Shown: one piece after another, positions 1 to 64,000 of the stretch
Layout of the letters: each line of letters begins with the position of its first letter
Position numbering within the stretch: the stretch's first letter is position 1
Source: Sinorhizobium saheli
Lineage (GTDB): Bacteria; Pseudomonadota; Alphaproteobacteria; Rhizobiales; Rhizobiaceae
DNA length: 64,000 nt
NCBI RefSeq assembly: GCF_001651875.1
Contig: NZ_LNQB01000067.1
Location: 1-64,000 of the forward strand
Reading direction: 5' to 3'
Notes under the pieces: generated by a model
Seen by the model: only the letters and a program-made list of their open reading frames with translations
What the model was told of the DNA's origin: nothing
Database searches by the model: none
Translations under genes and position numbers: made by a program

Positions 1-46
1 AAATCAGTCCCTCTGTTGCAGCCGTAGGGAATCACGGCAAAAACCC

Positions 47-65
47 AAAAGCCAGAGGGCTTTTT
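47..65. terminator. Hairpin terminator behind the MFS gene
   Basis: AAAAGCC, loop AGAG, GGCTTTT: a perfect 7-bp stem with A and T runs on both sides, so it can act in either direction. It lies 10 nt beyond the stop codon of the minus-strand MFS gene. Confidence 0.75.
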
Positions 66-75
66 CAGCAGCCTG

Positions 76-1281
76 CTAGGCTGCCGCGAGGGCCGGCTGC
101 TCCTTCGGGAACGGCTTGAAGGTCATCGCGATAAGGAAGGCGCCGATCCCGATGCCCCAGGCGCCGATGTAGAGCCAGGCGTAACTGTCGAAGGCGTCAT
201 AGATCAGACCGCCGGCGAGAGGGCCGATGGCCATGCCGAGACTGCCGGCCATCGCGGTTCCGCCGATGACCGTTCCCATCATGCGCAACGGAAAGTTCTC
301 GCGGGCGAGGACGGCGTAGAGAGGCATGACGCCGGCATAGATGAAGCCGAACAGGGCGGCGACCGCATAGAAGGCGCCGAGTTCGCGCACGAAGACATAG
401 GCGAGTGCGCCGAACGCCTGCAGCAGCAAGCCGGAGACCAGAATGCGCTTGGCACCGAACCGGTCGCCGAGGATGCCGAAGACGACGCGGCCGCCCATGC
501 CCGCGAGACCCTCGACGCTGTAGATCGACACGGCGGCGATCATCGGAATCCCGCAGCTGATCGCGTAGCTCACCGTATGGAAGATCGGCCCCGAATGGGT
601 GGCGCAGCAGAAGAAGTTCGTCAGCAGCAACAGGACGAATTGCGGTGATCTCAGCGCCTGCGCGACCGACATCTCCGCCTGCCCTGCCGCCGGGTCGGCG
701 TTCCCGTGCTCGAGGGCCGGCGGCCGGCGCAAGAGCAGAGCGGCCGGGATCATGGTCGCCGCCGCGACGAGCGCGATGATCGCAAGCGCGGTCCGCCAGT
801 CGTAGATGGAGACCAGCCACCCCGCCAGGGGCGACATGGTCATGGGCGCCATGCCCATGCCGGCGGACACCAGAGAAACGGCAAGGCTGCGGTGGGTGTC
901 GAACCAGCCCGTCACACAGGCCATCATCGGCGCGAAGATCGCCGCGGCGGCGCTGCCGACGAGCACGCCGAACAGGAACTGAAACGCGATCAGCGACGTG
1001 GTGCGGCTGGCGAGCGCCAGGCTTGCGGCCAGAAGGATGGAGCCGGCGAGGACCACCAGGCGCGGCCCGAAGCGGTCCGAGAGGCTGCCCCAGACCATGC
1101 TCGCCAGGGCCATTGCGATGAAACCGATGGTCATCGCGGTCGAGATGCCGGTGACCGACCATCCGGTGTCCCGCGCGATGGGCAGGAGGAAAACCGGCAG
1201 CGAGAACATGGCGCCGATGGCGATGCAGCCCAGCAGACCACCTGCGGCGACGATTACCCAGCGATAGTATGAATCGGTCAT
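76..1281 (-). CDS. MFS transporter
   Basis: A 401-residue secondary transporter of the major facilitator superfamily, expected in the inner membrane with 12 helices. The sequence alternates long hydrophobic stretches with short loops and has the MFS loop 2-3 motif as GSLSDRFGPR, repeated in weaker form after the sixth helix (GILGDRFGAKR). The N-terminal helix text (SLPVFLLPIARDTGW) resembles the oxalate/formate antiporter-like and CynX-like groups of monocarboxylate MFS proteins, but the substrate cannot be read from sequence. The start at MTDSYYRW is chosen because GGAGAGAAAG precedes it; a longer in-frame version to 1338 has no such site. The gene stands alone, with a hairpin terminator just after it and a RIME-like repeat upstream. 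Confidence 0.85.
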   Translation of the reverse strand: MTDSYYRWVIVAAGGLLGCIAIGAMFSLPVFLLPIARDTGWSVTGISTAMTIGFIAMALASMVWGSLSDRFGPRLVVLAGSILLAASLALASRTTSLIAFQFLFGVLVGSAAAAIFAPMMACVTGWFDTHRSLAVSLVSAGMGMAPMTMSPLAGWLVSIYDWRTALAIIALVAAATMIPAALLLRRPPALEHGNADPAAGQAEMSVAQALRSPQFVLLLLTNFFCCATHSGPIFHTVSYAISCGIPMIAAVSIYSVEGLAGMGGRVVFGILGDRFGAKRILVSGLLLQAFGALAYVFVRELGAFYAVAALFGFIYAGVMPLYAVLARENFPLRMMGTVIGGTAMAGSLGMAIGPLAGGLIYDAFDSYAWLYIGAWGIGIGAFLIAMTFKPFPKEQPALAAA

Positions 1282-1423
1282 CTTTCTCTCCAATCGGGCG
1301 AATCCTCCGGCGCGGCCTGTCTTCGCGCTTTCCGGCATTGGCTATAAGACGAACGACGTTTCCGCATTCCGACACGACCGGATCAAAAATTTCGGCTCCC
1401 GTGGCTCCACATCCGTGGCTCCA

Positions 1424-1528
1424 TAGAGCGGGATGCGCTCGCGTGCGTTCGCGTCACCGCTCTATCTGATTGTTTTTGCCGCATTTGTGCGACGTCAGGT
1501 GATTCCACCTGACTGCAAAATGCTCTAG
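1424..1528 (+). repeat. RIME-like interspersed repeat, copy 1
   Basis: About 105 bp with two hairpins: an outer AGAGCGG/CCGCTCT stem and GTCAGGTGATTCCACCTGAC (8-bp stem, 4-nt loop). It matches the other copies at 6991, 20301, 25807, 40704 (half) and 48377. Its last bases GCTCTAG supply the TAG stop of the neighbouring minus-strand ABC transporter gene. The name RIME is by resemblance to the Rhizobium-specific intergenic mosaic elements; family membership was not checked. Confidence 0.8.
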
Positions 1529-3462
1529 CGATCCACCGGCCGCTTCTCCCCGCGCAGCCTCACGCGGGCCGGGCCGACCGGGCCGATCGCCACTCTCGGC
1601 AACGGCGTCTTGGTGGCGATGCCGTCGTCGATGGCGAGCACGCTGTGGTAGAATGCCTCACCGCTTGCGGATTTCGGCGGGTTGGCGTCGTGCATCACGC
1701 TCAAGACCGTTGCGCGCGGGAGACTGTCGTGGATCGCCTGGTGAAAGGCGACCGCCGCCTCGCGGTCGAGGGCGCTTGTCGGTTCGTCGAGGAACAGCAG
1801 CGCCGGCCGCTGCAGGAGGATGCGCGCCAGCACCAGCTTCTGCTTCTGACCGCCGGAAAGCAGGCGATCCCAGCTTTGATTGCCCCGGCCCTCCTCGCCG
1901 AGCTCGCCGGCGAAATCCTCAAGGTCGGCCTCGGAAAGTGCCGCCGCGACCTCGTCGTCGGAGTGGGCCTCGGCGGCGTCGGGCAGGCAGACCAGTTCCT
2001 TCAGCGTCACGGGCGGCAGCTTCACGTCCTGCGTGGCAAAGAAGGTCCGTACATTCCCGGGCATCAGGATCGTGCCGCGGCCGTGCGGCCACAGGCCATT
2101 GATCGCCTTGAGGAGGGAAGACTTGCCGCTGCCCGATTCGCCGACGAGCAGCGTCCATTCGCCGGGATGGAACTGCAGCTCGCCTGTCGTGACAAAAGGT
2201 TCATCGGTACCCGGATGCATGATTTCAAGATCGCGAATCGTCAGTCCGCGCCTGGCGTCCTGCTCCGCATAGCGCAGCTCCGCAACGCCGGTGCGGGCAT
2301 AGAATTCGCGTGGCCGCTGCACGTCCTCGATCGCCTTGGCGAGATCGATGACGCGCCCGGCATTCGCCCTGAGGTGCGCGATGTCGGGCATCACGTGGAT
2401 GAACCAGGAGCAGTCGTTGATGATGGCATTGGCAAGCTCGGCGCCGGTGACATAGCCCTGCAGGCTGATCCTGTTCTCGGCATAGGAGAGCAGCCCCGGC
2501 GCGTAGGCGACGAGGCGCGAGCCGACGACGTTGTAGACGAGCTCGAATCCCATGTAGACGGCCGTCAGAATATTGACCCTCGCCCAGGTGCGATCGACCT
2601 CGCCATAGCGCCGCCGGTGGATGCCCTTCTGCGTTTCCTCGCCCCGGGCAGCCGCGATATGGAAACTGCGGTGAAGGAGCGTCGTCAGCTCACGGCGGTA
2701 GCTGCCCTCGGCCCATTGCATCCGGACGTCCAGCCGTTGCTGGATCGACCCCAGCTTTGCCGCTATCAGCGTGTTGATGGGGACGTAGGCGACGACCACT
2801 GCCAGCGTCAGGCAGGCGGTGGCGTAACTGCCGAGAAATTCAAGGCCGGCGACCGCGGTGGAGGTTTCGATGATCTTGCCGCCGACGAAGAACAGCGACA
2901 GGATCACGCCGGAAATGCCCATGGCGAGGCCGATGGCGCCGCCGGTCATGCCCTTGATCGATTCCTGCACGCGCTGGTCGACATTGTCCGGCACGCCGCC
3001 CGCGGTCGGGATCGCCTCCGCGGCGCCGTGCTGCAGGTGGAGATGCGTGTGATTGCAGTCGAGCAGCGCGTCGTTGAAGCGGCGGTCGAGCCAGGCGCGC
3101 CATTTGCGATGCAGACTGGTCGAGAAGAAGTGGCGCACCGCCGTGAACCCGACTTCCCGGAGCGCAATGATGGCGGCGAGGCTTGCCGCGCTTGCCAGAA
3201 GAGAATTCAGCGTCGTCGGCGTTTCGGGATGGTGAAGAAAGGCGATCGCACCGACGAGCTCTCCGGACGCCACGGCGAACCAGACGCTGGCCATGGCCTG
3301 CAGCCCGGTGAGCACGACGATGATGGCCGCCAGCCCCCAAGCCTCGTGCCATCGGTCGGAGAACCAATAGGCCCACATCAGCCCCCAGAAGCTGCGCATC
3401 GAGGAAACGGGGGTCAGTTGCGGCTGCTTTTTCCAGGTGCGGCTCCACCAGTGCAAGGCCAT
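1525..3462 (-). CDS. YddA/BacA-family ABC transporter (fused permease-ATPase)
   Basis: A 645-residue ABC transporter half-molecule: a membrane domain over about residues 30-350 and an ATPase domain after about 410. Walker A is GESGSGKSS near residue 437, the signature is LSGGQKQK near 532, and Walker B is LLFLDEPTSALD near 553. The membrane domain has the arrangement of the SbmA/BacA and peroxisomal ABCD-like families (E. coli YddA; rhizobial BclA-like proteins), which import peptides, or in ABCD act on acyl-CoA. It lies downstream of two beta-lactamase genes on the same strand, so a link with envelope-active peptides or peptidoglycan fragments is possible but only inferred. The stop codon TAG is contributed by the RIME-like repeat. 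An SD-like GGGAG abuts the ATG, and AAGG six bases upstream may serve instead. Confidence 0.85.
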   Translation of the reverse strand: MALHWWSRTWKKQPQLTPVSSMRSFWGLMWAYWFSDRWHEAWGLAAIIVVLTGLQAMASVWFAVASGELVGAIAFLHHPETPTTLNSLLASAASLAAIIALREVGFTAVRHFFSTSLHRKWRAWLDRRFNDALLDCNHTHLHLQHGAAEAIPTAGGVPDNVDQRVQESIKGMTGGAIGLAMGISGVILSLFFVGGKIIETSTAVAGLEFLGSYATACLTLAVVVAYVPINTLIAAKLGSIQQRLDVRMQWAEGSYRRELTTLLHRSFHIAAARGEETQKGIHRRRYGEVDRTWARVNILTAVYMGFELVYNVVGSRLVAYAPGLLSYAENRISLQGYVTGAELANAIINDCSWFIHVMPDIAHLRANAGRVIDLAKAIEDVQRPREFYARTGVAELRYAEQDARRGLTIRDLEIMHPGTDEPFVTTGELQFHPGEWTLLVGESGSGKSSLLKAINGLWPHGRGTILMPGNVRTFFATQDVKLPPVTLKELVCLPDAAEAHSDDEVAAALSEADLEDFAGELGEEGRGNQSWDRLLSGGQKQKLVLARILLQRPALLFLDEPTSALDREAAVAFHQAIHDSLPRATVLSVMHDANPPKSASGEAFYHSVLAIDDGIATKTPLPRVAIGPVGPARVRLRGEKRPVDR

Positions 3463-3727
3463 CTCCCGCCTTCGCGGCCTGTGATCAGGACCTCCTCATC
3501 CGAGACCATCTTGAAAACATCGACGATGCCGCGCCCGCGTCCGACCATTGAACGACTGCAAATCCTTGCCTTCATGCCTCGGCAGAACACGGGCTGCGCG
3601 ACCCTCATCATGAAGGGTTTCGGACCGAGAGTCGATGTCGAGGAGAGAACCGGCGGCATTTTCAGGCGCGGATGGCTGCCGTAGCGCCTTGAATCCTCTC
3701 GTGATTTCCATTCAGCCGATTGGGGAA

Positions 3728-4951
<1,224 letters not shown>

Positions 4952-5015
4952 TTAAGGCGCGGGATGCGGGCGGAAAGACGCTGCACGCCTTTCCGTGATC
5001 CCGCACCGGCAGATT

Positions 5016-5918
5016 TCAGAGCCCTGATGCGATCCGGCCGATTTCGGCAATGACGGCATTGCGCTCGTCCGCCGATATGGAGGGAATCTCGCAATAGGCC
5101 GTGACGATGATCGGCGCCCCATCCGGCCGCCACAGGACCGCGATGTCGTTGGCAATTCCGTGCTTGTCGCCGTTGGTGCCGGTCTTGTCACCGACGAGCC
5201 AGTTCTTCGGAACGCCTGCGCGCAAGCGGCTGTCGCCGGTCTTGTTGGTGATGAGCCAGGCGGCGAGTCGGGAACGCGAGGAAGGCGAAAGCGCATCGGT
5301 AAACAGAAGCCTGCGCAGATTTTCGAGCATCGCGGCCGCCGTGGTGGTGTCGCGAATGTCGTCCGGTCCGTCATGATAGTTGAGGTCGGTCTCGATACGG
5401 TCGAGCCGCGAAACGTCGTCCCCGAGCGAACGGAAAAAGGCGGTGAGCGCCGCCGGCCCCCCGAAACTGGCGAGCAGCAGATTTCCGGCCGTATTGTCGC
5501 TGCGCGTCACGGCGGCGTCGCAGAGCTCCGCCATCGTCATGCCTGCTCCGCCGGCATGCGTCTCCGTCGCCGCCGAACCGGCGACGAGGTCGTTCTTCGA
5601 GAACTTGATGCGCCGGTCCAGCCGCTCTTCGCCCTTGTCTACGCGCGCCAGCACGAGGGCCGCCGCAAGCGCCTTGAAGGTGCTGCACATGAGAATGCGT
5701 TCGTCGGCCCGGTGCTCGACCCGTTTGCCGCTTGCAACCTCGAGAATGCTCACGCAGATGCGGCCGGGATGCCTGCGTTCCAGCGCGTCGAGCCTCGCCG
5801 CGGCAGCTTGTGCGTCCTCGGCGCGACCTTCCGCCGCCGTCGTTGCAAGGACCGGGATCGTGAGCAAACTGCCGGCAAGCGCCTGCCGGCGTGACAATGT
5901 GATCGTCATTCCTGTCAT
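5016..5918 (-). CDS. Class A beta-lactamase
   Basis: A 300-residue class A beta-lactamase with all family motifs: S79-T-F-K82, S140-D-N142, the omega-loop E176-T-D-L-N180 and K245-T-G247. The N-terminus carries a twin-arginine-like signal (LSRRQALAGSLL), which suggests Tat export, as known for some mycobacterial and stenotrophomonad class A enzymes. The gene is divergent from an AmpR/GcvA-type LysR gene across about 200 bp, the arrangement of inducible chromosomal beta-lactamases. A class C gene follows 94 nt downstream. Two start codons are possible: 5918 and 5909 (MTITLSRR), the latter with GGA about eight bases upstream. Spectrum cannot be judged from sequence alone. Confidence 0.9.
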   Translation of the reverse strand: MTGMTITLSRRQALAGSLLTIPVLATTAAEGRAEDAQAAAARLDALERRHPGRICVSILEVASGKRVEHRADERILMCSTFKALAAALVLARVDKGEERLDRRIKFSKNDLVAGSAATETHAGGAGMTMAELCDAAVTRSDNTAGNLLLASFGGPAALTAFFRSLGDDVSRLDRIETDLNYHDGPDDIRDTTTAAAMLENLRRLLFTDALSPSSRSRLAAWLITNKTGDSRLRAGVPKNWLVGDKTGTNGDKHGIANDIAVLWRPDGAPIIVTAYCEIPSISADERNAVIAEIGRIASGL

Positions 5919-6120
5919 CCGTCTGAAAATTGGTGTTGGAAAGAGCTGACCCTACGGCGCGCGCGTCCCGCCGGACATGCAAATGGTCGCCGCAGCACCT
6001 CGATGCACTTCGCCAAGGTCCCGTCCGGACCTCGCGAACGGGACTATGAAGCGGACCGAGCCCCTGGACAAACGATCAATTCTGCGCTCAGACATGAGAA
6101 AAACTTAGGCATGGACATCG

Positions 6121-6993
6121 ATGGAAATCTCCCAGCTCCCGCTCAACTCGCTGCGCGCCTTCGAGGCGTCGGCACGACATTTGAGCTTCACCCGCGCGGG
6201 GCTGGAGCTTCGCGTCACGCAGACGGCCATCAGCCACCAGGTGAAGGCGCTCGAAGAGGTCCTCGGCGTCACCTTGTTCAAGCGCCTCCCGCGCGGCCTC
6301 ACCCTGACCGATGAGGCACACGCGCTGCTGCCGGTGCTCTCCGACGCCTTTCGCCGCATGAGCGCAACGCTCAGCCAGTTCGAGGAGGGTAATTTCCGCG
6401 AGATACTGACGGTCGGCGTCGTCGGCACCTTCGCGATCGGCTGGCTCCTGCCGCGGCTCAACGCCTTCAAGGAGCAGAATCCTCACCTCGACCTGCGCCT
6501 CAAGACCAACAACAATCGCTCCGACATCCTCGTCGACGGCCTCGACTTCTTCATCCGCTTCGGCGACGGCGCATGGCACGGGACGGAAGCGATCCATTTG
6601 ATGGACGCGCCGCTTTCTCCCGTCTGCGCGCCGGCGCTTGGCGAACGCCTGCTGACACCGGCGGACCTCGCCAAAGTCGAGCTGCTGCGCTCCTACCGGA
6701 TCGACGAATGGCCCCTGTGGTGCAGGGCGGCGGGGATAGCGCCGCCGAATCTCCGCGGCTGGATGTTCGACTCGTCGCTGACGCTCGTGGAGGCCGCGGC
6801 GCGCGGCGTCGGAGTGGCGCTCGTTCCGGTCGCAATGTTCCTCCAGGAGATCGAGGAGGGGCGCATCGTCCAGCCCTTCGACATCGTCGCGCATACGGGG
6901 AGCTACTGGCTGACGCGGCTGAAATCGCGCCCGGAAACCGGCTCGATGAAGGCCTTCCGCCGATGGCTCCTGGCGGAGGTCGAGTCTGGTTAG
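6121..6993 (+). CDS. ampR: LysR-family regulator, AmpR/GcvA type
   Basis: A 290-residue LysR-type regulator. The N-terminal winged HTH (residues about 5-65; LNSLRAFEASARHLSFTRAG, then TQTAISHQVKALE) is the AmpR/GcvA subtype, followed by the periplasmic-binding-like effector domain. In AmpR systems this domain senses muropeptides, with UDP-MurNAc-pentapeptide as corepressor, and drives the divergent beta-lactamase gene. The position, 200 bp from and divergent to a class A beta-lactamase, supports that role; the symbol is given by context and similarity. Its stop TAG is the first triplet of a RIME-like repeat. The intergenic region contains several T-N11-A possibilities, none decisive. Confidence 0.8.
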   Translation: MEISQLPLNSLRAFEASARHLSFTRAGLELRVTQTAISHQVKALEEVLGVTLFKRLPRGLTLTDEAHALLPVLSDAFRRMSATLSQFEEGNFREILTVGVVGTFAIGWLLPRLNAFKEQNPHLDLRLKTNNNRSDILVDGLDFFIRFGDGAWHGTEAIHLMDAPLSPVCAPALGERLLTPADLAKVELLRSYRIDEWPLWCRAAGIAPPNLRGWMFDSSLTLVEAAARGVGVALVPVAMFLQEIEEGRIVQPFDIVAHTGSYWLTRLKSRPETGSMKAFRRWLLAEVESG

Positions 6994-7094
6994 AGCATTT
7001 TGCAGTCAAGTGGAATCACCTGACGTCGCACGAATGCGGCAAGACAAACAGGTGGAGCGGTGGCGCGAACGCATGTGAGCGCAGCCCGCTCCAG
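6991..7094 (-). repeat. RIME-like repeat, copy 2 (inverted)
   Basis: Same element as at 1424 but in reverse orientation: it opens with TAGAGCATTTTGCAGTCA and ends near CGCTCCAG. The TAG at its edge is the stop codon of the ampR-like gene. Confidence 0.8.
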
Positions 7095-7116
7095 GGGGCG
7101 GTCGGCGGACGGTCGC

Positions 7117-8391
7117 TCATTGACCGCCAAGCTCGGCAATCCTCTTGCGCAGAAAGGCCTTCTCCGGTTCCTGGCGGCACAGTTCCAGTGCGGTTTCATA
7201 GGCGAGGCGCGCGTCGGCGAAGCGCTGCAACTGCCGCAGGAAATCGGCGCGGGCCGCATGGGCGAGGTGGTAACGATGCAATTCGCCGCTGGCGAGGATG
7301 GCATCGACGACCGCCAGACCCGCGGCCGGCCCTTCGCACATCGCCACGGCGACGGCCCGGTTGAGTTCCACGATCGACGACGGGCGGGCGGCGAGAAGCA
7401 GGTCGTAGAAGCCGGCAATGCGGCGCCAGTCGGTTTCATGAGCCCTGGGCGCGCGGACATGTTCGGCGGCAATGGCGGCCTGCAGGCCATAACAGCCCAA
7501 GGTTCCAGCGCCGAGCGCGCCATCGACGATGGCCAGGCCTTCCCTGATCCTTTCGCCGTCCCAAAGGGAACGGTCCTGATCGGCGAGCAGGATCATCTCG
7601 CCCGAGGCGCCTCGTCTCGCGGCGCGCCTGGCGTCCTGCAATAGCATCAGCGCGAGCAGCCCCGAGACCTCCGGGTCCGGCAGCAGGGTGAGGAGCAGCC
7701 GGCAAAGACGGATCGCTTCGGAGGTCAGGTCCGACCTGACGATCTCTGCGCCGGACGAGGCGGAATAGCCCTCGTTGAAGACGAGATAGATCACATGCAG
7801 GACGTGCTGCAGGCGGTCGGGCAGCTCGGCCTTGTCCGGCACTTCATAGGGAATTCCGGCCGCGCGGATGCGGTTCTTGGCGCGCACGATCCTTTGCGCA
7901 ATGGTCGGCGCCGGGGTCAGGAAAGCGTGAGCGATTTCCTCCGTCGTCAGCCCGCAGATTTCCCTGAGGGACATGGCGATCTGCGCGTCCGCCGGAATGA
8001 TCGGGTGACAGCAAATGAAGATGAGCCGGAGCACGTCATCTTCTATCAGGGCCATGTCGCCGATCTCCAGATCGTCACCCTCCCGATAGAGGCTGTCTTC
8101 GATATCGGGGACCGCGGCCGCGAAGCGAACCTGCCGCCTCAGATGGTCGATTGCCCGGAACCGTCCCGCAGACACGAGCCAGGCGAACGGGTTGCGGGGT
8201 ATCCCCTCGCTCGGCCACGTCCGGGCCGCTTCGGCAAAGGCGTCCTGCAGCGCCTCCTCGGCCCGGTCGAAATCGCCAAGCAGGCGGATCAATGTTGCCA
8301 GTACCTTCCGCGAATGCGCGCGGTAGATGTCCTCGATCTGCTTCTGCAAGAGCCTCTCCGGGTGCGTGGCGTCGCCATGACCTGCCGTCAC
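7117..8391 (-). CDS. ECF sigma factor, ECF42-type with C-terminal extension
   Basis: A 424-residue RNA polymerase sigma factor. Region 2 is near residues 20-90 (RAEEALQDAFAEAARTWP, FRAIDHLRR) and region 4 near 130-180 (LREICGLTTEEIAHAFL, TIAQRIVRAKNRI). A long C-terminal extension of helical, TPR-like character (LNRAVAVAMCEGPAAGL) follows, which is diagnostic of the ECF42 (DUF6596) group. ECF42 factors occur with DGPF/YCII-domain proteins instead of anti-sigma factors, and two such genes precede this one here. The start is GTG and overlaps the TGA of the upstream gene by 4 nt, implying translational coupling. Expected to transcribe its own operon through the promoter at 9208-9234. Confidence 0.9.
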   Translation of the reverse strand: MTAGHGDATHPERLLQKQIEDIYRAHSRKVLATLIRLLGDFDRAEEALQDAFAEAARTWPSEGIPRNPFAWLVSAGRFRAIDHLRRQVRFAAAVPDIEDSLYREGDDLEIGDMALIEDDVLRLIFICCHPIIPADAQIAMSLREICGLTTEEIAHAFLTPAPTIAQRIVRAKNRIRAAGIPYEVPDKAELPDRLQHVLHVIYLVFNEGYSASSGAEIVRSDLTSEAIRLCRLLLTLLPDPEVSGLLALMLLQDARRAARRGASGEMILLADQDRSLWDGERIREGLAIVDGALGAGTLGCYGLQAAIAAEHVRAPRAHETDWRRIAGFYDLLLAARPSSIVELNRAVAVAMCEGPAAGLAVVDAILASGELHRYHLAHAARADFLRQLQRFADARLAYETALELCRQEPEKAFLRKRIAELGGQ

Positions 8392-8747
8392 TGCGTCTCC
8401 TTTATGGAATAGGCCGGACGCACCTCGATCGCGGCATACCTCGCCAGCGGCGAGCGGCTCGCGATGCCGATTGCCTCATCCATGTCCGCGGCCTTGATGA
8501 GGATGATGCCGCCGAGATGCTCCTTGATCTCGGCAAATGGCCCGTCGGTCACCGAAATCCGGCCGTCGCTCACGCGCACGGTCCTGGCGGACGCGGGCTG
8601 GCGCAGGGCCTGCGCCATGAGCAAATGCCCGCTTGCGGCGAGGCCGTCGTCATATGCCTTGCAGTCGGCCGTAAGCCTTCGCCCTTCTTCCTCCGACAGC
8701 TCTGCTATTGCCGATGTCTCGAACCAGAATTGGCAGAGATAGTTCAT
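8388..8747 (-). CDS. DGPF (YCII-related) domain protein 1
   Basis: A 119-residue cytoplasmic protein of the YCII-related/DGPF family, recognised by VTDGPFAEIKEHLGGIILI near residues 66-84. The molecular function of these proteins is not established; they accompany ECF42 sigma factors. The start MNYLCQFW has AGGAGG six bases upstream. The stop overlaps the sigma-factor start by 4 nt. It is a paralogue of the next gene upstream. Confidence 0.88.
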   Translation of the reverse strand: MNYLCQFWFETSAIAELSEEEGRRLTADCKAYDDGLAASGHLLMAQALRQPASARTVRVSDGRISVTDGPFAEIKEHLGGIILIKAADMDEAIGIASRSPLARYAAIEVRPAYSIKETQ

Positions 8748-8815
8748 TGCTGCCTCCTGACGCACTCCTGATATGGGGTAATATGGGGCCGCCGCCGCGG
8801 CGCGTGGTGCTCGCC

Positions 8816-9175
8816 TCAAGCCTGGCCGCCGAAGTCATAGATCGGCCGCACCTCGATGCTGCCAAGCTTCGCGAGCGGAATGCCTGCCGCGACGCGGATC
8901 GCGTCGTTCAAGTCCCTCGCCTCGATCAGGATGAAGCCGCCGATATGTTCCTTGGCTTCGGCGAAGGGGCCGTCGGTCACGGAAACCTCGGAATGGCGCA
9001 CGCGGACCACGACGGAGTTCGCCGGCGCCTGCAGCGCTTCCGCGGCGATCATGTGCCCGCTTCCGGCGAGTTGCTGATCATAGCTCAGGGAATCGCGATC
9101 GATTTGATCCCTTTCCTCCTGCGACAAGGCTTCGAACTGTCCTTCCTCGCACCAGACCAGGCAGAGATACTTCAC
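8816..9175 (-). CDS. DGPF (YCII-related) domain protein 2
   Basis: A 119-residue paralogue of the preceding protein, with VTDGPFAEAKEHIGGFILIE in the same position and the same length. The GTG start is preferred because AAAGGAGG lies eight bases upstream; the frame is open to 9307 without another such site. First gene of the three-gene ECF42 operon; the proposed promoter at 9208-9234 leaves a short leader. Confidence 0.87.
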   Translation of the reverse strand: MKYLCLVWCEEGQFEALSQEERDQIDRDSLSYDQQLAGSGHMIAAEALQAPANSVVVRVRHSEVSVTDGPFAEAKEHIGGFILIEARDLNDAIRVAAGIPLAKLGSIEVRPIYDFGGQA

Positions 9176-9207
9176 GGCGATGTCCTCCTTTGTTTCGACG
9201 GTCTGTT

Positions 9208-9234
9208 GACGAGCAGCCTCGGCGCATTTCGACA
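9208..9234 (-). promoter_or_regulatory. Candidate ECF42 promoter for the DGPF-sigma operon
   Basis: On the minus strand TGTCGAA (-35), 16 bases, then CGTC (-10). ECF42 promoters are reported to carry TGTCGA and a CGTC-like -10, so the match fits an autoregulated operon. The first start codon lies about 30 bases downstream. Confidence 0.65.
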
Positions 9235-9269
9235 AGGCCGGCAAATTTTCCTGCCCCTTCGATGGAGAA

Positions 9270-9295
9270 GTCGAACTCCGATGGTCCGGTTCGAC
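9270..9295 (+). promoter_or_regulatory. Possible second ECF42-like promoter
   Basis: On the plus strand GTCGAA, 16 bases, then CGAC, facing the small gene at 9322. Spacing equals that of the minus-strand promoter, but the first T of TGTCGA is not conserved (AGTCGAA). Confidence 0.35.
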
Positions 9296-9321
9296 CAATG
9301 CCGTCAAAAGGAGTGACGGCC

Positions 9322-9540
9322 ATGACCATCATGGAAGCTGTTCTGGCACAAGGGATGTTTGCCCGCCGCAATCCAGCATGGCAGCGTTTGGAGGCCATGG
9401 AAAGCCGCCATGCATTGCGGCGGCTTTGCGCTCTTCTCTCTATCCTGGCTGTCGTTGTCGCCACGCTCGAGATCACGGGCGCGGCATCGCTACCGCTCCA
9501 TGCGGAGCCCGTGACCCGATCGACCCTCGGGATCCGATAA
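9322..9540 (+). CDS. Small membrane-anchored or secreted hypothetical protein
   Basis: A 72-residue protein with a strong ribosome site (AAAGGAG, then 8 bases, ATG). Residues about 33-52 are hydrophobic (LRRLCALLSILAVVVATL), so one membrane helix or an internal signal anchor is likely. The family was not recognised. It is divergent from the ECF42 operon and may be a target of that sigma factor. It ends 11 nt before a strong hairpin. Confidence 0.55.
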   Translation: MTIMEAVLAQGMFARRNPAWQRLEAMESRHALRRLCALLSILAVVVATLEITGAASLPLHAEPVTRSTLGIR

Positions 9541-9551
9541 ACGCGCGCCGA

Positions 9552-9581
9552 GACGACGCGCCGGTTCGCCGGCGCGTCGTC
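9552..9581. terminator. Strong hairpin between convergent genes
   Basis: A perfect 13-bp GC stem (GACGACGCGCCGG) closed by a TTCG tetraloop, between the 9322 gene and the solute-binding protein gene that converge here. No T run, so termination is inferred from position and stem strength. Confidence 0.65.
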
Positions 9582-9612
9582 GGAGGAGTGCGGCTCGGTG
9601 CCGCGCGCCGCT

Positions 9613-10890
9613 TTACTGCGTCGCGCGCGCCTCGTTGATCTTGCGCACGTCGTCCTCCAGCACCTTGTAGGTTTCATCGAGCGACAATTCGCCGACGATC
9701 AGCTGGCTCACGCGCTGGACGATCTGCTGATAGAGCGCCGTGCCGCCCTTCTGGCGCTCGAAGTCGCGCGCGGCCTGCGGCACGTTCTTCTTGTTGTCGA
9801 GGAAGACGGCCATGGCCGCCTTGGCGTCGTCGCTCGAAAGCTTGTACTGCGGATCCTTGATCTCGGCGCCGGTGAGGATCACGTAGCTCTCCGCAATCTC
9901 GCGCTGAACCTTCTCGGAGCCGAGGAACTCGATGAACTCGGCGACCGCCTCGGGATGCTTCGTCCGCTTGAAGCCGACGATCGCGGTCGCACCCGGCATG
10001 GCATAGCATCCGGCCTCGCCGCAGGGGGCGTTAATCGCCGTCCAATCGAAGGCGTCGCCGATCTTGCTCTGGAACGGATTGACCATCCAGTTGCCCGCGA
10101 GATAGGTCACGACGTTGCCGTTGACGAATTCGTCGCCCATGTTCTTGTACTGCGAACCGCCGGCCGCGCCCCACATCTCCTTGGGGAAGCTGCCGTTCTC
10201 CGTCCAGGCATGGAGGTCGGCGATGTATTTCCTCGCCGCCTCGTCGGGGAAGCTGAACTTGCCGTCCTTGACATAGGTCGCGCCGTAGGAGAACGCCCCG
10301 CCGGAGAAGCGATGGCCCGAACGGTCCATGGTGAAGGGGATCTGGACACCGGTCGCCTTCGCCACCCGCGCCGAAGCCTCGACGATCTCCTTCAAGGTCG
10401 CCTTCGGCCCGGGCAGCGGCTCGCCGGCCTGCTCGAACAGGGTCTTGTTGACGAAGGGCAGGTTGAGCGTCTGCGACGCCACGTAGCCATTGATCGAATT
10501 CGGCTCGTTGATGCCCGGCAGGCGCAACTGCTCGAGGCTTTCGCCATGAAGCCGGGCGAAGGCGTCCGCGTCCTTCATGTAGGGGCGCATGTCGAGATAA
10601 TAGGGCGCGAGCTGCCAGTCGGTGATCTTGGCGAGGTCGGGCCCCTCGCCGACGGCGAGCTGCACCGGAAGCTGCTTGACGACGGCGTCGTAGCCGGAAG
10701 AGACGAAATTGACCTTTACGTCCGGATGGCTCGCTTCGAACTCCTTGGTGAGCTCGGCCATGCGCTGGACATAGCCCTGGTCGTCATCCGTGAACAGGAA
10801 CGTGATCGACTTGGTTTCGGCCTCAGCCGACGCCGCTCCGACCAGACCGGCAAATACAAGTGCACTTACGCCTGAGAAAAGCCTTGACAT
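9613..10890 (-). CDS. ABC sugar-binding protein (family 1)
   Basis: A 425-residue periplasmic solute-binding protein of the carbohydrate family 1 type. A signal peptide (SRLFSGVSALVFAGLVGAASAEA) is followed by the usual fold with a Trp-rich binding cleft (GNWMVNP) and the ending typical of the family. It should deliver an oligosaccharide to the permeases and ATPase encoded at 16058-19207. The gene is divergent from that operon and shares its operator region. The start is set at 10890 because GGGAGG lies 6 bases upstream of that ATG; an ATG at 10896 abuts the SD directly. By context the ligand is an unsaturated rhamnogalacturonan or pectin fragment. Confidence 0.87.
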   Translation of the reverse strand: MSRLFSGVSALVFAGLVGAASAEAETKSITFLFTDDDQGYVQRMAELTKEFEASHPDVKVNFVSSGYDAVVKQLPVQLAVGEGPDLAKITDWQLAPYYLDMRPYMKDADAFARLHGESLEQLRLPGINEPNSINGYVASQTLNLPFVNKTLFEQAGEPLPGPKATLKEIVEASARVAKATGVQIPFTMDRSGHRFSGGAFSYGATYVKDGKFSFPDEAARKYIADLHAWTENGSFPKEMWGAAGGSQYKNMGDEFVNGNVVTYLAGNWMVNPFQSKIGDAFDWTAINAPCGEAGCYAMPGATAIVGFKRTKHPEAVAEFIEFLGSEKVQREIAESYVILTGAEIKDPQYKLSSDDAKAAMAVFLDNKKNVPQAARDFERQKGGTALYQQIVQRVSQLIVGELSLDETYKVLEDDVRKINEARATQ

Positions 10891-10902
10891 GCACATCCTC
10901 CC

Positions 10903-10920
10903 TATGAAAACTTTTTCATA
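10903..10920. promoter_or_regulatory. Palindromic operator 1, probable LacI-family site
   Basis: TATGAAAACTTTTTCATA: two perfect 8-bp arms around CT, 13 nt upstream of the solute-binding protein start. It nearly matches the site at 11045. The LacI-family gene at 19234 is the obvious candidate regulator. Confidence 0.75.
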
Positions 10921-11044
10921 AACCGAACCGGAGCTCCTCTCCCAAATTCGATTTTCACTTTTTGCGACTTGACAACGAAAACGTCAAGCCGTTTGTTTTG
11001 CCGGAATTCGGCGAGCAAGCCTTCGGGCATGACTTCGCAAAGTT

Positions 11045-11062
11045 TACGAAAATATTTTCATA
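11045..11062. promoter_or_regulatory. Palindromic operator 2, probable LacI-family site
   Basis: TACGAAAATATTTTCATA: the same 8+2+8 design as operator 1 with one mismatched pair. It ends 20 nt before the start codon of the plus-strand operon. Centres of the two sites are 142 bp apart, suitable for looping or for separate control of the two divergent units. Confidence 0.75.
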
Positions 11063-11082
11063 AGATCGGCGGGAGGCGGTCT

Positions 11083-13605
11083 ATGAAGCGCAATTCCGCG
11101 ACGGATAAGGCCTCACCCGACCCGACCTATGAGGTCTCGAGGGGCGAGACGATCACCGCCTGGATCGTATCCGGCCTGATCCGCGCCGACTTTCCGGGCG
11201 TTGCGGCGCCGGCGGAGGATCGCGTCGATTATCGCTTCATCAACGGTTTCGTCGATGTGGGCGACCTCCCCTGCCGCAAGGCCTTCTGGGCCGGGATGGT
11301 CGGCCGGGCGATCGAGCCGGAAGGCGATTGGCCGGCGGCCCACCTGAACCTTCCGGGTGCCAACCGTCGCGTCGAGTTCACCGGCTTCTGGCATGTGCCG
11401 ACCCATATCCGGCGATGGCTGAAGGGCACGTTCCGGAGCGAAGCCCCCCGCAGGCTCCACCTCAGGCTCAGGACCTGCGGCGGCGTGCGCATCTGGGTGA
11501 ACGGCAGCGAGCAGGTCCGCTTCGAACCGTTCCGGCGCAATGTCGAGAGCACGTCGGACGTGAGGCTCGACCTTGCCGCCGGCGACAACCACATCCTGCT
11601 CCACACGGAAGATCTCGCCGAGCGCGACACGATCTGGTTCTTCGAGCTCGAGCTTCTGGACGAGGCGCCGCTCACCATCGTGCTGCCGGTCGCGCTCGAC
11701 CGCGACGAGGTCGGCCGGCTCGCCGCACTTGCCCGCGACGTGCGGCCGGGCCGTGACGTCTTCATCGGGGAGGCGCTGGAAATCGTCTTCGACGCGCCGC
11801 CCGGGAGCGACCTGCCCGTTTGCGTCGAGGTCTTCAGCCACGGCCACGACAGGGCCGTGCTGGCGCGGGCCGAGGCGACGCTCGGCGCGAGCCAAACCCG
11901 CCTCGCAATTCCCGGGACGCTCAGGCTTCCGGACGGTTATCACGGCGTCAGGCTGACGATCGGGTCGGGTGCGGGCACCGTTACGCGCATCATCGATGCG
12001 GCGTTCCTCAGCCGGCTTGCACCCGGCGCAATGGCCCCGACGCTCGCAGAGCGAAAGCGCGCGGCGCTCGCCTTCAGCGCGCGCCATGGCGCCGAGCGCA
12101 TCGGCCGGGCGCTCGCGATCGTCGCGACAGGCAGCGACGACACGGCCACCATCGAGCGGATCATTGCGGCGACCCTCCATTCGATCGACCGGCGCGAGGA
12201 TTGCTCGGACTTCGTCATGGTGCCGCTCCTGTGGCTCGCCCGCGGATATGGCGAGCACCTGGCGCCGGAAACGCTCGCGACGATCCGGCGCTCGGTCCTC
12301 GGTTACCGCTATTGGGTGGACGAACCGGGCAACGACGCCATGTGGTTCTGGAGCGAGAACCATGTGCTGTGCTTTCATGTCAGCCAGCTGCTCGCCGGCG
12401 CGCTCCTGCCGGATGCGGTCTTCGAGGCCTCGGGCAGGACCGGGCGGGAACAGGCGGCGCTGGCGACGGCGCGCCTGCATCGCTGGTTCGACGCGGTCGA
12501 GGCACACGGCCTCGCCGAATGGAACTCGGCCGCCTATTATCCGATCGATTTCATCGGCCTTCTCGCGCTCGAACATTGGGCTGAGGCGGAACTCGCCGAG
12601 CGCGCACGACGCCAGCTCGACCTGATCTTCGAAATGATCGCGCTGCACACGCTTGCCGGCGTGCCGGCGGGCTCGCAGGGGCGCGCCTATGACAAGGAAT
12701 TGCGCGCCGGCCCGCTGACCGAACTCGCCCCCTTCGCCGCGGTCGCCTTCGGCGAGGGCTGGCTGAACGGCGGCGTCGCATCACTGCCGATGTTCTGCTG
12801 CTCCAACTATGCCCCGCCGGCCGATCTCGTCCGCCTGGCGCGGCTCGAGCCGGGCCGCGCCATCGAAGCCCGCTACGCGCAGGGGCTCGATGCGGGAAGG
12901 CTCGTTCTCTTCAAGAACGAGGCGGCGCAGCTCTCGACCGTCGTCGACCACAAGACCGGTGTGAACGGCCATCAGCAGCATGTGGTGGATATCCGCCTCT
13001 CCGGTCACCCGATGGCGCGGCTGTGGGTGAACCATCCGGGCGAGGACGATCCCTGGGGCACGCAGCGGCCGTCCTACTGGGCGGGCAGCGGCATCCTTCC
13101 GCGCGTTGCGCAGCACCGGGACCTGGCGCTGATGGTCTTCGACACGCAGGACCATCGCAACGGCTGGACGCATGCCTATCTCGGGCGCGACGGCCTCGAC
13201 GAGGTCCTGATCGAGGCCGGGTGGCTGATCGTCCGCTCGGGCACGGGCTTTGCGGCCCTGCACTCGACCAACGGCCTCGCCATGGTCGAGACGGGCGCCA
13301 CCGCCGGACGGGAACTCCGCTCCGAAGGCCGGCGCTGCGGCTGGATCGCCGCCGTCGGCTGCGGCGACGGCGCCGATTTCGGCCGCTTCCGAAAGCGCGT
13401 CCTCGCCACCAGGGTCGCCTTCGACGCCGATCGGCTCCTGCTCTCGGTCGCGCCACCCAATCGGCCGGAGTTGCGGCTCGCCCATGACGGCGCCTTCTCG
13501 ATCGGCGAGCGGCCGCACGCCTTCGTTAACCGGCAGCCGACGCCGGAACTCACGTTCGACAGTACCGGTCCCGCCATTGGCGCGGACCCTCTCTTCTATT
13601 CATGA
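11083..13605 (+). CDS. Uncharacterised 840-residue carbohydrate-locus protein
   Basis: An 840-residue protein without a signal peptide, first in a pectin-degradation operon. The N-terminal third (to about residue 210) reads as beta-rich, with a jelly-roll-like stretch (LRTCGGVRIWVNGSEQVRFE) of the kind seen in galactose-binding or GH2-sandwich domains. The middle (about 310-640) is helix-rich with paired Trp/His motifs (WFWSENHVLCFH, EWNSAAYYPIDFIGL), recalling alpha/alpha-toroid lyases and hydrolases such as the heparinase-II/GH88 group. The C-terminal third is again beta-rich (LWVNHPGEDDPWG, then GSGILPRVAQH). I do not recognise the family; context suggests a cytoplasmic glycoside hydrolase or lyase acting on imported oligosaccharides. 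The start ATG follows GGGAGG by six bases. Confidence 0.75.
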   Translation: MKRNSATDKASPDPTYEVSRGETITAWIVSGLIRADFPGVAAPAEDRVDYRFINGFVDVGDLPCRKAFWAGMVGRAIEPEGDWPAAHLNLPGANRRVEFTGFWHVPTHIRRWLKGTFRSEAPRRLHLRLRTCGGVRIWVNGSEQVRFEPFRRNVESTSDVRLDLAAGDNHILLHTEDLAERDTIWFFELELLDEAPLTIVLPVALDRDEVGRLAALARDVRPGRDVFIGEALEIVFDAPPGSDLPVCVEVFSHGHDRAVLARAEATLGASQTRLAIPGTLRLPDGYHGVRLTIGSGAGTVTRIIDAAFLSRLAPGAMAPTLAERKRAALAFSARHGAERIGRALAIVATGSDDTATIERIIAATLHSIDRREDCSDFVMVPLLWLARGYGEHLAPETLATIRRSVLGYRYWVDEPGNDAMWFWSENHVLCFHVSQLLAGALLPDAVFEASGRTGREQAALATARLHRWFDAVEAHGLAEWNSAAYYPIDFIGLLALEHWAEAELAERARRQLDLIFEMIALHTLAGVPAGSQGRAYDKELRAGPLTELAPFAAVAFGEGWLNGGVASLPMFCCSNYAPPADLVRLARLEPGRAIEARYAQGLDAGRLVLFKNEAAQLSTVVDHKTGVNGHQQHVVDIRLSGHPMARLWVNHPGEDDPWGTQRPSYWAGSGILPRVAQHRDLALMVFDTQDHRNGWTHAYLGRDGLDEVLIEAGWLIVRSGTGFAALHSTNGLAMVETGATAGRELRSEGRRCGWIAAVGCGDGADFGRFRKRVLATRVAFDADRLLLSVAPPNRPELRLAHDGAFSIGERPHAFVNRQPTPELTFDSTGPAIGADPLFYS

Positions 13606-13618
13606 GTGGAACATCAAT

Positions 13619-14713
13619 ATGAACCGGATCACCATCGATCGATCCTCGCTCAAGACCACGGTCGACAAGGTCGCAGCCGCTTTCAGCCGCCTGAAGGGGA
13701 TCAAGGAAGGTCTGGCCGGCGTGAACGATGCCGGCGGCATCCAGTTCGACGAATGGGACTGGGAGGTCGGCGTCGGTCTCTACGGCTTCCTGCGCCGGGC
13801 GCTCGCCACGAACGACTGCAAGGCGCTCGACGAGCTCGTCGCCTGGTACGCCTGGCAGATCGAACGCGGCCTGCCGCCGCGCCAGATCAACAGCACCGCG
13901 CCGATGCTGCCGCTCGCCATCCTGACGGAACATGTCGACCGCCCGGATTTCCGCGCGCTCGTCGAGGACTGGGCGGACTGGCTCGTGCATCGCCTGCCGA
14001 AAACCGAGGACGGCGGCTTCCAGCATGTGGTGAAGGAGCGGCTGAACGACGGCGAACTCTGGGACGACACGCTGTTCATGGCCGGCCTCTTCCTCGCCCG
14101 CGCCGGCGTCATCTGCAATCGCCGGGACTGGACCGACGAGGCCGTCTACCAGTTCATGATCCACACCCGCTATCTTTCCGATCCGATCACCGGGCTCTGG
14201 TATCACGGCTGGACCTTCAACGGCCGCCACAACTTCGCCAAGGCCTTCTGGGCGCGCGGCAACGCCTGGATCACCGTCGCGATCCCCGAGCTTTTCGAAC
14301 TGGTGCCGTCGCTCGCCCCAAATGACCGGCGCTTCCTCGCCAACGTGCTCAAGAGCCAGGTCTGCGCGCTGAAGCGCCATCAGCGCGAGGACGGCATGTT
14401 CCACACGCTCGTCAACGATCCGACCTCGCCTCTCGAAACCTCCGCCACCGCGGGGATCGCCTACGGAATCCTGCGCGGCATCGAAGCCGGCATCCTCGAC
14501 AAGCAGGATCGGGTGCACGCCGACCGGGCGCTGATCGCCGTGCTCAGGCAGATCGACCGGGAAGGCGTCGTCCACGGCGTCTCCGACGGGACGCCCATGG
14601 GCCACGACCTCGACTTCTATCGGCGGATCCCCAACCTGCCGACGCCTTACGGCCAGGCACTGACCATGCTGCTGCTGATCGATGTCCTTTTCGAGGAGGA
14701 TGCTGAGGCGTGA
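13619..14713 (+). CDS. GH105/GH88 unsaturated rhamnogalacturonyl hydrolase (YteR-like)
   Basis: A 364-residue alpha/alpha-barrel hydrolase of the GH105/GH88 group, which hydrates and removes the 4,5-unsaturated galacturonic acid left at oligosaccharide ends by pectate and rhamnogalacturonan lyases. Seen in the sequence are QINSTAPMLP, the LWDDTLFMAG motif with the catalytic-region aspartate, and FWARGNAW, all characteristic. No signal peptide, so the substrate must be imported. It starts 14 nt after the previous gene and its stop overlaps the next start (GTGA). Confidence 0.88.
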   Translation: MNRITIDRSSLKTTVDKVAAAFSRLKGIKEGLAGVNDAGGIQFDEWDWEVGVGLYGFLRRALATNDCKALDELVAWYAWQIERGLPPRQINSTAPMLPLAILTEHVDRPDFRALVEDWADWLVHRLPKTEDGGFQHVVKERLNDGELWDDTLFMAGLFLARAGVICNRRDWTDEAVYQFMIHTRYLSDPITGLWYHGWTFNGRHNFAKAFWARGNAWITVAIPELFELVPSLAPNDRRFLANVLKSQVCALKRHQREDGMFHTLVNDPTSPLETSATAGIAYGILRGIEAGILDKQDRVHADRALIAVLRQIDREGVVHGVSDGTPMGHDLDFYRRIPNLPTPYGQALTMLLLIDVLFEEDAEA

Positions 14714-16044
14714 CCGGAGCACGGCAGATCGATATCGAGGCGACCGGGCGGGACGCGACCACCGCGATCCAGTCGGCGATCGACGAGATATCCGCCCACG
14801 GCGGCGGCCGCGTGTCGCTCCTTGCCGGCGAGCATGTGGCGGGCGGGCTCATCCTCAGGGGCGGCGTCGAGCTCAATCTCGGCCAAGGCGCGCTGCTGCG
14901 CCCCATTCCCGATTACGAGGCCTATCGCGAGACGACCGTCCGCGTCATCGCCGAAAAGTCAAACCGGGGCATGATCGTCGCGCGCGACGCCGAGAACGTG
15001 CGGATCACCGGCCCGGGCCGGATCGAGTCGGGCGGCGAGCATTTCATCACCGGCGACGATGCGAGCGTCGGCACCTTCGTGCCGGCAGAGTTCCGGCCGC
15101 GGGTCATCGTCCTTGAAGGATGCCGCAACCTCGTCCTCGACGGGTTTCGGGTCACCGGCTCGCCGATGTGGACCCTGCACCTCGCCGATTGCGAGGACAT
15201 CGTCATCCGCAATGTCACGATCGAAAACGACCGGCGGCTGCCGAACACGGACGGCATGGTGCTCGATGCCTGCCGCCGCGTGCTGGTCGAGGACTGCGCC
15301 ATCTCGACCGCCGACGACGGCATCTGCCTCAAGACCAGCGCCGGGCCCGACGGCAAGGCGATCGGGACCTGCGAGGATGTCACCGTCCGCCGCGCTTCCG
15401 TCTCGAGCCTGAGCTGCGCGCTGAAACTCGGGACGGAATCCTTCGGCGATTTCAACAATATCGTCTTCGAGGACTGCAGGGTGAGCCGCTCCAATCGCGG
15501 TCTCGGCCTCTTCTCGCGCGATGGCGGCCACATGAGAAACATCCGTTTCTCGCGGATCGAGGTCGATTGCCGCGAGACGCCCGACGGCTTCTGGGGCTCG
15601 GGCGAAGCGCTGACCGTGACCGTCGTCGACAGGCGCCCCGAACGGAGCGCCGGCGCGGTGGAGAACCTTCTGGTGGAGGAGATCACCGGCCGCATGGAGG
15701 GGGCGATCAATCTCGTCTGCGCGTCTCCTGCCGGCATTCGCAACGTCGCGTTCCGCGCGATCACGCTTGCGCAGGCGCCCGGACCGCTCGGCACCGGCCT
15801 GCGCTACGATCTGAGGCCGACCTTTGCCGATATCGCCCCGAGCGCCGAGTCGGAAGGCCGGGCCAATGCCTGGACGCGGGGCGCCGACGGCAGGATCGTC
15901 GGGCTTCTCGATTATCCGGGCGGCATGCCGGCGATCTTTTTGAAGGGCGTCGGGGACTTGTCCGCGCGGGACGTGGCGGTCAAGCGTCCGGCAATCCTGC
16001 CGGACGGGTGGAATGCGAAGGATATCGTCGAAGAATTGACCTGA
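14710..16044 (+). CDS. GH28 polygalacturonase-like protein
   Basis: A 444-residue right-handed beta-helix protein of the GH28 (polygalacturonase) type. Two catalytic motifs are visible: NTDG near residue 179 and ADDGICLK near 200. The usual Gly-His-Gly and Arg-Ile-Lys segments are altered: the corresponding stretch reads LSCALKLGTES, a pattern also seen in distant GH28 groups acting on rhamnogalacturonan. It has no signal peptide and is presumably an intracellular exo-acting enzyme. The GTG start overlaps the stop of the GH105 gene by 4 nt, so translation is coupled. Confidence 0.8.
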   Translation: MTGARQIDIEATGRDATTAIQSAIDEISAHGGGRVSLLAGEHVAGGLILRGGVELNLGQGALLRPIPDYEAYRETTVRVIAEKSNRGMIVARDAENVRITGPGRIESGGEHFITGDDASVGTFVPAEFRPRVIVLEGCRNLVLDGFRVTGSPMWTLHLADCEDIVIRNVTIENDRRLPNTDGMVLDACRRVLVEDCAISTADDGICLKTSAGPDGKAIGTCEDVTVRRASVSSLSCALKLGTESFGDFNNIVFEDCRVSRSNRGLGLFSRDGGHMRNIRFSRIEVDCRETPDGFWGSGEALTVTVVDRRPERSAGAVENLLVEEITGRMEGAINLVCASPAGIRNVAFRAITLAQAPGPLGTGLRYDLRPTFADIAPSAESEGRANAWTRGADGRIVGLLDYPGGMPAIFLKGVGDLSARDVAVKRPAILPDGWNAKDIVEELT

Positions 16045-16057
16045 CGGGAGCAGGGCG

Positions 16058-17155
<1,098 letters not shown>

Positions 17156-17156
17156 C

Positions 17157-18146
17157 ATGGCCGGGGCGACAGGTTTCGCGGATCGCGCGCTCGACCTTGC
17201 AATGGCCGTGGTCGAGGCGCCGATCAACGCCGTCGAGCGGCTGATCGGCAAGCGGCGGATGCCCTATCTTTTCCTGGCACCGAACCTCGTGCTCTTCGGC
17301 ATCTTCACCTTCCTGCCGATCGCGATCGCCGTCGGCTATGCCTTTACCGGCGGCACCGAGCTCCTAATCTCGAACCGCCCCTTCGTCGGCCTCGACAACT
17401 TCCGGACGCTTCTAAGCTGCGAAAGTTACCTCGTGCCGGGAAGCTGCGAGGAATCGCTCTTCTGGACGGCGATCTGGAACACGCTCTGGTTCGTCGGCTT
17501 CAATGTCGCGGCCACGCTTCTCGTCGCACTCGTCACGGCGCTGATCCTCGACCGCGCGATCGCCGCGCGCGGCTTCTTCCGGGCGATGTTCTTCTATCCG
17601 GTACTTCTGTCGCCGGTCGTCATCGGCCTCATCTGGAAGTGGTTCCTCGATCGCAACGGCCTGCTCAACGCCTTCCTGCAGATGCTCGGCGTGCCGCCGG
17701 AAATCTTCCTTCTCGAAGTCGGCTGGTCGCGCTTCTTCGTGGTCGTCGTCTCCGTCTGGTTCCACATGGGCTTCTACACGCTGATCCTGCTCGCCGGCCT
17801 GCAGGCGATCCCCAAGGATCTCTACGAGGCGGCGGCGATCGACGCCGCCACGCCGTCGCGCACCCTGTTGCGGATCACCCTGCCGCTCCTCGGCCCGAAC
17901 CTCATCGTCGTGCTGGTCCTCCTGATGATCAAGTCGGTGCAGATCTTCGACGAGGCCTGGGTGCTGACGAATGGCGGCGGACCGGGCACCGCCAATACCT
18001 TCCTCGTCCAGTATATCTACCAGATGGCCTTTGCCGGCGACCTGAGGCTCTACGGCCTCGCCTCGGCCGCCTCGGTCCTCATGGGGCTGGTGCTTCTGGT
18101 GCTCACCCTTGTCCAGTTGCGCCTCGGAAAAAAGGCGGAGTCCTGA
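17157..18146 (+). CDS. Sugar ABC transporter permease 1 (MalF/UgpA type)
   Basis: A 329-residue inner-membrane permease of the binding-protein-dependent type, with six or so helices and the EAA loop (LYEAAAIDAATPSRTLLRITLP) near residue 225 that docks the ATPase. The start at MAGATGFAD follows a GGGGGG stretch by nine bases and lies 1 nt after the ATPase gene. It pairs with the permease encoded next. Confidence 0.9.
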   Translation: MAGATGFADRALDLAMAVVEAPINAVERLIGKRRMPYLFLAPNLVLFGIFTFLPIAIAVGYAFTGGTELLISNRPFVGLDNFRTLLSCESYLVPGSCEESLFWTAIWNTLWFVGFNVAATLLVALVTALILDRAIAARGFFRAMFFYPVLLSPVVIGLIWKWFLDRNGLLNAFLQMLGVPPEIFLLEVGWSRFFVVVVSVWFHMGFYTLILLAGLQAIPKDLYEAAAIDAATPSRTLLRITLPLLGPNLIVVLVLLMIKSVQIFDEAWVLTNGGGPGTANTFLVQYIYQMAFAGDLRLYGLASAASVLMGLVLLVLTLVQLRLGKKAES

Positions 18147-18148
18147 TC

Positions 18149-19207
18149 ATGCACGGCACCTTCAGCGCCATCGGCTTCCTGACCCGCACCCGGCGCCCGG
18201 GCCGGATCGACATGACCGACATCCTCTCCTGGCTGTGGCTGGTCGGCGGCACGCTCGCCGTTCTCATCCCCGTCATCTGGGCCGGCCTGTCCTCGCTCAA
18301 GCCCGAGGCGGAGATCACCCGCTTCCCGCCGACGCTGCTGCCGCGCGCGGCGGTGCAGGTGGAGGTCCAGGGCTTCGACAAGCCCTTGAGCCTCTGGAAC
18401 GCGACGGTCGACGGCGAGGCCCGCGAGATGGCGATGGTCCGCCGCATCGGCCTCAAGGCGCAAATGGTCGACCCCAAGTATCCCGGCAAGCCCGTCAGCG
18501 TCGATACCCGGAGCATTTCGCCGGTGCAGCGGCTGACGGTGGCGACGGAGAACTACACGGACCCGCTGACCCGCTTCAACTTCCTGACCTTCCTCAAGAA
18601 TTCGGTCTTCGTCACCTTCGTCGCGACGCTTCTGACCCTCATCGTCAACGCGCTCGCGGCCTTCGCGCTCTCCAAATACCGCTTCCGCGGCGACACGGCG
18701 ATTTTCGTGCTGATCATCTCGACGCTGATGATCCCGCTGACCGTCGTCATGGTGCCGGCCTATCTCGTCGTCGTCGGCGTCGGCCTCGTCGACAATCTCT
18801 GGGGCGTGATCATCCCGACGGTCGCCTCGCCGACCGGCGTCTTCCTCTTGAGGCAATACATGCTGACGATCCCCGACGAGCTGATCGAAGCGGCACGGGT
18901 CGACGCGGCCAGCGAATTCCGCATCTTCTGGCGCATCGTCCTGCCGCTCACCGCCCCGGCGCTCGCCGTCCTGGCGATCTTTTCCGTGCTCTGGCGCTGG
19001 AACGACTTCCTCTGGCCCCTGATCGTGCTCAGCAGCCGCGAGAATTTTACGCTCCAGGTCGGCCTCAATGCCTTCCAGGGCGAGTTCTCCGTGCAATGGC
19101 ACTATATCCTCGCCATGACATTCCTGAGCCTCGTGCCGGTGACGCTGGTGTTCCTCTTCCTGCAGCGCTACATCACCACCGGCATCGCCGGGACGGGAAT
19201 GAAATAG
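18149..19207 (+). CDS. Sugar ABC transporter permease 2 (MalG/UgpE type)
   Basis: A 352-residue permease with the EAA loop as LIEAARVDAASEFRIFWRI near residue 248. Between the first and second helices there is an insert of about 110 residues (about 45-150) that should face the periplasm; many family members with pectic-sugar context carry such an insert. The start ATG follows GGCGGAG by eight bases and sits 2 nt after the previous stop. Confidence 0.88.
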   Translation: MHGTFSAIGFLTRTRRPGRIDMTDILSWLWLVGGTLAVLIPVIWAGLSSLKPEAEITRFPPTLLPRAAVQVEVQGFDKPLSLWNATVDGEAREMAMVRRIGLKAQMVDPKYPGKPVSVDTRSISPVQRLTVATENYTDPLTRFNFLTFLKNSVFVTFVATLLTLIVNALAAFALSKYRFRGDTAIFVLIISTLMIPLTVVMVPAYLVVVGVGLVDNLWGVIIPTVASPTGVFLLRQYMLTIPDELIEAARVDAASEFRIFWRIVLPLTAPALAVLAIFSVLWRWNDFLWPLIVLSSRENFTLQVGLNAFQGEFSVQWHYILAMTFLSLVPVTLVFLFLQRYITTGIAGTGMK

Positions 19208-19233
19208 GACTTGTCGAGGGGGTTCAACCTGCC

Positions 19234-20274
19234 CTATCTCGGCGGCGGCGCGATGCTGCCTCTCAGGATCAGGCGGCAACCGAGCTCCAGCCGGTGCGCC
19301 GGGCGCAGCGGGTCGTTGGCGAGCGCGCGTTGCTCGAGCAGGAAAAGTGCGGCGGCCCCCAGGCGGTCGGCCGGCATCTGGATCGTGCTCAAGGGCGGCG
19401 CGCTGAACTCGCCCGGCACGATGTCGTCGAAACCCAGCACCGAGACATCTTCCGGCACGCGAATGCCGGCCTCGCTGAGTGCCTTCAGGCAGCCGAGCGC
19501 CAGATTGTCGGCGGCGCAGAAGATCGCGGTTGCGCCGCGCAGGCTGCGGTCGGCCTTCAACAGGGCGCGCATCACCTGCTCGCCATGCTTCGGCTCGTAG
19601 CTTTCCGCGACCACGACCATGTTGTCCGGCGCGGGCAGGCCGGCGACCAGATGAGCATCGACATAGCCGTCATAGCGCCGGCGGATGGTCGTGCGGCCCT
19701 GCCATGTCAGGTGCAGGATGCGGCGATGGCCGAGCGACAGGAGATGCTCGACGCCGAGGCGCGCGCCGAAACGGTTTTCGACCGTCACCGTGTCGACGAG
19801 CATCGCCGGATCTTCGCCGTTAAGGATGACGGACGACTTGTCGAGCGCCGACAGTGCCCGGATGAGATCCGGCCTGTCATCGTTGAGCACGACGATGCCG
19901 TCGACATTCTCGCCCTCCGCGGCGTCCCGCACCTCGGCGGGATCGAGCCGCGTGAGCGCACTGACGAAGGGCACGATGCGGATTCCCCGCCTTTCGCATT
20001 CGCGCCGCAGGCCGTTGAGGATCGTCCAGCTCACCATGTTGAGGTCGCTCTGCGGCGCCGCGTCGCTCGTCAGCGCGAGCAGGACGCTGCGCAGCGCGGC
20101 GATCGTCGCCTTTTTCCGCCGGCTTTCGAGATAGCCGAGGCGGCGGGCCGACTCGAGCACCCGCTTACGCACCTCGACCGTTAGCGGCGCGGTGCCGTTG
20201 AGAGCATGCGATGCGGTACTCAGCGAAACCCCGGCTTCGCGCGCCACATCCTTGAGACTCGTCTTTCGCTCCAC
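19234..20274 (-). CDS. LacI-family regulator of the pectin locus
   Basis: A LacI/GalR-type repressor of about 346 residues: an N-terminal HTH (TSLKDVAREAGVSLSTASHA) with hinge helix, then a sugar-binding effector domain. It converges with the transporter operon, 26 nt from its end. The two TATGAAAA/TTTTCATA palindromes at 10903 and 11045 are its likely targets. The start is uncertain: GTG at 20274 or TTG at 20280, directly before the HTH. The frame stays open further upstream only because it runs into a RIME-like repeat, so that extension is not taken as protein. Confidence 0.87.
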   Translation of the reverse strand: MERKTSLKDVAREAGVSLSTASHALNGTAPLTVEVRKRVLESARRLGYLESRRKKATIAALRSVLLALTSDAAPQSDLNMVSWTILNGLRRECERRGIRIVPFVSALTRLDPAEVRDAAEGENVDGIVVLNDDRPDLIRALSALDKSSVILNGEDPAMLVDTVTVENRFGARLGVEHLLSLGHRRILHLTWQGRTTIRRRYDGYVDAHLVAGLPAPDNMVVVAESYEPKHGEQVMRALLKADRSLRGATAIFCAADNLALGCLKALSEAGIRVPEDVSVLGFDDIVPGEFSAPPLSTIQMPADRLGAAALFLLEQRALANDPLRPAHRLELGCRLILRGSIAPPPR

Positions 20275-20300
20275 GATCAACCGTCCGCCGTTCCGGCCTC

Positions 20301-20382
20301 TGGAGCGGGATGCACTCACATGCGTTCGCGCCACCGCTCTATTTGCTTTTGCCGCATTTGTGCGACGTCAGGTGATTCCACC
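20301..20382 (+). repeat. RIME-like repeat, copy 3 (truncated)
   Basis: Matches copy 1 from TGGAGCGGGATGCACTC through GTCAGGTGATTCCACC, then diverges, so the last 20 or so bases of the second hairpin arm are missing. It lies between the LacI gene and the orphan antitoxin gene. Confidence 0.75.
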
Positions 20383-20475
20383 ATGATTGAGCATGTCGGA
20401 ATCGGTTCACGGACAAAATCATGCAGCAATTCAGAGTTCTACAGCGACGCGGGCGCGTCTGACCAGACCCGCCGA

Positions 20476-20730
20476 TCATTCAAACCCCATCGGCTTCGCG
20501 GGCGTCCTGTCGCGCACCTCCTCGAACAGGGCGAAATCGTCATTCGTCAGTCCCGCCCGCCGTCCGATCTCCGCAAGAGCATCGCCCATGCGGATGCGCT
20601 GCTCCGATTTCACCGCACTTTCCAGAATGTCGCGGACTTCCGCCTCGGTGCTGCGGCCGTGCATGGCCGCTCGCAGGCGCAGAGCCCGGTGCACCTCATC
20701 CGGCACGTTTCGCACTGTCAGGATGGCCAC
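20476..20730 (-). CDS. FitA/VapB-type antitoxin, apparently orphan
   Basis: An 84-residue ribbon-helix-helix protein. The N-terminus (LTVRNVPDEVHRALRLRAAM, then GRSTEAEVRDILESAV) is typical of FitA-like antitoxins that pair with PIN-domain VapC toxins. The GTG start is chosen for the GGAGG eight bases upstream. No PIN-domain gene follows: downstream there is about 90 bp of unassigned sequence and then a RIME-like repeat. It may be a remnant of a lost toxin-antitoxin pair or a stand-alone regulator. Confidence 0.78.
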   Translation of the reverse strand: MAILTVRNVPDEVHRALRLRAAMHGRSTEAEVRDILESAVKSEQRIRMGDALAEIGRRAGLTNDDFALFEEVRDRTPAKPMGFE

Positions 20731-20814
20731 AGTCAAAACCTCCAAGACGCTTTCATTGACTGCAACTCTAGATCAATGCAGTCGCGCCGCAAGGCTTGCC
20801 GCGTCGCCGCCGGA

Positions 20815-22509
20815 TCATCGGGAAAGCCAAACCGGCAGCCGGGCGGGCACGCGGCCGGTCAAGGCGGCGGTGACGCAATCGGCGAGGCTGCCGAAGCGCG
20901 TGGCGCGGCCGGAAAGACCGGGGCCGTAATGGGCGTATTTGCCGGAATTCGTCATCACCGTGCGGGTCCGCACCGGGAAGACCGGCTCTGAGATCGAGCA
21001 CCAGCAGAGATCCGGCAGCACCTCGACGCCGCTTGCTTCGAGCCGCGCGAGCGTGCCGTCGCTCCGCGCCGCTTCGATGATCTGCCGCCCGGCGGTGACG
21101 ATCACCGCGACGTCGGGGTGTCGCATGCGCCCGCCGAGCGCCGCGGCGAGCGTCCGGCATTCGGCGAGCGAGGCGTGCGGGCTGCCGATGGCGACGAGTT
21201 GCACCTCCTCGGGTCCCTCGTTCAGGGCCGACCAGGCGGCGGCCATGTCGGCGCGGGAGATGGCCGCCACGCCGGCATCGTCCGCCGCGGCGCGATCGGC
21301 CTCGGGCGTCACGCCCTCCACATGCAGCATCGGTGCCGCGGAGGTGGTGCCGAAGGCGGCGCAGAGCGCCTTGAGGTCGTCACGCGAGGGCCGCGCCGCG
21401 GCGAGCCCGCGCACAAGCGGGATGCGGTCGGGTGCCGCGCGTCCGGCGAGATAGCCGATGAGCGGCCAGAAGGCATCGTCGACGCCCACGGGCAGTTCCA
21501 CGTCGATGATCCGCCGCGCCCTGCGGTTTTCGTCGAGATAGACGCCGGAAAGCGGCGCCCGACCGGTGAGCGCGATGCAGAGATCGAGGAAATCCGGGTG
21601 CTTCGCCGTCCTTGCGCCGAGCACGCTGTTGGCAAAGATCACCGCATTGGATTCCGACCAGGCGACCGCTTCGCCGGCCCCGGGCGCGCCGTCGAGCAGA
21701 TAGGGCGAGCAGGTGAAGGTCGGCCGGCAGCCCATGCGGACATAGGCACCGGCGAGCCGGGCCGCCGGGGCGCCGAATGCGCGGGGAACGCCCTGGGCCT
21801 CCCAGCGGGCGTGGTCGACGGAGATCGCATTCATCGTCGTCGGCACCCGCACCCTCGCCCCCATCCCGGCCATCTTCTCGGCGAAGTTCAGGTTCGCGGG
21901 GCTCGCATAGATGCAGCCGTCGATATGGCCCTGCGTCACGCCGACGAGGCTCCGCGCCCCCTGCTGTGTCGCCACGGCGCAAATGATGCGCATGGCCTGT
22001 TGCACGGCGACGCCCTCGCGCCCGTCGAGCATGGCACGATCGGCCGCGGAGAGGTCGAGCGCAGCGGCGGCCGGCGGGGCAAGCGGGATCGTCAGCCCCT
22101 CCGCTTCGATCGCCGCGTCGCTGATCCGGGCCGTCTTCGCGCGCGACAACTGCGAGAACACCTCCGGCGCAAGGCGCAGCACCGGCAGCGGCCTGCCGAA
22201 CATCTCGGCGGCAATCAGCGCGCCGAGGGTCAGGACCTCCTCGGCTTCGGCAAAGACGAGGGCCGCCGGAGCCCGGCCCGTCAGGATGAGATCGAGCAAC
22301 ACGCCCGAGCCGGAGCAGGAGCCCCGGCTCGACGGCATCATGAGGATGGAGCCGGTGAGCGGGACGCCATGCAGCGGGTGATGCACGTCGATCACGCGCG
22401 CCGTGGCCGGGTCGACCCCGCCCCAGAAGCTCAGCGCCTCCGGCGAAGCAACGACAGGGCCCTCGGCCGAGCCGCCAAGGATGCTCAGCGCGGGTGCCCG
22501 GTCCGTCAT
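20815..22509 (-). CDS. Aconitase X, probable cis-3-hydroxy-L-proline dehydratase
   Basis: A 564-residue aconitase X protein in which the small DUF126-type domain (about residues 1-135, with [10 protein letters not shown]) is fused to the large DUF521-type domain. Fused bacterial AcnX proteins next to hydroxyproline genes are known as cis-3-hydroxy-L-proline dehydratases, giving 1-pyrroline-2-carboxylate. Here it is the last gene of a hydroxyproline operon and its ATG overlaps the stop of the epimerase gene (ATGA), which supports that assignment. Some AcnX proteins act instead on mevalonate phosphate or other substrates, so the exact reaction is inferred from neighbours. Confidence 0.85.
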
Positions 22510-23507
22510 TTTACGACGAAGCCGTGGGCGAAGGGATCGCGATCGTCGATGAAGATTGTGTTGATGCCGGTCATCCGCGCCCAGCCGGCGATCGAGGGGA
22601 TGATCGCATCGCGACCGGCGACCGTCACCGCCGCCTCGACGCGGCCCTTGAACAGCGAGCCGATGATCGACTCGTGGACGAAGTCGTCTCCGACCCTGAG
22701 CTTGCCCTTGGCGGCAAGCTGCGCCATGCGGGCCGAGGTGCCGGTGCCGCAGGGCGAGCGGTCGATCGCCTTCTCGCCATAGAACACCGCGTTGCGGCCA
22801 TGCGCCTCCGGTTGCGTCGGCTTGCCCGTCCACTGGATATGGCTCAAGCCCCGGATCTGCGGATGCTCGGGATGGACGAATTCATATTTCGCGTTGAGCG
22901 CGGCGCGCAGTTTCGGGCTCCAGCCGACGAGTTCGCCGGCGGTGTGGTCGGCCATGTCGCGAAAGTTCTTCTGCGGCTCGACGATCGCATAGAAATTGCC
23001 GCCATAGGCAACGTCGACGACGATCTCGCCCAGCCCTTCCACTTCCGCGGTCAGCCCCTCCGCGTAAAGGAAGCTCGGCACGTTGGTGAGGCGCACCTCC
23101 TCGACGAAGCGGCCCTCCTGGCGATAGGTGATGTCGACCTTGCCCGCCGGCGCGTCGATCGACAGCCTGCCGGGCTCGCGCGGGGTGACCAGGCCGTTCT
23201 CGATCCCCATGGTGATCGTGCCGATCGTGCCGTGCCCGCACATCGGCAGGCAGCCGGAGGTCTCGATGAACAGCACCGCCACGTCGCAGTCGGGCCGCGT
23301 CGGCGGATAGAGGATCGAGCCCGACATCATGTCGTGGCCGCGCGGCTCGAACATCAGTCCGGTGCGGATCCAGTCGAATTCCTTAAGGAAATGCGCCCGC
23401 TTTTCCAGCATGGTCGCGCCTTCGAGACGCGGGCCCCCGCCGGAGACCAGGCGGACGGGATTGCCGCAGGTATGACCGTCGATGCAGGAGAAGGTGTAGG
23501 TGGCCAT
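22506..23507 (-). CDS. hypRE: 4-hydroxyproline 2-epimerase
   Basis: A 333-residue member of the proline racemase family. Both catalytic cysteines are present: C90 in MCGHGTIG and a second near residue 252 in SPCGTGTSA. This distinguishes epimerases from trans-3-hydroxyproline dehydratases, where one is replaced by Thr. It converts trans-4-hydroxy-L-proline to cis-4-hydroxy-D-proline, the substrate of the flavoenzyme encoded upstream. Length equals that of characterised HypRE proteins. Start MATYTFSC; stop overlaps the aconitase X start by 4 nt. Confidence 0.9.
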
Positions 23508-23521
23508 GATCGAAACCTCTG

Positions 23522-24787
23522 TCAGAATCTTTGCGGCGAAAAGGGTGCGATGTCGATGGCGGGGGCCTGCCCGGTCGTCTGCCCGGTCAGGAGATCGGCA
23601 ACGATCCGCGCGGTGCCCGCCGATTGGGTGAGGCCGAGATGGCCGTGGCCGAAGGCGTAGACGACCCGCGGCGTCGCGCGGGCGCGGCCGATCGCCGGCA
23701 GGCTGTCCGGCAGCGACGGGCGAAAGCCCATCCACTTGACGCCGCCTTGCGGCTTCAGTCCCGGCAGGAAGGCCTGCGCCTTCGCGAGCATTGCCTCCGA
23801 GCGGCGGAAGTTCGGCGGCAGCTCGAGCCCTCCGAGTTCCACCGCGCCGCCGACGCGGATGCCGGTCGCAAGCCGCGTGACGACGAAGCCATGATCGCCG
23901 AATGTCACCTGCGTGCGCAGGTCGAAGGCGTCGGCCGGAAGCGTCGTGTTGTAGCCGCGCTCGGTTTCGAGCGGAATGCGCTCGCCGATGGTGCGGGCGA
24001 TCCGGTGCGAGAAAGCGCCGGCCGCAAGCACCACCTGCGCCGCGCGGCGACCCTTGCCGTCTGCAGCCAGGACCTCGACCGCGTCCTCGGCGGGCCTGAG
24101 CGCCGTAACCTCCGCGCGCCCGATCACCCCGCCGGTCGCGCGAAAATGATCCGCCAGCGCCAGCGTATAGAGCTTCGGATCGGCGATCGAGTACCAGCCG
24201 GGCGTGAAGGTGCCGTGGGTGAAGCGCGGCGCAAGGCCCGGCTGGATTTCGGCCATGCCGGCCGCATCGAGGTGACGGAACTCGATCCCGTGCTCTTCGC
24301 GCGCCTTCCATCCGGAAAGCGAGGCCTCGAATTCCGCCTCGCCCTCATAGACCTGGAGGTTGCCGTCCTTGCGCAGCATCGGCACCGTGCCGGTCTGCGC
24401 GAGGAACGGTTCCAGCTCCGCCTTCGACAGATCCATGAGCGCGGTTTGCGCCCTGGTCGAATGCGCGACGCGCCTTGGCGAGCAGGCGCGCCAGAAACGA
24501 AACATCCACGGCGCGATCCTGAGCGCATAGGCGGGCGGCACCGTCAGCGGCCCGAGCGGATCGATGAGCCACCTCGGTGCCTTCCTGAGGATGCCGGGCG
24601 AAGCCAGCGGCAGGATATCGGTGAAGGCGAAGGCCCCGGCATTGCCGGCCGACGCTCCGGCCGCCGGTCCCTCGCGATCCAGGACGGTGACCGACAGCCC
24701 GCGCGCCGCGGCGGCGATCGCGGCGGAGAGCCCGACGACGCCCGCGCCGATGACGATGACATCAGGTCCTTTGCCGGCGGCGGCCAT
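23522..24787 (-). CDS. hypO: FAD-dependent D-hydroxyproline dehydrogenase/oxidase
   Basis: A 421-residue flavoprotein of the DAO/DadA family with a Rossmann FAD site near the N-terminus (VIVIGAGVVGLSAA) and a C-terminal GHGHLGLTQSAGTA motif. In the rhizobial hydroxyproline pathway HypO oxidises cis-4-hydroxy-D-proline to 1-pyrroline-4-hydroxy-2-carboxylate. Its place between hypRE and hypD fits. The chosen start has AGGAAAG upstream; an alternative ATG at 24829 would overlap the hypD stop as ATGA and add 14 residues. Confidence 0.87.
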   Translation of the reverse strand: MAAAGKGPDVIVIGAGVVGLSAAIAAAARGLSVTVLDREGPAAGASAGNAGAFAFTDILPLASPGILRKAPRWLIDPLGPLTVPPAYALRIAPWMFRFWRACSPRRVAHSTRAQTALMDLSKAELEPFLAQTGTVPMLRKDGNLQVYEGEAEFEASLSGWKAREEHGIEFRHLDAAGMAEIQPGLAPRFTHGTFTPGWYSIADPKLYTLALADHFRATGGVIGRAEVTALRPAEDAVEVLAADGKGRRAAQVVLAAGAFSHRIARTIGERIPLETERGYNTTLPADAFDLRTQVTFGDHGFVVTRLATGIRVGGAVELGGLELPPNFRRSEAMLAKAQAFLPGLKPQGGVKWMGFRPSLPDSLPAIGRARATPRVVYAFGHGHLGLTQSAGTARIVADLLTGQTTGQAPAIDIAPFSPQRF

Positions 24788-24825
24788 CTGACGCGTCTTT
24801 CCTGCCGATCTCGCACACCATCGGG

Positions 24826-25788
24826 TCATGCCTTGTAGGTCTGCACGGCGCCGGGGAGCCTGCTCCATTCGGCATACCACGTGTTGAAGAGCTTGAACTG
24901 CGCCTCGACATAGCCGCGCTGGCTCTCGGTGAGCGCATCGGTTTCGTTGAAGTGAAGGGTGTATTCCCTTTCTCCCTTCAGCACCATCATGTGCTTGAAA
25001 TAGAGGACGAGGTCGGGCCCCTCGTCGAAGGATGAGAGGACGGCGAGCGCCTGCTCCAGCTCCTGCGCGCGCTGACGTGCGTCGACGTCGCCGCGGGCAG
25101 CGGCCTGCGCCAGATTGCAGAGGTGCAGCACCTCCTTCGGCAGGACATTGCCGATGCCGGTGATCGCGCCGGTGGCGCCGCAATTGACGAAGCCGTGGAA
25201 AACGGCGGTGTCAACGCCGATCATCAAAGAGACGTCGTCGTCGCGGCTGGTGATGTTCTCGGCCGCGTAGCGCAGGTCCGCCGGGCCGCCGAACTCCTTG
25301 AAGCCGACGAGGTTCGGATGCTCGGCGCGCAGCGCGAAGAACAGGTCGGCGCGGGTGGCGAAACCGTAATAGGGGCTGTTGTAGATCACCGCCGGCAGGT
25401 CCGGCGCGGCGGAAAGGATCGCCTTGAAATGCGCCTTCTGCGCCGCCACCGACGGACCGCGCGACAGGACCCGCGGGATGACCATCAGGCCTTGCGCGCC
25501 GACCTTCTGGCCATGCGCCGCGTGTGCCACGGCGGCGGCGCTGTTGACGGCGCCGGTGCCGACGATGACCGGCACGCCCGCCTTCACCAGGCGCTCCACG
25601 CCCTCCATGCGCTGCGCGTCGGTCAGGAGCGGCCAGTCGCCCATCGAGCCGCAATAGACGACGGCCGACATGCCTTCGGCGATCAACTCCTTCCCCTTGC
25701 GGACGAGCGCGTCGAAATCCGGGGTGCGATCTTCCTTGCAGGGGGTCATCAGCGCGGGGACCACGCCGGAGAAAATCTTCGCCTTCAT
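24826..25788 (-). CDS. hypD: Pyrroline-4-hydroxy-2-carboxylate deaminase (DapA family)
   Basis: A 320-residue member of the dihydrodipicolinate synthase/N-acetylneuraminate lyase family. The Schiff-base lysine is K164 (VGFKEFGG) and the conserved tyrosine lies in YNSPYYG near residue 140. In hydroxyproline catabolism this enzyme deaminates 1-pyrroline-4-hydroxy-2-carboxylate to alpha-ketoglutarate semialdehyde. First structural gene of the operon. Start MKAKIF has AGGAG seven bases upstream; the frame runs open into the RIME-like repeat upstream, which is not protein. Confidence 0.88.
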   Translation of the reverse strand: MKAKIFSGVVPALMTPCKEDRTPDFDALVRKGKELIAEGMSAVVYCGSMGDWPLLTDAQRMEGVERLVKAGVPVIVGTGAVNSAAAVAHAAHGQKVGAQGLMVIPRVLSRGPSVAAQKAHFKAILSAAPDLPAVIYNSPYYGFATRADLFFALRAEHPNLVGFKEFGGPADLRYAAENITSRDDDVSLMIGVDTAVFHGFVNCGATGAITGIGNVLPKEVLHLCNLAQAAARGDVDARQRAQELEQALAVLSSFDEGPDLVLYFKHMMVLKGEREYTLHFNETDALTESQRGYVEAQFKLFNTWYAEWSRLPGAVQTYKA

Positions 25789-25806
25789 CTCAAAGCTCCT
25801 TTGGCT

Positions 25807-25910
25807 CCAGAGCGGGGATGCGCTCACATGCGTTCGCGCCGCCGCTCCATCTGTTTGTTTTGCCGCATTTGTGCGACGTCGGGGGATTCCACCTGGCCGC
25901 AAATCGCTTG
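25807..25910 (+). repeat. RIME-like repeat, copy 4
   Basis: About 104 bp, matching copy 1 throughout, with several substitutions in the second hairpin (GTCGGGGGATTCCACCTGGC). It lies in the leader region between the GntR gene and hypD, so it would be transcribed if these genes share a message. Confidence 0.78.
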
Positions 25911-25974
25911 GCGATACCACGTCGTCGCCGGCGTGCAGGCTGCCCTTCCACGCGATAATACGCTTTGTATTTTA

Positions 25975-25986
25975 TTTGTCGACAAA
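25975..25986. promoter_or_regulatory. GntR/FCD operator upstream of hypD
   Basis: TTTGTCGACAAA, a perfect 12-bp palindrome with the GT...AC core expected for FadR/FCD-type GntR regulators. A related site precedes the regulator gene itself at 26717. Confidence 0.65.
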
Positions 25987-26001
25987 AAATCGACGACGCG
26001 T

Positions 26002-26706
26002 TCACAGCTCTATGTCCAACCGCCTGTCGCGCGAAAAAAGCTTGCGGATCTGGTCGACGATCTGCTCGCCATGCGCCTTGGCCAGCCGATCGGCCGCACC
26101 GAGGTCGCGCGCCGCTATGACGGCGATCATGGCTTCGTGCTCGTCGACGAAACGCCTGGGCAATCGATCGTCATAGGACTGGTAGTAAAGCCTGAGAATG
26201 CGCCGCCCCTCGTCCAGCAGCCGCTTGAAGAGGCCGGTGAAATAAGGGTTGCGGCCTGCCTCGGCGATCGCGGAATGGAAGGCCGCATTGGTGGCGATCA
26301 TCGCCAGCGCATCCTGCGCCTCGACCGCCGCGGCAAACGCGGCCTGGTGCGCGCGGATCACCTGCAGATCCTCGGCCCGATGATGCTCGGCCGCAAGCCG
26401 CGTCGTGACACGGTACATCAGCACCAGCGCATCGAAATAGGTGTGCATGTTGAGGAAGTCGATGTTCGACACCATCGTCGACCGGTTGGGCAGCGTGTCG
26501 ATCAGGCCCTCTCCGGCCAGCCGCACCAGCGCCTCGCGGATCGGCGTGCGCGACATCTTGAAGCGCTCGGCCAGTTGCGCCTCGTCGATCGGGCTGCCGG
26601 GCGGCAGGACGAGGTCGAGGATCTCGTCGCGCAGAAGATCGTAAACCATCTTCACGCCGGAGCCGCGTCTGCGTTCCGGGAGCCCATTCGTATCGGTATC
26701 GGTCAT
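26002..26706 (-). CDS. GntR-family (FCD) regulator of hydroxyproline genes
   Basis: A 234-residue GntR regulator with a winged HTH (about residues 30-85; RFKMSRTPIREALVRLAGEGLI) and an all-helical FCD effector domain with metal-binding-type histidines. It lies directly upstream of hypD in the same direction, like HypR in rhizobia. Two similar TGTCGACA-cored palindromes flank it (25975 and 26717), indicating control of both the operon and itself. The start has AGAAGGA seven bases upstream. Confidence 0.87.
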   Translation of the reverse strand: MTDTDTNGLPERRRGSGVKMVYDLLRDEILDLVLPPGSPIDEAQLAERFKMSRTPIREALVRLAGEGLIDTLPNRSTMVSNIDFLNMHTYFDALVLMYRVTTRLAAEHHRAEDLQVIRAHQAAFAAAVEAQDALAMIATNAAFHSAIAEAGRNPYFTGLFKRLLDEGRRILRLYYQSYDDRLPRRFVDEHEAMIAVIAARDLGAADRLAKAHGEQIVDQIRKLFSRDRRLDIEL

Positions 26707-26716
26707 CTGGCAATCC

Positions 26717-26730
26717 TTCTGTCGACAAGA
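26717..26730. promoter_or_regulatory. GntR/FCD operator upstream of the regulator gene
   Basis: TTCTGTCGACAAGA: core TGTCGACA shared with the site at 25975. It overlaps the ribosome-binding region of the regulator gene, as expected for autorepression. Confidence 0.6.
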
Positions 26731-26834
26731 GAAATACTTCTCCGGGCGAAGGCGATCAACGGTTTAGGGGGAGGACAAAATTTGCGCTCCGCCGAGCGGC
26801 AGCCTGGGCTGCGGCAACGGACGGGTATCCCCTA

Positions 26835-28004
26835 TCAGAGGCGGGCGCCGTCAGGAGACTCGGCAAGGGCGCCCGCCGGACGGGGGCCGGCGGTCATGAG
26901 CGTGAAATCGAATGGCACGCGCCGGTCGGCGTCGAGCACATACTGCCGGTGGACCCGCAGAAAATCCCGCCTGATCTTCCGGTACCGCTCGGGCGAAAGC
27001 ATGTGCCTCAGGCGAATGAAAACGATCCGCGGCTGCGGCGCATCGGGGTGCCCCGCAAGCGCCACCACGGGGCATTTATAGAAGTTTATGGCGTCGGTCA
27101 GGCATTGAACCTCGAACCACAACACCTCCTTCGCCCGGGCGATGAGACCGATGCGCGCCCGCAATACCTCGGCGCAGCGAAGCAGGGCGCATTGCAGGAT
27201 TGCGCCGCCAAGGGTCGCAAAGACGACGCGCTTTCCGGCGAACAGTTCCGCGTCTCGTTCGATGAGCATGCCGATCACATGGGCGGCGATGCTCGAACCC
27301 ATGCTGTGCGAGCTCACCACATATTCGTCGGCCGCCTCGTCGAAGGCTGCCCGCGCCGATGCGGCGCATTCGTCGAGCCACCGGGCGAGATAGGACTGGT
27401 CGAGGCTTGCGACCGCAACGGCCAGTTCCCAATCGGCAAAGAGATGCAGCGTGAACAGCCTGTCCGACCAGGGAAGAAATAGCCGGAAAAAGAAGGCGCA
27501 GGCGCAGGCGACGCTCAGGAGGAAATACCAAGGAGAAAGCGCGAGCCACCAGGGAGAGGCGGCAATGGCGAGGCTCGCGACGAGCGCGAGCACGACGAGC
27601 GCAAAGGGGAAGGCGAAGAACAGGCCGAAGCGCCAGGCGTGCCGGAAATATCCGGCGGCACCGCCCTCGATAATGACACGGGCGGCGCTCACGAATCCGC
27701 ACGCCAGTCTCTGAAGCGCCGGCCGGCCGTTCAGTTTTCGCACGAGGTCGTTGTGATCGAGGATGTAGACCCGGCTCACCGTCCGCCAGCCGATGCCTGC
27801 GCTGTCGACATCGAAATAATGGTTCCGGCCGTCGGAATGAAGCGGCCCGACATCGGCCTTGAAGTCCCACAGGTCGGCGGTCTTCAGCGCCGTGCGCTCG
27901 TAGCGGTCCCGGTGTTTGCCGGCGTCCAGCGGCTCGAATCCCGGAAAATGCAGGACGACGCGCTTCTTGATGCGCCCGGGCGGATTGTCGTGGTGCAAAT
28001 GCAA
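26835..28004 (-). CDS. Membrane alpha/beta-hydrolase-like protein of unknown function
   Basis: About 389 residues. Near the start is RVVLHFPGFEPLDA, which resembles the first strand and oxyanion loop of an alpha/beta hydrolase. Residues about 120-175 form two or three hydrophobic helices, and SSHSMGSSIAAH near residue 233 is a typical nucleophile elbow (S-x-S-x-G-S). I infer a membrane-anchored serine hydrolase; no substrate can be given. The start is uncertain: the assigned codon is TTG with AAGG close upstream. Alone in its orientation, it lies after the GntR gene and is divergent from the AraC gene. Confidence 0.65.
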   Translation of the reverse strand: MHLHHDNPPGRIKKRVVLHFPGFEPLDAGKHRDRYERTALKTADLWDFKADVGPLHSDGRNHYFDVDSAGIGWRTVSRVYILDHNDLVRKLNGRPALQRLACGFVSAARVIIEGGAAGYFRHAWRFGLFFAFPFALVVLALVASLAIAASPWWLALSPWYFLLSVACACAFFFRLFLPWSDRLFTLHLFADWELAVAVASLDQSYLARWLDECAASARAAFDEAADEYVVSSHSMGSSIAAHVIGMLIERDAELFAGKRVVFATLGGAILQCALLRCAEVLRARIGLIARAKEVLWFEVQCLTDAINFYKCPVVALAGHPDAPQPRIVFIRLRHMLSPERYRKIRRDFLRVHRQYVLDADRRVPFDFTLMTAGPRPAGALAESPDGARL

Positions 28005-28287
28005 TTGCCTTGATGCTGGTCACTTGCGCCGCAGCGGGGGCGCCATGTGCCCCCCGCGCAAGCGTGGGCACACGGGCTGCTGCAGCCTTTTCGCGGTTCT
28101 ACACATGCCGATCGCGATGGCAAGCACCCCGGAGGCGGAAGAGGCGGGCAGGCCTCTCTCGAGTTGACGCTTGTATGATGGGTGGGTTTCGCTCTTGCCA
28201 TTTCGCCGGATTATCGGTCATTGGGCCCAGACAGATGTTCATCGAAAGGCGGCGGCCTTCGTCGGCCGCGAAACTCAAGAGGGCCGC

Positions 28288-29142
28288 ATGGACCACGAGG
28301 CACTTCCCCTCCCCGCCGGCGCCATCCTCCGGCAGGCCGGCCGCACCTGTTTTCACCATCTCGTCAGCACCACGCCAGCGCTTCTCCAGGTGTATTCAGG
28401 GACCAAAGTGGTCATCGCCCGCGACATGCCGTTGCGCCTCGTCGCCGGCGAGTTCGCCCTGTTGCCGGACCATCAGCCCATGACGATGGAGAATATCCCC
28501 AAGGCGCCGCAGAACTACGAAGCGCGCCTCCTGCCGATCCCGCGCGCCCTGTTCGAGGAGACCTACGCCCGCATCGCCTCCGTCACGCAGCCTCAAACCG
28601 CCCTGCCGGTCAAGGCAAGGGGATTGCCGGCCGAAGCGGCGGCATTGTTCGAGTTCTTCTGCTCGCCCGGCCATGTCGCGGCCCTGCCGCCGGCCGTCGC
28701 CAAGGTCCGGCTGATGGAGCTCATCACATGGTTCGCCTTGAGCGGAGCCGTGCTCGGCAAGGGGCAAAGCCCGCGCCTTGAGGATCGGCTGCGGCAGATG
28801 ATCGAAACGGATCCCGCGCGCGACTGGACCTTGGCTCATGCCGCTCGCGCCCTGCACATGAGCGAAGCCACGCTACGGCGCAAGCTGGCGGCCGAGAGCA
28901 CCAGCTTCACCGAGACATTGAGCGACACGCGCATGACGCGGGCGCTGGGCTTCCTGCAGACGACGACCCTGCCGATCGCCCGTGTCGCCCAGGAAGTGGG
29001 CTATGATTCCGCTTCGCAGTTTTCGGCGCGGTTCAAGGGACGCTTCGGCATCAGTCCGCGCGATGTGCGGGGCGATACCCGCGCATTTGAGCGGATCGGG
29101 ACAGAAGTCGAGCATCTCGGGGCAGACGAAATCTCGCTTTGA
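28288..29142 (+). CDS. AraC-family transcriptional regulator
   Basis: About 284 residues: an N-terminal cupin-like sensory half and a C-terminal double HTH (WTLAHAARALHMSEATLRRKL, then PIARVAQEVGYDSASQFSARFKGRFGISP) diagnostic of AraC/XylS regulators. The start MDHEALPLP is preferred, with AGAGGG just upstream; an in-frame extension to 28171 is less likely. Target unknown; neither neighbour is an obvious partner. Confidence 0.85.
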   Translation: MDHEALPLPAGAILRQAGRTCFHHLVSTTPALLQVYSGTKVVIARDMPLRLVAGEFALLPDHQPMTMENIPKAPQNYEARLLPIPRALFEETYARIASVTQPQTALPVKARGLPAEAAALFEFFCSPGHVAALPPAVAKVRLMELITWFALSGAVLGKGQSPRLEDRLRQMIETDPARDWTLAHAARALHMSEATLRRKLAAESTSFTETLSDTRMTRALGFLQTTTLPIARVAQEVGYDSASQFSARFKGRFGISPRDVRGDTRAFERIGTEVEHLGADEISL

Positions 29143-29283
29143 GCTATGCTTCCTGTATCAGGCATGCCGCCCGGAAGTGCGTAGCGGTTCCGGGAGCGAC
29201 GACATGCATGAAACAAGACCATAAGGCGCGTCGCGAGGATTCCTCCGGTCGCGACACGCCCAGCAACGGCAGGACCGATACCC

Positions 29284-29823
29284 ATGCGCTTCATCACCAC
29301 CCTTCTCACCCTGAGCCTTCTTGGCGCCACCGCCGCCCAGGCGGAAATGAAACTGACCTCGAAGGACCTCACGCCCGGCAAAGCCATGGCCGACGCCCAG
29401 GTCTTCAAGGGCTTCGGCTGCGAGGGCGGCAACGTCTCGCCGCAGCTCTCCTGGTCGGGCGCGCCGGCAGACACCAAGAGCTTCGCGATCATGGCCTATG
29501 ACCCGGATGCCCCGACCGGCTCCGGCTGGTGGCACTGGACGGTGTTCAACCTGCCCGCCGATACCGCGGAGCTTGCAAGCGGGGCAAGCGGCGGGAAACT
29601 TCCTCAAGGCGCCGTTGAAGGTCGCACGGATTTCGGCATGTCGGGCTACGGCGGCGCCTGCCCGCCCGCGGGCGATCAACCGCACCGCTACCAGTTCACG
29701 GTTTATGCCCTCAAGCTCGACAAGCTGCCCCTCGATGAAACGGCCCCGGCCGCCATGGTCGGCTTCTTCGTCCGCGCCAATACGTTGGATCAGGCGACGA
29801 TCGAGGTGACCTACGGGCGCTGA
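29284..29823 (+). CDS. YbhB/YbcL-type PEBP (Raf kinase inhibitor-like) protein, secreted
   Basis: A 179-residue protein with a signal peptide ending near AQA (residue 20) and the phosphatidylethanolamine-binding-protein fold: DPDAPTGSGWWHWTVFNLP holds the DPDxP and GxxHW anion-binding motifs, and GACPPAGDQPHRYQFTVYAL the second conserved block. The biochemical role of bacterial members is poorly known. Stands alone after the AraC gene; GGCAGGA precedes the start. Confidence 0.88.
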   Translation: MRFITTLLTLSLLGATAAQAEMKLTSKDLTPGKAMADAQVFKGFGCEGGNVSPQLSWSGAPADTKSFAIMAYDPDAPTGSGWWHWTVFNLPADTAELASGASGGKLPQGAVEGRTDFGMSGYGGACPPAGDQPHRYQFTVYALKLDKLPLDETAPAAMVGFFVRANTLDQATIEVTYGR

Positions 29824-29864
29824 GCGACGCCGGGCCTTCGATCGGCCTGCGGCCGGCTCAATGT

Positions 29865-29883
29865 CGCCGGAAGCCGGCGGCTT
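29865..29883. terminator. Short hairpin after the PEBP gene
   Basis: CGCCGG, loop AAG, CCGGCG, followed by GCTTT. Small stem, placed 40 nt after the stop codon. Confidence 0.4.
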
Positions 29884-29958
29884 TGGGCCAATGACGATCG
29901 GAACGGCAGCGTCGCATGAAGTCAACATGCGGCGCGCACGATGCAGGGCAGCCCTTGC

Positions 29959-30705
29959 CTAGCCGCAATGCACCGGCGGCAATGTCGGCTCGGACAGGAG
30001 ATAGCCCTGGACATGCGTCGCGCCGGCAACCCTTGCGGCATCGAGCTGCGCATATGTCTCGATGCCTTCAACGATCACGGTCGGCGCGGCGCAGGACGCC
30101 AGCCCGACCATATGACGAAGGACCCGCTCGGCGCTGTCGCTGCGGTGCTGCACGAAGAACGCATCGATCTTCACGATATCGACGGGGATCGACAAAAGCG
30201 ATTCCGGCGTCGAGTAGCCGGTCCCGAAATCATCGGCGGCGATCCGGTAGCCGAGCGCGCGGAGAGCCTGAAGCAGCTCTGTGGCCGCCGACAGCGCCGT
30301 TATCGGCAGGCTCTCCGTGATTTCGAGAACGAGACGCGAGGCGATTGCGCGGTGGCTCGAAAGCAGATCGTAGAGCGCCGTCCGGCTGCAATCGTCGGAG
30401 AGGTTGTCGGCCGAGAGATTGCAGCCCAATGCCTGCGCCGGATGGCTCACCAGCCAGTCGCATGCAATGCCAAGAAGATGCCGGTCGAAGAGCGGTGCAC
30501 ATCCGACCGTTTCCAGTGGGCCTATGAACTCTCCGCCGGTTCTGACGGTGCCGTTCCGTTCGACGAGCCGCGCGAGACATTCCGAATAGAGAACGTCGCC
30601 TGGTTCGTCGGCGGCGTGGACCTCTTGCAACGAGAAGCCGACCCGTGCCTCCTGCATAGCAGCCGTAACGACCGCAACCGCGCTGTTGAATTGCTTCACG
30701 TTCAT
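29959..30705 (-). CDS. EAL-domain protein (c-di-GMP phosphodiesterase-like)
   Basis: A 248-residue stand-alone EAL domain. The signature EAL segment reads SECLARLV, keeping the metal-binding Glu but not the usual Ala. Other catalytic residues are visible: Asn in NLSADNL, Glu in LEITES, Asp-Asp in ADDFGTGYS, Lys in VKIDAFFV and Glu in IVEGIET. Activity is plausible but the altered first motif leaves some doubt. No sensory or membrane domain. Monocistronic on the minus strand. Confidence 0.82.
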   Translation of the reverse strand: MNVKQFNSAVAVVTAAMQEARVGFSLQEVHAADEPGDVLYSECLARLVERNGTVRTGGEFIGPLETVGCAPLFDRHLLGIACDWLVSHPAQALGCNLSADNLSDDCSRTALYDLLSSHRAIASRLVLEITESLPITALSAATELLQALRALGYRIAADDFGTGYSTPESLLSIPVDIVKIDAFFVQHRSDSAERVLRHMVGLASCAAPTVIVEGIETYAQLDAARVAGATHVQGYLLSEPTLPPVHCG

Positions 30706-30855
30706 GCGCCGAACCGACCAGTGGTTGCTGCCGTTGCCGATCGCCTGCGATCACTTAGCGGGAGATGAGGAGGAGTGTGAAGGTGCCCGCGCGTTTTGCG
30801 GCGGACTTCGTCGTGCGCTGCAGCGTCTCGAGAGGCGCGCAGCGGGTCGAAAGAT

Positions 30856-30882
30856 GCGGGCGGACAGCGTCGCTCCGCCCGC
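30856..30882. terminator. Hairpin after the first Gly-rich gene
   Basis: GCGGGCGGA, 9-nt loop, TCCGCCCGC: a perfect 9-bp stem, 8 nt beyond the stop codon of the minus-strand gene at 30891. No clear T run. Confidence 0.55.
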
Positions 30883-30890
30883 GCTCAGCG

Positions 30891-31604
30891 TCAATTCGCG
30901 GTATCGGTCTCGTCCGTCGAGTCGTCGACGGGTTCGGGAAGCGTCTCGCGAATCTCGTCGATCTTGCCGACTGCCGGTCCGACGCCCAGGATTTCCTTGG
31001 CCTCGTCAAGGCTCTCGTCGCTCACCTCGCCGCCCTTCGTGAAGCTCTCGAGCGCCTCGCGCAGCGCTTCGTCGCTCAAGGCCGGATCGGTCGGGATGGC
31101 ATCGACGCCGTTCTCCGCCTCGAACTCGGCATAGGCGATGGCGTAGGCCGAAATCGCCGCCATGCGCGGATCGTTCGAGTTGAGATAGGCGTGATAGTTC
31201 CTGTTGAGCGAGCTGAGCTTGGCTGTCTCGGCCGCGGTGTCCGTCACATCGGTCACGTCGGCCACGGTGGCCTTGGCCGGCTTTTGGGCCTTCTCGGCCC
31301 TGATCGTCTTATGGGACTTCGTGCCCTTCTTGAAGAGCGACTTCAGGGTGTCGCCAAAGCTGCGATCGCTGCTCTTCTTGCCCGAATGGGTTCCGGACTT
31401 GCCCGAGCCGGAATGTCCGTTGCCATGGCCTCCGCCGTTGCCGTTTCCGCCGCCGTGGCCGCCACCATTACCGCCACCATTGCCGCCGCCGTTGCCGCCC
31501 TTGGCGAACGCAACGTCCGACGTCGCGAAGGTGACCGTTGCGATCGGGGCTGCCGCGATCGCCAGGGCGACGACGCTGCGTCCGATTATCTTGGAAATAG
31601 CCAT
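30891..31604 (-). CDS. Secreted Gly/Asn-rich protein 1
   Basis: A 237-residue protein with a signal peptide (MAISKIIGRSVVALAIAAAP..., cleavage near AFA). The next 35 residues or so are almost only Gly, Asn and His in GGGNGGGN/GGGHGNG repeats. A basic, Lys/Ser-rich linker follows, then an acidic, helix-prone C-terminal half (SDEALREALESF, then EVSDESLDEAKEIL) ending in Asp/Glu/Thr. Family not recognised. It is divergent from the histidine kinase gene, shares its promoter region with two 10-bp dyads of the alcohol-oxidation regulon, and resembles the protein at 33916. The start follows GGGAGG by eight bases. Confidence 0.7.
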   Translation of the reverse strand: MAISKIIGRSVVALAIAAAPIATVTFATSDVAFAKGGNGGGNGGGNGGGHGGGNGNGGGHGNGHSGSGKSGTHSGKKSSDRSFGDTLKSLFKKGTKSHKTIRAEKAQKPAKATVADVTDVTDTAAETAKLSSLNRNYHAYLNSNDPRMAAISAYAIAYAEFEAENGVDAIPTDPALSDEALREALESFTKGGEVSDESLDEAKEILGVGPAVGKIDEIRETLPEPVDDSTDETDTAN

Positions 31605-31698
31605 GCCAGGCCTCCCGTTGTTTGCATACCCTTTGGCGGGCACATTTGAACACGTCGAATTGATGCAACGGTAGCTTGCGCCATGGCGGCGTACCACC

Positions 31699-31736
31699 GT
31701 CCTTGGACCATTGCCTCGGCGGGTAGGACTTAGGTC
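31699..31736. promoter_or_regulatory. Two dyads of the proposed alcohol-oxidation regulon
   Basis: GTCCTTGGAC (31699-31708) and GACTTAGGTC (31727-31736), centres 28 bp apart, between the Gly-rich gene and the histidine kinase gene. The first fits [GC]WCCWWGGW[CG]; the second has one mismatch in the left arm. Compare 34553, 34621, 40751, 50136 and 50160. Confidence 0.55.
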
Positions 31737-31845
31737 CGATCGGGCGGCCGCAAAAAGTCCGATCCACCGGCGCGATGACGGCGCACCATTGACCGGACGA
31801 CCGCGAGCGGTAGTTTATCGCCGTCAAAACCAACCATGTGCCGCA

Positions 31846-33276
31846 GTGAATCGAGCGGACATTTCCGAGATTTCCGTGCGCGCCCGAGACCTGATCGACC
31901 GATGGAATGGACAGCCGTTGGCAAAGCAGTTCCTGCTCGCCGGCGGCATCGTCGCGGCGTCGGCCATGGTGGCAGTCGGCGCATTCGTCACCAGCCTCAT
32001 AGAAGACGCGGTCACCCGCAATTCGGCGGCAACGACCGCACTCTATGTCGATAGCGTCATCGCGCCGCTGCTGCCCGACATGCAGACGACGCGCGTTCTC
32101 GACGATGCCGTCGCGCGCGCGCTCGACGAGACGCTCGGACAGGGCGCGCTCGGCAACCGCCTGCTGGCATTTCGCCTGTGGCGCGCCGACGGCACCGTTC
32201 TCTATTCGAACGATGCGGAGATGGTCGGCAAGCGCGTCGCGGTCAACGACGAGCTGAAGACGGCGTTCGACGGCAAGATGGTCGCCCGCTTCAAGCCGGT
32301 CGGCGACCCGGGGGATGAAGCGGACGAAACCACGGAGACGCCGCTCCTCCGGATCTACAATCCGGTGCTGCAGCCGTGGTCGGGACAGGTCGTCGCCGTT
32401 TCCGAGTTCCATGAAGTTGCCTACGACTTCGAGGACAGTCTCCACCGCGCCCGCCTTTTGACCTGGTTCGCAGTCGCGGCGTTCACGCTGGCCTTCTTCG
32501 TCGCCCTCTCGGCGATCGTCATGCGGGGCGGCAGAACCATCGAAAAGCAGCGCCTTGCCCTCAAGCAGCGCGTCGACGAGCTTTCGGCGCTGCTGTCGCA
32601 GAACGAGACGCTCCGCAGCCGACTGCAGCAGGCTTCGCAACGGGCGACGGCGCTCAACGAGAAGATGCTGCGGCGGATCGGCGCCGACCTGCATGATGGC
32701 CCGGCACAGCTCGTAGCCTATGCATCGTTGCGGCTGGACAGCGATCTGCTGACCCGGCCGTCGACGTCCATGGCCGCGCGCGAGCGCGAGATCGCCGCCA
32801 TCAAGGCCAGCCTCGACGAGGCGATGCACGAAATCAGGACGATATGCAGCGGTCTCGTCCTGCCGCAGATCGAGACGGCGAGCCTCGCCGAGATCCTCGA
32901 GCGCTGCGTTCACGCCCACAGGCAGCGCACCGGATCGGCGGTGGATTTGTCGCTGTCCGATCCGCCGGAGCGGCTTCCGCCATCGGCAAAGATCTGCATA
33001 TACCGCTTCGTCCAGGAGGCGCTCAACAACGCCTACCGCCACGGTGGCGGCGTCGGGCAACGGGTCGTGCAGAGCGTCGACGGCGACAGGGTGCGGATCG
33101 AGGTTGGCGATGGCGGGCCGGGCTTCGACCTCAGCGAGATACGACCCACGAGCATCGGGCTTGCCGGTCTGAGAGAACGGATAGAAAGTCTCGGAGGGAC
33201 ATTCGAGATCGACGGCGCCGCTCCCGGCACCGTCGTCCGCATGTCGCTCGGCATCAAGGAGGTTGGTGAGGCATGA
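31846..33276 (+). CDS. NarL-type sensor histidine kinase
   Basis: A membrane sensor kinase of about 476 residues. A first helix near residues 24-46 (FLLAGGIVAASAMVAVGAFV), a periplasmic segment of about 150 residues, and a second helix (TWFAVAAFTLAFFVALSAIVM) are followed by a coiled coil and a HisKA_3 domain with the phospho-accepting histidine in IGADLHDGPAQLVAYA. The HATPase domain has FVQEALNNAYRHGG and GDGGPGFDL. It should phosphorylate the response regulator whose ATG overlaps its TGA (ATGA). The start is uncertain: GTG at 31846 or 31876; the frame stays open to 31711. Confidence 0.85.
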   Translation: MNRADISEISVRARDLIDRWNGQPLAKQFLLAGGIVAASAMVAVGAFVTSLIEDAVTRNSAATTALYVDSVIAPLLPDMQTTRVLDDAVARALDETLGQGALGNRLLAFRLWRADGTVLYSNDAEMVGKRVAVNDELKTAFDGKMVARFKPVGDPGDEADETTETPLLRIYNPVLQPWSGQVVAVSEFHEVAYDFEDSLHRARLLTWFAVAAFTLAFFVALSAIVMRGGRTIEKQRLALKQRVDELSALLSQNETLRSRLQQASQRATALNEKMLRRIGADLHDGPAQLVAYASLRLDSDLLTRPSTSMAAREREIAAIKASLDEAMHEIRTICSGLVLPQIETASLAEILERCVHAHRQRTGSAVDLSLSDPPERLPPSAKICIYRFVQEALNNAYRHGGGVGQRVVQSVDGDRVRIEVGDGGPGFDLSEIRPTSIGLAGLRERIESLGGTFEIDGAAPGTVVRMSLGIKEVGEA

Positions 33277-33926
33277 CGAGAATACGCGTGGCGGTGATCG
33301 ACGACCATCCGCTCTTCCGGGAGGGGGTGACGCGAAGCCTCTCGGAGATCGACGGCTTCGAGATCGTGGCGGAAGGAGGCTCGCGCGACGACGCGATCCG
33401 TATCGCCGAGCACCTCGGCCCGGACGTGCTGCTGCTCGACATTTCCATGCCCGGCGGCGGACTGGAGGCGGTGCCGCGCATCCTCGATATCGCGCCGGCG
33501 CAGAAGATCGTCATGCTCACCGTCTCCGAGGCCGGCGACGACGTCACGGCGGCGCTGCAGGGCGGCGCGAAGGGCTATGTTCTCAAGGGGGTCGGATCGA
33601 AGGCGCTCGCCGACGTCATTCGCGCCGTGGCCGCCGGGGAGAGCTACGTCGCCCCGACGCTCTCCGCCAAGCTGCTCTCCAGCCGCCCGGTCGCCACACC
33701 GCCGAAATCCGACGCCATCGAAGACCTGACCGCCCGGGAGCGCGAGGTCCTCGGCCTCGTGGCCTCAGGCATGAGCAACAAGCAGGTGGCCCGCAAGCTC
33801 GACCTTCATGAGAAGACCGTCAAGCATCACATGACGCAGATCATGGCGAAACTCGATGTCGCCAACCGGACGGAGGCCGCCATGGTCCTGCGGGACGCGC
33901 AGGAGCGGCGCGGCGTCAGTCAGTGA
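33273..33926 (+). CDS. NarL/LuxR-type response regulator
   Basis: A 217-residue two-component regulator: receiver domain with D10-D11, phospho-acceptor D56 (LLLDISMP) and Lys in YVLKG, then a LuxR-type HTH (LTAREREVLGLVASGMSNKQVARKL). Overlaps the kinase gene by 4 nt, so the pair is cotranslated. Its 3' end overlaps the convergent Gly-rich gene by 11 nt. It is one of two LuxR-type regulators in the region that could bind the 10-bp dyads. Confidence 0.92.
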   Translation: MTRIRVAVIDDHPLFREGVTRSLSEIDGFEIVAEGGSRDDAIRIAEHLGPDVLLLDISMPGGGLEAVPRILDIAPAQKIVMLTVSEAGDDVTAALQGGAKGYVLKGVGSKALADVIRAVAAGESYVAPTLSAKLLSSRPVATPPKSDAIEDLTAREREVLGLVASGMSNKQVARKLDLHEKTVKHHMTQIMAKLDVANRTEAAMVLRDAQERRGVSQ

Positions 33927-34353
33927 GGGCCTGAAGCCGTTTCTCATCCTTCGAAGTCGCGCGGCGGTTCACGATGGTGCGCCCCCGCGAATCCTTCATG
34001 ATATAGCGGCCGTCCCTGATCTCTTCGCTGATTCCGTCGACGTGGCGGACCTTCAGCGGCGCATAGCTGCCGTCGATGGTCGAGCTTTTGCTCGCGCTGC
34101 CCGAGCCGCTGTTAGCGTTGCCGCCGCTCGAACCGTTGCCGCCCCTGCCGTTGCCGTTTCCGCCGCCATTGCCGTTGCCGCCGCCGTTGCCATTGCCGCC
34201 GCCGTTACCGTTGCCGCCGTTCTTCGCGAGCGCGGAGTTGGCGGCAAGCTCGAAGGCCGCGCCGGACAGGGTGATCTTGTAAGGAAGGGTCGCGGCGACC
34301 AAGCCGAGCGATGCGGTGCACAGTGCCGAAACGAACATTCGACGCGTGGTCAT
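33916..34353 (-). CDS. Secreted Gly/Asn-rich protein 2
   Basis: A 145-residue protein with a twin-arginine-like signal (MTTRRMFVSALCTASL), then GGNGNGGGNGNGGGNGN repeats over about 25 residues, a Ser-rich linker, and a C-terminal segment of about 55 residues (HVDGISEEIRDGRYIMKDSRGRTIVNRRA) that looks folded. Same layout as the protein at 30891, though the C-terminal parts differ. It is divergent from the PQQ alcohol dehydrogenase gene and shares its promoter region. Function unknown; a periplasmic accessory role is inferred from context. AAGGGGA precedes the start. Confidence 0.7.
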   Translation of the reverse strand: MTTRRMFVSALCTASLGLVAATLPYKITLSGAAFELAANSALAKNGGNGNGGGNGNGGGNGNGGGNGNGRGGNGSSGGNANSGSGSASKSSTIDGSYAPLKVRHVDGISEEIRDGRYIMKDSRGRTIVNRRATSKDEKRLQALTD

Positions 34354-34712
34354 CGTGGTCCCCTTGGAAATATGCTTGGCGGGCAACGGCGGAGTTTCAT
34401 CCCGGATTCATCGCAAAGGCGCGTCGTTGCAAAGGCGCGTCGGTTCACTGCCACCACCATGCCCACGGTGGGGTCCGGCCGTCAACTCATGGGCCTTGTT
34501 CATCGCGCCAAGTCGGACCTTTTCCTCGTCGCGCCCCGACATTCGTCCAATCGTCCTAGGACCATGGTCTGACCGCCGTCGCGCGGCCGGAGCGCCCCCT
34601 GCGGGCATACCCGGCATTACGACCAAGGTGCAATATCGGCGCCTTCGCCGCCGGAGGATGATGAGCCCCGCCAGACGGTTGCGGCTCACGCAAGCGAGGG
34701 AAGGAGATGGAT
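34354..34712. promoter_or_regulatory. Divergent promoter region of the alcohol dehydrogenase and Gly-rich gene 2
   Basis: A 359-bp gap without a convincing gene. It holds GTCCTAGGAC (34553-34562, perfect 10-bp palindrome), immediately followed by ACCATGGT, and GACCAAGGTG (34621-34630). The last lies in a 13-mer, ACGACCAAGGTGC, that recurs inverted at 50159-50171. These are proposed LuxR-type response-regulator sites. No clear sigma-70 boxes were identified. Confidence 0.6.
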
Positions 34713-36479
34713 ATGAACAGATTGATGCTGACTGCCGTGACGGTCCTGTCACTGGCGGGACTGGCCGAGGCGGGGGTCACGGAGGAAGACCTCGCCAACG
34801 ACGCCACCACGGTCGGCGATGTGCTGACGAACGGCATGGGACGGGGGCTGCAGCGCTTCTCCCCGCTCGAAACGCTCAACAAGACCAACGTCAAGAATCT
34901 CGTGCCGGCCTGGGCCTTCAGCCTTGGCGGTGAAAAGCAGCGCGGGCAGGAAAGCCAGCCGATCGTCTATGACGGCGTGATGTACGTCACCGCCTCCTAC
35001 AGCCGGCTTTTCGCGATCGACATCAAGACCGGCAAGGAGCTCTGGCAGTTCGACGCGCGCCTGCCCGAGGGCATCCTGCCCTGCTGCGACGTGGTCAACC
35101 GGGGTGCGGCGATCTACGGCGACAACATCTATTTCGGCACGCTCGACGCCCGTCTCGTCGCGCTGAACCGCAAGACGGGCGATGTGGTCTGGAACAAGAA
35201 GATCGCCAACTACAAGGAGGGCTACAGCTATACGGCGGCGCCCTTGATCGTGAACGGCCTCGTCATCACCGGCAATTCCGGCGGCGAGTTCGGCGTCGTC
35301 GGCGAGGTTCAGGCCCGCGACGCCAAGACCGGCGAAATGGTATGGACCCGCCCCGTCATCGAAGGGCACATGGGGACCTACAAGGGCAAGGAAAGCACGA
35401 TGACCGGGACGCTGAACGCGACCTGGCCGGGCGACCTCTGGAAGACCGGCGGCGGCGCCACCTGGCTCGGCGGCTCCTACGATGCCGACACCAACACCCT
35501 GGTCTTCGGCACCGGCAACCCCGCTCCCTGGAACAGCCACCTGCGCAATGCCGGCAAGCCAGTCGAGGGCAACAAGGGCGACAACCTCTACGCGGCGAGC
35601 CGCCTCGGCATCGATCCCGAGAACGGCGAGATCAAGTGGCACTTCCAGACCACGCCGAGGGAGGGCTGGGATTTCGACGGCGTCAACGAAGTCGTGCCCT
35701 TCATCGGCAAGGACGGCACGAAGCGTTTCGCGACCGCCGACCGCAACGGCTTCTTCTATGTCCTCAACCGCGAGGACGGCAAGTTCGTGGCCGCCTATCC
35801 TTTCGTCAAGAACATCAGCTGGGCGAAGGGTATCGATAAGAACGGCCGGCCGATCTACGTCGAGGAGAACCGCCCGGGCGATCCCTCCGCGGCCGCCGAC
35901 GGCGGCAAGGGGCAGCAGGTCTTTGCGGTACCCTCCTTCCTCGGCGGCAAGAACTGGATGCCGATGGCCTACAGCCACAAGACGGAGCTCTTCTACGTGC
36001 CCTCCAACGAGTGGGGCATGGACATCTGGAACGAACCGATCTCCTACAAGAAGGGTGCCGCCTATCTCGGCGCGGGCTTCACCATCAAGCCGCTGTTCGA
36101 GGACCATATCGGCTCGCTGAAGGCGATCGACCCGAATACCGGCGAGATCAAATGGGAGTACAAGAACAGCGCGCCGCTGTGGGGCGGCGTGATGACGACC
36201 GCCGGCGGCCTCGTCTTCGTCGGGACGCCCGAGGGTGAGTTCAAGGCGCTCGACGACGAGACCGGCGAAGTGCTCTGGACCTTCCAGACCGGGTCCGGCG
36301 TCGTCGGCCAGCCCATCACCTGGGAACAGGACGGCGAGCAATATGTGTCGGTGATCTCCGGCTGGGGCGGCGCCGTTCCGCTCTGGGGCGGCGAAGTGGC
36401 AAAGAAGGTGAATTACCTCAACCAAGGCGGTATGGTATGGACCTTCCGTCTGCCCAAGCAGCTGGCATCGGTCCAGTAG
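34713..36479 (+). CDS. PQQ-dependent alcohol dehydrogenase, lanthanide type (ExaF/PedH/XoxF-like)
   Basis: A 588-residue periplasmic quinoprotein, eight-bladed propeller, with signal peptide cleaved near residue 20. The vicinal disulphide C124-C125 ([11 protein letters not shown]) and catalytic D320 are present. D320 is followed by F and a second Asp, D322 (GWDFDGVNE); this extra Asp is the hallmark of lanthanide-dependent PQQ dehydrogenases, where calcium enzymes have Ala or Ser. The [11 protein letters not shown] context looks closer to ethanol-type ExaF/PedH than to classical XoxF, but subgroup is unproven. It oxidises primary alcohols and passes electrons to a c-type cytochrome, probably the one at 49381. 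AAGGAG abuts an ATG at 34707; the ATG at 34713 has the right spacing. Confidence 0.9.
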
Positions 36480-36485
36480 CATGGG

Positions 36486-36509
36486 GGGCCGGGCTTGGAA
36501 GCCCGGCCC
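36486..36509. terminator. Hairpin after the alcohol dehydrogenase gene
   Basis: GGGCCGGGC, loop TTGGAA, GCCCGGCCC: a perfect 9-bp GC stem, 6 nt after the stop codon, followed by TTCG rather than a T run. Confidence 0.65.
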
Positions 36510-36562
36510 TTCGCGGTTCGTAGGGCCATAGGAAAAGACAGCAGAACGCGCGGAGACTCGAG

Positions 36563-37285
36563 ATGATCATAATCCGCCACTCTTCCCCGGGAACGCACAC
36601 GAACGTGCCGGTGCGGCCGCTGTTCGACCCTGTCGAACTGCGATCGGCACTGATCGTCGACGACCATCCGCTGTTCTGCGATGCGCTTGCGATGACGCTG
36701 ACGGGGCCGGTCGGCATCCATTCCGTCGATTCCGTCGGCACGCTCGATGCCGCCCTCTCCCGCCTGGATCGGGAGGCCCCGCCCGATGTCATCGTGCTCG
36801 ACCTCAACCTGCCGGACGTCAACGGCCTCGACGGCGTCGTGCGCCTGAGGCAAGCCGCACCGAAAACACCGATCGTCGTCGTCTCGTCGCTGGACGAGCT
36901 GAAGGTCGTCCGCGCACTCCTCAAGGCCGGCATCAACGGCTTCGTTCCCAAGCACGCCAATCGCGACGAATTCCGCGCCGCCTTCGCGGCGATCGCACGG
37001 GGCGAGGTCTACGCGCCGCAGATGGCCCTGGAGCCGGGCGGCGCCTCCCTGTCGGACGAGGCGGTCGCGCGACTGGCGCTGCTGACGCGCCAGCAGGCGA
37101 AGATCCTGCAGCTCGTCTGCGCCGGCCTCATGAACAAGCAGATCGCCTACGAGCTTTCGATCGCCGAGACGACCGTGAAGGCGCATGTCACCGCCATCAT
37201 GCGCAAGCTCGGCGTCCAGACGCGGATGCAGGCGGTGCTGTTTGCGCAAGAAGCGAGCTTCGCGGCATTGGCGCTGGAGGATTGA
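36563..37285 (+). CDS. LuxR-type response regulator (ErbR/AgmR-like)
   Basis: A 240-residue response regulator with an N-terminal tail of about 25 residues, receiver domain (IVDDHP, acceptor D80 in VIVLDLNLP) and LuxR HTH (LLTRQQAKILQLVCAGLMNKQIAYELS). Regulators of this kind next to a FIST protein and an NahK-like hybrid kinase control PQQ ethanol oxidation in pseudomonads (the Erc/Era/AgmR network). Here all three lie in a row after the dehydrogenase, which supports that role. Strong candidate to bind the GACCWWGGTC-type dyads. Confidence 0.88.
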   Translation: MIIIRHSSPGTHTNVPVRPLFDPVELRSALIVDDHPLFCDALAMTLTGPVGIHSVDSVGTLDAALSRLDREAPPDVIVLDLNLPDVNGLDGVVRLRQAAPKTPIVVVSSLDELKVVRALLKAGINGFVPKHANRDEFRAAFAAIARGEVYAPQMALEPGGASLSDEAVARLALLTRQQAKILQLVCAGLMNKQIAYELSIAETTVKAHVTAIMRKLGVQTRMQAVLFAQEASFAALALED

Positions 37286-37350
37286 CCTCGGCGGGAAAGC
37301 TGGATTCCGGACCGATTGCGGTTTTACTGTAGTGCCGGGAGGAACGGGCC

Positions 37351-38523
37351 ATGAGGATATCCGGTGGTCTTCAGCGCGAGACGATCGTTCCGCACGCGAG
37401 CGTCGGCGCGAACGAACCCAGGCCCATGGAAATTCTGGCGCAGCGCTTGGGACGAGGACCCTTCGCGCTCGTCATGCTGTTCGTCTCGCCCGCCGGCGAC
37501 CTCGAGCGCCTGCCCGGGGAGGCGGCGCGGGTCTTCGACGGCGTCCCCGTCATCGGCTGCACCACGGCCGGCGAGATTTCCGATGCTGGCTACGACGAGG
37601 GAACGATCGTCGCGCTCGCGCTGCCGTCGCGCTATTTCCGCGTCGATACGCTGACCGTCTCCGACCTGACGCGGCTCGATCCCCCCGCTCTCGCCGCCGA
37701 CCTCGTGCGCCGCCGCGCCGACATGGCCCAGCGTCACCCCGAACTGCCTCATGAATTCGCCATGCTGCTCGTCGACGGGCTGTCGCAGAAGGAGGACGAG
37801 CTCACCTCGGCGCTTGCCGCCGGCCTAGGAGCGACGCCCATGCTCGGAGGGTCGGCCGGCGATGGCGCGCGCTTCGGCCAGACCTTCGTGCTCGACGGCG
37901 AGCGGCTGGCGCGGGACATCGCGGTGCTGGCGCTGGTGCGCACGCAATGTCCGATCCGGGTCTTCAATTTCGATCACCTTATTCCGACCGAAACGCGCAT
38001 GGTCGTCACCGAGGCCGATCCGCGCCGCCGCATCGTCCGCCAGATCAACGCCGAACCGGCGGCGCGCGAATACGCCCGTCTTCTCGGCAAGGATCCGCAA
38101 CAACTCGGCCCCTTCACCTTCGCCGCGCATCCGGTCGCCGTCCGCATGGGTGCGCGCCACCACGTGCGCGCCATAAGGCAGGTGGCCGAAAACGGCGATC
38201 TCGTCTTCTTCTCCGCCATCGACGAGGGGGTCGTGCTGACGATCGCGGAACCGGCGGACATGGTCGACCACCTCGGCCGCGAACTCGCCCGGCTGTGCAG
38301 GCCGGAACGCCCGGCGGCGATCCTCGCCTTCGACTGCATCCTGCGGCGGCTGGAGGCCGAGCAGAAGCAGGTGAGCGGACACGTCTCCGACCTGCTGCGC
38401 CGCTACGGCGTCGTCGGCTTCTCGACCTACGGCGAGCAATTCGGCCCGATGCACGTCAACCAGACGATGACGGGCGTCGCCATCTATCCGCCGGGCACGG
38501 TGCTCGCCGAAAAGGTTCCCTGA
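37351..38523 (+). CDS. FIST-domain sensory protein
   Basis: A 390-residue cytoplasmic protein with FIST_N (about residues 30-220; VPVIGCTTAGEISDAGY, ATPMLGGSAGDG) and FIST_C (about 220-370) domains. FIST proteins are thought to bind small ligands and act with signalling kinases. It overlaps the following hybrid kinase gene as TGATG, so the two are probably translated together. Start follows GGGAGG by ten bases. Confidence 0.87.
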   Translation: MRISGGLQRETIVPHASVGANEPRPMEILAQRLGRGPFALVMLFVSPAGDLERLPGEAARVFDGVPVIGCTTAGEISDAGYDEGTIVALALPSRYFRVDTLTVSDLTRLDPPALAADLVRRRADMAQRHPELPHEFAMLLVDGLSQKEDELTSALAAGLGATPMLGGSAGDGARFGQTFVLDGERLARDIAVLALVRTQCPIRVFNFDHLIPTETRMVVTEADPRRRIVRQINAEPAAREYARLLGKDPQQLGPFTFAAHPVAVRMGARHHVRAIRQVAENGDLVFFSAIDEGVVLTIAEPADMVDHLGRELARLCRPERPAAILAFDCILRRLEAEQKQVSGHVSDLLRRYGVVGFSTYGEQFGPMHVNQTMTGVAIYPPGTVLAEKVP

Positions 38524-40706
38524 TGACACGCATCTCCGATTCGCTGATCGATGCCGGCGACAGCCCCGAGCGCAACACCGAGAAACTTCTGACCATCGCC
38601 GAAGTGCTGATGCGCCAGGTCGAGCAGGCATCCGGTGACCGCGGCGCGGCCTATGAGCAGTTCCAGCGTGCGGCGATGCTCGAAGAGCGGGTCCGCCAGC
38701 GCACATGCGATCTCGAAGCGACGCTGAAGGTCCTGAGCGACACCAATGCGCGGCTCGCCGAAGCCCGCCGGAACCTCGCCGACGCCATCGAGGCGGTGGA
38801 GGAGGGTTTTGCGCTCTTCGACGCCGCCGAAAACCTGGTGATGTACAATTCGCGCTTCTGCCGCGACCTTGAGGACGTGCGTGCCGTCCTTCGTCCGGGC
38901 CTGCCGTTCGCGGACTACATCGAAGCGGCAAGCCGCTCGCGCTTTCTCGCCTTGCCGGAAAGCGAGACGCCGGCCGGCTGGACGGCGAAGCGGATGCAGC
39001 GTCACCGGATGCGCAGCGTCTTCACCGTCGCCCTTGCCGGCGACCGCTGGCTGCAGATCAGCGAGCAGCGCACCTCCGAAGGCGGCACGGTCGTTCTTCA
39101 GACCGACGTGACGGACATCATCCGCATGGAGCGGACCGAGCGCGGCAGGATGCTGGACGACCAGGCGCGGCTGATCCGCGCGACGCTCGAGCACATCAAC
39201 CAGGGCATCTGCATCTTCGACGCCGCCGGCCGGCTGGTCGGCTGGAACGAACGGCTCCGCCTGCTGCTCGACATTCCCGTGACCGTCCTGCGCACCGGCG
39301 CCGGCTTCGACACGCTGCAGCGCTGGATCCGCCGCGACAGCGAGCTCATCGGCGATGTCATGTCGTCCGATCTTGCCACCTGGGCCGTCCAGAGGACCCC
39401 GCGCCCGCCGCTGTTTCTGGAGGTCCGCCGCGCCTCGGGCATGATCCTCGTGGCCTTTGCCGAGGAGACCCCGGACAGGGGCTTCGTGATGTCCTTCAGC
39501 GACGTGACGCGCGAACGGCTGGCGATCCAGGCGATGCAGCGCGCCAATGCCTCGCTCGAGGCGCGAGTGGCCGCCCGCACCGAGGATCTGCGCGCCGCGC
39601 TCGCCGATGCCGAGCGCGCCAACTCCACCCGCGCCCGCTTCGTTGCGGCGGCGAGCCACGACCTTCTCCAGCCGCTCTCCGCCGCCAAGCTCTTCGTCGC
39701 ATCGGCCCGCGACGAAGTGGCGGACGAACACGCCGGCGGCACCCTCGACAAGGCGCACAAGGCACTGGCGAGCGTCGAGGCCATCCTCGGGGCCCTGCTC
39801 GACATCTCGCGGCTGGACGAGGCGGTCGTCGAGCGATCGCCGGTGCGGCTTGCGCCGCTCATCGCCCAGCTTACCGACGAATTCGCCCCCATGGCGGAAC
39901 GCAAGGGATTGAAGCTTGCCATCCTCCCCTGCACGCTGACGGTCTTCAGCGACCCGGCCTATCTCAGGCGCATCCTGCAAAATCTCATCAGCAACGCGAT
40001 CCGCTACACCCGCACCGGACGCGTGCTCGTCGGAACCCGGCGGCTGCCCGGGGCCGTGCGCATCGAAGTGCACGACACCGGCCCCGGTATTGCCGCGGAG
40101 GACCAGCGCGCGATCTTTCGCGAATTCCACCGGCTGAACGCCTCGGCCTCCGCATCCGAGGGCCTGGGGCTCGGGCTGGCGATCGTGGAGCGCGCCTGCG
40201 CGCTGCTCGATCATCGCCTGACGCTGAGCTCGACGCCGGGGCGCGGCACCTGCTTTGCCGTCGAACTGGAACGCGCCCCCGCCCGCGCCGCCGCCAGCTA
40301 CAGCTGCAGCGAGACCGCCGAGGATGGCCCCATGGCCGACGGCAGCGACCGGATCGCGCTGCTCGTTGAGAACGACGAGGAGCTGCGCCATGCCATGAGC
40401 CTGCACCTCGAACGGCGCGGCGTCACCGTGCTGGAGGTCGCAAGCGGCGAGGAGGCACTGGAGCTGGTGGAGGAGATGGGCATCGTGCCCGACCTTTATC
40501 TGATCGACCAGCAGCTCGGCGACGGATTGACCGGCATCGAGACGCTGATCGCCCTCCGGGCCCGGCACGGCGACCGGCCGGCAAGGATCATCACCGCCGA
40601 CCGCACGCCGGGCGTGCGCGAGGCCTGCGCCGCCGCCGACGTCGAAATCATGTACAAGCCCATCGATGCCGAGGCGCTGGAGGCCTTCGTCGCCGGCGGA
40701 CGCTAG
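38523..40706 (+). CDS. Hybrid PAS histidine kinase (NahK/ErcS-prime type)
   Basis: A 727-residue soluble hybrid kinase. Order: N-terminal coiled coil (to about 90), two PAS-like domains (about 90-200 and 215-330), a second coiled coil, HisKA with the phospho-histidine near residue 379 (AAASHDLLQPLSAAK), HATPase (NLISNAIRYTRTGR, then DTGPGI and GLGLAIVERAC), and a C-terminal receiver with its Asp near 660 (YLIDQQLGDGLTG). No membrane helix. This architecture matches NahK/ErcS-prime kinases of alcohol-oxidation networks. It probably works with the FIST protein and the regulator at 36563. Its TAG stop is the first triplet of a half RIME-like repeat. Confidence 0.88.
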   Translation: MTRISDSLIDAGDSPERNTEKLLTIAEVLMRQVEQASGDRGAAYEQFQRAAMLEERVRQRTCDLEATLKVLSDTNARLAEARRNLADAIEAVEEGFALFDAAENLVMYNSRFCRDLEDVRAVLRPGLPFADYIEAASRSRFLALPESETPAGWTAKRMQRHRMRSVFTVALAGDRWLQISEQRTSEGGTVVLQTDVTDIIRMERTERGRMLDDQARLIRATLEHINQGICIFDAAGRLVGWNERLRLLLDIPVTVLRTGAGFDTLQRWIRRDSELIGDVMSSDLATWAVQRTPRPPLFLEVRRASGMILVAFAEETPDRGFVMSFSDVTRERLAIQAMQRANASLEARVAARTEDLRAALADAERANSTRARFVAAASHDLLQPLSAAKLFVASARDEVADEHAGGTLDKAHKALASVEAILGALLDISRLDEAVVERSPVRLAPLIAQLTDEFAPMAERKGLKLAILPCTLTVFSDPAYLRRILQNLISNAIRYTRTGRVLVGTRRLPGAVRIEVHDTGPGIAAEDQRAIFREFHRLNASASASEGLGLGLAIVERACALLDHRLTLSSTPGRGTCFAVELERAPARAAASYSCSETAEDGPMADGSDRIALLVENDEELRHAMSLHLERRGVTVLEVASGEEALELVEEMGIVPDLYLIDQQLGDGLTGIETLIALRARHGDRPARIITADRTPGVREACAAADVEIMYKPIDAEALEAFVAGGR

Positions 40707-40743
40707 AGCGGGATGCGCTCACATGCGTTCGCGCCAATGCTCC
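40704..40743 (+). repeat. Half RIME-like repeat, copy 5
   Basis: Only the first hairpin half is present (TAGAGCGGGATGCGCTCACA, then TGCGTTCGCGCCAATGCTCC); the second hairpin is missing. It gives the stop codon of the hybrid kinase gene. Confidence 0.7.
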
Positions 40744-40750
40744 GGACCGG

Positions 40751-40760
40751 CACCAAGGTC
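40751..40760. promoter_or_regulatory. Regulon dyad upstream of pseudoazurin
   Basis: CACCAAGGTC fits [GC]WCCWWGGW[CG] and lies 66 nt before the pseudoazurin start codon. It ties this electron carrier to the alcohol dehydrogenase regulon. Confidence 0.5.
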
Positions 40761-40826
40761 GCATTGTCCGTCCCCGCCTTCCGATGTTTCCTTTCCAGCA
40801 GTTCGGAACCTTATGGGGAGAAGCCA

Positions 40827-41261
40827 ATGCTGAAGAAGTTTGGGATCGCTGCCGCGATGATGCTCATGGCCGGCGGAGTCAATGCCGGGGAACATCAGGT
40901 GAAGATGCTGAACAAGGGAGAGAGCGGCGCCATGGTCTTCGAACCGGCTCTCGTCAAGGCCGCGCCCGGCGACACCATCCGCTTCGTGCCCGTCGACAAG
41001 GGCCACAATGTCGAGTCGATCAAGGGCATGCTGCCGGACGGCGTGGAGAAGTTCAAAAGCAAGGTCAACGAGGAATATGTGATGACCGTCACCGTTCCCG
41101 GCCTCTACGGGGTCAAGTGCTCGCCGCATTTCTCGATGGGGATGGTGGCGCTGATCCAGGTGGGCGACGTGCCGGCGACGGTCGAAGCCGTAAGCGCGGT
41201 GAAACTGCCGAAGAAGGCCGACGAGCGGATCAAGGCCGCGCTTGCCGCTTCCGCCCGTTGA
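40827..41261 (+). CDS. Pseudoazurin
   Basis: A 144-residue type I blue copper protein with a 20-residue signal peptide. Mature-protein ligands fall at the canonical pseudoazurin positions: H40 (GHNVES), C78, H81 and M86 ([10 protein letters not shown]). Periplasmic single-electron carrier, in other bacteria serving nitrite or nitrous oxide reductases. Here no denitrification gene is seen; the dyad upstream suggests service to alcohol oxidation. Start MLKKFG has GGGGAG upstream; a longer frame to 40713 lies in the repeat. Confidence 0.92.
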
Positions 41262-41307
41262 CGGGCCCGCACCGCCGGGAAACCGGGCGGCTGGCCAAAG
41301 CCGGCTC

Positions 41308-41339
41308 AACGCCGCGCGTCCGGTCAGACGCGCGGCGTT
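41308..41339. terminator. Strong hairpin between pseudoazurin and katG
   Basis: AACGCCGCGCGTC, loop CGGTCA, GACGCGCGGCGTT: a perfect 13-bp stem whose ends give TT on one strand and AA on the other, between convergent genes. Confidence 0.75.
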
Positions 41340-41350
41340 GCGTATGTGTA

Positions 41351-41381
41351 CCGCGGGGCGGCTGGGTCAGCCTCCCCGCGG
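41351..41381. terminator. Second hairpin, katG side
   Basis: CCGCGGGG...CCCCGCGG with an inner GGCT/AGCC pairing, 6 nt beyond the katG stop. Together with the hairpin at 41308 it gives tandem terminators. Confidence 0.6.
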
Positions 41382-41387
41382 GTTCAA

Positions 41388-43787
<2,400 letters not shown>

Positions 43788-43874
43788 TCATTCCCCTCAC
43801 GGCTGCGGGCACTGTACCAACAGCCGTCAATTAGTTTAAGTTGGATTTACTGATAGGCGCGATAAGGAAATCTG

Positions 43875-44786
43875 ATGGCAAACCTGACCCTCAAGCAGCT
43901 TCGTTATTTCGAGGCCGTGGCGCGGCATGGCCACTTCGGCCGGGCGGCCGATGCCTGCGCGATCTCCCAACCCGCCTTGTCGATGCAGATCAGGGAACTG
44001 GAAGAATCGCTCGGCACCGAGCTCTTTGAACGCGGCGCCCGTCAGGTCCGGCTCACCGGCTTCGGAGAAGTGTTCGTGCTACGCGTCCGCGACATCCTGC
44101 GGTCCGTCGACGAGCTGGGAGACCTGGCGCGCGCCTCGCGGGAGCGGCTGGCGGGGCGGCTCCGAATCGGCATCATCCCGACCGTCGCCCCCTACCTGCT
44201 GCCCGCCATCATCGGCAATCTCACCCGCATGTATGGCGGCGTCGAGATAAACGTGCGCGAGACGCTGACGTCGAAGCTGGTCGAGGAGCTGGTGGAAGGT
44301 CGGCTCGATACGGCAATCGTCGCCTTGCCGATATCGGAGCCTTCCCTCGCCGAGGTCGCCCTGTTCGAAGAAGATTTCGTGCTCGTCCGGCCGAGCGAGG
44401 ACGAGGGAAAGCCGGTGCCCAATCGTGAAGCGCTGCGGGAAATGCGGCTGCTGCTCCTCGAAGAAGGGCATTGCTTTCGCGAGCAGGCCCTGTCGTTCTG
44501 CAATATGCGCTCGGTGCAGCCGCGCGAGCTGATGGACGGCAGCTCGCTCTCGACGCTGGTGCAGATGGTCGGCGCCGGCATTGGCGTCACGCTCATCCCG
44601 GAAATGGCCGTGGCGGTGGAAACGCGCTCCGCATCGGTGTCCGTCGCGCGCTTCAAGCATCCGCAGCCCTCGCGGACGATCGGCATGATCTGGCGCAGGA
44701 CAAACCCCCTGGCCAAGCAACTGCTGCAGATTTCCGACGTCGTTCGCCAGTCAGCGGACGCGATGCGCGCGAGCAGCACGATCTGA
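43875..44786 (+). CDS. oxyR: OxyR, peroxide-sensing LysR regulator
   Basis: A 303-residue LysR-type regulator. The HTH (FEAVARHGHFGRAADACAIS) is followed by a regulatory domain that keeps both redox cysteines of OxyR, C200 and C209 (EEGHCFREQALSFC). Oxidation to a disulphide by peroxide activates target genes; here the divergent katG. AAGGAAA precedes the start. An AT-rich stretch just before the start (TTAGTTTAAGTTGGATTTAC) is a plausible OxyR/promoter region, not resolved further. Confidence 0.92.
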   Translation: MANLTLKQLRYFEAVARHGHFGRAADACAISQPALSMQIRELEESLGTELFERGARQVRLTGFGEVFVLRVRDILRSVDELGDLARASRERLAGRLRIGIIPTVAPYLLPAIIGNLTRMYGGVEINVRETLTSKLVEELVEGRLDTAIVALPISEPSLAEVALFEEDFVLVRPSEDEGKPVPNREALREMRLLLLEEGHCFREQALSFCNMRSVQPRELMDGSSLSTLVQMVGAGIGVTLIPEMAVAVETRSASVSVARFKHPQPSRTIGMIWRRTNPLAKQLLQISDVVRQSADAMRASSTI

Positions 44787-44804
44787 TGGACCGAATTTCC
44801 CGAA

Positions 44805-45527
44805 TTACGATTGCACCGGCATTCCGGCCGAGAGGTTGGTCACGACGATCGGCGTGCCGTTGGGCACGCGACCGTAGAGGTCGATGACATCCTGGTTGAT
44901 CATCCGGACACAGCCGGACGAGACCGATTGGCCGATCGTCCACCATTCCGGCGATCCATGGATGCGGTAGAGCGTGTCTTCCCCGTTCTGGAAGATATAG
45001 AGGGCACGGGCGCCGAGCGGGTTGGTGAGGCCGGGCTCCATGCCGCCGCTGGCAATGCTGTATGGTTCCAGTTCCGGCTGCCGCGCCACCATCTCGTCCG
45101 GAGGGTTCCAGCGCGGCCATTCCCGCTTGTACTGGATGACGCCGCGGCCCGCCCACTCGAAACCGGCGCGGCCGAGACCGACGCCGTAGCGCATCGCCTG
45201 GCCGTTCTCCTGGACGAGATAGAGAAAGTGGTTGCCGACGTCGACGACGAGCGTGCCCGGCCGCTCGCCCGTCGGATCGGGCACGAGCTGGCGATAGAAA
45301 CGGGGATCGATCTTTTCGTAAGGGATCGCCGGCAGGGGATAAGGCTCCATCGGGCGCTCGCCGTACATTTCCGCGAGCATCTGGTTCGCGCCGTAGGCAT
45401 AGGGTGCCGGCGCGACGTATTCCGTGCGCGAACTTCTCGGAGCCGTGGTGCAACCCGCCAGCCCAAGCACCGCCGTTCCGGCAGCGAGCGTCAGGAAAGA
45501 GCGGCGGCGGATCTGGTATTCCGTCAT
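44805..45527 (-). CDS. L,D-transpeptidase (YkuD/ErfK family) lipoprotein
   Basis: A 240-residue cell-wall enzyme. The N-terminus has an Arg-rich start (IRRRSFLTLAAG, Tat-like) and a lipobox LAGC with C26, so a lipoprotein is likely. The catalytic block HGSPEWWTIGQSVSSGCVRM near residues 195-214 contains the YkuD His and Cys. Such enzymes make 3-3 peptidoglycan cross-links or anchor lipoproteins. Convergent with oxyR, 18 nt apart. Confidence 0.9.
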   Translation of the reverse strand: MTEYQIRRRSFLTLAAGTAVLGLAGCTTAPRSSRTEYVAPAPYAYGANQMLAEMYGERPMEPYPLPAIPYEKIDPRFYRQLVPDPTGERPGTLVVDVGNHFLYLVQENGQAMRYGVGLGRAGFEWAGRGVIQYKREWPRWNPPDEMVARQPELEPYSIASGGMEPGLTNPLGARALYIFQNGEDTLYRIHGSPEWWTIGQSVSSGCVRMINQDVIDLYGRVPNGTPIVVTNLSAGMPVQS

Positions 45528-45695
45528 GGATTTCCCTCGGTTGATCCCGATGATTGTAGAGCGCGTTTTCTCGCGGACCAGACCCCGCAGGCTCCGGCCT
45601 GATCAAAGCTTGTTGAACGGCGATTGCACGGCCGCAAAGATCGTCCGGCGGCGCTATGCTACAGTCGATGCCGAGCTATTCGAGGAGACGCTGAA

Positions 45696-46148
45696 ATGAA
45701 CCGCACCTTCCGCCTGGGCAGCCGCTTCGCCAGTGTCGCCGCTTTCATCGCGCTCGCCGCGCCGGCCTTCGCCGAGCCGCTTGAGGCGACGCTCTACAAG
45801 GACCCGGAATGCGGCTGCTGCGAGGGCTATGCCGCCTATCTCCGCGAGAACGGCTTCAACGTGGAGGTGAAGCCCACGGATGAGCTTGCCGCGATCAGCC
45901 GCAAGGCCGGCGTGCCGGAAGGCATGCAGGGCTGCCACACCATGTTCATCGACCGCTACGTGGTCGACGGCCATGTGCCGGTGAACGTCGTGCGCAAGCT
46001 CATCGGCGAGAAGCCGGCGATCGCCGGCATCACGCTCCCGGGAATGCCGATGGGTTCGCCCGGCATGGCGGGCACCAAGACAGGGAAGTTCGTGATCTAC
46101 ACCGTCCCGAAGGACGGCAAGGCAGCCTCCGTCTATGCGGAGGAATGA
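45696..46148 (+). CDS. DUF411 metal-binding protein
   Basis: A 150-residue periplasmic protein with a signal peptide ending near AFA and the DUF411 hallmarks: YKDPECGCCEGYAAYL near residues 33-48 and GCHTMFIDRYVVDGHVP near 87-103. The CGCC and GCH motifs suggest copper or other soft-metal binding; members are found in metal-resistance loci. The start is preceded by GAGGAG. Confidence 0.87.
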   Translation: MNRTFRLGSRFASVAAFIALAAPAFAEPLEATLYKDPECGCCEGYAAYLRENGFNVEVKPTDELAAISRKAGVPEGMQGCHTMFIDRYVVDGHVPVNVVRKLIGEKPAIAGITLPGMPMGSPGMAGTKTGKFVIYTVPKDGKAASVYAEE

Positions 46149-46156
46149 CGCCGGGG

Positions 46157-46178
46157 AGCCCGCGCGCGCGGGGCTCGG
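46157..46178. terminator. GC-rich inverted repeat between convergent genes
   Basis: GAGCCCGCG...CGCGGGGCTC with one bulged base, in the 34-bp gap between the DUF411 and helicase genes. No T run. Confidence 0.4.
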
Positions 46179-46182
46179 CCGA

Positions 46183-48252
46183 TTACCGCCACATGCCGCG
46201 CATGCGGGCGCCGACGTCGACGCGCATCGCTCGCCCCTCGCGCGCGCCGGCGACCGCCGGCTTCACGGCCGGCCAGGCCGCGCATTCGAAGAACTGCAGA
46301 AGCGTCGCCGGGATGAAGCGGCTTCGCGACGCATAGACGTGGCGATCGCCGGCGGCGTTCTGCCCATGCGTGAAAAACCGCTGCGGCGTGACGAGGTGCA
46401 GGCTGTCCCTGGCACGCGTCATCGCGACATAGAGTAGGCGGCGCTCCTCCTCGATTTCCGCCGTCGACCCGACGCCGAGATCGGACGGGATGCAGCCGTC
46501 GACGCAGTTGAGCATGAAGACCGACTTCCATTCCTGGCCCTTGGCCGAATGGATGGTCGACAGAATGAGATAATCCTCGTCGAGAAGCGGCACGCCCGCC
46601 TGATCGCTGGTCGCGTCCGGCGGATCGAGGGTGAGCTCGGTCAGGAACCGCTCGCGTGACGGGTAGCCGGCGGCGATCTGCTCGAGCTGCAGCAGATCGG
46701 CCTTGCGGACCTCCGCGTCCTCGTGGATGCGGTGGAGATGCGGTTCGTACCACGCGCGCGCCGCGCCGATCTCCGCCGGCCAGCCGGCCTTTCCCGTCCG
46801 CACGCTTTGAAGCATGTCGATGAAGGCGGTCCAGTTGTCGCCCGCGCGCGGCGGTGCTGGGATTTCGGCGAGCGCCGTCAAGGGTTCGGGATCGGCGGCC
46901 ATCGCATCGAGCACCCGACCGGCCGTCTGCGGCCCGACACCGGGCAGAAGCTGCATCAGCCGGAAGCCGGCGACGCGGTCGCGCGGGTTCTGGGCAAAGC
47001 GCAGCGCCGCGAGCAGGTCCTTGACATGGGCGCTGTCCAGGAATTTGAGGCCGCCGAACTTGACGAACGGAATGTTGCGGCGGGTCAGTTCCACCTCGAG
47101 CGTGCCGCTGTGGTGGGAGGTGCGGAAGAGCACCGCCTGTTCTTTCAGGCGCATGCCGCCCTCGCGGTTTTCCAGAACCTGCTCGACGATATAGTTGGCC
47201 TGATCGGCTTCATCGCGCACCGTCACCAGCCGCGGCCGCTCGGCCGACTGGCGCTCGGTCCAGAGGTTCTTGGTGAAGCGCTCGCGGGCAAGCTCGATGA
47301 CGCCGTTGGCGGCCGCCAGGATCGGCTGAGTCGAGCGGTAGTTCCGCTCGAGCGTGATGATGTCCGCCGCCGGCGTGAACGTCGCCGGAAAATCGAGGAT
47401 GTTGCGCACGGTCGCGGCGCGGAAGGAATAGATCGACTGCGCGTCGTCGCCGACGACGGTGAGCCCGCGGCCGTCCGGCTTCAGCGCCGTCAGGATCGCC
47501 GCCTGCAGGCGGTTGGTGTCCTGATATTCGTCGACGAGCACATGGTCGAAGCGGCCGCCGATTTCCCCGGCAATCACCGGCTCGCCGACCATCTGCGCCC
47601 AGTAGAGCAGGAGGTCGTCGTAATCGAGGACGTTCTGCGCCTGCTTGGCATCGACATAGGAGGCGTAGAGCTCGCGCAACTGCTTTTCCCAGGACGCGCA
47701 CCACGGAAAGCCGGTTCGCAGTACCTCGTCGAGCGGTTGCTGCGAATTCACGGCGCGCGAATAGATCGCCAGGCAGGTTCCCTTCGTGGGGAAGCGGCTC
47801 TCCGTCTTCGAGAAGCCGAGCTCGTGCCGGACGATGTTCATCAGGTCGGCCGAATCTTCGCGGTCGTGGATCGTGAAGTCCGGATCGATGCCGATCTCTG
47901 GGGCGTAGTCGCGCAGCAATCTCGCCCCGATGCCGTGGAAGGTGCCCGCCCAGGCGAGCGCGTCCGCCATGACCCCGGCCCTTTCACCGAGCACCTGCCG
48001 GCAGATGCGCTCGACGCGCCGGCCCATCTCGGCGGCGGCGCGGCGCGAGAAGGTCATCAGCAGGATCCGTCGCGGATCGGCGCCGTTGACGATCAGGTGG
48101 GCGACGCGGTGGGCGAGCGTGTTGGTCTTGCCGGACCCGGCGCCGGCGATGATCAGCAGCGGCCCGCCGATCTTCCCCTCCGGCAGGCCGATGCCATGCT
48201 CGACGGCGTCGCGCTGCCGGTCGTTCAGCTTCTCGAGATAGGCTGCGCTCAT
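46183..48252 (-). CDS. UvrD/Rep-family ATP-dependent DNA helicase
   Basis: A 689-residue superfamily 1A 3'-5' helicase. Motif I is IIAGAGSGKTNTLAHRV, motif II VDEYQDTN, motif III TVVGDDAQSIYSFRAA, motif IV NYRSTQPIL, motif V TIHSAKGQEWKSVF, and motif VI YVAMTRARDSLHL. It is shorter at the C-terminus than classical UvrD, and resembles the paralogous helicases common in alphaproteobacteria. Role in repair or replication restart inferred from family. The start MSAAYLEKL has GGGGA upstream; MKRG at 48267 is an alternative. Confidence 0.92.
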   Translation of the reverse strand: MSAAYLEKLNDRQRDAVEHGIGLPEGKIGGPLLIIAGAGSGKTNTLAHRVAHLIVNGADPRRILLMTFSRRAAAEMGRRVERICRQVLGERAGVMADALAWAGTFHGIGARLLRDYAPEIGIDPDFTIHDREDSADLMNIVRHELGFSKTESRFPTKGTCLAIYSRAVNSQQPLDEVLRTGFPWCASWEKQLRELYASYVDAKQAQNVLDYDDLLLYWAQMVGEPVIAGEIGGRFDHVLVDEYQDTNRLQAAILTALKPDGRGLTVVGDDAQSIYSFRAATVRNILDFPATFTPAADIITLERNYRSTQPILAAANGVIELARERFTKNLWTERQSAERPRLVTVRDEADQANYIVEQVLENREGGMRLKEQAVLFRTSHHSGTLEVELTRRNIPFVKFGGLKFLDSAHVKDLLAALRFAQNPRDRVAGFRLMQLLPGVGPQTAGRVLDAMAADPEPLTALAEIPAPPRAGDNWTAFIDMLQSVRTGKAGWPAEIGAARAWYEPHLHRIHEDAEVRKADLLQLEQIAAGYPSRERFLTELTLDPPDATSDQAGVPLLDEDYLILSTIHSAKGQEWKSVFMLNCVDGCIPSDLGVGSTAEIEEERRLLYVAMTRARDSLHLVTPQRFFTHGQNAAGDRHVYASRSRFIPATLLQFFECAAWPAVKPAVAGAREGRAMRVDVGARMRGMWR

Positions 48253-48376
48253 GGTTCCCCGCTTCATTGCACCGACGGCCAGCGCGGGATGGGCATTCAC
48301 GCGACTCGATCGGGAACAGACGAGGAACATATCAGCCCGTCCCGCCGTTGCAAATCAGGCGAGGTCCGGCAACTGA

Positions 48377-48478
48377 AGCATTTTGCAGCCAGGTGGAATC
48401 ACCTGGCGTCGCGCAAATGCGGCAGAAACAAGCAGATAGAGCGGTGGCGCGAACGCGATTGAGCGCGTCCCGCTCTAT
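48377..48478 (-). repeat. RIME-like repeat, copy 6 (inverted)
   Basis: About 102 bp in reverse orientation. Its second hairpin reads GCCAGGTG-GAAT-CACCTGGC: relative to copy 1 (GTCAGGTG...CACCTGAC) both arms changed together, keeping the pairing. Its edge CTCTAT supplies the TAG stop of the minus-strand gene at 48475. Confidence 0.8.
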
Positions 48479-49377
48479 CGCACCGGAGGCTCGAAGGTCA
48501 GGCCCCCAGCCTTGAAAATCGCGGCGATCCGGCCGTCGGCGAGCGCCGCGGCGATCGCGTCGTCGACCGCATAGGCGAGGTCCTTGTGCTGGAAGTTCAC
48601 GCCGACGCCCAAGGTCCACTTGCCGCGCGCCAGACCGACGAGCGGCGGCTCGTGAAGAGCGAGCGCCGCCTCCGGATGGGCGGCAATGCCCGCCTGAAGC
48701 TCTGCCCGCGGGCCCATGGCGGCCATGGTCTCCCCGCTCGCGAGCGCGTCCACGGCAAGCGCGGTGCTGCGATAGCGGCGGATCTTGTCGACCGGGCCGA
48801 GAAGTGACGTCAGATGGAAGTCGGAGATCGAGTCGTTTTCCACCGCCACCGTGTCGAAGCGGAAGAAGGGCGGTGTGGGCGCCTCCTCGGGATAATCGGT
48901 CCTGTCATAGGCAATGGCGATCGCCTCCCGGGCATATTGGCCGGTGAAGGTCACCTGCTCGATCCGGCAGGCATAGTCGCTGTCATAGGGGACATGCAGC
49001 ATCACGTCGCTGACATGGCCGCCGATCACGGCGCCCTTCCAGACATAGTTGAGGAGGTCGGCGTCGAGCGTCTCGCCCGCCTGGACGAGGCGGAAACGGG
49101 CCTCGACCCCGAGTGCGGCGGCAATGAGCCGGCCGATCTCCACATCGACCCCGCGCGCACGCCCCTTCTCCTCATAGGACCAGGGCGCGAAATCCTCGTA
49201 GACCGCGAACTCGATCCAGCCCTCCTCGACGATCCGGTCGAAGGAGCGGCCGACGTCCTGGGGAAAGGTGTTCTGCGGCTTCGGCTGCGGCACGTGGCCC
49301 TCGCATCGTGCGAAGGCCACGGCCGGCAGGACGGCGCAAGCCATGGCTGCGAGCGCGATCGCCCGGGGAGCGCCCAT
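48475..49377 (-). CDS. MoxJ/XoxJ-like periplasmic binding protein of a quinoprotein dehydrogenase
   Basis: A 300-residue family-3 type solute-binding protein with a signal peptide ending near AFA. It belongs by its layout (FAVYEDFAPWSYEEKGRARGVDVEIGRLIAAAL; GAVIGGHVSDVMLHVPYDSDYACRIEQV) to the binding-protein-like accessory proteins found with PQQ dehydrogenases. XoxJ is thought to bind and help load or activate the dehydrogenase rather than feed a transporter. It follows a PedF-like cytochrome gene by 3 nt, so the two are cotranscribed. The stop TAG comes from the RIME-like repeat. Confidence 0.85.
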   Translation of the reverse strand: MGAPRAIALAAMACAVLPAVAFARCEGHVPQPKPQNTFPQDVGRSFDRIVEEGWIEFAVYEDFAPWSYEEKGRARGVDVEIGRLIAAALGVEARFRLVQAGETLDADLLNYVWKGAVIGGHVSDVMLHVPYDSDYACRIEQVTFTGQYAREAIAIAYDRTDYPEEAPTPPFFRFDTVAVENDSISDFHLTSLLGPVDKIRRYRSTALAVDALASGETMAAMGPRAELQAGIAAHPEAALALHEPPLVGLARGKWTLGVGVNFQHKDLAYAVDDAIAAALADGRIAAIFKAGGLTFEPPVR

Positions 49378-49380
49378 GGC

Positions 49381-50067
49381 TCACTCCGTCGCAGACAGCC
49401 CGACGGTCAGGATCTCGCTGGCCTTCTTCCAGCTTTCCGGAGCGTCGGTCAGGATTCTCGCCGCCTCATAGGCGACGCTGTCGGCAACCGGCGCGCCGGA
49501 GGCCGTCTTCACTTCGGCGGCGATCTTCTCGAGTTCGGCCTTGAGCGCCTTCGGATCGGCGACCTTGGCCCCGGCGAGTTCGTTGCGAACCTCGTGCAGC
49601 CGGCCCGCATGCGCATCGAGCGCCCCGTCTTCCGGCCGGGTTTCGATATAGGTGCGGATCGCCCAGGCCGCCTTCTGGCCGAGAATGTCACCGAAGGCCG
49701 GCATCTTGGTGGTGCCGTCCTGGGTGTAGCCGTGGCGGAAGCGCTCGACGAACCATTCGTCACCGTATTCGGCCGCTTCCAGCAGCCGGAGGTCGGGGGC
49801 CAATCCCCCGGAGACGGCGCCGAGCCCGTGACAGCGGGCGCAGTTCTGGTTGAAACCGGAAGCGCCGATCTCGACGGCCTTCAGCCAGACGTCGCGTCCG
49901 ACCTTGTCCTCGCGATAGGGGTTTTCGGTAAGCCATTCCTCACCGACATCCGGCAGGGCGTCGGTGTTGACCGGTTGCGGCGCCACGTCGCCATGCGCGA
50001 CGACGACCGTCGCCGTCGCGATCAGCAGAAGCGCCGCAACCCCGGCGCGGATACGGTTCCTGGACAT
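49381..50067 (-). CDS. c-type cytochrome, PedF-like partner of PQQ alcohol dehydrogenase
   Basis: A 228-residue periplasmic monohaem cytochrome c. A signal peptide ends near AHG; the haem site is C76-A-R-C79-H80 and the probable axial Met is M122 (TTKMPAFGD). The N-terminal segment NPYREDKVGRDVWLKAVEIGASGFNQNCARCHG is typical of the c550 (PedF/ExaB-like) proteins that take electrons from PQQ dehydrogenases. A helical C-terminal extension of about 90 residues follows. Its promoter region holds two regulon dyads. The start MSRNRIR has GGGAGGAA upstream. Confidence 0.88.
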   Translation of the reverse strand: MSRNRIRAGVAALLLIATATVVVAHGDVAPQPVNTDALPDVGEEWLTENPYREDKVGRDVWLKAVEIGASGFNQNCARCHGLGAVSGGLAPDLRLLEAAEYGDEWFVERFRHGYTQDGTTKMPAFGDILGQKAAWAIRTYIETRPEDGALDAHAGRLHEVRNELAGAKVADPKALKAELEKIAAEVKTASGAPVADSVAYEAARILTDAPESWKKASEILTVGLSATE

Positions 50068-50135
50068 TCTTTCCTCCCTGGCAAGACTGCGTTCGGACCC
50101 GTTTCTTACAGCCGCCCGCGGTGGCCGCGGTATTC

Positions 50136-50169
50136 GACCTAGGTCGCGGCCCGGCATGGCACCTTGGTC
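50136..50169. promoter_or_regulatory. Two regulon dyads at the cytochrome/ABC-binding-protein promoter
   Basis: GACCTAGGTC (50136-50145, perfect palindrome) and CACCTTGGTC (50160-50169), centres 24 bp apart, between divergent genes. The second is inside GCACCTTGGTCGT, identical to the inverse of a 13-mer upstream of the alcohol dehydrogenase gene (34619-34631). Confidence 0.65.
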
Positions 50170-50222
50170 GTATTCCGCTCCTCCCTGCTCGCGCCTTAAC
50201 TTCGAGCGAGGAGGAGTTCCCC

Positions 50223-51410
50223 ATGCCGAAGATCCGCGTCAAACGGACAATGTCCGCGTGCCTGCTGGCGGCGCTTGCCGGCGCCGCCGGCCCGGCCCGG
50301 GCGGACGTCACCGTCGCCATGACCTATCTGCGTCAGGAGGTGAAGGCGCCGCCGGTGCTTTCGAACCTCGACCCTGTCCCGGAGGATCTCGGTATCGCCG
50401 GGGCCGAGCTCGGACTCTCCGATACCGAGACGACCGGCAGCTTCCTCGGCCACCATTATGGGCTGAAGGTGGTTTCCGTCGCGCCCGGAGGCGACCTCAC
50501 CGCGGCCGCCAGGGCCGCGCTCGCGGCATCGCCCGTGCTTTTTGTCGACGCGCCCGCCGAAAGCGTGCTGGCCGTCGCCGATCTGCCTGAGGCGAAGGGC
50601 GCGCTGATCGTCAATGTCGGCTCCGGCGAGCGCCGGCTGCGCGACGCCGATTGCCGCGGCAATCTCCTCCACACCATTCCCGAGGACGCGATGCGCGCCG
50701 AGGCGCTGATGCAGGTGTTGAGGGCGCGGCGCTGGACGCGCACCGTCATGATCGTCGGCCCGCGGCCGGAGGACGCGGCATTCGCCGCCACGTTGCGCGC
50801 CGCGGCGGCGAAGTTCGGCGTCGATATCCTGGCGGAAAAGGCCTGGACCTTCGACACCGACCTCAGGCGGATGGCGAGCAAGGAGGTGCCGCTCTTCACT
50901 CAGGACCTGCCCGAGCACGACGTGCTGCTGGTCGCCGACGAGGCCGACGACTTCGCCCGCTATGTTGCCAACAACACCTGGCTGGCGCGCCCGATCGCCG
51001 GCTCCGACGGCTTGCGCGGCGACGGCTGGGCGCCGGTGCTCGAGCAATGGGGCGCCGTGCAGTTGCAGAACCGCTTCGAGAGCGCGGCAAAACGCGAGAT
51101 GCGGCCGCGCGACTATGCCGCCTGGACGGCGCTGCGCACCGTCGGCGAGGCGGTGACGCGGATCAACACGGCCGACCCGGAGAAACTCAGGGCTTTCATC
51201 CTGTCGGACGGCTTCGCGCTCGACGGCTTCAAGGGTCGCCCGCTCAGCTACCGGCGCTGGAATGGGCAGCTGCGCCAGCCGATGCCGGTCGTCAATGCCC
51301 GCGCGCTCGTGGAGCTGACGCCGCTCGACGGCTACCTGCATCCGCAAAACGAGATGGATACGCTCGGGCTCGACCGCCCGGAAAGCGCCTGCACCGCATT
51401 CGGAGACTGA
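50223..51410 (+). CDS. PQQ-system-associated ABC substrate-binding protein
   Basis: A 395-residue periplasmic protein with a signal peptide ending near ARA. It has the bilobed branched-chain-amino-acid-binding-like fold and the features (AMTYLRQEVKAPPVLSNLD; LDGYLHPQNEMDTLGL at the C-terminus) of the binding proteins found next to PQQ alcohol dehydrogenase systems. Ligand unknown. The gene is divergent from the cytochrome gene, with GAGGAG upstream of its ATG. The ABC ATPase and permease usually found in these clusters are not in this window. Confidence 0.85.
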   Translation: MPKIRVKRTMSACLLAALAGAAGPARADVTVAMTYLRQEVKAPPVLSNLDPVPEDLGIAGAELGLSDTETTGSFLGHHYGLKVVSVAPGGDLTAAARAALAASPVLFVDAPAESVLAVADLPEAKGALIVNVGSGERRLRDADCRGNLLHTIPEDAMRAEALMQVLRARRWTRTVMIVGPRPEDAAFAATLRAAAAKFGVDILAEKAWTFDTDLRRMASKEVPLFTQDLPEHDVLLVADEADDFARYVANNTWLARPIAGSDGLRGDGWAPVLEQWGAVQLQNRFESAAKREMRPRDYAAWTALRTVGEAVTRINTADPEKLRAFILSDGFALDGFKGRPLSYRRWNGQLRQPMPVVNARALVELTPLDGYLHPQNEMDTLGLDRPESACTAFGD

Positions 51411-51411
51411 C

Positions 51412-52380
51412 ATGAGACGGCTTCATTCCTTTCTGATTGCGCTGCCGATCGGCGCGCTTCCCCTTGCCGCGACGGCCGGCGAAATCTGGGTCACCAACGA
51501 GAAGGACGCCACGATCTCCGTCATCGATACCGCGACCCTCGAAGTCGTCCGCACGATCGCGACCGGCGAGCGCCCCCGCGGCATCACCTTCAACTCCGAC
51601 CATTCGCGCGTCTATATCTGCGCGTCCGACAGCGATGCCGTGGAGGTGATGGACCCGGCGTCGGGCGAGATCCTTCACGAGCTGCCTTCGGGCGAGGATC
51701 CGGAACAGTTCGTGCTCGCCCCCGACGACAAGCACCTGTGGATCGCCAACGAGGACGATGCGGTTACCACGGTGGTCGACGTCGACGCGCGCGAGGTCGT
51801 GGCGCAGATCAATGTCGGCATCGAGCCGGAGGGCATGGCCGTTTCGGCGGACGGCAAGCTCGTCGTGACGACCTCCGAGACGACGAACATGGCCCATTGG
51901 ATCGACACGGCGACGATGAAGATCGTCGCCAATACGCTCGTCGACAGCCGGCCGCGCCACGCGGAGTTCACGAGCGACGGCAAGGAGCTCTGGGTCTCCT
52001 CCGAGATCGGCGGCACGGTGACGGTGTTCGACGTCGCGACCCGGTCCGAAAAGGCCAAGATCCGCTTCGCCCTCACCGGCGTCAGGGACGACCTGATCCA
52101 GCCCGTCGGCTTCGAATTCACGCCCGACGGCACGACCGCCTTCATCGCGCTCGGTCCGGCAAACCACGTCGCCGTGGTCGACATGAAGACCTTCGAGGTC
52201 GAGACATACATCCTGGTCGGCCGGCGCGTCTGGCACCTGGCGTTCTCGCCAGATCACAGCCAGCTGTTCACGACGAACGGCATCTCGGGAGATGTCACGG
52301 TGGTCGATGTCGCCTCGCGCGAGGCGCTGAAATCGATCAAGGTCGGCCGCTTCCCGTGGGGCGCAGCGACGCGGCCGTAG
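51412..52380 (+). CDS. PQQ-associated YVTN beta-propeller protein
   Basis: A 322-residue secreted seven-bladed propeller with YVTN-type repeats (EIWVTNEKDATISVIDTATLEVVRTI; HLWIANEDDAVTTVVDVDAREVV; ELWVSSEIGGTVTVFDVATR). A signal peptide ends near TAG. Proteins of this kind regularly accompany PQQ-dependent alcohol catabolism; their role is not defined. One nt separates it from the binding-protein gene. It converges with the repeat-protein gene, 13 nt away. Confidence 0.87.
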   Translation: MRRLHSFLIALPIGALPLAATAGEIWVTNEKDATISVIDTATLEVVRTIATGERPRGITFNSDHSRVYICASDSDAVEVMDPASGEILHELPSGEDPEQFVLAPDDKHLWIANEDDAVTTVVDVDAREVVAQINVGIEPEGMAVSADGKLVVTTSETTNMAHWIDTATMKIVANTLVDSRPRHAEFTSDGKELWVSSEIGGTVTVFDVATRSEKAKIRFALTGVRDDLIQPVGFEFTPDGTTAFIALGPANHVAVVDMKTFEVETYILVGRRVWHLAFSPDHSQLFTTNGISGDVTVVDVASREALKSIKVGRFPWGAATRP

Positions 52381-52393
52381 GCCAAGGCGCGGA

Positions 52394-55300
52394 TTAGACC
52401 GCCAGATAGGCCGCGATGACCGCTGCGATCTGATCCGAATTCAGCGCGTCCATCTGCGTCTCCATAAGCGCGTTCAGCTGGTCGCTGGAGAGGCTCGCAA
52501 TGTCGTCGGTGGAGAGCCCCGCCACGCCGCTCGAACTGAACGCCGAGACGTCTTCCGTCGAAAAGGTCGCAAGGTCGTCCGCGCTCAGGGCCGCGACTTG
52601 CGCCGAGGTCATCGCACTGACCTGAATTGGCGTCAAAGCCTCGGCCTGGGCCGTCGTCAGGGCGGCGATGGCGTTGACGCTCAACCCCGAGATCGCGCTC
52701 GTGCTCAGGGCGACGATATGATCGGTGGAGAGCTGCGCGACGTCGTCGGTGCCGAGGGCTGCGGCCTGTATGGCGTTCAGCGCACCGACCTGCGCGATGG
52801 AGAGCGCGGCGATCTGGCTGGTGCTCATCGCCAGGACCTGCGTGTAGCCGAGCGATCCGACCTGGCTCGTCGTGAGCGCCCCGATCGCAAGCGTGGAAAG
52901 CGCTGCGACAAAATCGGTGGACAGTCCCTTGATCGCAGCCGCGTTGATCGACGCGAGTTCCCCGGTCGAGAATGTCGCGAGATCCTCGGTGCCCAGGCCC
53001 GCAAGCCCGTTCGCGCTCAAGGCGGAAATCTGGCCGGTGGAAAGCGCATCGATCTGCGCGGGGCTGAGCGCACCAACCTGGGCGCTCACCAGGCCCGCAA
53101 CGCTGGCCGTGCCCAGCGCCGCGATTTCGCCGGTGGTGAGTGCCGCGATGAAGGCGGTGGAAAGCCCCTTGATGGCGGCGGAACTGATCGCCGCGAGCTC
53201 CTCGGCCGAGAACCCGTCCAGGTCCTCGGCGCTCAGGCCCGACAGCGCATCGGCCGTCAGGGCGCCAATCTGGCCTGTGGAGAATGCTTCGATCTGCTCG
53301 GCGCTCAAGGAACCGGCCTGGCCACTCGTCAGGCCCGCCAGGCCGGCCGCGCTCAGCGCCGCGATCTGGTCCGTCGAGAGCGCCGCCAGGTCGTCCGTGC
53401 CCAGCACCGCCACCTGCCTGGAGCCGAAGGCGCCGATCTGCCCGGTCGAAAGCGCCTCGATGTGGTCCGCGCTCAAGGCGCCGATCTGGGCGGTGGAAAG
53501 GCCGGAAATGCCGCTCGTGCCGAGCGCCGCGACCTGCTCGATGGAAAGCGCGGCGATCGTATCGGTGGACAGTCCCGCGATGGCGCTGGCGCTGATCGCC
53601 GCGATTTCCGCCGTCGAGAACGTCGCGAGGTCGTCCATGCCGAGAACGGCGATCTGCGTCGAACTCAGCGCGGCAATCTGCGAAGAGGTGAAGGCCTCGA
53701 TCTGGTCGGTGCTCAACGCATTGAGCTGGGCGGTGGAAAGACCGGCGACGCCGGCGGTCCCAAAGGCCGCGATCTGCACCGCCGAAAGCGCCGCCATCGT
53801 ATCGGTGGACAATCCCGCGACCGCATTCGAGCCGATCGCTGCGATATCCGCCGTCGAGAAGGTCGCCAGATCGTCCGTGCTCAGCGCCGCAATCTGCGTC
53901 GAGCGCATGGCCGCGACCTGCGCGGGGGTCAGGGCCTCGAGCTGATCGGCGTTCAGGGCGTCGATCTGGGCCGTGGAAAGCCCGGCGATGCCGGCCGTGC
54001 CCAGCGCGGCGACCTGGTCTGCCGAAAGCGCTGCTATGTCGGCAGTGCCGAGCGCTGCTACCTGCCTAGAGCCGAGAGCGCCGACCTGCCCGGTAGACAA
54101 GGCCTCGATCTGCTCGATGCTCAAGGCATCGATCTGGGCCGTGGAGAGACCGGCGATGCCGGCCGTGCTCAATGCCGCGAGCTGGCCCGGCGAAAGCGCC
54201 GCCAGCGTATCGGTCGACAGCCCCGCGACGGCGCTCGAACCGATCGCCGCGATATCCGCGGTCGAGAAGGCCTCGAGGTCGGCTGTGGTGAGCGCCGCGA
54301 TCTGCGTCGAGCTCATGGCCGCGACCTGCGCAGGGGTCAGGGCCTCGAGCTGATCGCCGTTCAAGGCGGCGATCTGGGCCATGGAAAGGCCCGCGACGGC
54401 GGCCGTGTTCAGCGCCGCAATCTGGCCCGCGGAGAGAGCCGCCACGTCGCCGGTGCCGAGCGCCGCCACTTGCTTGGAGCCGAGAGCGCCGACCTGCCAG
54501 GTCGACAGGGCCTCGATCTGATCGAGGCTCAACGCATCGATCTGGGCCGTGGAAAGACCGGCGATGCCGGCCGTGCTCAGGGCCGCGATCTGCTCCGCCG
54601 AAAGCGCCGCCAGCGTATCGGTGGACAATCCTGCGACGGCGCTCGAACCGATCGCGGCAATGTCCGCGGTGGAGAAGGCTGCCAGATCGTCGGTGCTCAG
54701 CGCCGCGATCTGCGCCGAACTCATAACCGCGACCTGGTCGGGGGTCAGTGCCTCGAGCTGCTCGGCAGTCAAGGCGTCGATCTGGGCGGCGGAGAGCGCG
54801 GCAATGGCGGCCGTGCTCAGCGCGGCAACCTGATCGGCCGAGAGCGCGGCGATGGCATCGGTGCCGAGCACCGCCGCCTGCCGGGAGCCGAGAGCGCCGA
54901 GCTGTGCGCTCGACAAGGCCTCGAACTGATCGGTGCTCAAGGCCGCGATCTGGGCGCTGGAAAGGCCGGCGACGCCCGCGGTGCTCAAGGCGGCGATCTG
55001 ATCGGAGGAAAGCGCGGCTATCGCGTCGGTCGACAGCCCCGCGACGGCGCTCGAACCGATCGCCGCGATCTCCGCGGTGGTGAAGGCCGCAATGTCGCCG
55101 GTGCTGAGGACGGCGATCTGCCGGGAGCCGAGGGCGCCGATCTGGTCCGCCGTCAGGGCCTCGACCTGGCCCGCGGAGAGAACCGCGACGTCCTCGGTGC
55201 CGAGACCCGCAATGCCCGCCGCGCTCAAGGCGGCGATCTGATCGGTCGAGAGCGTCGCGATGTCAGCGGTGCTCAAGGCGGCGACCTGCCCGGAGGTGAG

Positions 55301-58300
55301 CGCCCGCACTTGGCCGCTGGTCAAGGCTGCGACCTGACCGGTGCTCATGGCATCGACCTGCCGGGTGCTCAGCGCCGCGACGGCGGCAGTGCCCAATGCG
55401 GCGATCTGCTCGGTGGAAAAGGCAGCGATGACATCCGTTGCCAGGCCCGCGACGAGGTCGGCGCCAATCGCGGCGATGTCCTCGATCGACAATGCCCCTA
55501 TGTCTTCCGTCCCGAGCGCGGAGGCTTGTCGCGAGGTCAACGCGCCGACCTGGCTGGCGGAGAGGGCCGCAATCTGGTCCGAACTCAGGGCAGCGATCTG
55601 CCTGGTGCCGAGCCCGGCGACGCCGGCGGTGCTGAGCGAATCGATCTGCTCGGTCGAGAGCGAAGCGACGGCGGCCGTGGAGAGACCGGCAATGGCGCCC
55701 GCGGCGATCGCCGCGATGTCCTTCGTCGAGAACACGGCGATGTCTTCGCTTCCGAGAACCGAGAGCTGGGCCGAGGTGAGAGCGGCGACTTGCGAAGGCG
55801 TCAGCGCCTCCATCTGGTCGGTGCTCAAGGCGGCGATCTGCCTGGTGCTCAAGCCCGCAATCGCCGCGGTGCTGAGTGTGGCGATCTGCCCGGTCGAAAG
55901 GGCCGCCACGTCGCTCGTGCCGAGCGCGGCGACTTGCGCCGCACTCAGCGCCGCAAGCTGCTTGCTGCTCAAGGCGGAAAGCTGGCTGGAACTCAGCGCA
56001 TTGACCTGCGCGCTCGTCAGGCCCGCGATGCCGGCGGTGCTCAGCGCCGCGACCTGTCCGGTCGACAGCGCTGCGACGACGGCCGTCGACAGGCTCGATA
56101 TGGCGCCCGCGCCGATCGCCGCGACGTCCTTGGTCGAGAAGGCCGCGATGTCCTCCGTTCCAAGCGCCGCGAGCTGGGTCGAACTCAGCGCCGCGACCTG
56201 GACCGTGGTCAGCGCCGCGAGCTGGTCGGTGCCGAGCGCAACGATCTGCTTGCTCGTCAAGCCCGCGAGGCCGGCGGTGCTCAGCGCGGCGACCTGCCGG
56301 GTCGACAGGGCCGCCAGATCGCTCGTGCCGAGCGCGGCGACTTGCACCGAACTCAGCGCAGCAACCTGCCCGGTGCCGAGCGCGGCGAGCTGGCCCGTCC
56401 CGAGCGCGGCGACCTGACCGGTGCTGAGGCCGGTGATGCCGGCCGTGCCGAGGCTCACGATCTGCCCGGTCGAGAGCGAAGCGAGAACGGACGTGGTGAG
56501 ACCCGCTATTGCGCTCGAGCCGAGCGCGGCGATGTCTTGCGTCGAGAAGACCGCCAGGTCTTCCGTGCCCAGGGCCGCAAGCTGCGTCGAGCTCAGAACG
56601 CCGATCTGGGCCGAGCTCAGCGCCTCCATCTGCGCGGTGCTCAGGGCAACGATCTGCCTGGTGCCGAGCCCCGTGATCGCGGCCTTGCTCAGCGCAACGA
56701 TCTGGCCGGACGAGAACGCCGCGAGATCCTGAGCCTCCAGGGCAGCGACCTGATCGGCGCTCAGCATGGCAACCTGCTTCGTGCCGAGTGCCGCGATCTG
56801 GTCGGAGGACAGGGCCTCCATCTGATCAGACGTCAGGCCCTTGAGGCCGGCTGCGCCGAGGACGGCGATCTGGTCGGAGGAGAGGGCCGCGACCTTCTCG
56901 GTGCCGAGGGCGGCAACCTGCGTCGCCTTGAGCACGGCGACCTGCCTGGTGCTCAAGGCAGCGACCTGATCGGCACTGAGCGCGTCGATCTGGTCGGTGG
57001 TCAATCCCGCGACCGCGGCCGTGCCAAGCGCGGCGATCTGGTCTGAGGAGAGGGTCGAGATGACATCCGTCGACAACCCCGCAATACCGCCCGCACCGAT
57101 CGCTGCGATATCGGCACTGGAGAGCGCCGCTATATCCTCCTCGCTCAGGGCCGAAAGCTGCGCGGAGCTGAGAACAGCCACCTGGGCGGTCGAAAGGGCG
57201 GCGATCTGATCAGTGGACAAAGCGGCGATCTGATCGGCGCTGAGGCCGGTGACGCCCTTGGTGCTCAAGGCGGCGATCTGTGCCGTGGAGAGCGCTTCGA
57301 CGAGGTCGGTCGTCAGCCCCGAAATGGCGCCCGCGCCGATCGCCGCCATTTCGGCGCTGGAGAACGTTGCCACGTCGTCCGCATGGAAGATCGCCAGCTG
57401 CTCGGCGCGAAGGGCGGCGATCTGGGTCGAGGAAAGCGCCTCGACCTGGGCCGTGGACAAGGCGTCGATCTGCTCGGAGCCGAGGCCAAGGATGCCTTTC
57501 GTGCTCAGTGCCGCGACCTGGGCGGTCGAGAACGCGGCGACATTCTCCGCGCTCAAAGCGGCGACCTGCACCGAACCCAGCACCCGGACCTGCATCGTGG
57601 ACAGGGCGGCGGCCTGGCCGGTGGAGAGGGCGGCGAGCTGTGCGGTCGTCAGGCTCGCGACCGCACTCGTGCCGAGGGCGGCAAGCTGGGCCGTGGAAAG
57701 CGCGGCGATCGCCTCCGTGCTGAAGCCGGTCACGGCCTGGCTGGTGATTGCGGCGATATCGGCGGTCGAGAACGTTGCTATGCCTTCGGTCGCCAGGGCT
57801 TCGATCTGCCGCGAGCTCAGCGCCTTCACCTGCGAGACGGACAGCGCCTCGGCCTGGCCGGCCGACAGGGCGGCGATCTGCAGGCTCGTCAGGTTCGCGA
57901 TCGCACTCGTGCCCAGCGCCGCGACCTGGTCGGTGGAGAGGGATGCGATGACATCGGTGGTCAGCCCCGGCGCCGCCTTGTTGCCGATCGCCGCGATTTC
58001 GCCGGTCGAGAATGTCGCGATGGCGTCCGTTCCGAGCGCGGCAACCTGCACTGCGCTCAGCACCTTCACCTGCGCGGCAGAAAGGGCTTCCGCCTGCGTG
58101 GGCGACAGCGCGGCGATCTGGTCGGTCGTCAGGCCCGGGATTCCCTTGGCGCTCAGCGCTGCGATCTGATCGGTGGACAGGGCCGCGACATTCTGCGTGC
58201 CGAGGGCCGCGACTTGCGCCGCACTGAATGTCCTGAGCTGTGCCGCGGAAAGGGCCGCGGCCTGGTCGGTCGACAGGGCGGCGATCTGCGCGGCCGTCAG

Positions 58301-59473
58301 GCTCGAAACCGCACTGGTGCTGAGCGCCGCCACCTGCTCGGCGGAAAGCGCGGAGATGGCCTCGGTGCCGAGACCCTTGACGGCCAGGTTGGTGATCGCG
58401 GCGATGTCGGCGGTCGAGAAGGTCGCGATATCCTCCGCCCCGAGCGCTGCGATCTGCCTCAGGCTCAGCGCCCTCACCTGTGCGGCGGACAATGCCTCGA
58501 CCTGGTCGGTCGACAGGGCGGCGACCTGTGCCGTCGTCAGGCTCGAGACCGCACTCGTGCTGAACGCGGCAACCTGGGCGGTGGAAAGCGCGGCGATGGC
58601 GCCGCTCGCCAGGCCCGATACGGCCTTGTTGCTGATCGCCGCGATTTCGGAGACTGAGAACCGCTCCATGGCGTCGGGATCGAGCGCCCCGAGCTGCGCC
58701 GCGCTCAGCGCCTTCACCTGCGCGACCGACAGCGCCTCGACCTGATCGGCCGACAGGGCAGCGACCATGTCCGTCGAAAGGCCCGCGATCGCCAGGGTGC
58801 TCAGTGCGGCAATCTGGTCGGTCGAAAGCGCGGCGATGCCGCCCGCGCCCAGCGCCCCGACTTGCGACCCCTTCAGCGCGCCGATCTGGACCGTCGTCAG
58901 GGCGGCGATCTGGTCGGCGGACAAGGCGGCGATCTGCGCGGTCGAAAGGCCTGCGATCGCGCGCGTGCTGAAGGCCGCAACCTGGGCGGAAGAAAGGGAG
59001 GCGACGACATCCGCGGCAAGCCCCGTTACGGCCTTTCCATCGATGGCCGCGATGTCGGCGGTAGAGAAGGCCGCGAGATCCTCGTCGCTCAAGACAGAAA
59101 GCTGAGCCGCGTTGAGGACGGCGACCTGGGAGGCACTGAACGCCTCCGCCTGCTCCGTCGTCAATCCGTCGATCTGGGTGGTGGTGAGCGCCGCAACCTG
59201 GTTCGTGCCCAGGCTTTCGATGTCACTCTTGTCAAGCACGGCCAACTGATCCAGCGTCAGGCCGACGATTGCGGTCTGGGAGATCGCCCGCAACTGGCGG
59301 GAGCTGAGGATATCGACATCCTCCGTGTCCAAAGCCGCGATCTGCGCCGAAGAGAGCGCCTTGATCTGGCTGGTGGAAAGCGACGCCACGTCTTCCGTCG
59401 TCCAGGCAGAAACGCTCGCCGTCGATAGCGACCTGATCTGGCTGACACTGAGGGAAGGAATGGTCGTGCTCAT
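52394..59473 (-). CDS. Giant octapeptide-repeat protein of unknown function
   Basis: A 2,359-residue protein, almost entirely made of an octad of the type A-A-[LFI]-[SGT]-[TSA]-x-[QDE]-[IVL] (for example AALSTDQI), of the order of 280 units without a break in register. No signal peptide, membrane segment, RTX motif or anchor is visible at either end (start MSTTIPSLSVSQIRSLS; end QIAAVIAAYLAV). Ser/Thr-x-x-Gln/Asp/Glu before a hydrophobic trio resembles a helix N-cap, so a solenoid of short helices is possible; a beta-solenoid is the alternative. Cys is absent and Trp very rare. Similar repeats occur in large proteobacterial proteins sometimes labelled adhesins or haem-utilisation proteins, but no function is established. 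The start has AAGGG eight bases upstream. Confidence 0.85.
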   Translation of the reverse strand: MSTTIPSLSVSQIRSLSTASVSAWTTEDVASLSTSQIKALSSAQIAALDTEDVDILSSRQLRAISQTAIVGLTLDQLAVLDKSDIESLGTNQVAALTTTQIDGLTTEQAEAFSASQVAVLNAAQLSVLSDEDLAAFSTADIAAIDGKAVTGLAADVVASLSSAQVAAFSTRAIAGLSTAQIAALSADQIAALTTVQIGALKGSQVGALGAGGIAALSTDQIAALSTLAIAGLSTDMVAALSADQVEALSVAQVKALSAAQLGALDPDAMERFSVSEIAAISNKAVSGLASGAIAALSTAQVAAFSTSAVSSLTTAQVAALSTDQVEALSAAQVRALSLRQIAALGAEDIATFSTADIAAITNLAVKGLGTEAISALSAEQVAALSTSAVSSLTAAQIAALSTDQAAALSAAQLRTFSAAQVAALGTQNVAALSTDQIAALSAKGIPGLTTDQIAALSPTQAEALSAAQVKVLSAVQVAALGTDAIATFSTGEIAAIGNKAAPGLTTDVIASLSTDQVAALGTSAIANLTSLQIAALSAGQAEALSVSQVKALSSRQIEALATEGIATFSTADIAAITSQAVTGFSTEAIAALSTAQLAALGTSAVASLTTAQLAALSTGQAAALSTMQVRVLGSVQVAALSAENVAAFSTAQVAALSTKGILGLGSEQIDALSTAQVEALSSTQIAALRAEQLAIFHADDVATFSSAEMAAIGAGAISGLTTDLVEALSTAQIAALSTKGVTGLSADQIAALSTDQIAALSTAQVAVLSSAQLSALSEEDIAALSSADIAAIGAGGIAGLSTDVISTLSSDQIAALGTAAVAGLTTDQIDALSADQVAALSTRQVAVLKATQVAALGTEKVAALSSDQIAVLGAAGLKGLTSDQMEALSSDQIAALGTKQVAMLSADQVAALEAQDLAAFSSGQIVALSKAAITGLGTRQIVALSTAQMEALSSAQIGVLSSTQLAALGTEDLAVFSTQDIAALGSSAIAGLTTSVLASLSTGQIVSLGTAGITGLSTGQVAALGTGQLAALGTGQVAALSSVQVAALGTSDLAALSTRQVAALSTAGLAGLTSKQIVALGTDQLAALTTVQVAALSSTQLAALGTEDIAAFSTKDVAAIGAGAISSLSTAVVAALSTGQVAALSTAGIAGLTSAQVNALSSSQLSALSSKQLAALSAAQVAALGTSDVAALSTGQIATLSTAAIAGLSTRQIAALSTDQMEALTPSQVAALTSAQLSVLGSEDIAVFSTKDIAAIAAGAIAGLSTAAVASLSTEQIDSLSTAGVAGLGTRQIAALSSDQIAALSASQVGALTSRQASALGTEDIGALSIEDIAAIGADLVAGLATDVIAAFSTEQIAALGTAAVAALSTRQVDAMSTGQVAALTSGQVRALTSGQVAALSTADIATLSTDQIAALSAAGIAGLGTEDVAVLSAGQVEALTADQIGALGSRQIAVLSTGDIAAFTTAEIAAIGSSAVAGLSTDAIAALSSDQIAALSTAGVAGLSSAQIAALSTDQFEALSSAQLGALGSRQAAVLGTDAIAALSADQVAALSTAAIAALSAAQIDALTAEQLEALTPDQVAVMSSAQIAALSTDDLAAFSTADIAAIGSSAVAGLSTDTLAALSAEQIAALSTAGIAGLSTAQIDALSLDQIEALSTWQVGALGSKQVAALGTGDVAALSAGQIAALNTAAVAGLSMAQIAALNGDQLEALTPAQVAAMSSTQIAALTTADLEAFSTADIAAIGSSAVAGLSTDTLAALSPGQLAALSTAGIAGLSTAQIDALSIEQIEALSTGQVGALGSRQVAALGTADIAALSADQVAALGTAGIAGLSTAQIDALNADQLEALTPAQVAAMRSTQIAALSTDDLATFSTADIAAIGSNAVAGLSTDTMAALSAVQIAAFGTAGVAGLSTAQLNALSTDQIEAFTSSQIAALSSTQIAVLGMDDLATFSTAEIAAISASAIAGLSTDTIAALSIEQVAALGTSGISGLSTAQIGALSADHIEALSTGQIGAFGSRQVAVLGTDDLAALSTDQIAALSAAGLAGLTSGQAGSLSAEQIEAFSTGQIGALTADALSGLSAEDLDGFSAEELAAISSAAIKGLSTAFIAALTTGEIAALGTASVAGLVSAQVGALSPAQIDALSTGQISALSANGLAGLGTEDLATFSTGELASINAAAIKGLSTDFVAALSTLAIGALTTSQVGSLGYTQVLAMSTSQIAALSIAQVGALNAIQAAALGTDDVAQLSTDHIVALSTSAISGLSVNAIAALTTAQAEALTPIQVSAMTSAQVAALSADDLATFSTEDVSAFSSSGVAGLSTDDIASLSSDQLNALMETQMDALNSDQIAAVIAAYLAV
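52440..59440 (-). repeat. 24-bp coding tandem repeat (octapeptide)
   Basis: The gene is a degenerate tandem array with a 24-nt period on the minus strand, about 7 kb long. The array keeps its reading frame throughout and also keeps long false frames open on the other strand. Confidence 0.9.
53390..55010 (-). repeat. Higher-order 408-bp (17-octad) repeat
   Basis: Near-identical blocks recur every 408 bp in this part: CCGCGACCTGCGCGGGGGTC begins at 53911 and its copy (one base changed) at 54319. At protein level the unit carries the marker FSTADIAAIGSSAVAGLSTD. Similar but more diverged superunits occupy the rest of the gene. Confidence 0.8.
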
Positions 59474-59617
59474 GCGTGAACCCTTGAGGCTTATAGCGAA
59501 TCGCCTGTCCAACCCGCCGCCGGGAGGGCGCGCGGCCGTACGCTACCATCGATAGGGGGACTGGCTTGCCTGAACCTGAAGTTGGCACGCGAAAGCAGAT
59601 TCTTTTCAAGGCGTTAA

Positions 59618-59637
59618 AGCCCGGTGCCGTCCGGGCT
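59618..59637. terminator. Hairpin after the MHS transporter gene
   Basis: AGCCCGG, loop TGCCGT, CCGGGCT: a 7-bp stem, about 90 nt downstream of the minus-strand transporter gene, followed on that strand by TTTAACGCC. It lies in the 252-bp gap before the repeat-protein gene. Confidence 0.5.
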
Positions 59638-59725
59638 TGCGATCGACCGGGGGATTCCTGGCGCGAGCGTCTCGGCTTCGCGCCTGCGCGGCAGCCGTTT
59701 TCGGCCGCCGCGAGCGGCGTGACCG

Positions 59726-61054
59726 TTACGATCCGGCTCTCGGCTCGACCGGCTGCCATATGCTTATCCTGCGGGTCTCGGGCATCAGGTACAGCGCGAG
59801 CAGGAAACAAACGGCAGGAACGGCGATCGGATAGATCAGCGCGTAGCCGACGCTGTTGGTGGCCGCGAAGGCCGCCGAGGTGACGAAGGGCACCAAGCCG
59901 CCGCCCCAGCCGTTGCCGATGTGATACGGCACCGACACCGACGTGTAGCGAATCCTGCCGGGAAAATATTCCGCCAGGAACGCCCCGACCGGGCCATAGA
60001 CCATCCCGACATAGCAGACGAGGATGAAGATGATGAAGATCGCGGTCGGATAATTGATGTTGTCGGGCTGCGTGACCGTTCCGAGCCACAGATACAGCGG
60101 GTAATAGGTGATCGCGGCGAGCAACATGCCGCTGAGGATTACCGGCTTGCGGCCGATGATGTCCGACAACCAGCCGAAGAAGATCAGGCTCGGTGTCGCA
60201 AGGAGCAGCGCCGCTCCGACGATATAGGCCGAGCTCAGCGCATCGACCTTGGAGACCTGCTGCAGAAAGTACAGGGCCCAGAACTGGCCGCTGTACCAGA
60301 CAACGCCTTGCCCGATCAGCACGATGGTGGCGATCCCGACATATTTCGCGTTGGAGCTGAGGAACGCCTCCCTCCACGGATTCCGGGTCATCTGCCCCTT
60401 CGCCCTGATCTCCTGGAAGATCGGCGTCTCCTGGAGCTGGAGCCGGATGTATATCGCGATGGCGACCAGCAGGAACGACATGAGGAAGGGAACGCGCCAC
60501 GCCCATGCCTCGAAGACCTCATTGCCGAAATAGGTGCGCGTCGCGATGATCACGCCGAGCGACACCACGATCCCGAGCGTCGGCGAGGTCTGGAGCCAGC
60601 CGGTATAATAGCCGCGGCGTTCGTCGGGCACATGCTCGGCAACGTAGGTGATGGCGCCGCCATACTCGCCGCCCAGGCACAGGCCCTGGATCATCCTGAG
60701 GCCGAAGAGCAGGAACGCCGCGGTCAGGCCGATCGCCTCGTAGGATGGGATCAGGCCGATCGCGCCGGTGCCGAGGCCCATTCCGCTGAGCGTCATGAGG
60801 AACGTGTATTTACGGCCGACCCGGTCGCCCATCCAGCCGAACAGGAACGCGCCCAGCGGGCGGATCAGGAAGCCCGCGGTGAAGAGCGCGATGGTACTCA
60901 GCAGCGCCGCGACCGGGTGCGACGGTTCAAAGAACTTGACCGACAGGACCGCGGCCAGGCTCCCGAAGATATAAAAGTCATACCATTCAATGATATTTCC
61001 CACCGAGGCGGCAACGATCACGCGGCGGAAATCCGTCGGGACTTGAAGAGCCAT
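59726..61054 (-). CDS. MFS transporter, metabolite:H+ symporter (MHS) family
   Basis: A 442-residue inner-membrane carrier with 12 predicted helices. The first helix motif VGNIIEWYDFYIFG and the loop GWMGDRVGRKYTFL, plus RMIQGLCLGGEYGGA, are diagnostic of the MHS family (citrate, alpha-ketoglutarate, proline/betaine and shikimate symporters). The substrate cannot be read from sequence. A clear GGGAGGAACC precedes the start. It follows the oxidoreductase gene on the same strand after about 140 nt. Confidence 0.88.
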   Translation of the reverse strand: MALQVPTDFRRVIVAASVGNIIEWYDFYIFGSLAAVLSVKFFEPSHPVAALLSTIALFTAGFLIRPLGAFLFGWMGDRVGRKYTFLMTLSGMGLGTGAIGLIPSYEAIGLTAAFLLFGLRMIQGLCLGGEYGGAITYVAEHVPDERRGYYTGWLQTSPTLGIVVSLGVIIATRTYFGNEVFEAWAWRVPFLMSFLLVAIAIYIRLQLQETPIFQEIRAKGQMTRNPWREAFLSSNAKYVGIATIVLIGQGVVWYSGQFWALYFLQQVSKVDALSSAYIVGAALLLATPSLIFFGWLSDIIGRKPVILSGMLLAAITYYPLYLWLGTVTQPDNINYPTAIFIIFILVCYVGMVYGPVGAFLAEYFPGRIRYTSVSVPYHIGNGWGGGLVPFVTSAAFAATNSVGYALIYPIAVPAVCFLLALYLMPETRRISIWQPVEPRAGS

Positions 61055-61192
61055 GTTGGTTCCTCCCGTTTTAGGACATGGCCTGCGAAATCCTGCACTC
61101 TAGCACGAAATTCCCCGATCACGAACCGGCGCCCCCCGGCGAGTGCCGCAGGGTCAACGGAAAGCGCACCTCTTCTTTTTCTAAAGCGGACG

Positions 61193-62212
61193 TTACGGCC
61201 GTTGCGGCTGGCCGCTTTCGGCGGCGGCGAGGATCGCCGCAATGAGGCGATGGACCTTCAGCGCCTCGCGCCCGTCCACGCGCGGCGCATGTCCGTGCTC
61301 GATCGCATCGAGGAAATCGGCGAGCACCGCACGGTGATGGTGATGCGGAAAGGCCATGGGGTCGGCGCCGGCGCCGCCCGCCGCTTCGTCTTCGATCGAG
61401 ATTTCGCTTCCATCATGGAAGGAAGCGGCAAGGCTTCGCCCGCCGAGGCGCGCCATGCCGCGCGTGCCGATGATGTCGATCTCGTCCGGATAGCCGGGAT
61501 AGGCGCAGGTGGTGGCGCTCACCGTGCCGATCGCGGCATTTGCGAAGCGGATCGCCGCCATCGCCAGATCCTCGGTCTCCATGCGGTGCACCTTGCTGGT
61601 CGTCGCATAGGCGTTGACCTCCTCGGGAAGCCCGGCGAGCGAGATCAGGAGGTCGAGCGTATGGATCGCCTGGGTCAGCAGCACGCCGCCGCCATCGCGG
61701 GCACGCGTGCCGCGACCCGGCTGATCGTAATAGCTTTGCGGCCGCCAGTTGTGCAGGCGGGCCGAGGCGCTGACGATTTCGCCGAGCCGCCCCTCGTCGA
61801 TGAGCTGCGCAAGGGCCCGGCTTACCGGCCGGAACCGGTGCTGCAGAACGGTGCCAAGCTTGACGCCGGCGCGCTCCGCCGTCTCGACCAGAGCCTCCAC
61901 CCGCTCGCCGGTAATCTCCAGCGGCTTTTCGAGAAGCACGTGCTTGCCCGCTTCGGCAGCGCGCCTCACGAGCTCGAGATGCGTATTCGGCGGCGTCAGT
62001 ACCAGGACGGCCGCGATCGACCGGTCATCGAAGATCGTTTCGGCCGCGTCGCAGACGGCGAAGCCATAGGTGTCGGAAAATGCGCGCCGCCGCGCCGCGG
62101 TCGGACTGAAGGCGGCGGCGACCTCGACCCTGTCCTCAAGATCGAGCAGGCTTTTGGCATGCGGCGCCGCTGCCATGCCGAGCCCGATCACGCCGACGCG
62201 CAGCCTTGCCAT
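61193..62212 (-). CDS. Gfo/Idh/MocA-family oxidoreductase
   Basis: A 339-residue NAD(P)-dependent dehydrogenase: N-terminal Rossmann fold (RVGVIGLGMAAAPHAKSL), the family motif LLEKPLEITGERVE with the conserved EKP near residue 95, and a C-terminal alpha/beta substrate domain with GGGVLLTQAIHTLDLL. Substrate likely a sugar or uronate derivative by context: it is divergent from uxaC. The ATG follows GGAGG by seven bases. Confidence 0.88.
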   Translation of the reverse strand: MARLRVGVIGLGMAAAPHAKSLLDLEDRVEVAAAFSPTAARRRAFSDTYGFAVCDAAETIFDDRSIAAVLVLTPPNTHLELVRRAAEAGKHVLLEKPLEITGERVEALVETAERAGVKLGTVLQHRFRPVSRALAQLIDEGRLGEIVSASARLHNWRPQSYYDQPGRGTRARDGGGVLLTQAIHTLDLLISLAGLPEEVNAYATTSKVHRMETEDLAMAAIRFANAAIGTVSATTCAYPGYPDEIDIIGTRGMARLGGRSLAASFHDGSEISIEDEAAGGAGADPMAFPHHHHRAVLADFLDAIEHGHAPRVDGREALKVHRLIAAILAAAESGQPQRP

Positions 62213-62352
62213 CTCAGAGCCTCCGATCGAAAGCGCCCGGCAGGCGCAAAGACGGGTGCGCGCCGGTCAGTCTCGCATTGCGCATGGGTTTCCTCCCCGT
62301 TCTCCTCATCTCTTGCCTACCCCGAGTGGCCGGCATCGCGCAAGAAATTCGT

Positions 62353-62377
62353 CATACAACATCATCAATTTTGTATG
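62353..62377. promoter_or_regulatory. Inverted repeat and promoter region of uxaC
   Basis: CATACAA, 11 bases, TTGTATG: perfect 7-bp arms in the only AT-rich part of the divergent gap. TTGACA (62378-62383) follows at once and could be the -35 of the uxaC operon. Suggests a GntR- or LacI-like repressor site overlapping the promoter; the regulator is not in the window. Confidence 0.5.
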
Positions 62378-62435
62378 TTGACATTATATTTTACAAGCCG
62401 TAGCCATAACGGACCTGTTGGAGGAGCGGGCTAGA

Positions 62436-63845
62436 ATGGCGGGACTGATCGATCCAGATCTTCTGTTTCCGGGGGACGAGCGCACGCGTGCGGTGGCGCG
62501 AAACCTCTATACCGAAGTGAAAGGGCTGCCGATCGTGAGCCCGCACGGGCACACCGAGCCACGCTGGTATGCGCTCGACGAGCCGTTCCCCGATCCCGCG
62601 CAACTCCTGATCGTGCCGGACCATTATGTCTTCCGCATGCTGTTCAGCCAGGGCGTGAGGCTCGAAGACCTCGGCGTCCCGACGCTCGACGGTTCGCCGG
62701 TCGAGACGGATGGCCGTACGATCTGGCGGCGCTTCTGCGAAAATTATCATCTCTTCCGCGGGACGCCGACGCGGCTGTGGTTCGACTATACGCTTTCGAA
62801 TCTCTTCGGCGTCGACGAACTGCCCTCGGCTGGCAACTCCGACCGGCTCTACGACCGGATTGGCGAATGCCTGGCGCGCCCGGACTATCGCCCCCGCGCG
62901 CTCTACGAGCGCTTCAACATAGAGGTGATCTCCACGACCGACGGCGCCCTGGATCCGTTGGCCTGGCACGCGAAGATCCGCGACAGCGGCTGGAAGGGGC
63001 GGGTCGTCCCGGCCTACCGGCCGGACGCGGTGGTCGATCCGGACTTCGAGGGCTTTTCAGCCAATCTCGACAGGCTTGGCGAGATTACCGGCGCCGACAC
63101 CGGAAGCTGGTCGGGCTATCTGGATGCGCACCGTGCCCGGCGGGCCTATTTCAAGGAGTTCGGCGCGACCTCCAGCGACCACGGCCATGCCACGGCCGAT
63201 ACCGCCAATCTGGCGAAAGCGGAGGCCGCGGCCCTGTTCGACAAGGTGCGCTCCGGCAAGGCGGACGCCAGCGAGCGGCGGCTGTTCCGGGCCCAGATGC
63301 TGACGGAAATGGCGAAGATGAGCCTGGACGACGGGCTCGTGCTGCAGATTCATCCGGGTTCCTTCCGCAACCACGCGCCCGCCGTCATGGCGAAGTTCGG
63401 TCGCGACAAGGGCTTCGATATCCCGACCCGCACCGATTATGTCACCGCGCTGAAGCCGCTGCTCGACGCCGTCGGCCTCGAGCGCGACCTGACCGTCATC
63501 CTCTTCACCCTGGACGAGACGAGCTATGCGCGGGAGCTGGCGCCGCTCGCCGGCGTCTACCCGGCCCTGAAGCTCGGGCCCGCCTGGTGGTTCCACGACA
63601 GTCCGGAAGGCATGCGCCGCTTCCGCGAGATGACCACCGAGACGGCCGGCTTCTACAACACCGTCGGCTTCAACGACGACACCCGGGCCTTTCCGTCGAT
63701 CCCCGCGCGCCACGACATAGCCCGCCGGGTCGACTGTGCATTTCTCGCGCGACTTGTCGCGGAACACCGCCTGCGAGAGGACGAGGCGTACGAGCTCGCG
63801 CGGGAACTGGCCTACGGCCTCGCAAAGAAGGCTTACAAGCTCTGA
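62436..63845 (+). CDS. uxaC: Uronate isomerase
   Basis: A 469-residue member of the amidohydrolase-fold uronate isomerases, converting D-glucuronate to D-fructuronate and D-galacturonate to D-tagaturonate in the cytoplasm. Metal-ligand motif H37-G-H39 (SPHGHTEP), FRMLFSQG and the C-terminal GFNDDTRAFPSIPARHD block are characteristic. GGAGGAG lies nine bases before the ATG; a TTG at 62418 is in frame but lacks a site. Galacturonate released by the pectin enzymes at 11-16 kb would be a substrate. A TRAP binding-protein gene follows after 31 nt. Confidence 0.93.
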   Translation: MAGLIDPDLLFPGDERTRAVARNLYTEVKGLPIVSPHGHTEPRWYALDEPFPDPAQLLIVPDHYVFRMLFSQGVRLEDLGVPTLDGSPVETDGRTIWRRFCENYHLFRGTPTRLWFDYTLSNLFGVDELPSAGNSDRLYDRIGECLARPDYRPRALYERFNIEVISTTDGALDPLAWHAKIRDSGWKGRVVPAYRPDAVVDPDFEGFSANLDRLGEITGADTGSWSGYLDAHRARRAYFKEFGATSSDHGHATADTANLAKAEAAALFDKVRSGKADASERRLFRAQMLTEMAKMSLDDGLVLQIHPGSFRNHAPAVMAKFGRDKGFDIPTRTDYVTALKPLLDAVGLERDLTVILFTLDETSYARELAPLAGVYPALKLGPAWWFHDSPEGMRRFREMTTETAGFYNTVGFNDDTRAFPSIPARHDIARRVDCAFLARLVAEHRLREDEAYELARELAYGLAKKAYKL

Positions 63846-63876
63846 ACCAATCGATCATGCGAAACGGGAGGAAAGC

Positions 63877-64000
63877 ATGAAACACTTCGCAAAACTGGCG
63901 GCCGGCCTGTTCGTTGCCGCTTCATTCATGGCCACCGCGGCCAGCGCCCAGACGGTGCTGCGCTCGTCCGATACCCATCCGGACGGCTATCCGACGGTCG
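63877..64000 (+). CDS. TRAP transporter solute-binding protein (DctP family), partial
   Basis: The first 41 codons of a secreted protein: signal peptide MKHFAKLAAGLFVAASFMAT... ending near ASA, then QTVLRSSDTHPDGYPTV, the opening of DctP-type TRAP binding proteins for uronates or other organic acids. GGGAGGAAAG precedes the ATG. Cut by the window end. Following uxaC, it probably belongs to a hexuronate TRAP transporter. Confidence 0.75.
   Translation, partial: MKHFAKLAAGLFVAASFMATAASAQTVLRSSDTHPDGYPTV

Follow-up and report, generated by a model that had tools for sequence, protein, structure and literature searches.

An end-to-end octad-repeat protein of Sinorhizobium saheli with conserved length, a predicted helical solenoid fold and a possible glycosyltransferase partner

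The analysed stretch of Sinorhizobium saheli DNA (64,000 nucleotides of contig NZ_LNQB01000067.1, here called the window) carries the gene of a protein that is built of octapeptide repeats in a single register, has near-constant length within Sinorhizobium and is predicted to fold as a helical solenoid (Table 1). The reading that we favour, and hold to be likely rather than certain, is that of an exported, densely O-glycosylated rod with a dedicated GT41 enzyme and type I secretion; its glycosylation, the identity of the sugar, its export and its role at the surface we infer.

Table 1. Features of the octad-repeat gene and its product (positions are those of the window)
Feature	Position	Strand	Basis
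ALTTAQ octapeptide-repeat protein, 2,359 aa, 295 octads	52394..59473	(-)	PF20080 1450 bits, register, conservation
N-terminal 360 aa, predicted helical solenoid	58394..59473	(-)	AlphaFold pLDDT 93.9
C-terminal 360 aa, predicted helical solenoid	52397..53476	(-)	AlphaFold pLDDT 93.4
C-terminal peptide shared with homologues (ends DQIAAVIAAYLAV), putative export signal	52397..52438	(-)	homolog alignment

The gene runs on the minus strand from an ATG at 59473 to a stop codon that ends at 52394; the initial annotation had these coordinates right and gave no strand. It had counted about 280 octads, which has to be corrected to 295 (2359/8), and was right to call them uninterrupted and in register: one register extends over all 295, with zero shifts. 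Counted from the serine, the octad consensus is S-T-x-Q-I-A-A-L. Position 5 is I/V/L/A/M/F in 295/295 octads and position 4 is a glutamine in 160/295. The final octad ends one residue early, and the other 294 all have a hydrophobic residue at position 8, a leucine in 237 of them. Self-identity is 0.35-0.39 at lags 8, 16, 24, 32, 40 and 48, compared to 0.04-0.12 at all remaining lags (maximum 49). Longer-range similarity within the array peaks at 17, 27 and 10 octads and the array has therefore probably grown through larger duplications; the homologue of R. anhuiense is longer by 408 amino acids, which is exactly three 17-octad units. At one Niveispirillum locus (L145 of G194, 11171-17110), matches to PF20080 are spaced 576 bases (24 octads) apart and score the same or almost the same; this array appears to have been amplified recently, unlike the old, fixed arrays of Sinorhizobium.

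The minus-strand gene frame is the sole stop-free frame of the window gene, as it is of all three homologues tested, and the plus-strand frames across the gene have 3, 24 and 59 stops, with more in the homologues; long plus-strand ORFs (for example 52598-57046) accompany the 24-base period. GC content by codon position is 0.65/0.55/0.86 and dN/dS in the gene frame is 0.17-0.26 among the window gene and its orthologues in two Sinorhizobium congeners. An antisense or chance ORF is ruled out by the open frame in the homologues, the codon-position GC and dN/dS. Repeat number, when compared among relatives, is near-constant in Sinorhizobium: the orthologues of three species have 2359, 2358 and 2358 amino acids, are 0.71-0.83 identical and differ by one single-residue indel. 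A second paralogue has 1687 amino acids in the same three species and aligns without gaps (identity 0.60-0.89). Over both paralogue sets of these species, dN/dS is 0.11-0.32; a shift control of these values is valid for all pairs except those with the window gene, where the one-residue indel makes it meaningless. These data demonstrate selection on the repeat gene, and the near-gapless orthologues and dN/dS values below 1 support a fixed length, in line with the selection on a long molecule that had been proposed from the window sequence. The frameshifted relics that had been envisaged in related strains do not occur among the Sinorhizobium orthologues, which are intact; decay of the repeat is rejected for this clade by the intact orthologues, dN/dS and the single one-residue indel. 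Broken copies are found elsewhere: the ALTTAQ copy on a Pseudomonas asturiensis plasmid is split over three ORFs, the Pseudoroseomonas copy likewise, and the copy of genome G219 is interrupted, partly by runs of N.

In Pfam, the protein matches PF20080 (ALTTAQ repeat) with 1450.2 bits over 94 stretches (gathering cut-off 26.4); the profile search that had been proposed thus identifies the octad as a described repeat, to which no known function is attached. CAAP1 (42.7 bits) and Sigma70_r4_2 (30.1 bits) also pass their whole-protein cut-offs, with no single stretch passing, and we take both as spurious sums across the repeat. None of the five Pfam families that score up to E = 1 is an ice-nucleation family, and Pfam and NCBIfam scans find neither RTX repeats nor an FrpC module in the window protein. 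Plasmid relatives are annotated as 'hypothetical protein', 'heme utilization protein' or 'ICE nucleation protein'; the latter two names find no support in the Pfam matches of the window protein. Titles and abstract starts of open-licence papers describe no function for the ALTTAQ octad, a weak absence given this limited coverage of the literature.

AlphaFold was run on the first and the last 360 residues with five sequences per alignment, and the resulting models are confident on average (Table 1), with the proviso that five-row alignments of a strong repeat can yield over-confident models. Per 45 octads, the N- and C-terminal models contain 42 and 43 helices of at least four residues, mostly of four to six residues with few merged into longer ones. 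Nearly every octad of the end regions is thus modelled as a helix, as expected from the continuous solenoid of short helices that the initial annotation had suggested, and the alternative that it gave, a beta-solenoid, is at odds with these models. We conclude that a helical solenoid is well predicted. The helices begin with octad position 2, directly after the serine, which would then serve as their N-cap; this agrees with the S/T-x-x-Q capping box that had been read from the octad. The last two helices of the C-terminal model are longer ones (model residues 331-344 and 347-359), and the first 110 residues of the protein are conserved among homologues. No specific fold stands out in a comparison with the PDB. 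Of eight proteins analysed for the period of glycine at octad position 7, four (those of the window, R. anhuiense, G001 and Cereibacter) have their peak at 3.39-3.40 octads and the other four at 2.12, 2.43, 8.70 and 2.45, and none of the four features tested in the Pseudomonas ALTTAQ protein peaks near 3.4. One idea is that a solenoid turn takes about 3.4 octads, a value that equals 17/5, so that duplication of a 17-octad unit is inseparable from geometry, except perhaps in Cereibacter.

The octad gene is accessory: the N-terminus of the window protein is matched in 4/12 genomes of the genus, its own included, and in 0/8 others of the order (one sample), and PF20080 is found at E <= 1e-8 in 4/190 genomes of a class sample and 16/398 of a phylum sample, again including its own. 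Four genomes of the phylum sample (G702, G416, G451 and G462) have ALTTAQ open frames of 5,333 to 5,692 residues, more than twice the size of the window gene, and two of them (G416, G451) have several ALTTAQ frames each. In the window, the gene lies between an MFS transporter gene and the genes of a PQQ alcohol-dehydrogenase system; the latter are downstream (49381-52380) and include cytochrome c-550 PedF (TIGR04494, 194 bits), a PQQ_ABC_bind substrate-binding protein (TIGR03863, 458 bits) and a YncE-like beta-propeller. A polygalacturonase PglB-like gene (14710-16044; NF051861, 715 bits) and a glucuronate isomerase gene (62418-63845; PF02614, 248 bits) perhaps serve the use of plant cell-wall sugars. 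The first 74-84 bases of the window (1-84) have 20 further copies of 95-100% identity in the genome, another two places share 41 bases and many copies are at contig ends; this repeat probably broke the assembly at this edge.

None of the nine neighbouring ORFs scanned (46183-63845) is a GT41, GLF or secretion gene. S. americanum and genome G011 have the gene order ALTTAQ-1687, GT41, a 417-aa protein (PF12248), GLF (UDP-galactopyranose mutase) and ALTTAQ-2358. In the S. saheli genome, it is the paralogue that retains GT41, the 417-aa protein and GLF beside it, on a contig other than that of the window; this GT41 gene is the only one of the genome and belongs to the ALTTAQ-linked subfamily (1178.6 bits).

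Among 151 genomes of the family, 20 match the ALTTAQ N-terminal profile (E <= 1e-18; genes too divergent for this profile would escape the count) and 38 have any GT41; both are present in 15 (Fisher 5.5e-7, uncorrected for relatedness). With the cluster GT41 as query, 13 of the 151 genomes match with at least 1003 bits and every other match has 363 bits or less. All 13 are among the 20 ALTTAQ genomes (hypergeometric 4e-14, with relatedness ignored), none of the 131 genomes without a match to the ALTTAQ profile has the subfamily, and in 13/13 the ALTTAQ, GT41 and GLF genes are together in one locus, in several gene orders. The subfamily is missing in seven of the 20 ALTTAQ genomes, two of which have only other GT41s. 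In the class sample, GT41 is absent altogether from G160 and from the surroundings of the ALTTAQ gene in G059; glycosylation would therefore not be general. In a quick tree of 82 GT41 rows, made without bootstrap, 30 rows form one clade (SH-aLRT 99) with members from Rhizobiaceae, Acetobacteraceae, Niveispirillum, Cereibacter, Pseudomonas and two further genomes; ALTTAQ octads are present in every genome or record from which these 30 rows were taken (two rows labelled 'other', L052, are the same place as the Niveispirillum locus L145). With the exception of L210, every ALTTAQ-linked GT41 that we examined, whether alpha- or gammaproteobacterial, is inside this clade. The link to the enzyme is strong for the family and indirect for the window copy. 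On the Pseudoroseomonas plasmid (L176, 8956-9930), an annotated UDP-glucuronic acid decarboxylase gene occupies the place next to GT41 that GLF has in rhizobia, a hint at lineage-dependent sugar donor genes.

If GT41 acts on the octad, Ser/Thr residues that are not needed for capping should track the enzyme. With octads placed via positions 4-8 only, Ser/Thr at position 1, the N-cap, differs little between family rows with and without GT41 (0.72-0.89 and 0.66-0.84). At position 2, Ser/Thr is 0.50-0.86 in 15 genomes with GT41 (of 18 at hand) versus 0.24-0.53 in eight without (Mann-Whitney 8e-6 on genome means), a contrast that has no phylogenetic significance because about two independent losses of GT41 on the tree underlie it; proline at position 2 goes in the opposite direction (p 0.02). 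The comparison leaves out three loci with fragmentary or contig-cut arrays (L142, L143 and L144 of G222, G325 and G219), and its tree has 29 rows, all from within the family. In proteins without GT41, position 2 is taken by alanine, plus proline in 6/9 proteins, as in the PDB entry 9zem discussed below. The two groups overlap at Shinella (0.50, with GT41 elsewhere in the genome) and at L148 of G313 (0.66 without the enzyme), and L216 has a linked GT41 and a position-2 value of 0.36 (0.79 at position 3). A less careful earlier count had given 0.82 versus 0.53 (21 proteins, of which two are duplicates, versus 11), with octads placed by all eight positions of the window matrix, which can favour Ser/Thr.

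With respect to export, the initial annotation had seen no signal in the protein. A Sec signal is indeed not apparent by eye, and the conserved C-terminal peptide (Table 1) indicates that the statement may be too strong. This peptide is conserved in many homologues, is absent from several non-rhizobial ones, and is kept in 2/8 aligned homologues even though a Ser/Thr/Ala-rich linker replaces the last octads; that it is an export signal is our guess. ABC and HlyD genes of type I systems are present in the stretch of eight of 22 non-rhizobial loci, and HlyD alone in one. The eight are two Pseudomonas plasmids, plasmid pA of Cereibacter sphaeroides 2.4.1, Pseudoroseomonas, Niveispirillum, a Desulfuromonadaceae genome, G702 and G426. 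The 22 loci were chosen as holding ALTTAQ or GT41, and since some were picked for GT41 and several are cut by contig ends, this count is not a rate. HlyD is found in one of 16 GT41-linked rhizobial stretches (G253, with its ABC gene) and in none of the 15 other rhizobial loci, thus in 1/31 rhizobial loci overall. The Pseudomonas ALTTAQ gene is near TolC/HlyD/ABC genes and the C-terminal module of its product matches FrpC (PDB 6sjw) with E 5.7e-38. The ALTTAQ protein of the Desulfuromonadaceae has, by eye, an FrpC-like end, for which Pfam gives EF-hand matches below threshold and nothing else. The S. saheli genome has four PrtD-type transporters above cut-off, and G313 is the only one of nine genomes searched that has none above it.

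The mechanism that we propose would start with synthesis of the octad protein in the cytoplasm, where its 295 octads, each a short helix plus a turn, would make up a rod-shaped superhelical solenoid. The dedicated GT41 O-glycosyltransferase, in S. saheli the one encoded beside the paralogue, would add sugars to Ser/Thr at the helix starts, and in this family the sugar nucleotide would come from GLF. The glycosylated protein would be exported by a type I secretion system and may then make up a long extracellular fibre or coat.

GT41 enzymes are known to act in the cytoplasm, and with orthologues of fixed length, no Sec signal apparent by eye, secretion genes rarely near rhizobial loci and the cognate GT41 missing in 7/20 ALTTAQ genomes, the protein could also be pictured as a cytoplasmic scaffold or ruler of fixed length that organises or measures something there, with a GT41 mark that is regulatory or a GT41 that modifies something else; we regard this as unlikely in view of the ABC and HlyD genes at 8/22 non-rhizobial loci, the FrpC-type module in one non-rhizobial ALTTAQ protein and the C-terminal peptide that is detached from the repeat in two homologues. 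Less probable still is an exported rod that carries no modification, with the GT41-GLF pair decorating other surface material as a mere neighbour: 7/20 genomes have the octad protein without the GT41 subfamily, and in S. saheli the window copy and GT41 are on different contigs, but the subfamily never occurs without ALTTAQ among the 151 genomes, it is adjacent in 13/13 with varied gene order, and octad position 2 tracks its presence. We give next to no credence to a beta-solenoid or ice-binding repeat protein, for which the annotation of relatives ('ICE nucleation protein', 'heme utilization protein') is the only argument; both readings are rejected on the Pfam scan, which returns PF20080 and no ice-nucleation family, and on the confident helical models. 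A functionless, neutral product of repeat expansion is equally improbable and already contradicted in the Sinorhizobium clade by dN/dS (0.17-0.26) and by one single-residue indel in 2,358 residues between species, even if the peaks in similarity at 17, 27 and 10 octads point to duplications in the past.

We return to the exported, O-glycosylated rod. Tentatively, and with more doubt than for the rod itself, it may belong to a so far undescribed glycoprotein export system, in which octad-solenoid rods are secreted by type I systems and carry up to hundreds of O-linked sugars at their helix starts, added by a dedicated GT41 clade: galactofuranose via GLF in rhizobia and other sugars elsewhere. 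If true, a repeat family without known function would obtain a testable role and a whole clade of bacterial OGT-like enzymes a named substrate, and an acceptor array would become available in which the Ser/Thr sites, near-identical and some 200 in number, share one helix position. For rhizobia this would mean one more long glycosylated protein, secreted or at the surface, with a possible part in their life on roots.

The octad is shared with PF20080, and the Pfam scan supplies the name of the repeat alone; new here are the strict conservation of length, the linkage to GT41 and GLF and the type I genes nearby. Among 12 phmmer matches in the PDB, the best is HeliScrew4 (9zem, 120 aa; E 3.7e-17, 107 residues ungapped), followed by leucine-rich-repeat proteins at E 1.4e-5 or weaker. 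HeliScrew4, which we guess from its name to be a designed protein, has the same octad as the window protein and differs by frequent proline at position 2, where the window protein has Thr/Ser, and by its 15 octads' worth of residues versus 295; the comparison is by name and sequence. FrpC is exported by type I secretion. The Pseudomonas ALTTAQ protein resembles this type (PDB 6sjw) in its C-terminal domain, whereas the window protein has no such domain. The glycosyltransferase HMW1C of Haemophilus is a GT41 enzyme. Excerpts of PMC2877744 and PMC3983070 describe it as dedicated to HMW1, a large exported adhesin, and the system differs from our proposal by an Asn-linked sugar, two-partner secretion and another substrate. 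FlmG of Caulobacter is described in excerpts of PMC7591256 as a cytoplasmic O-glycosyltransferase, termed OGT, that acts on an exported filament protein, although its substrate is flagellin and its sugar pseudaminic acid.
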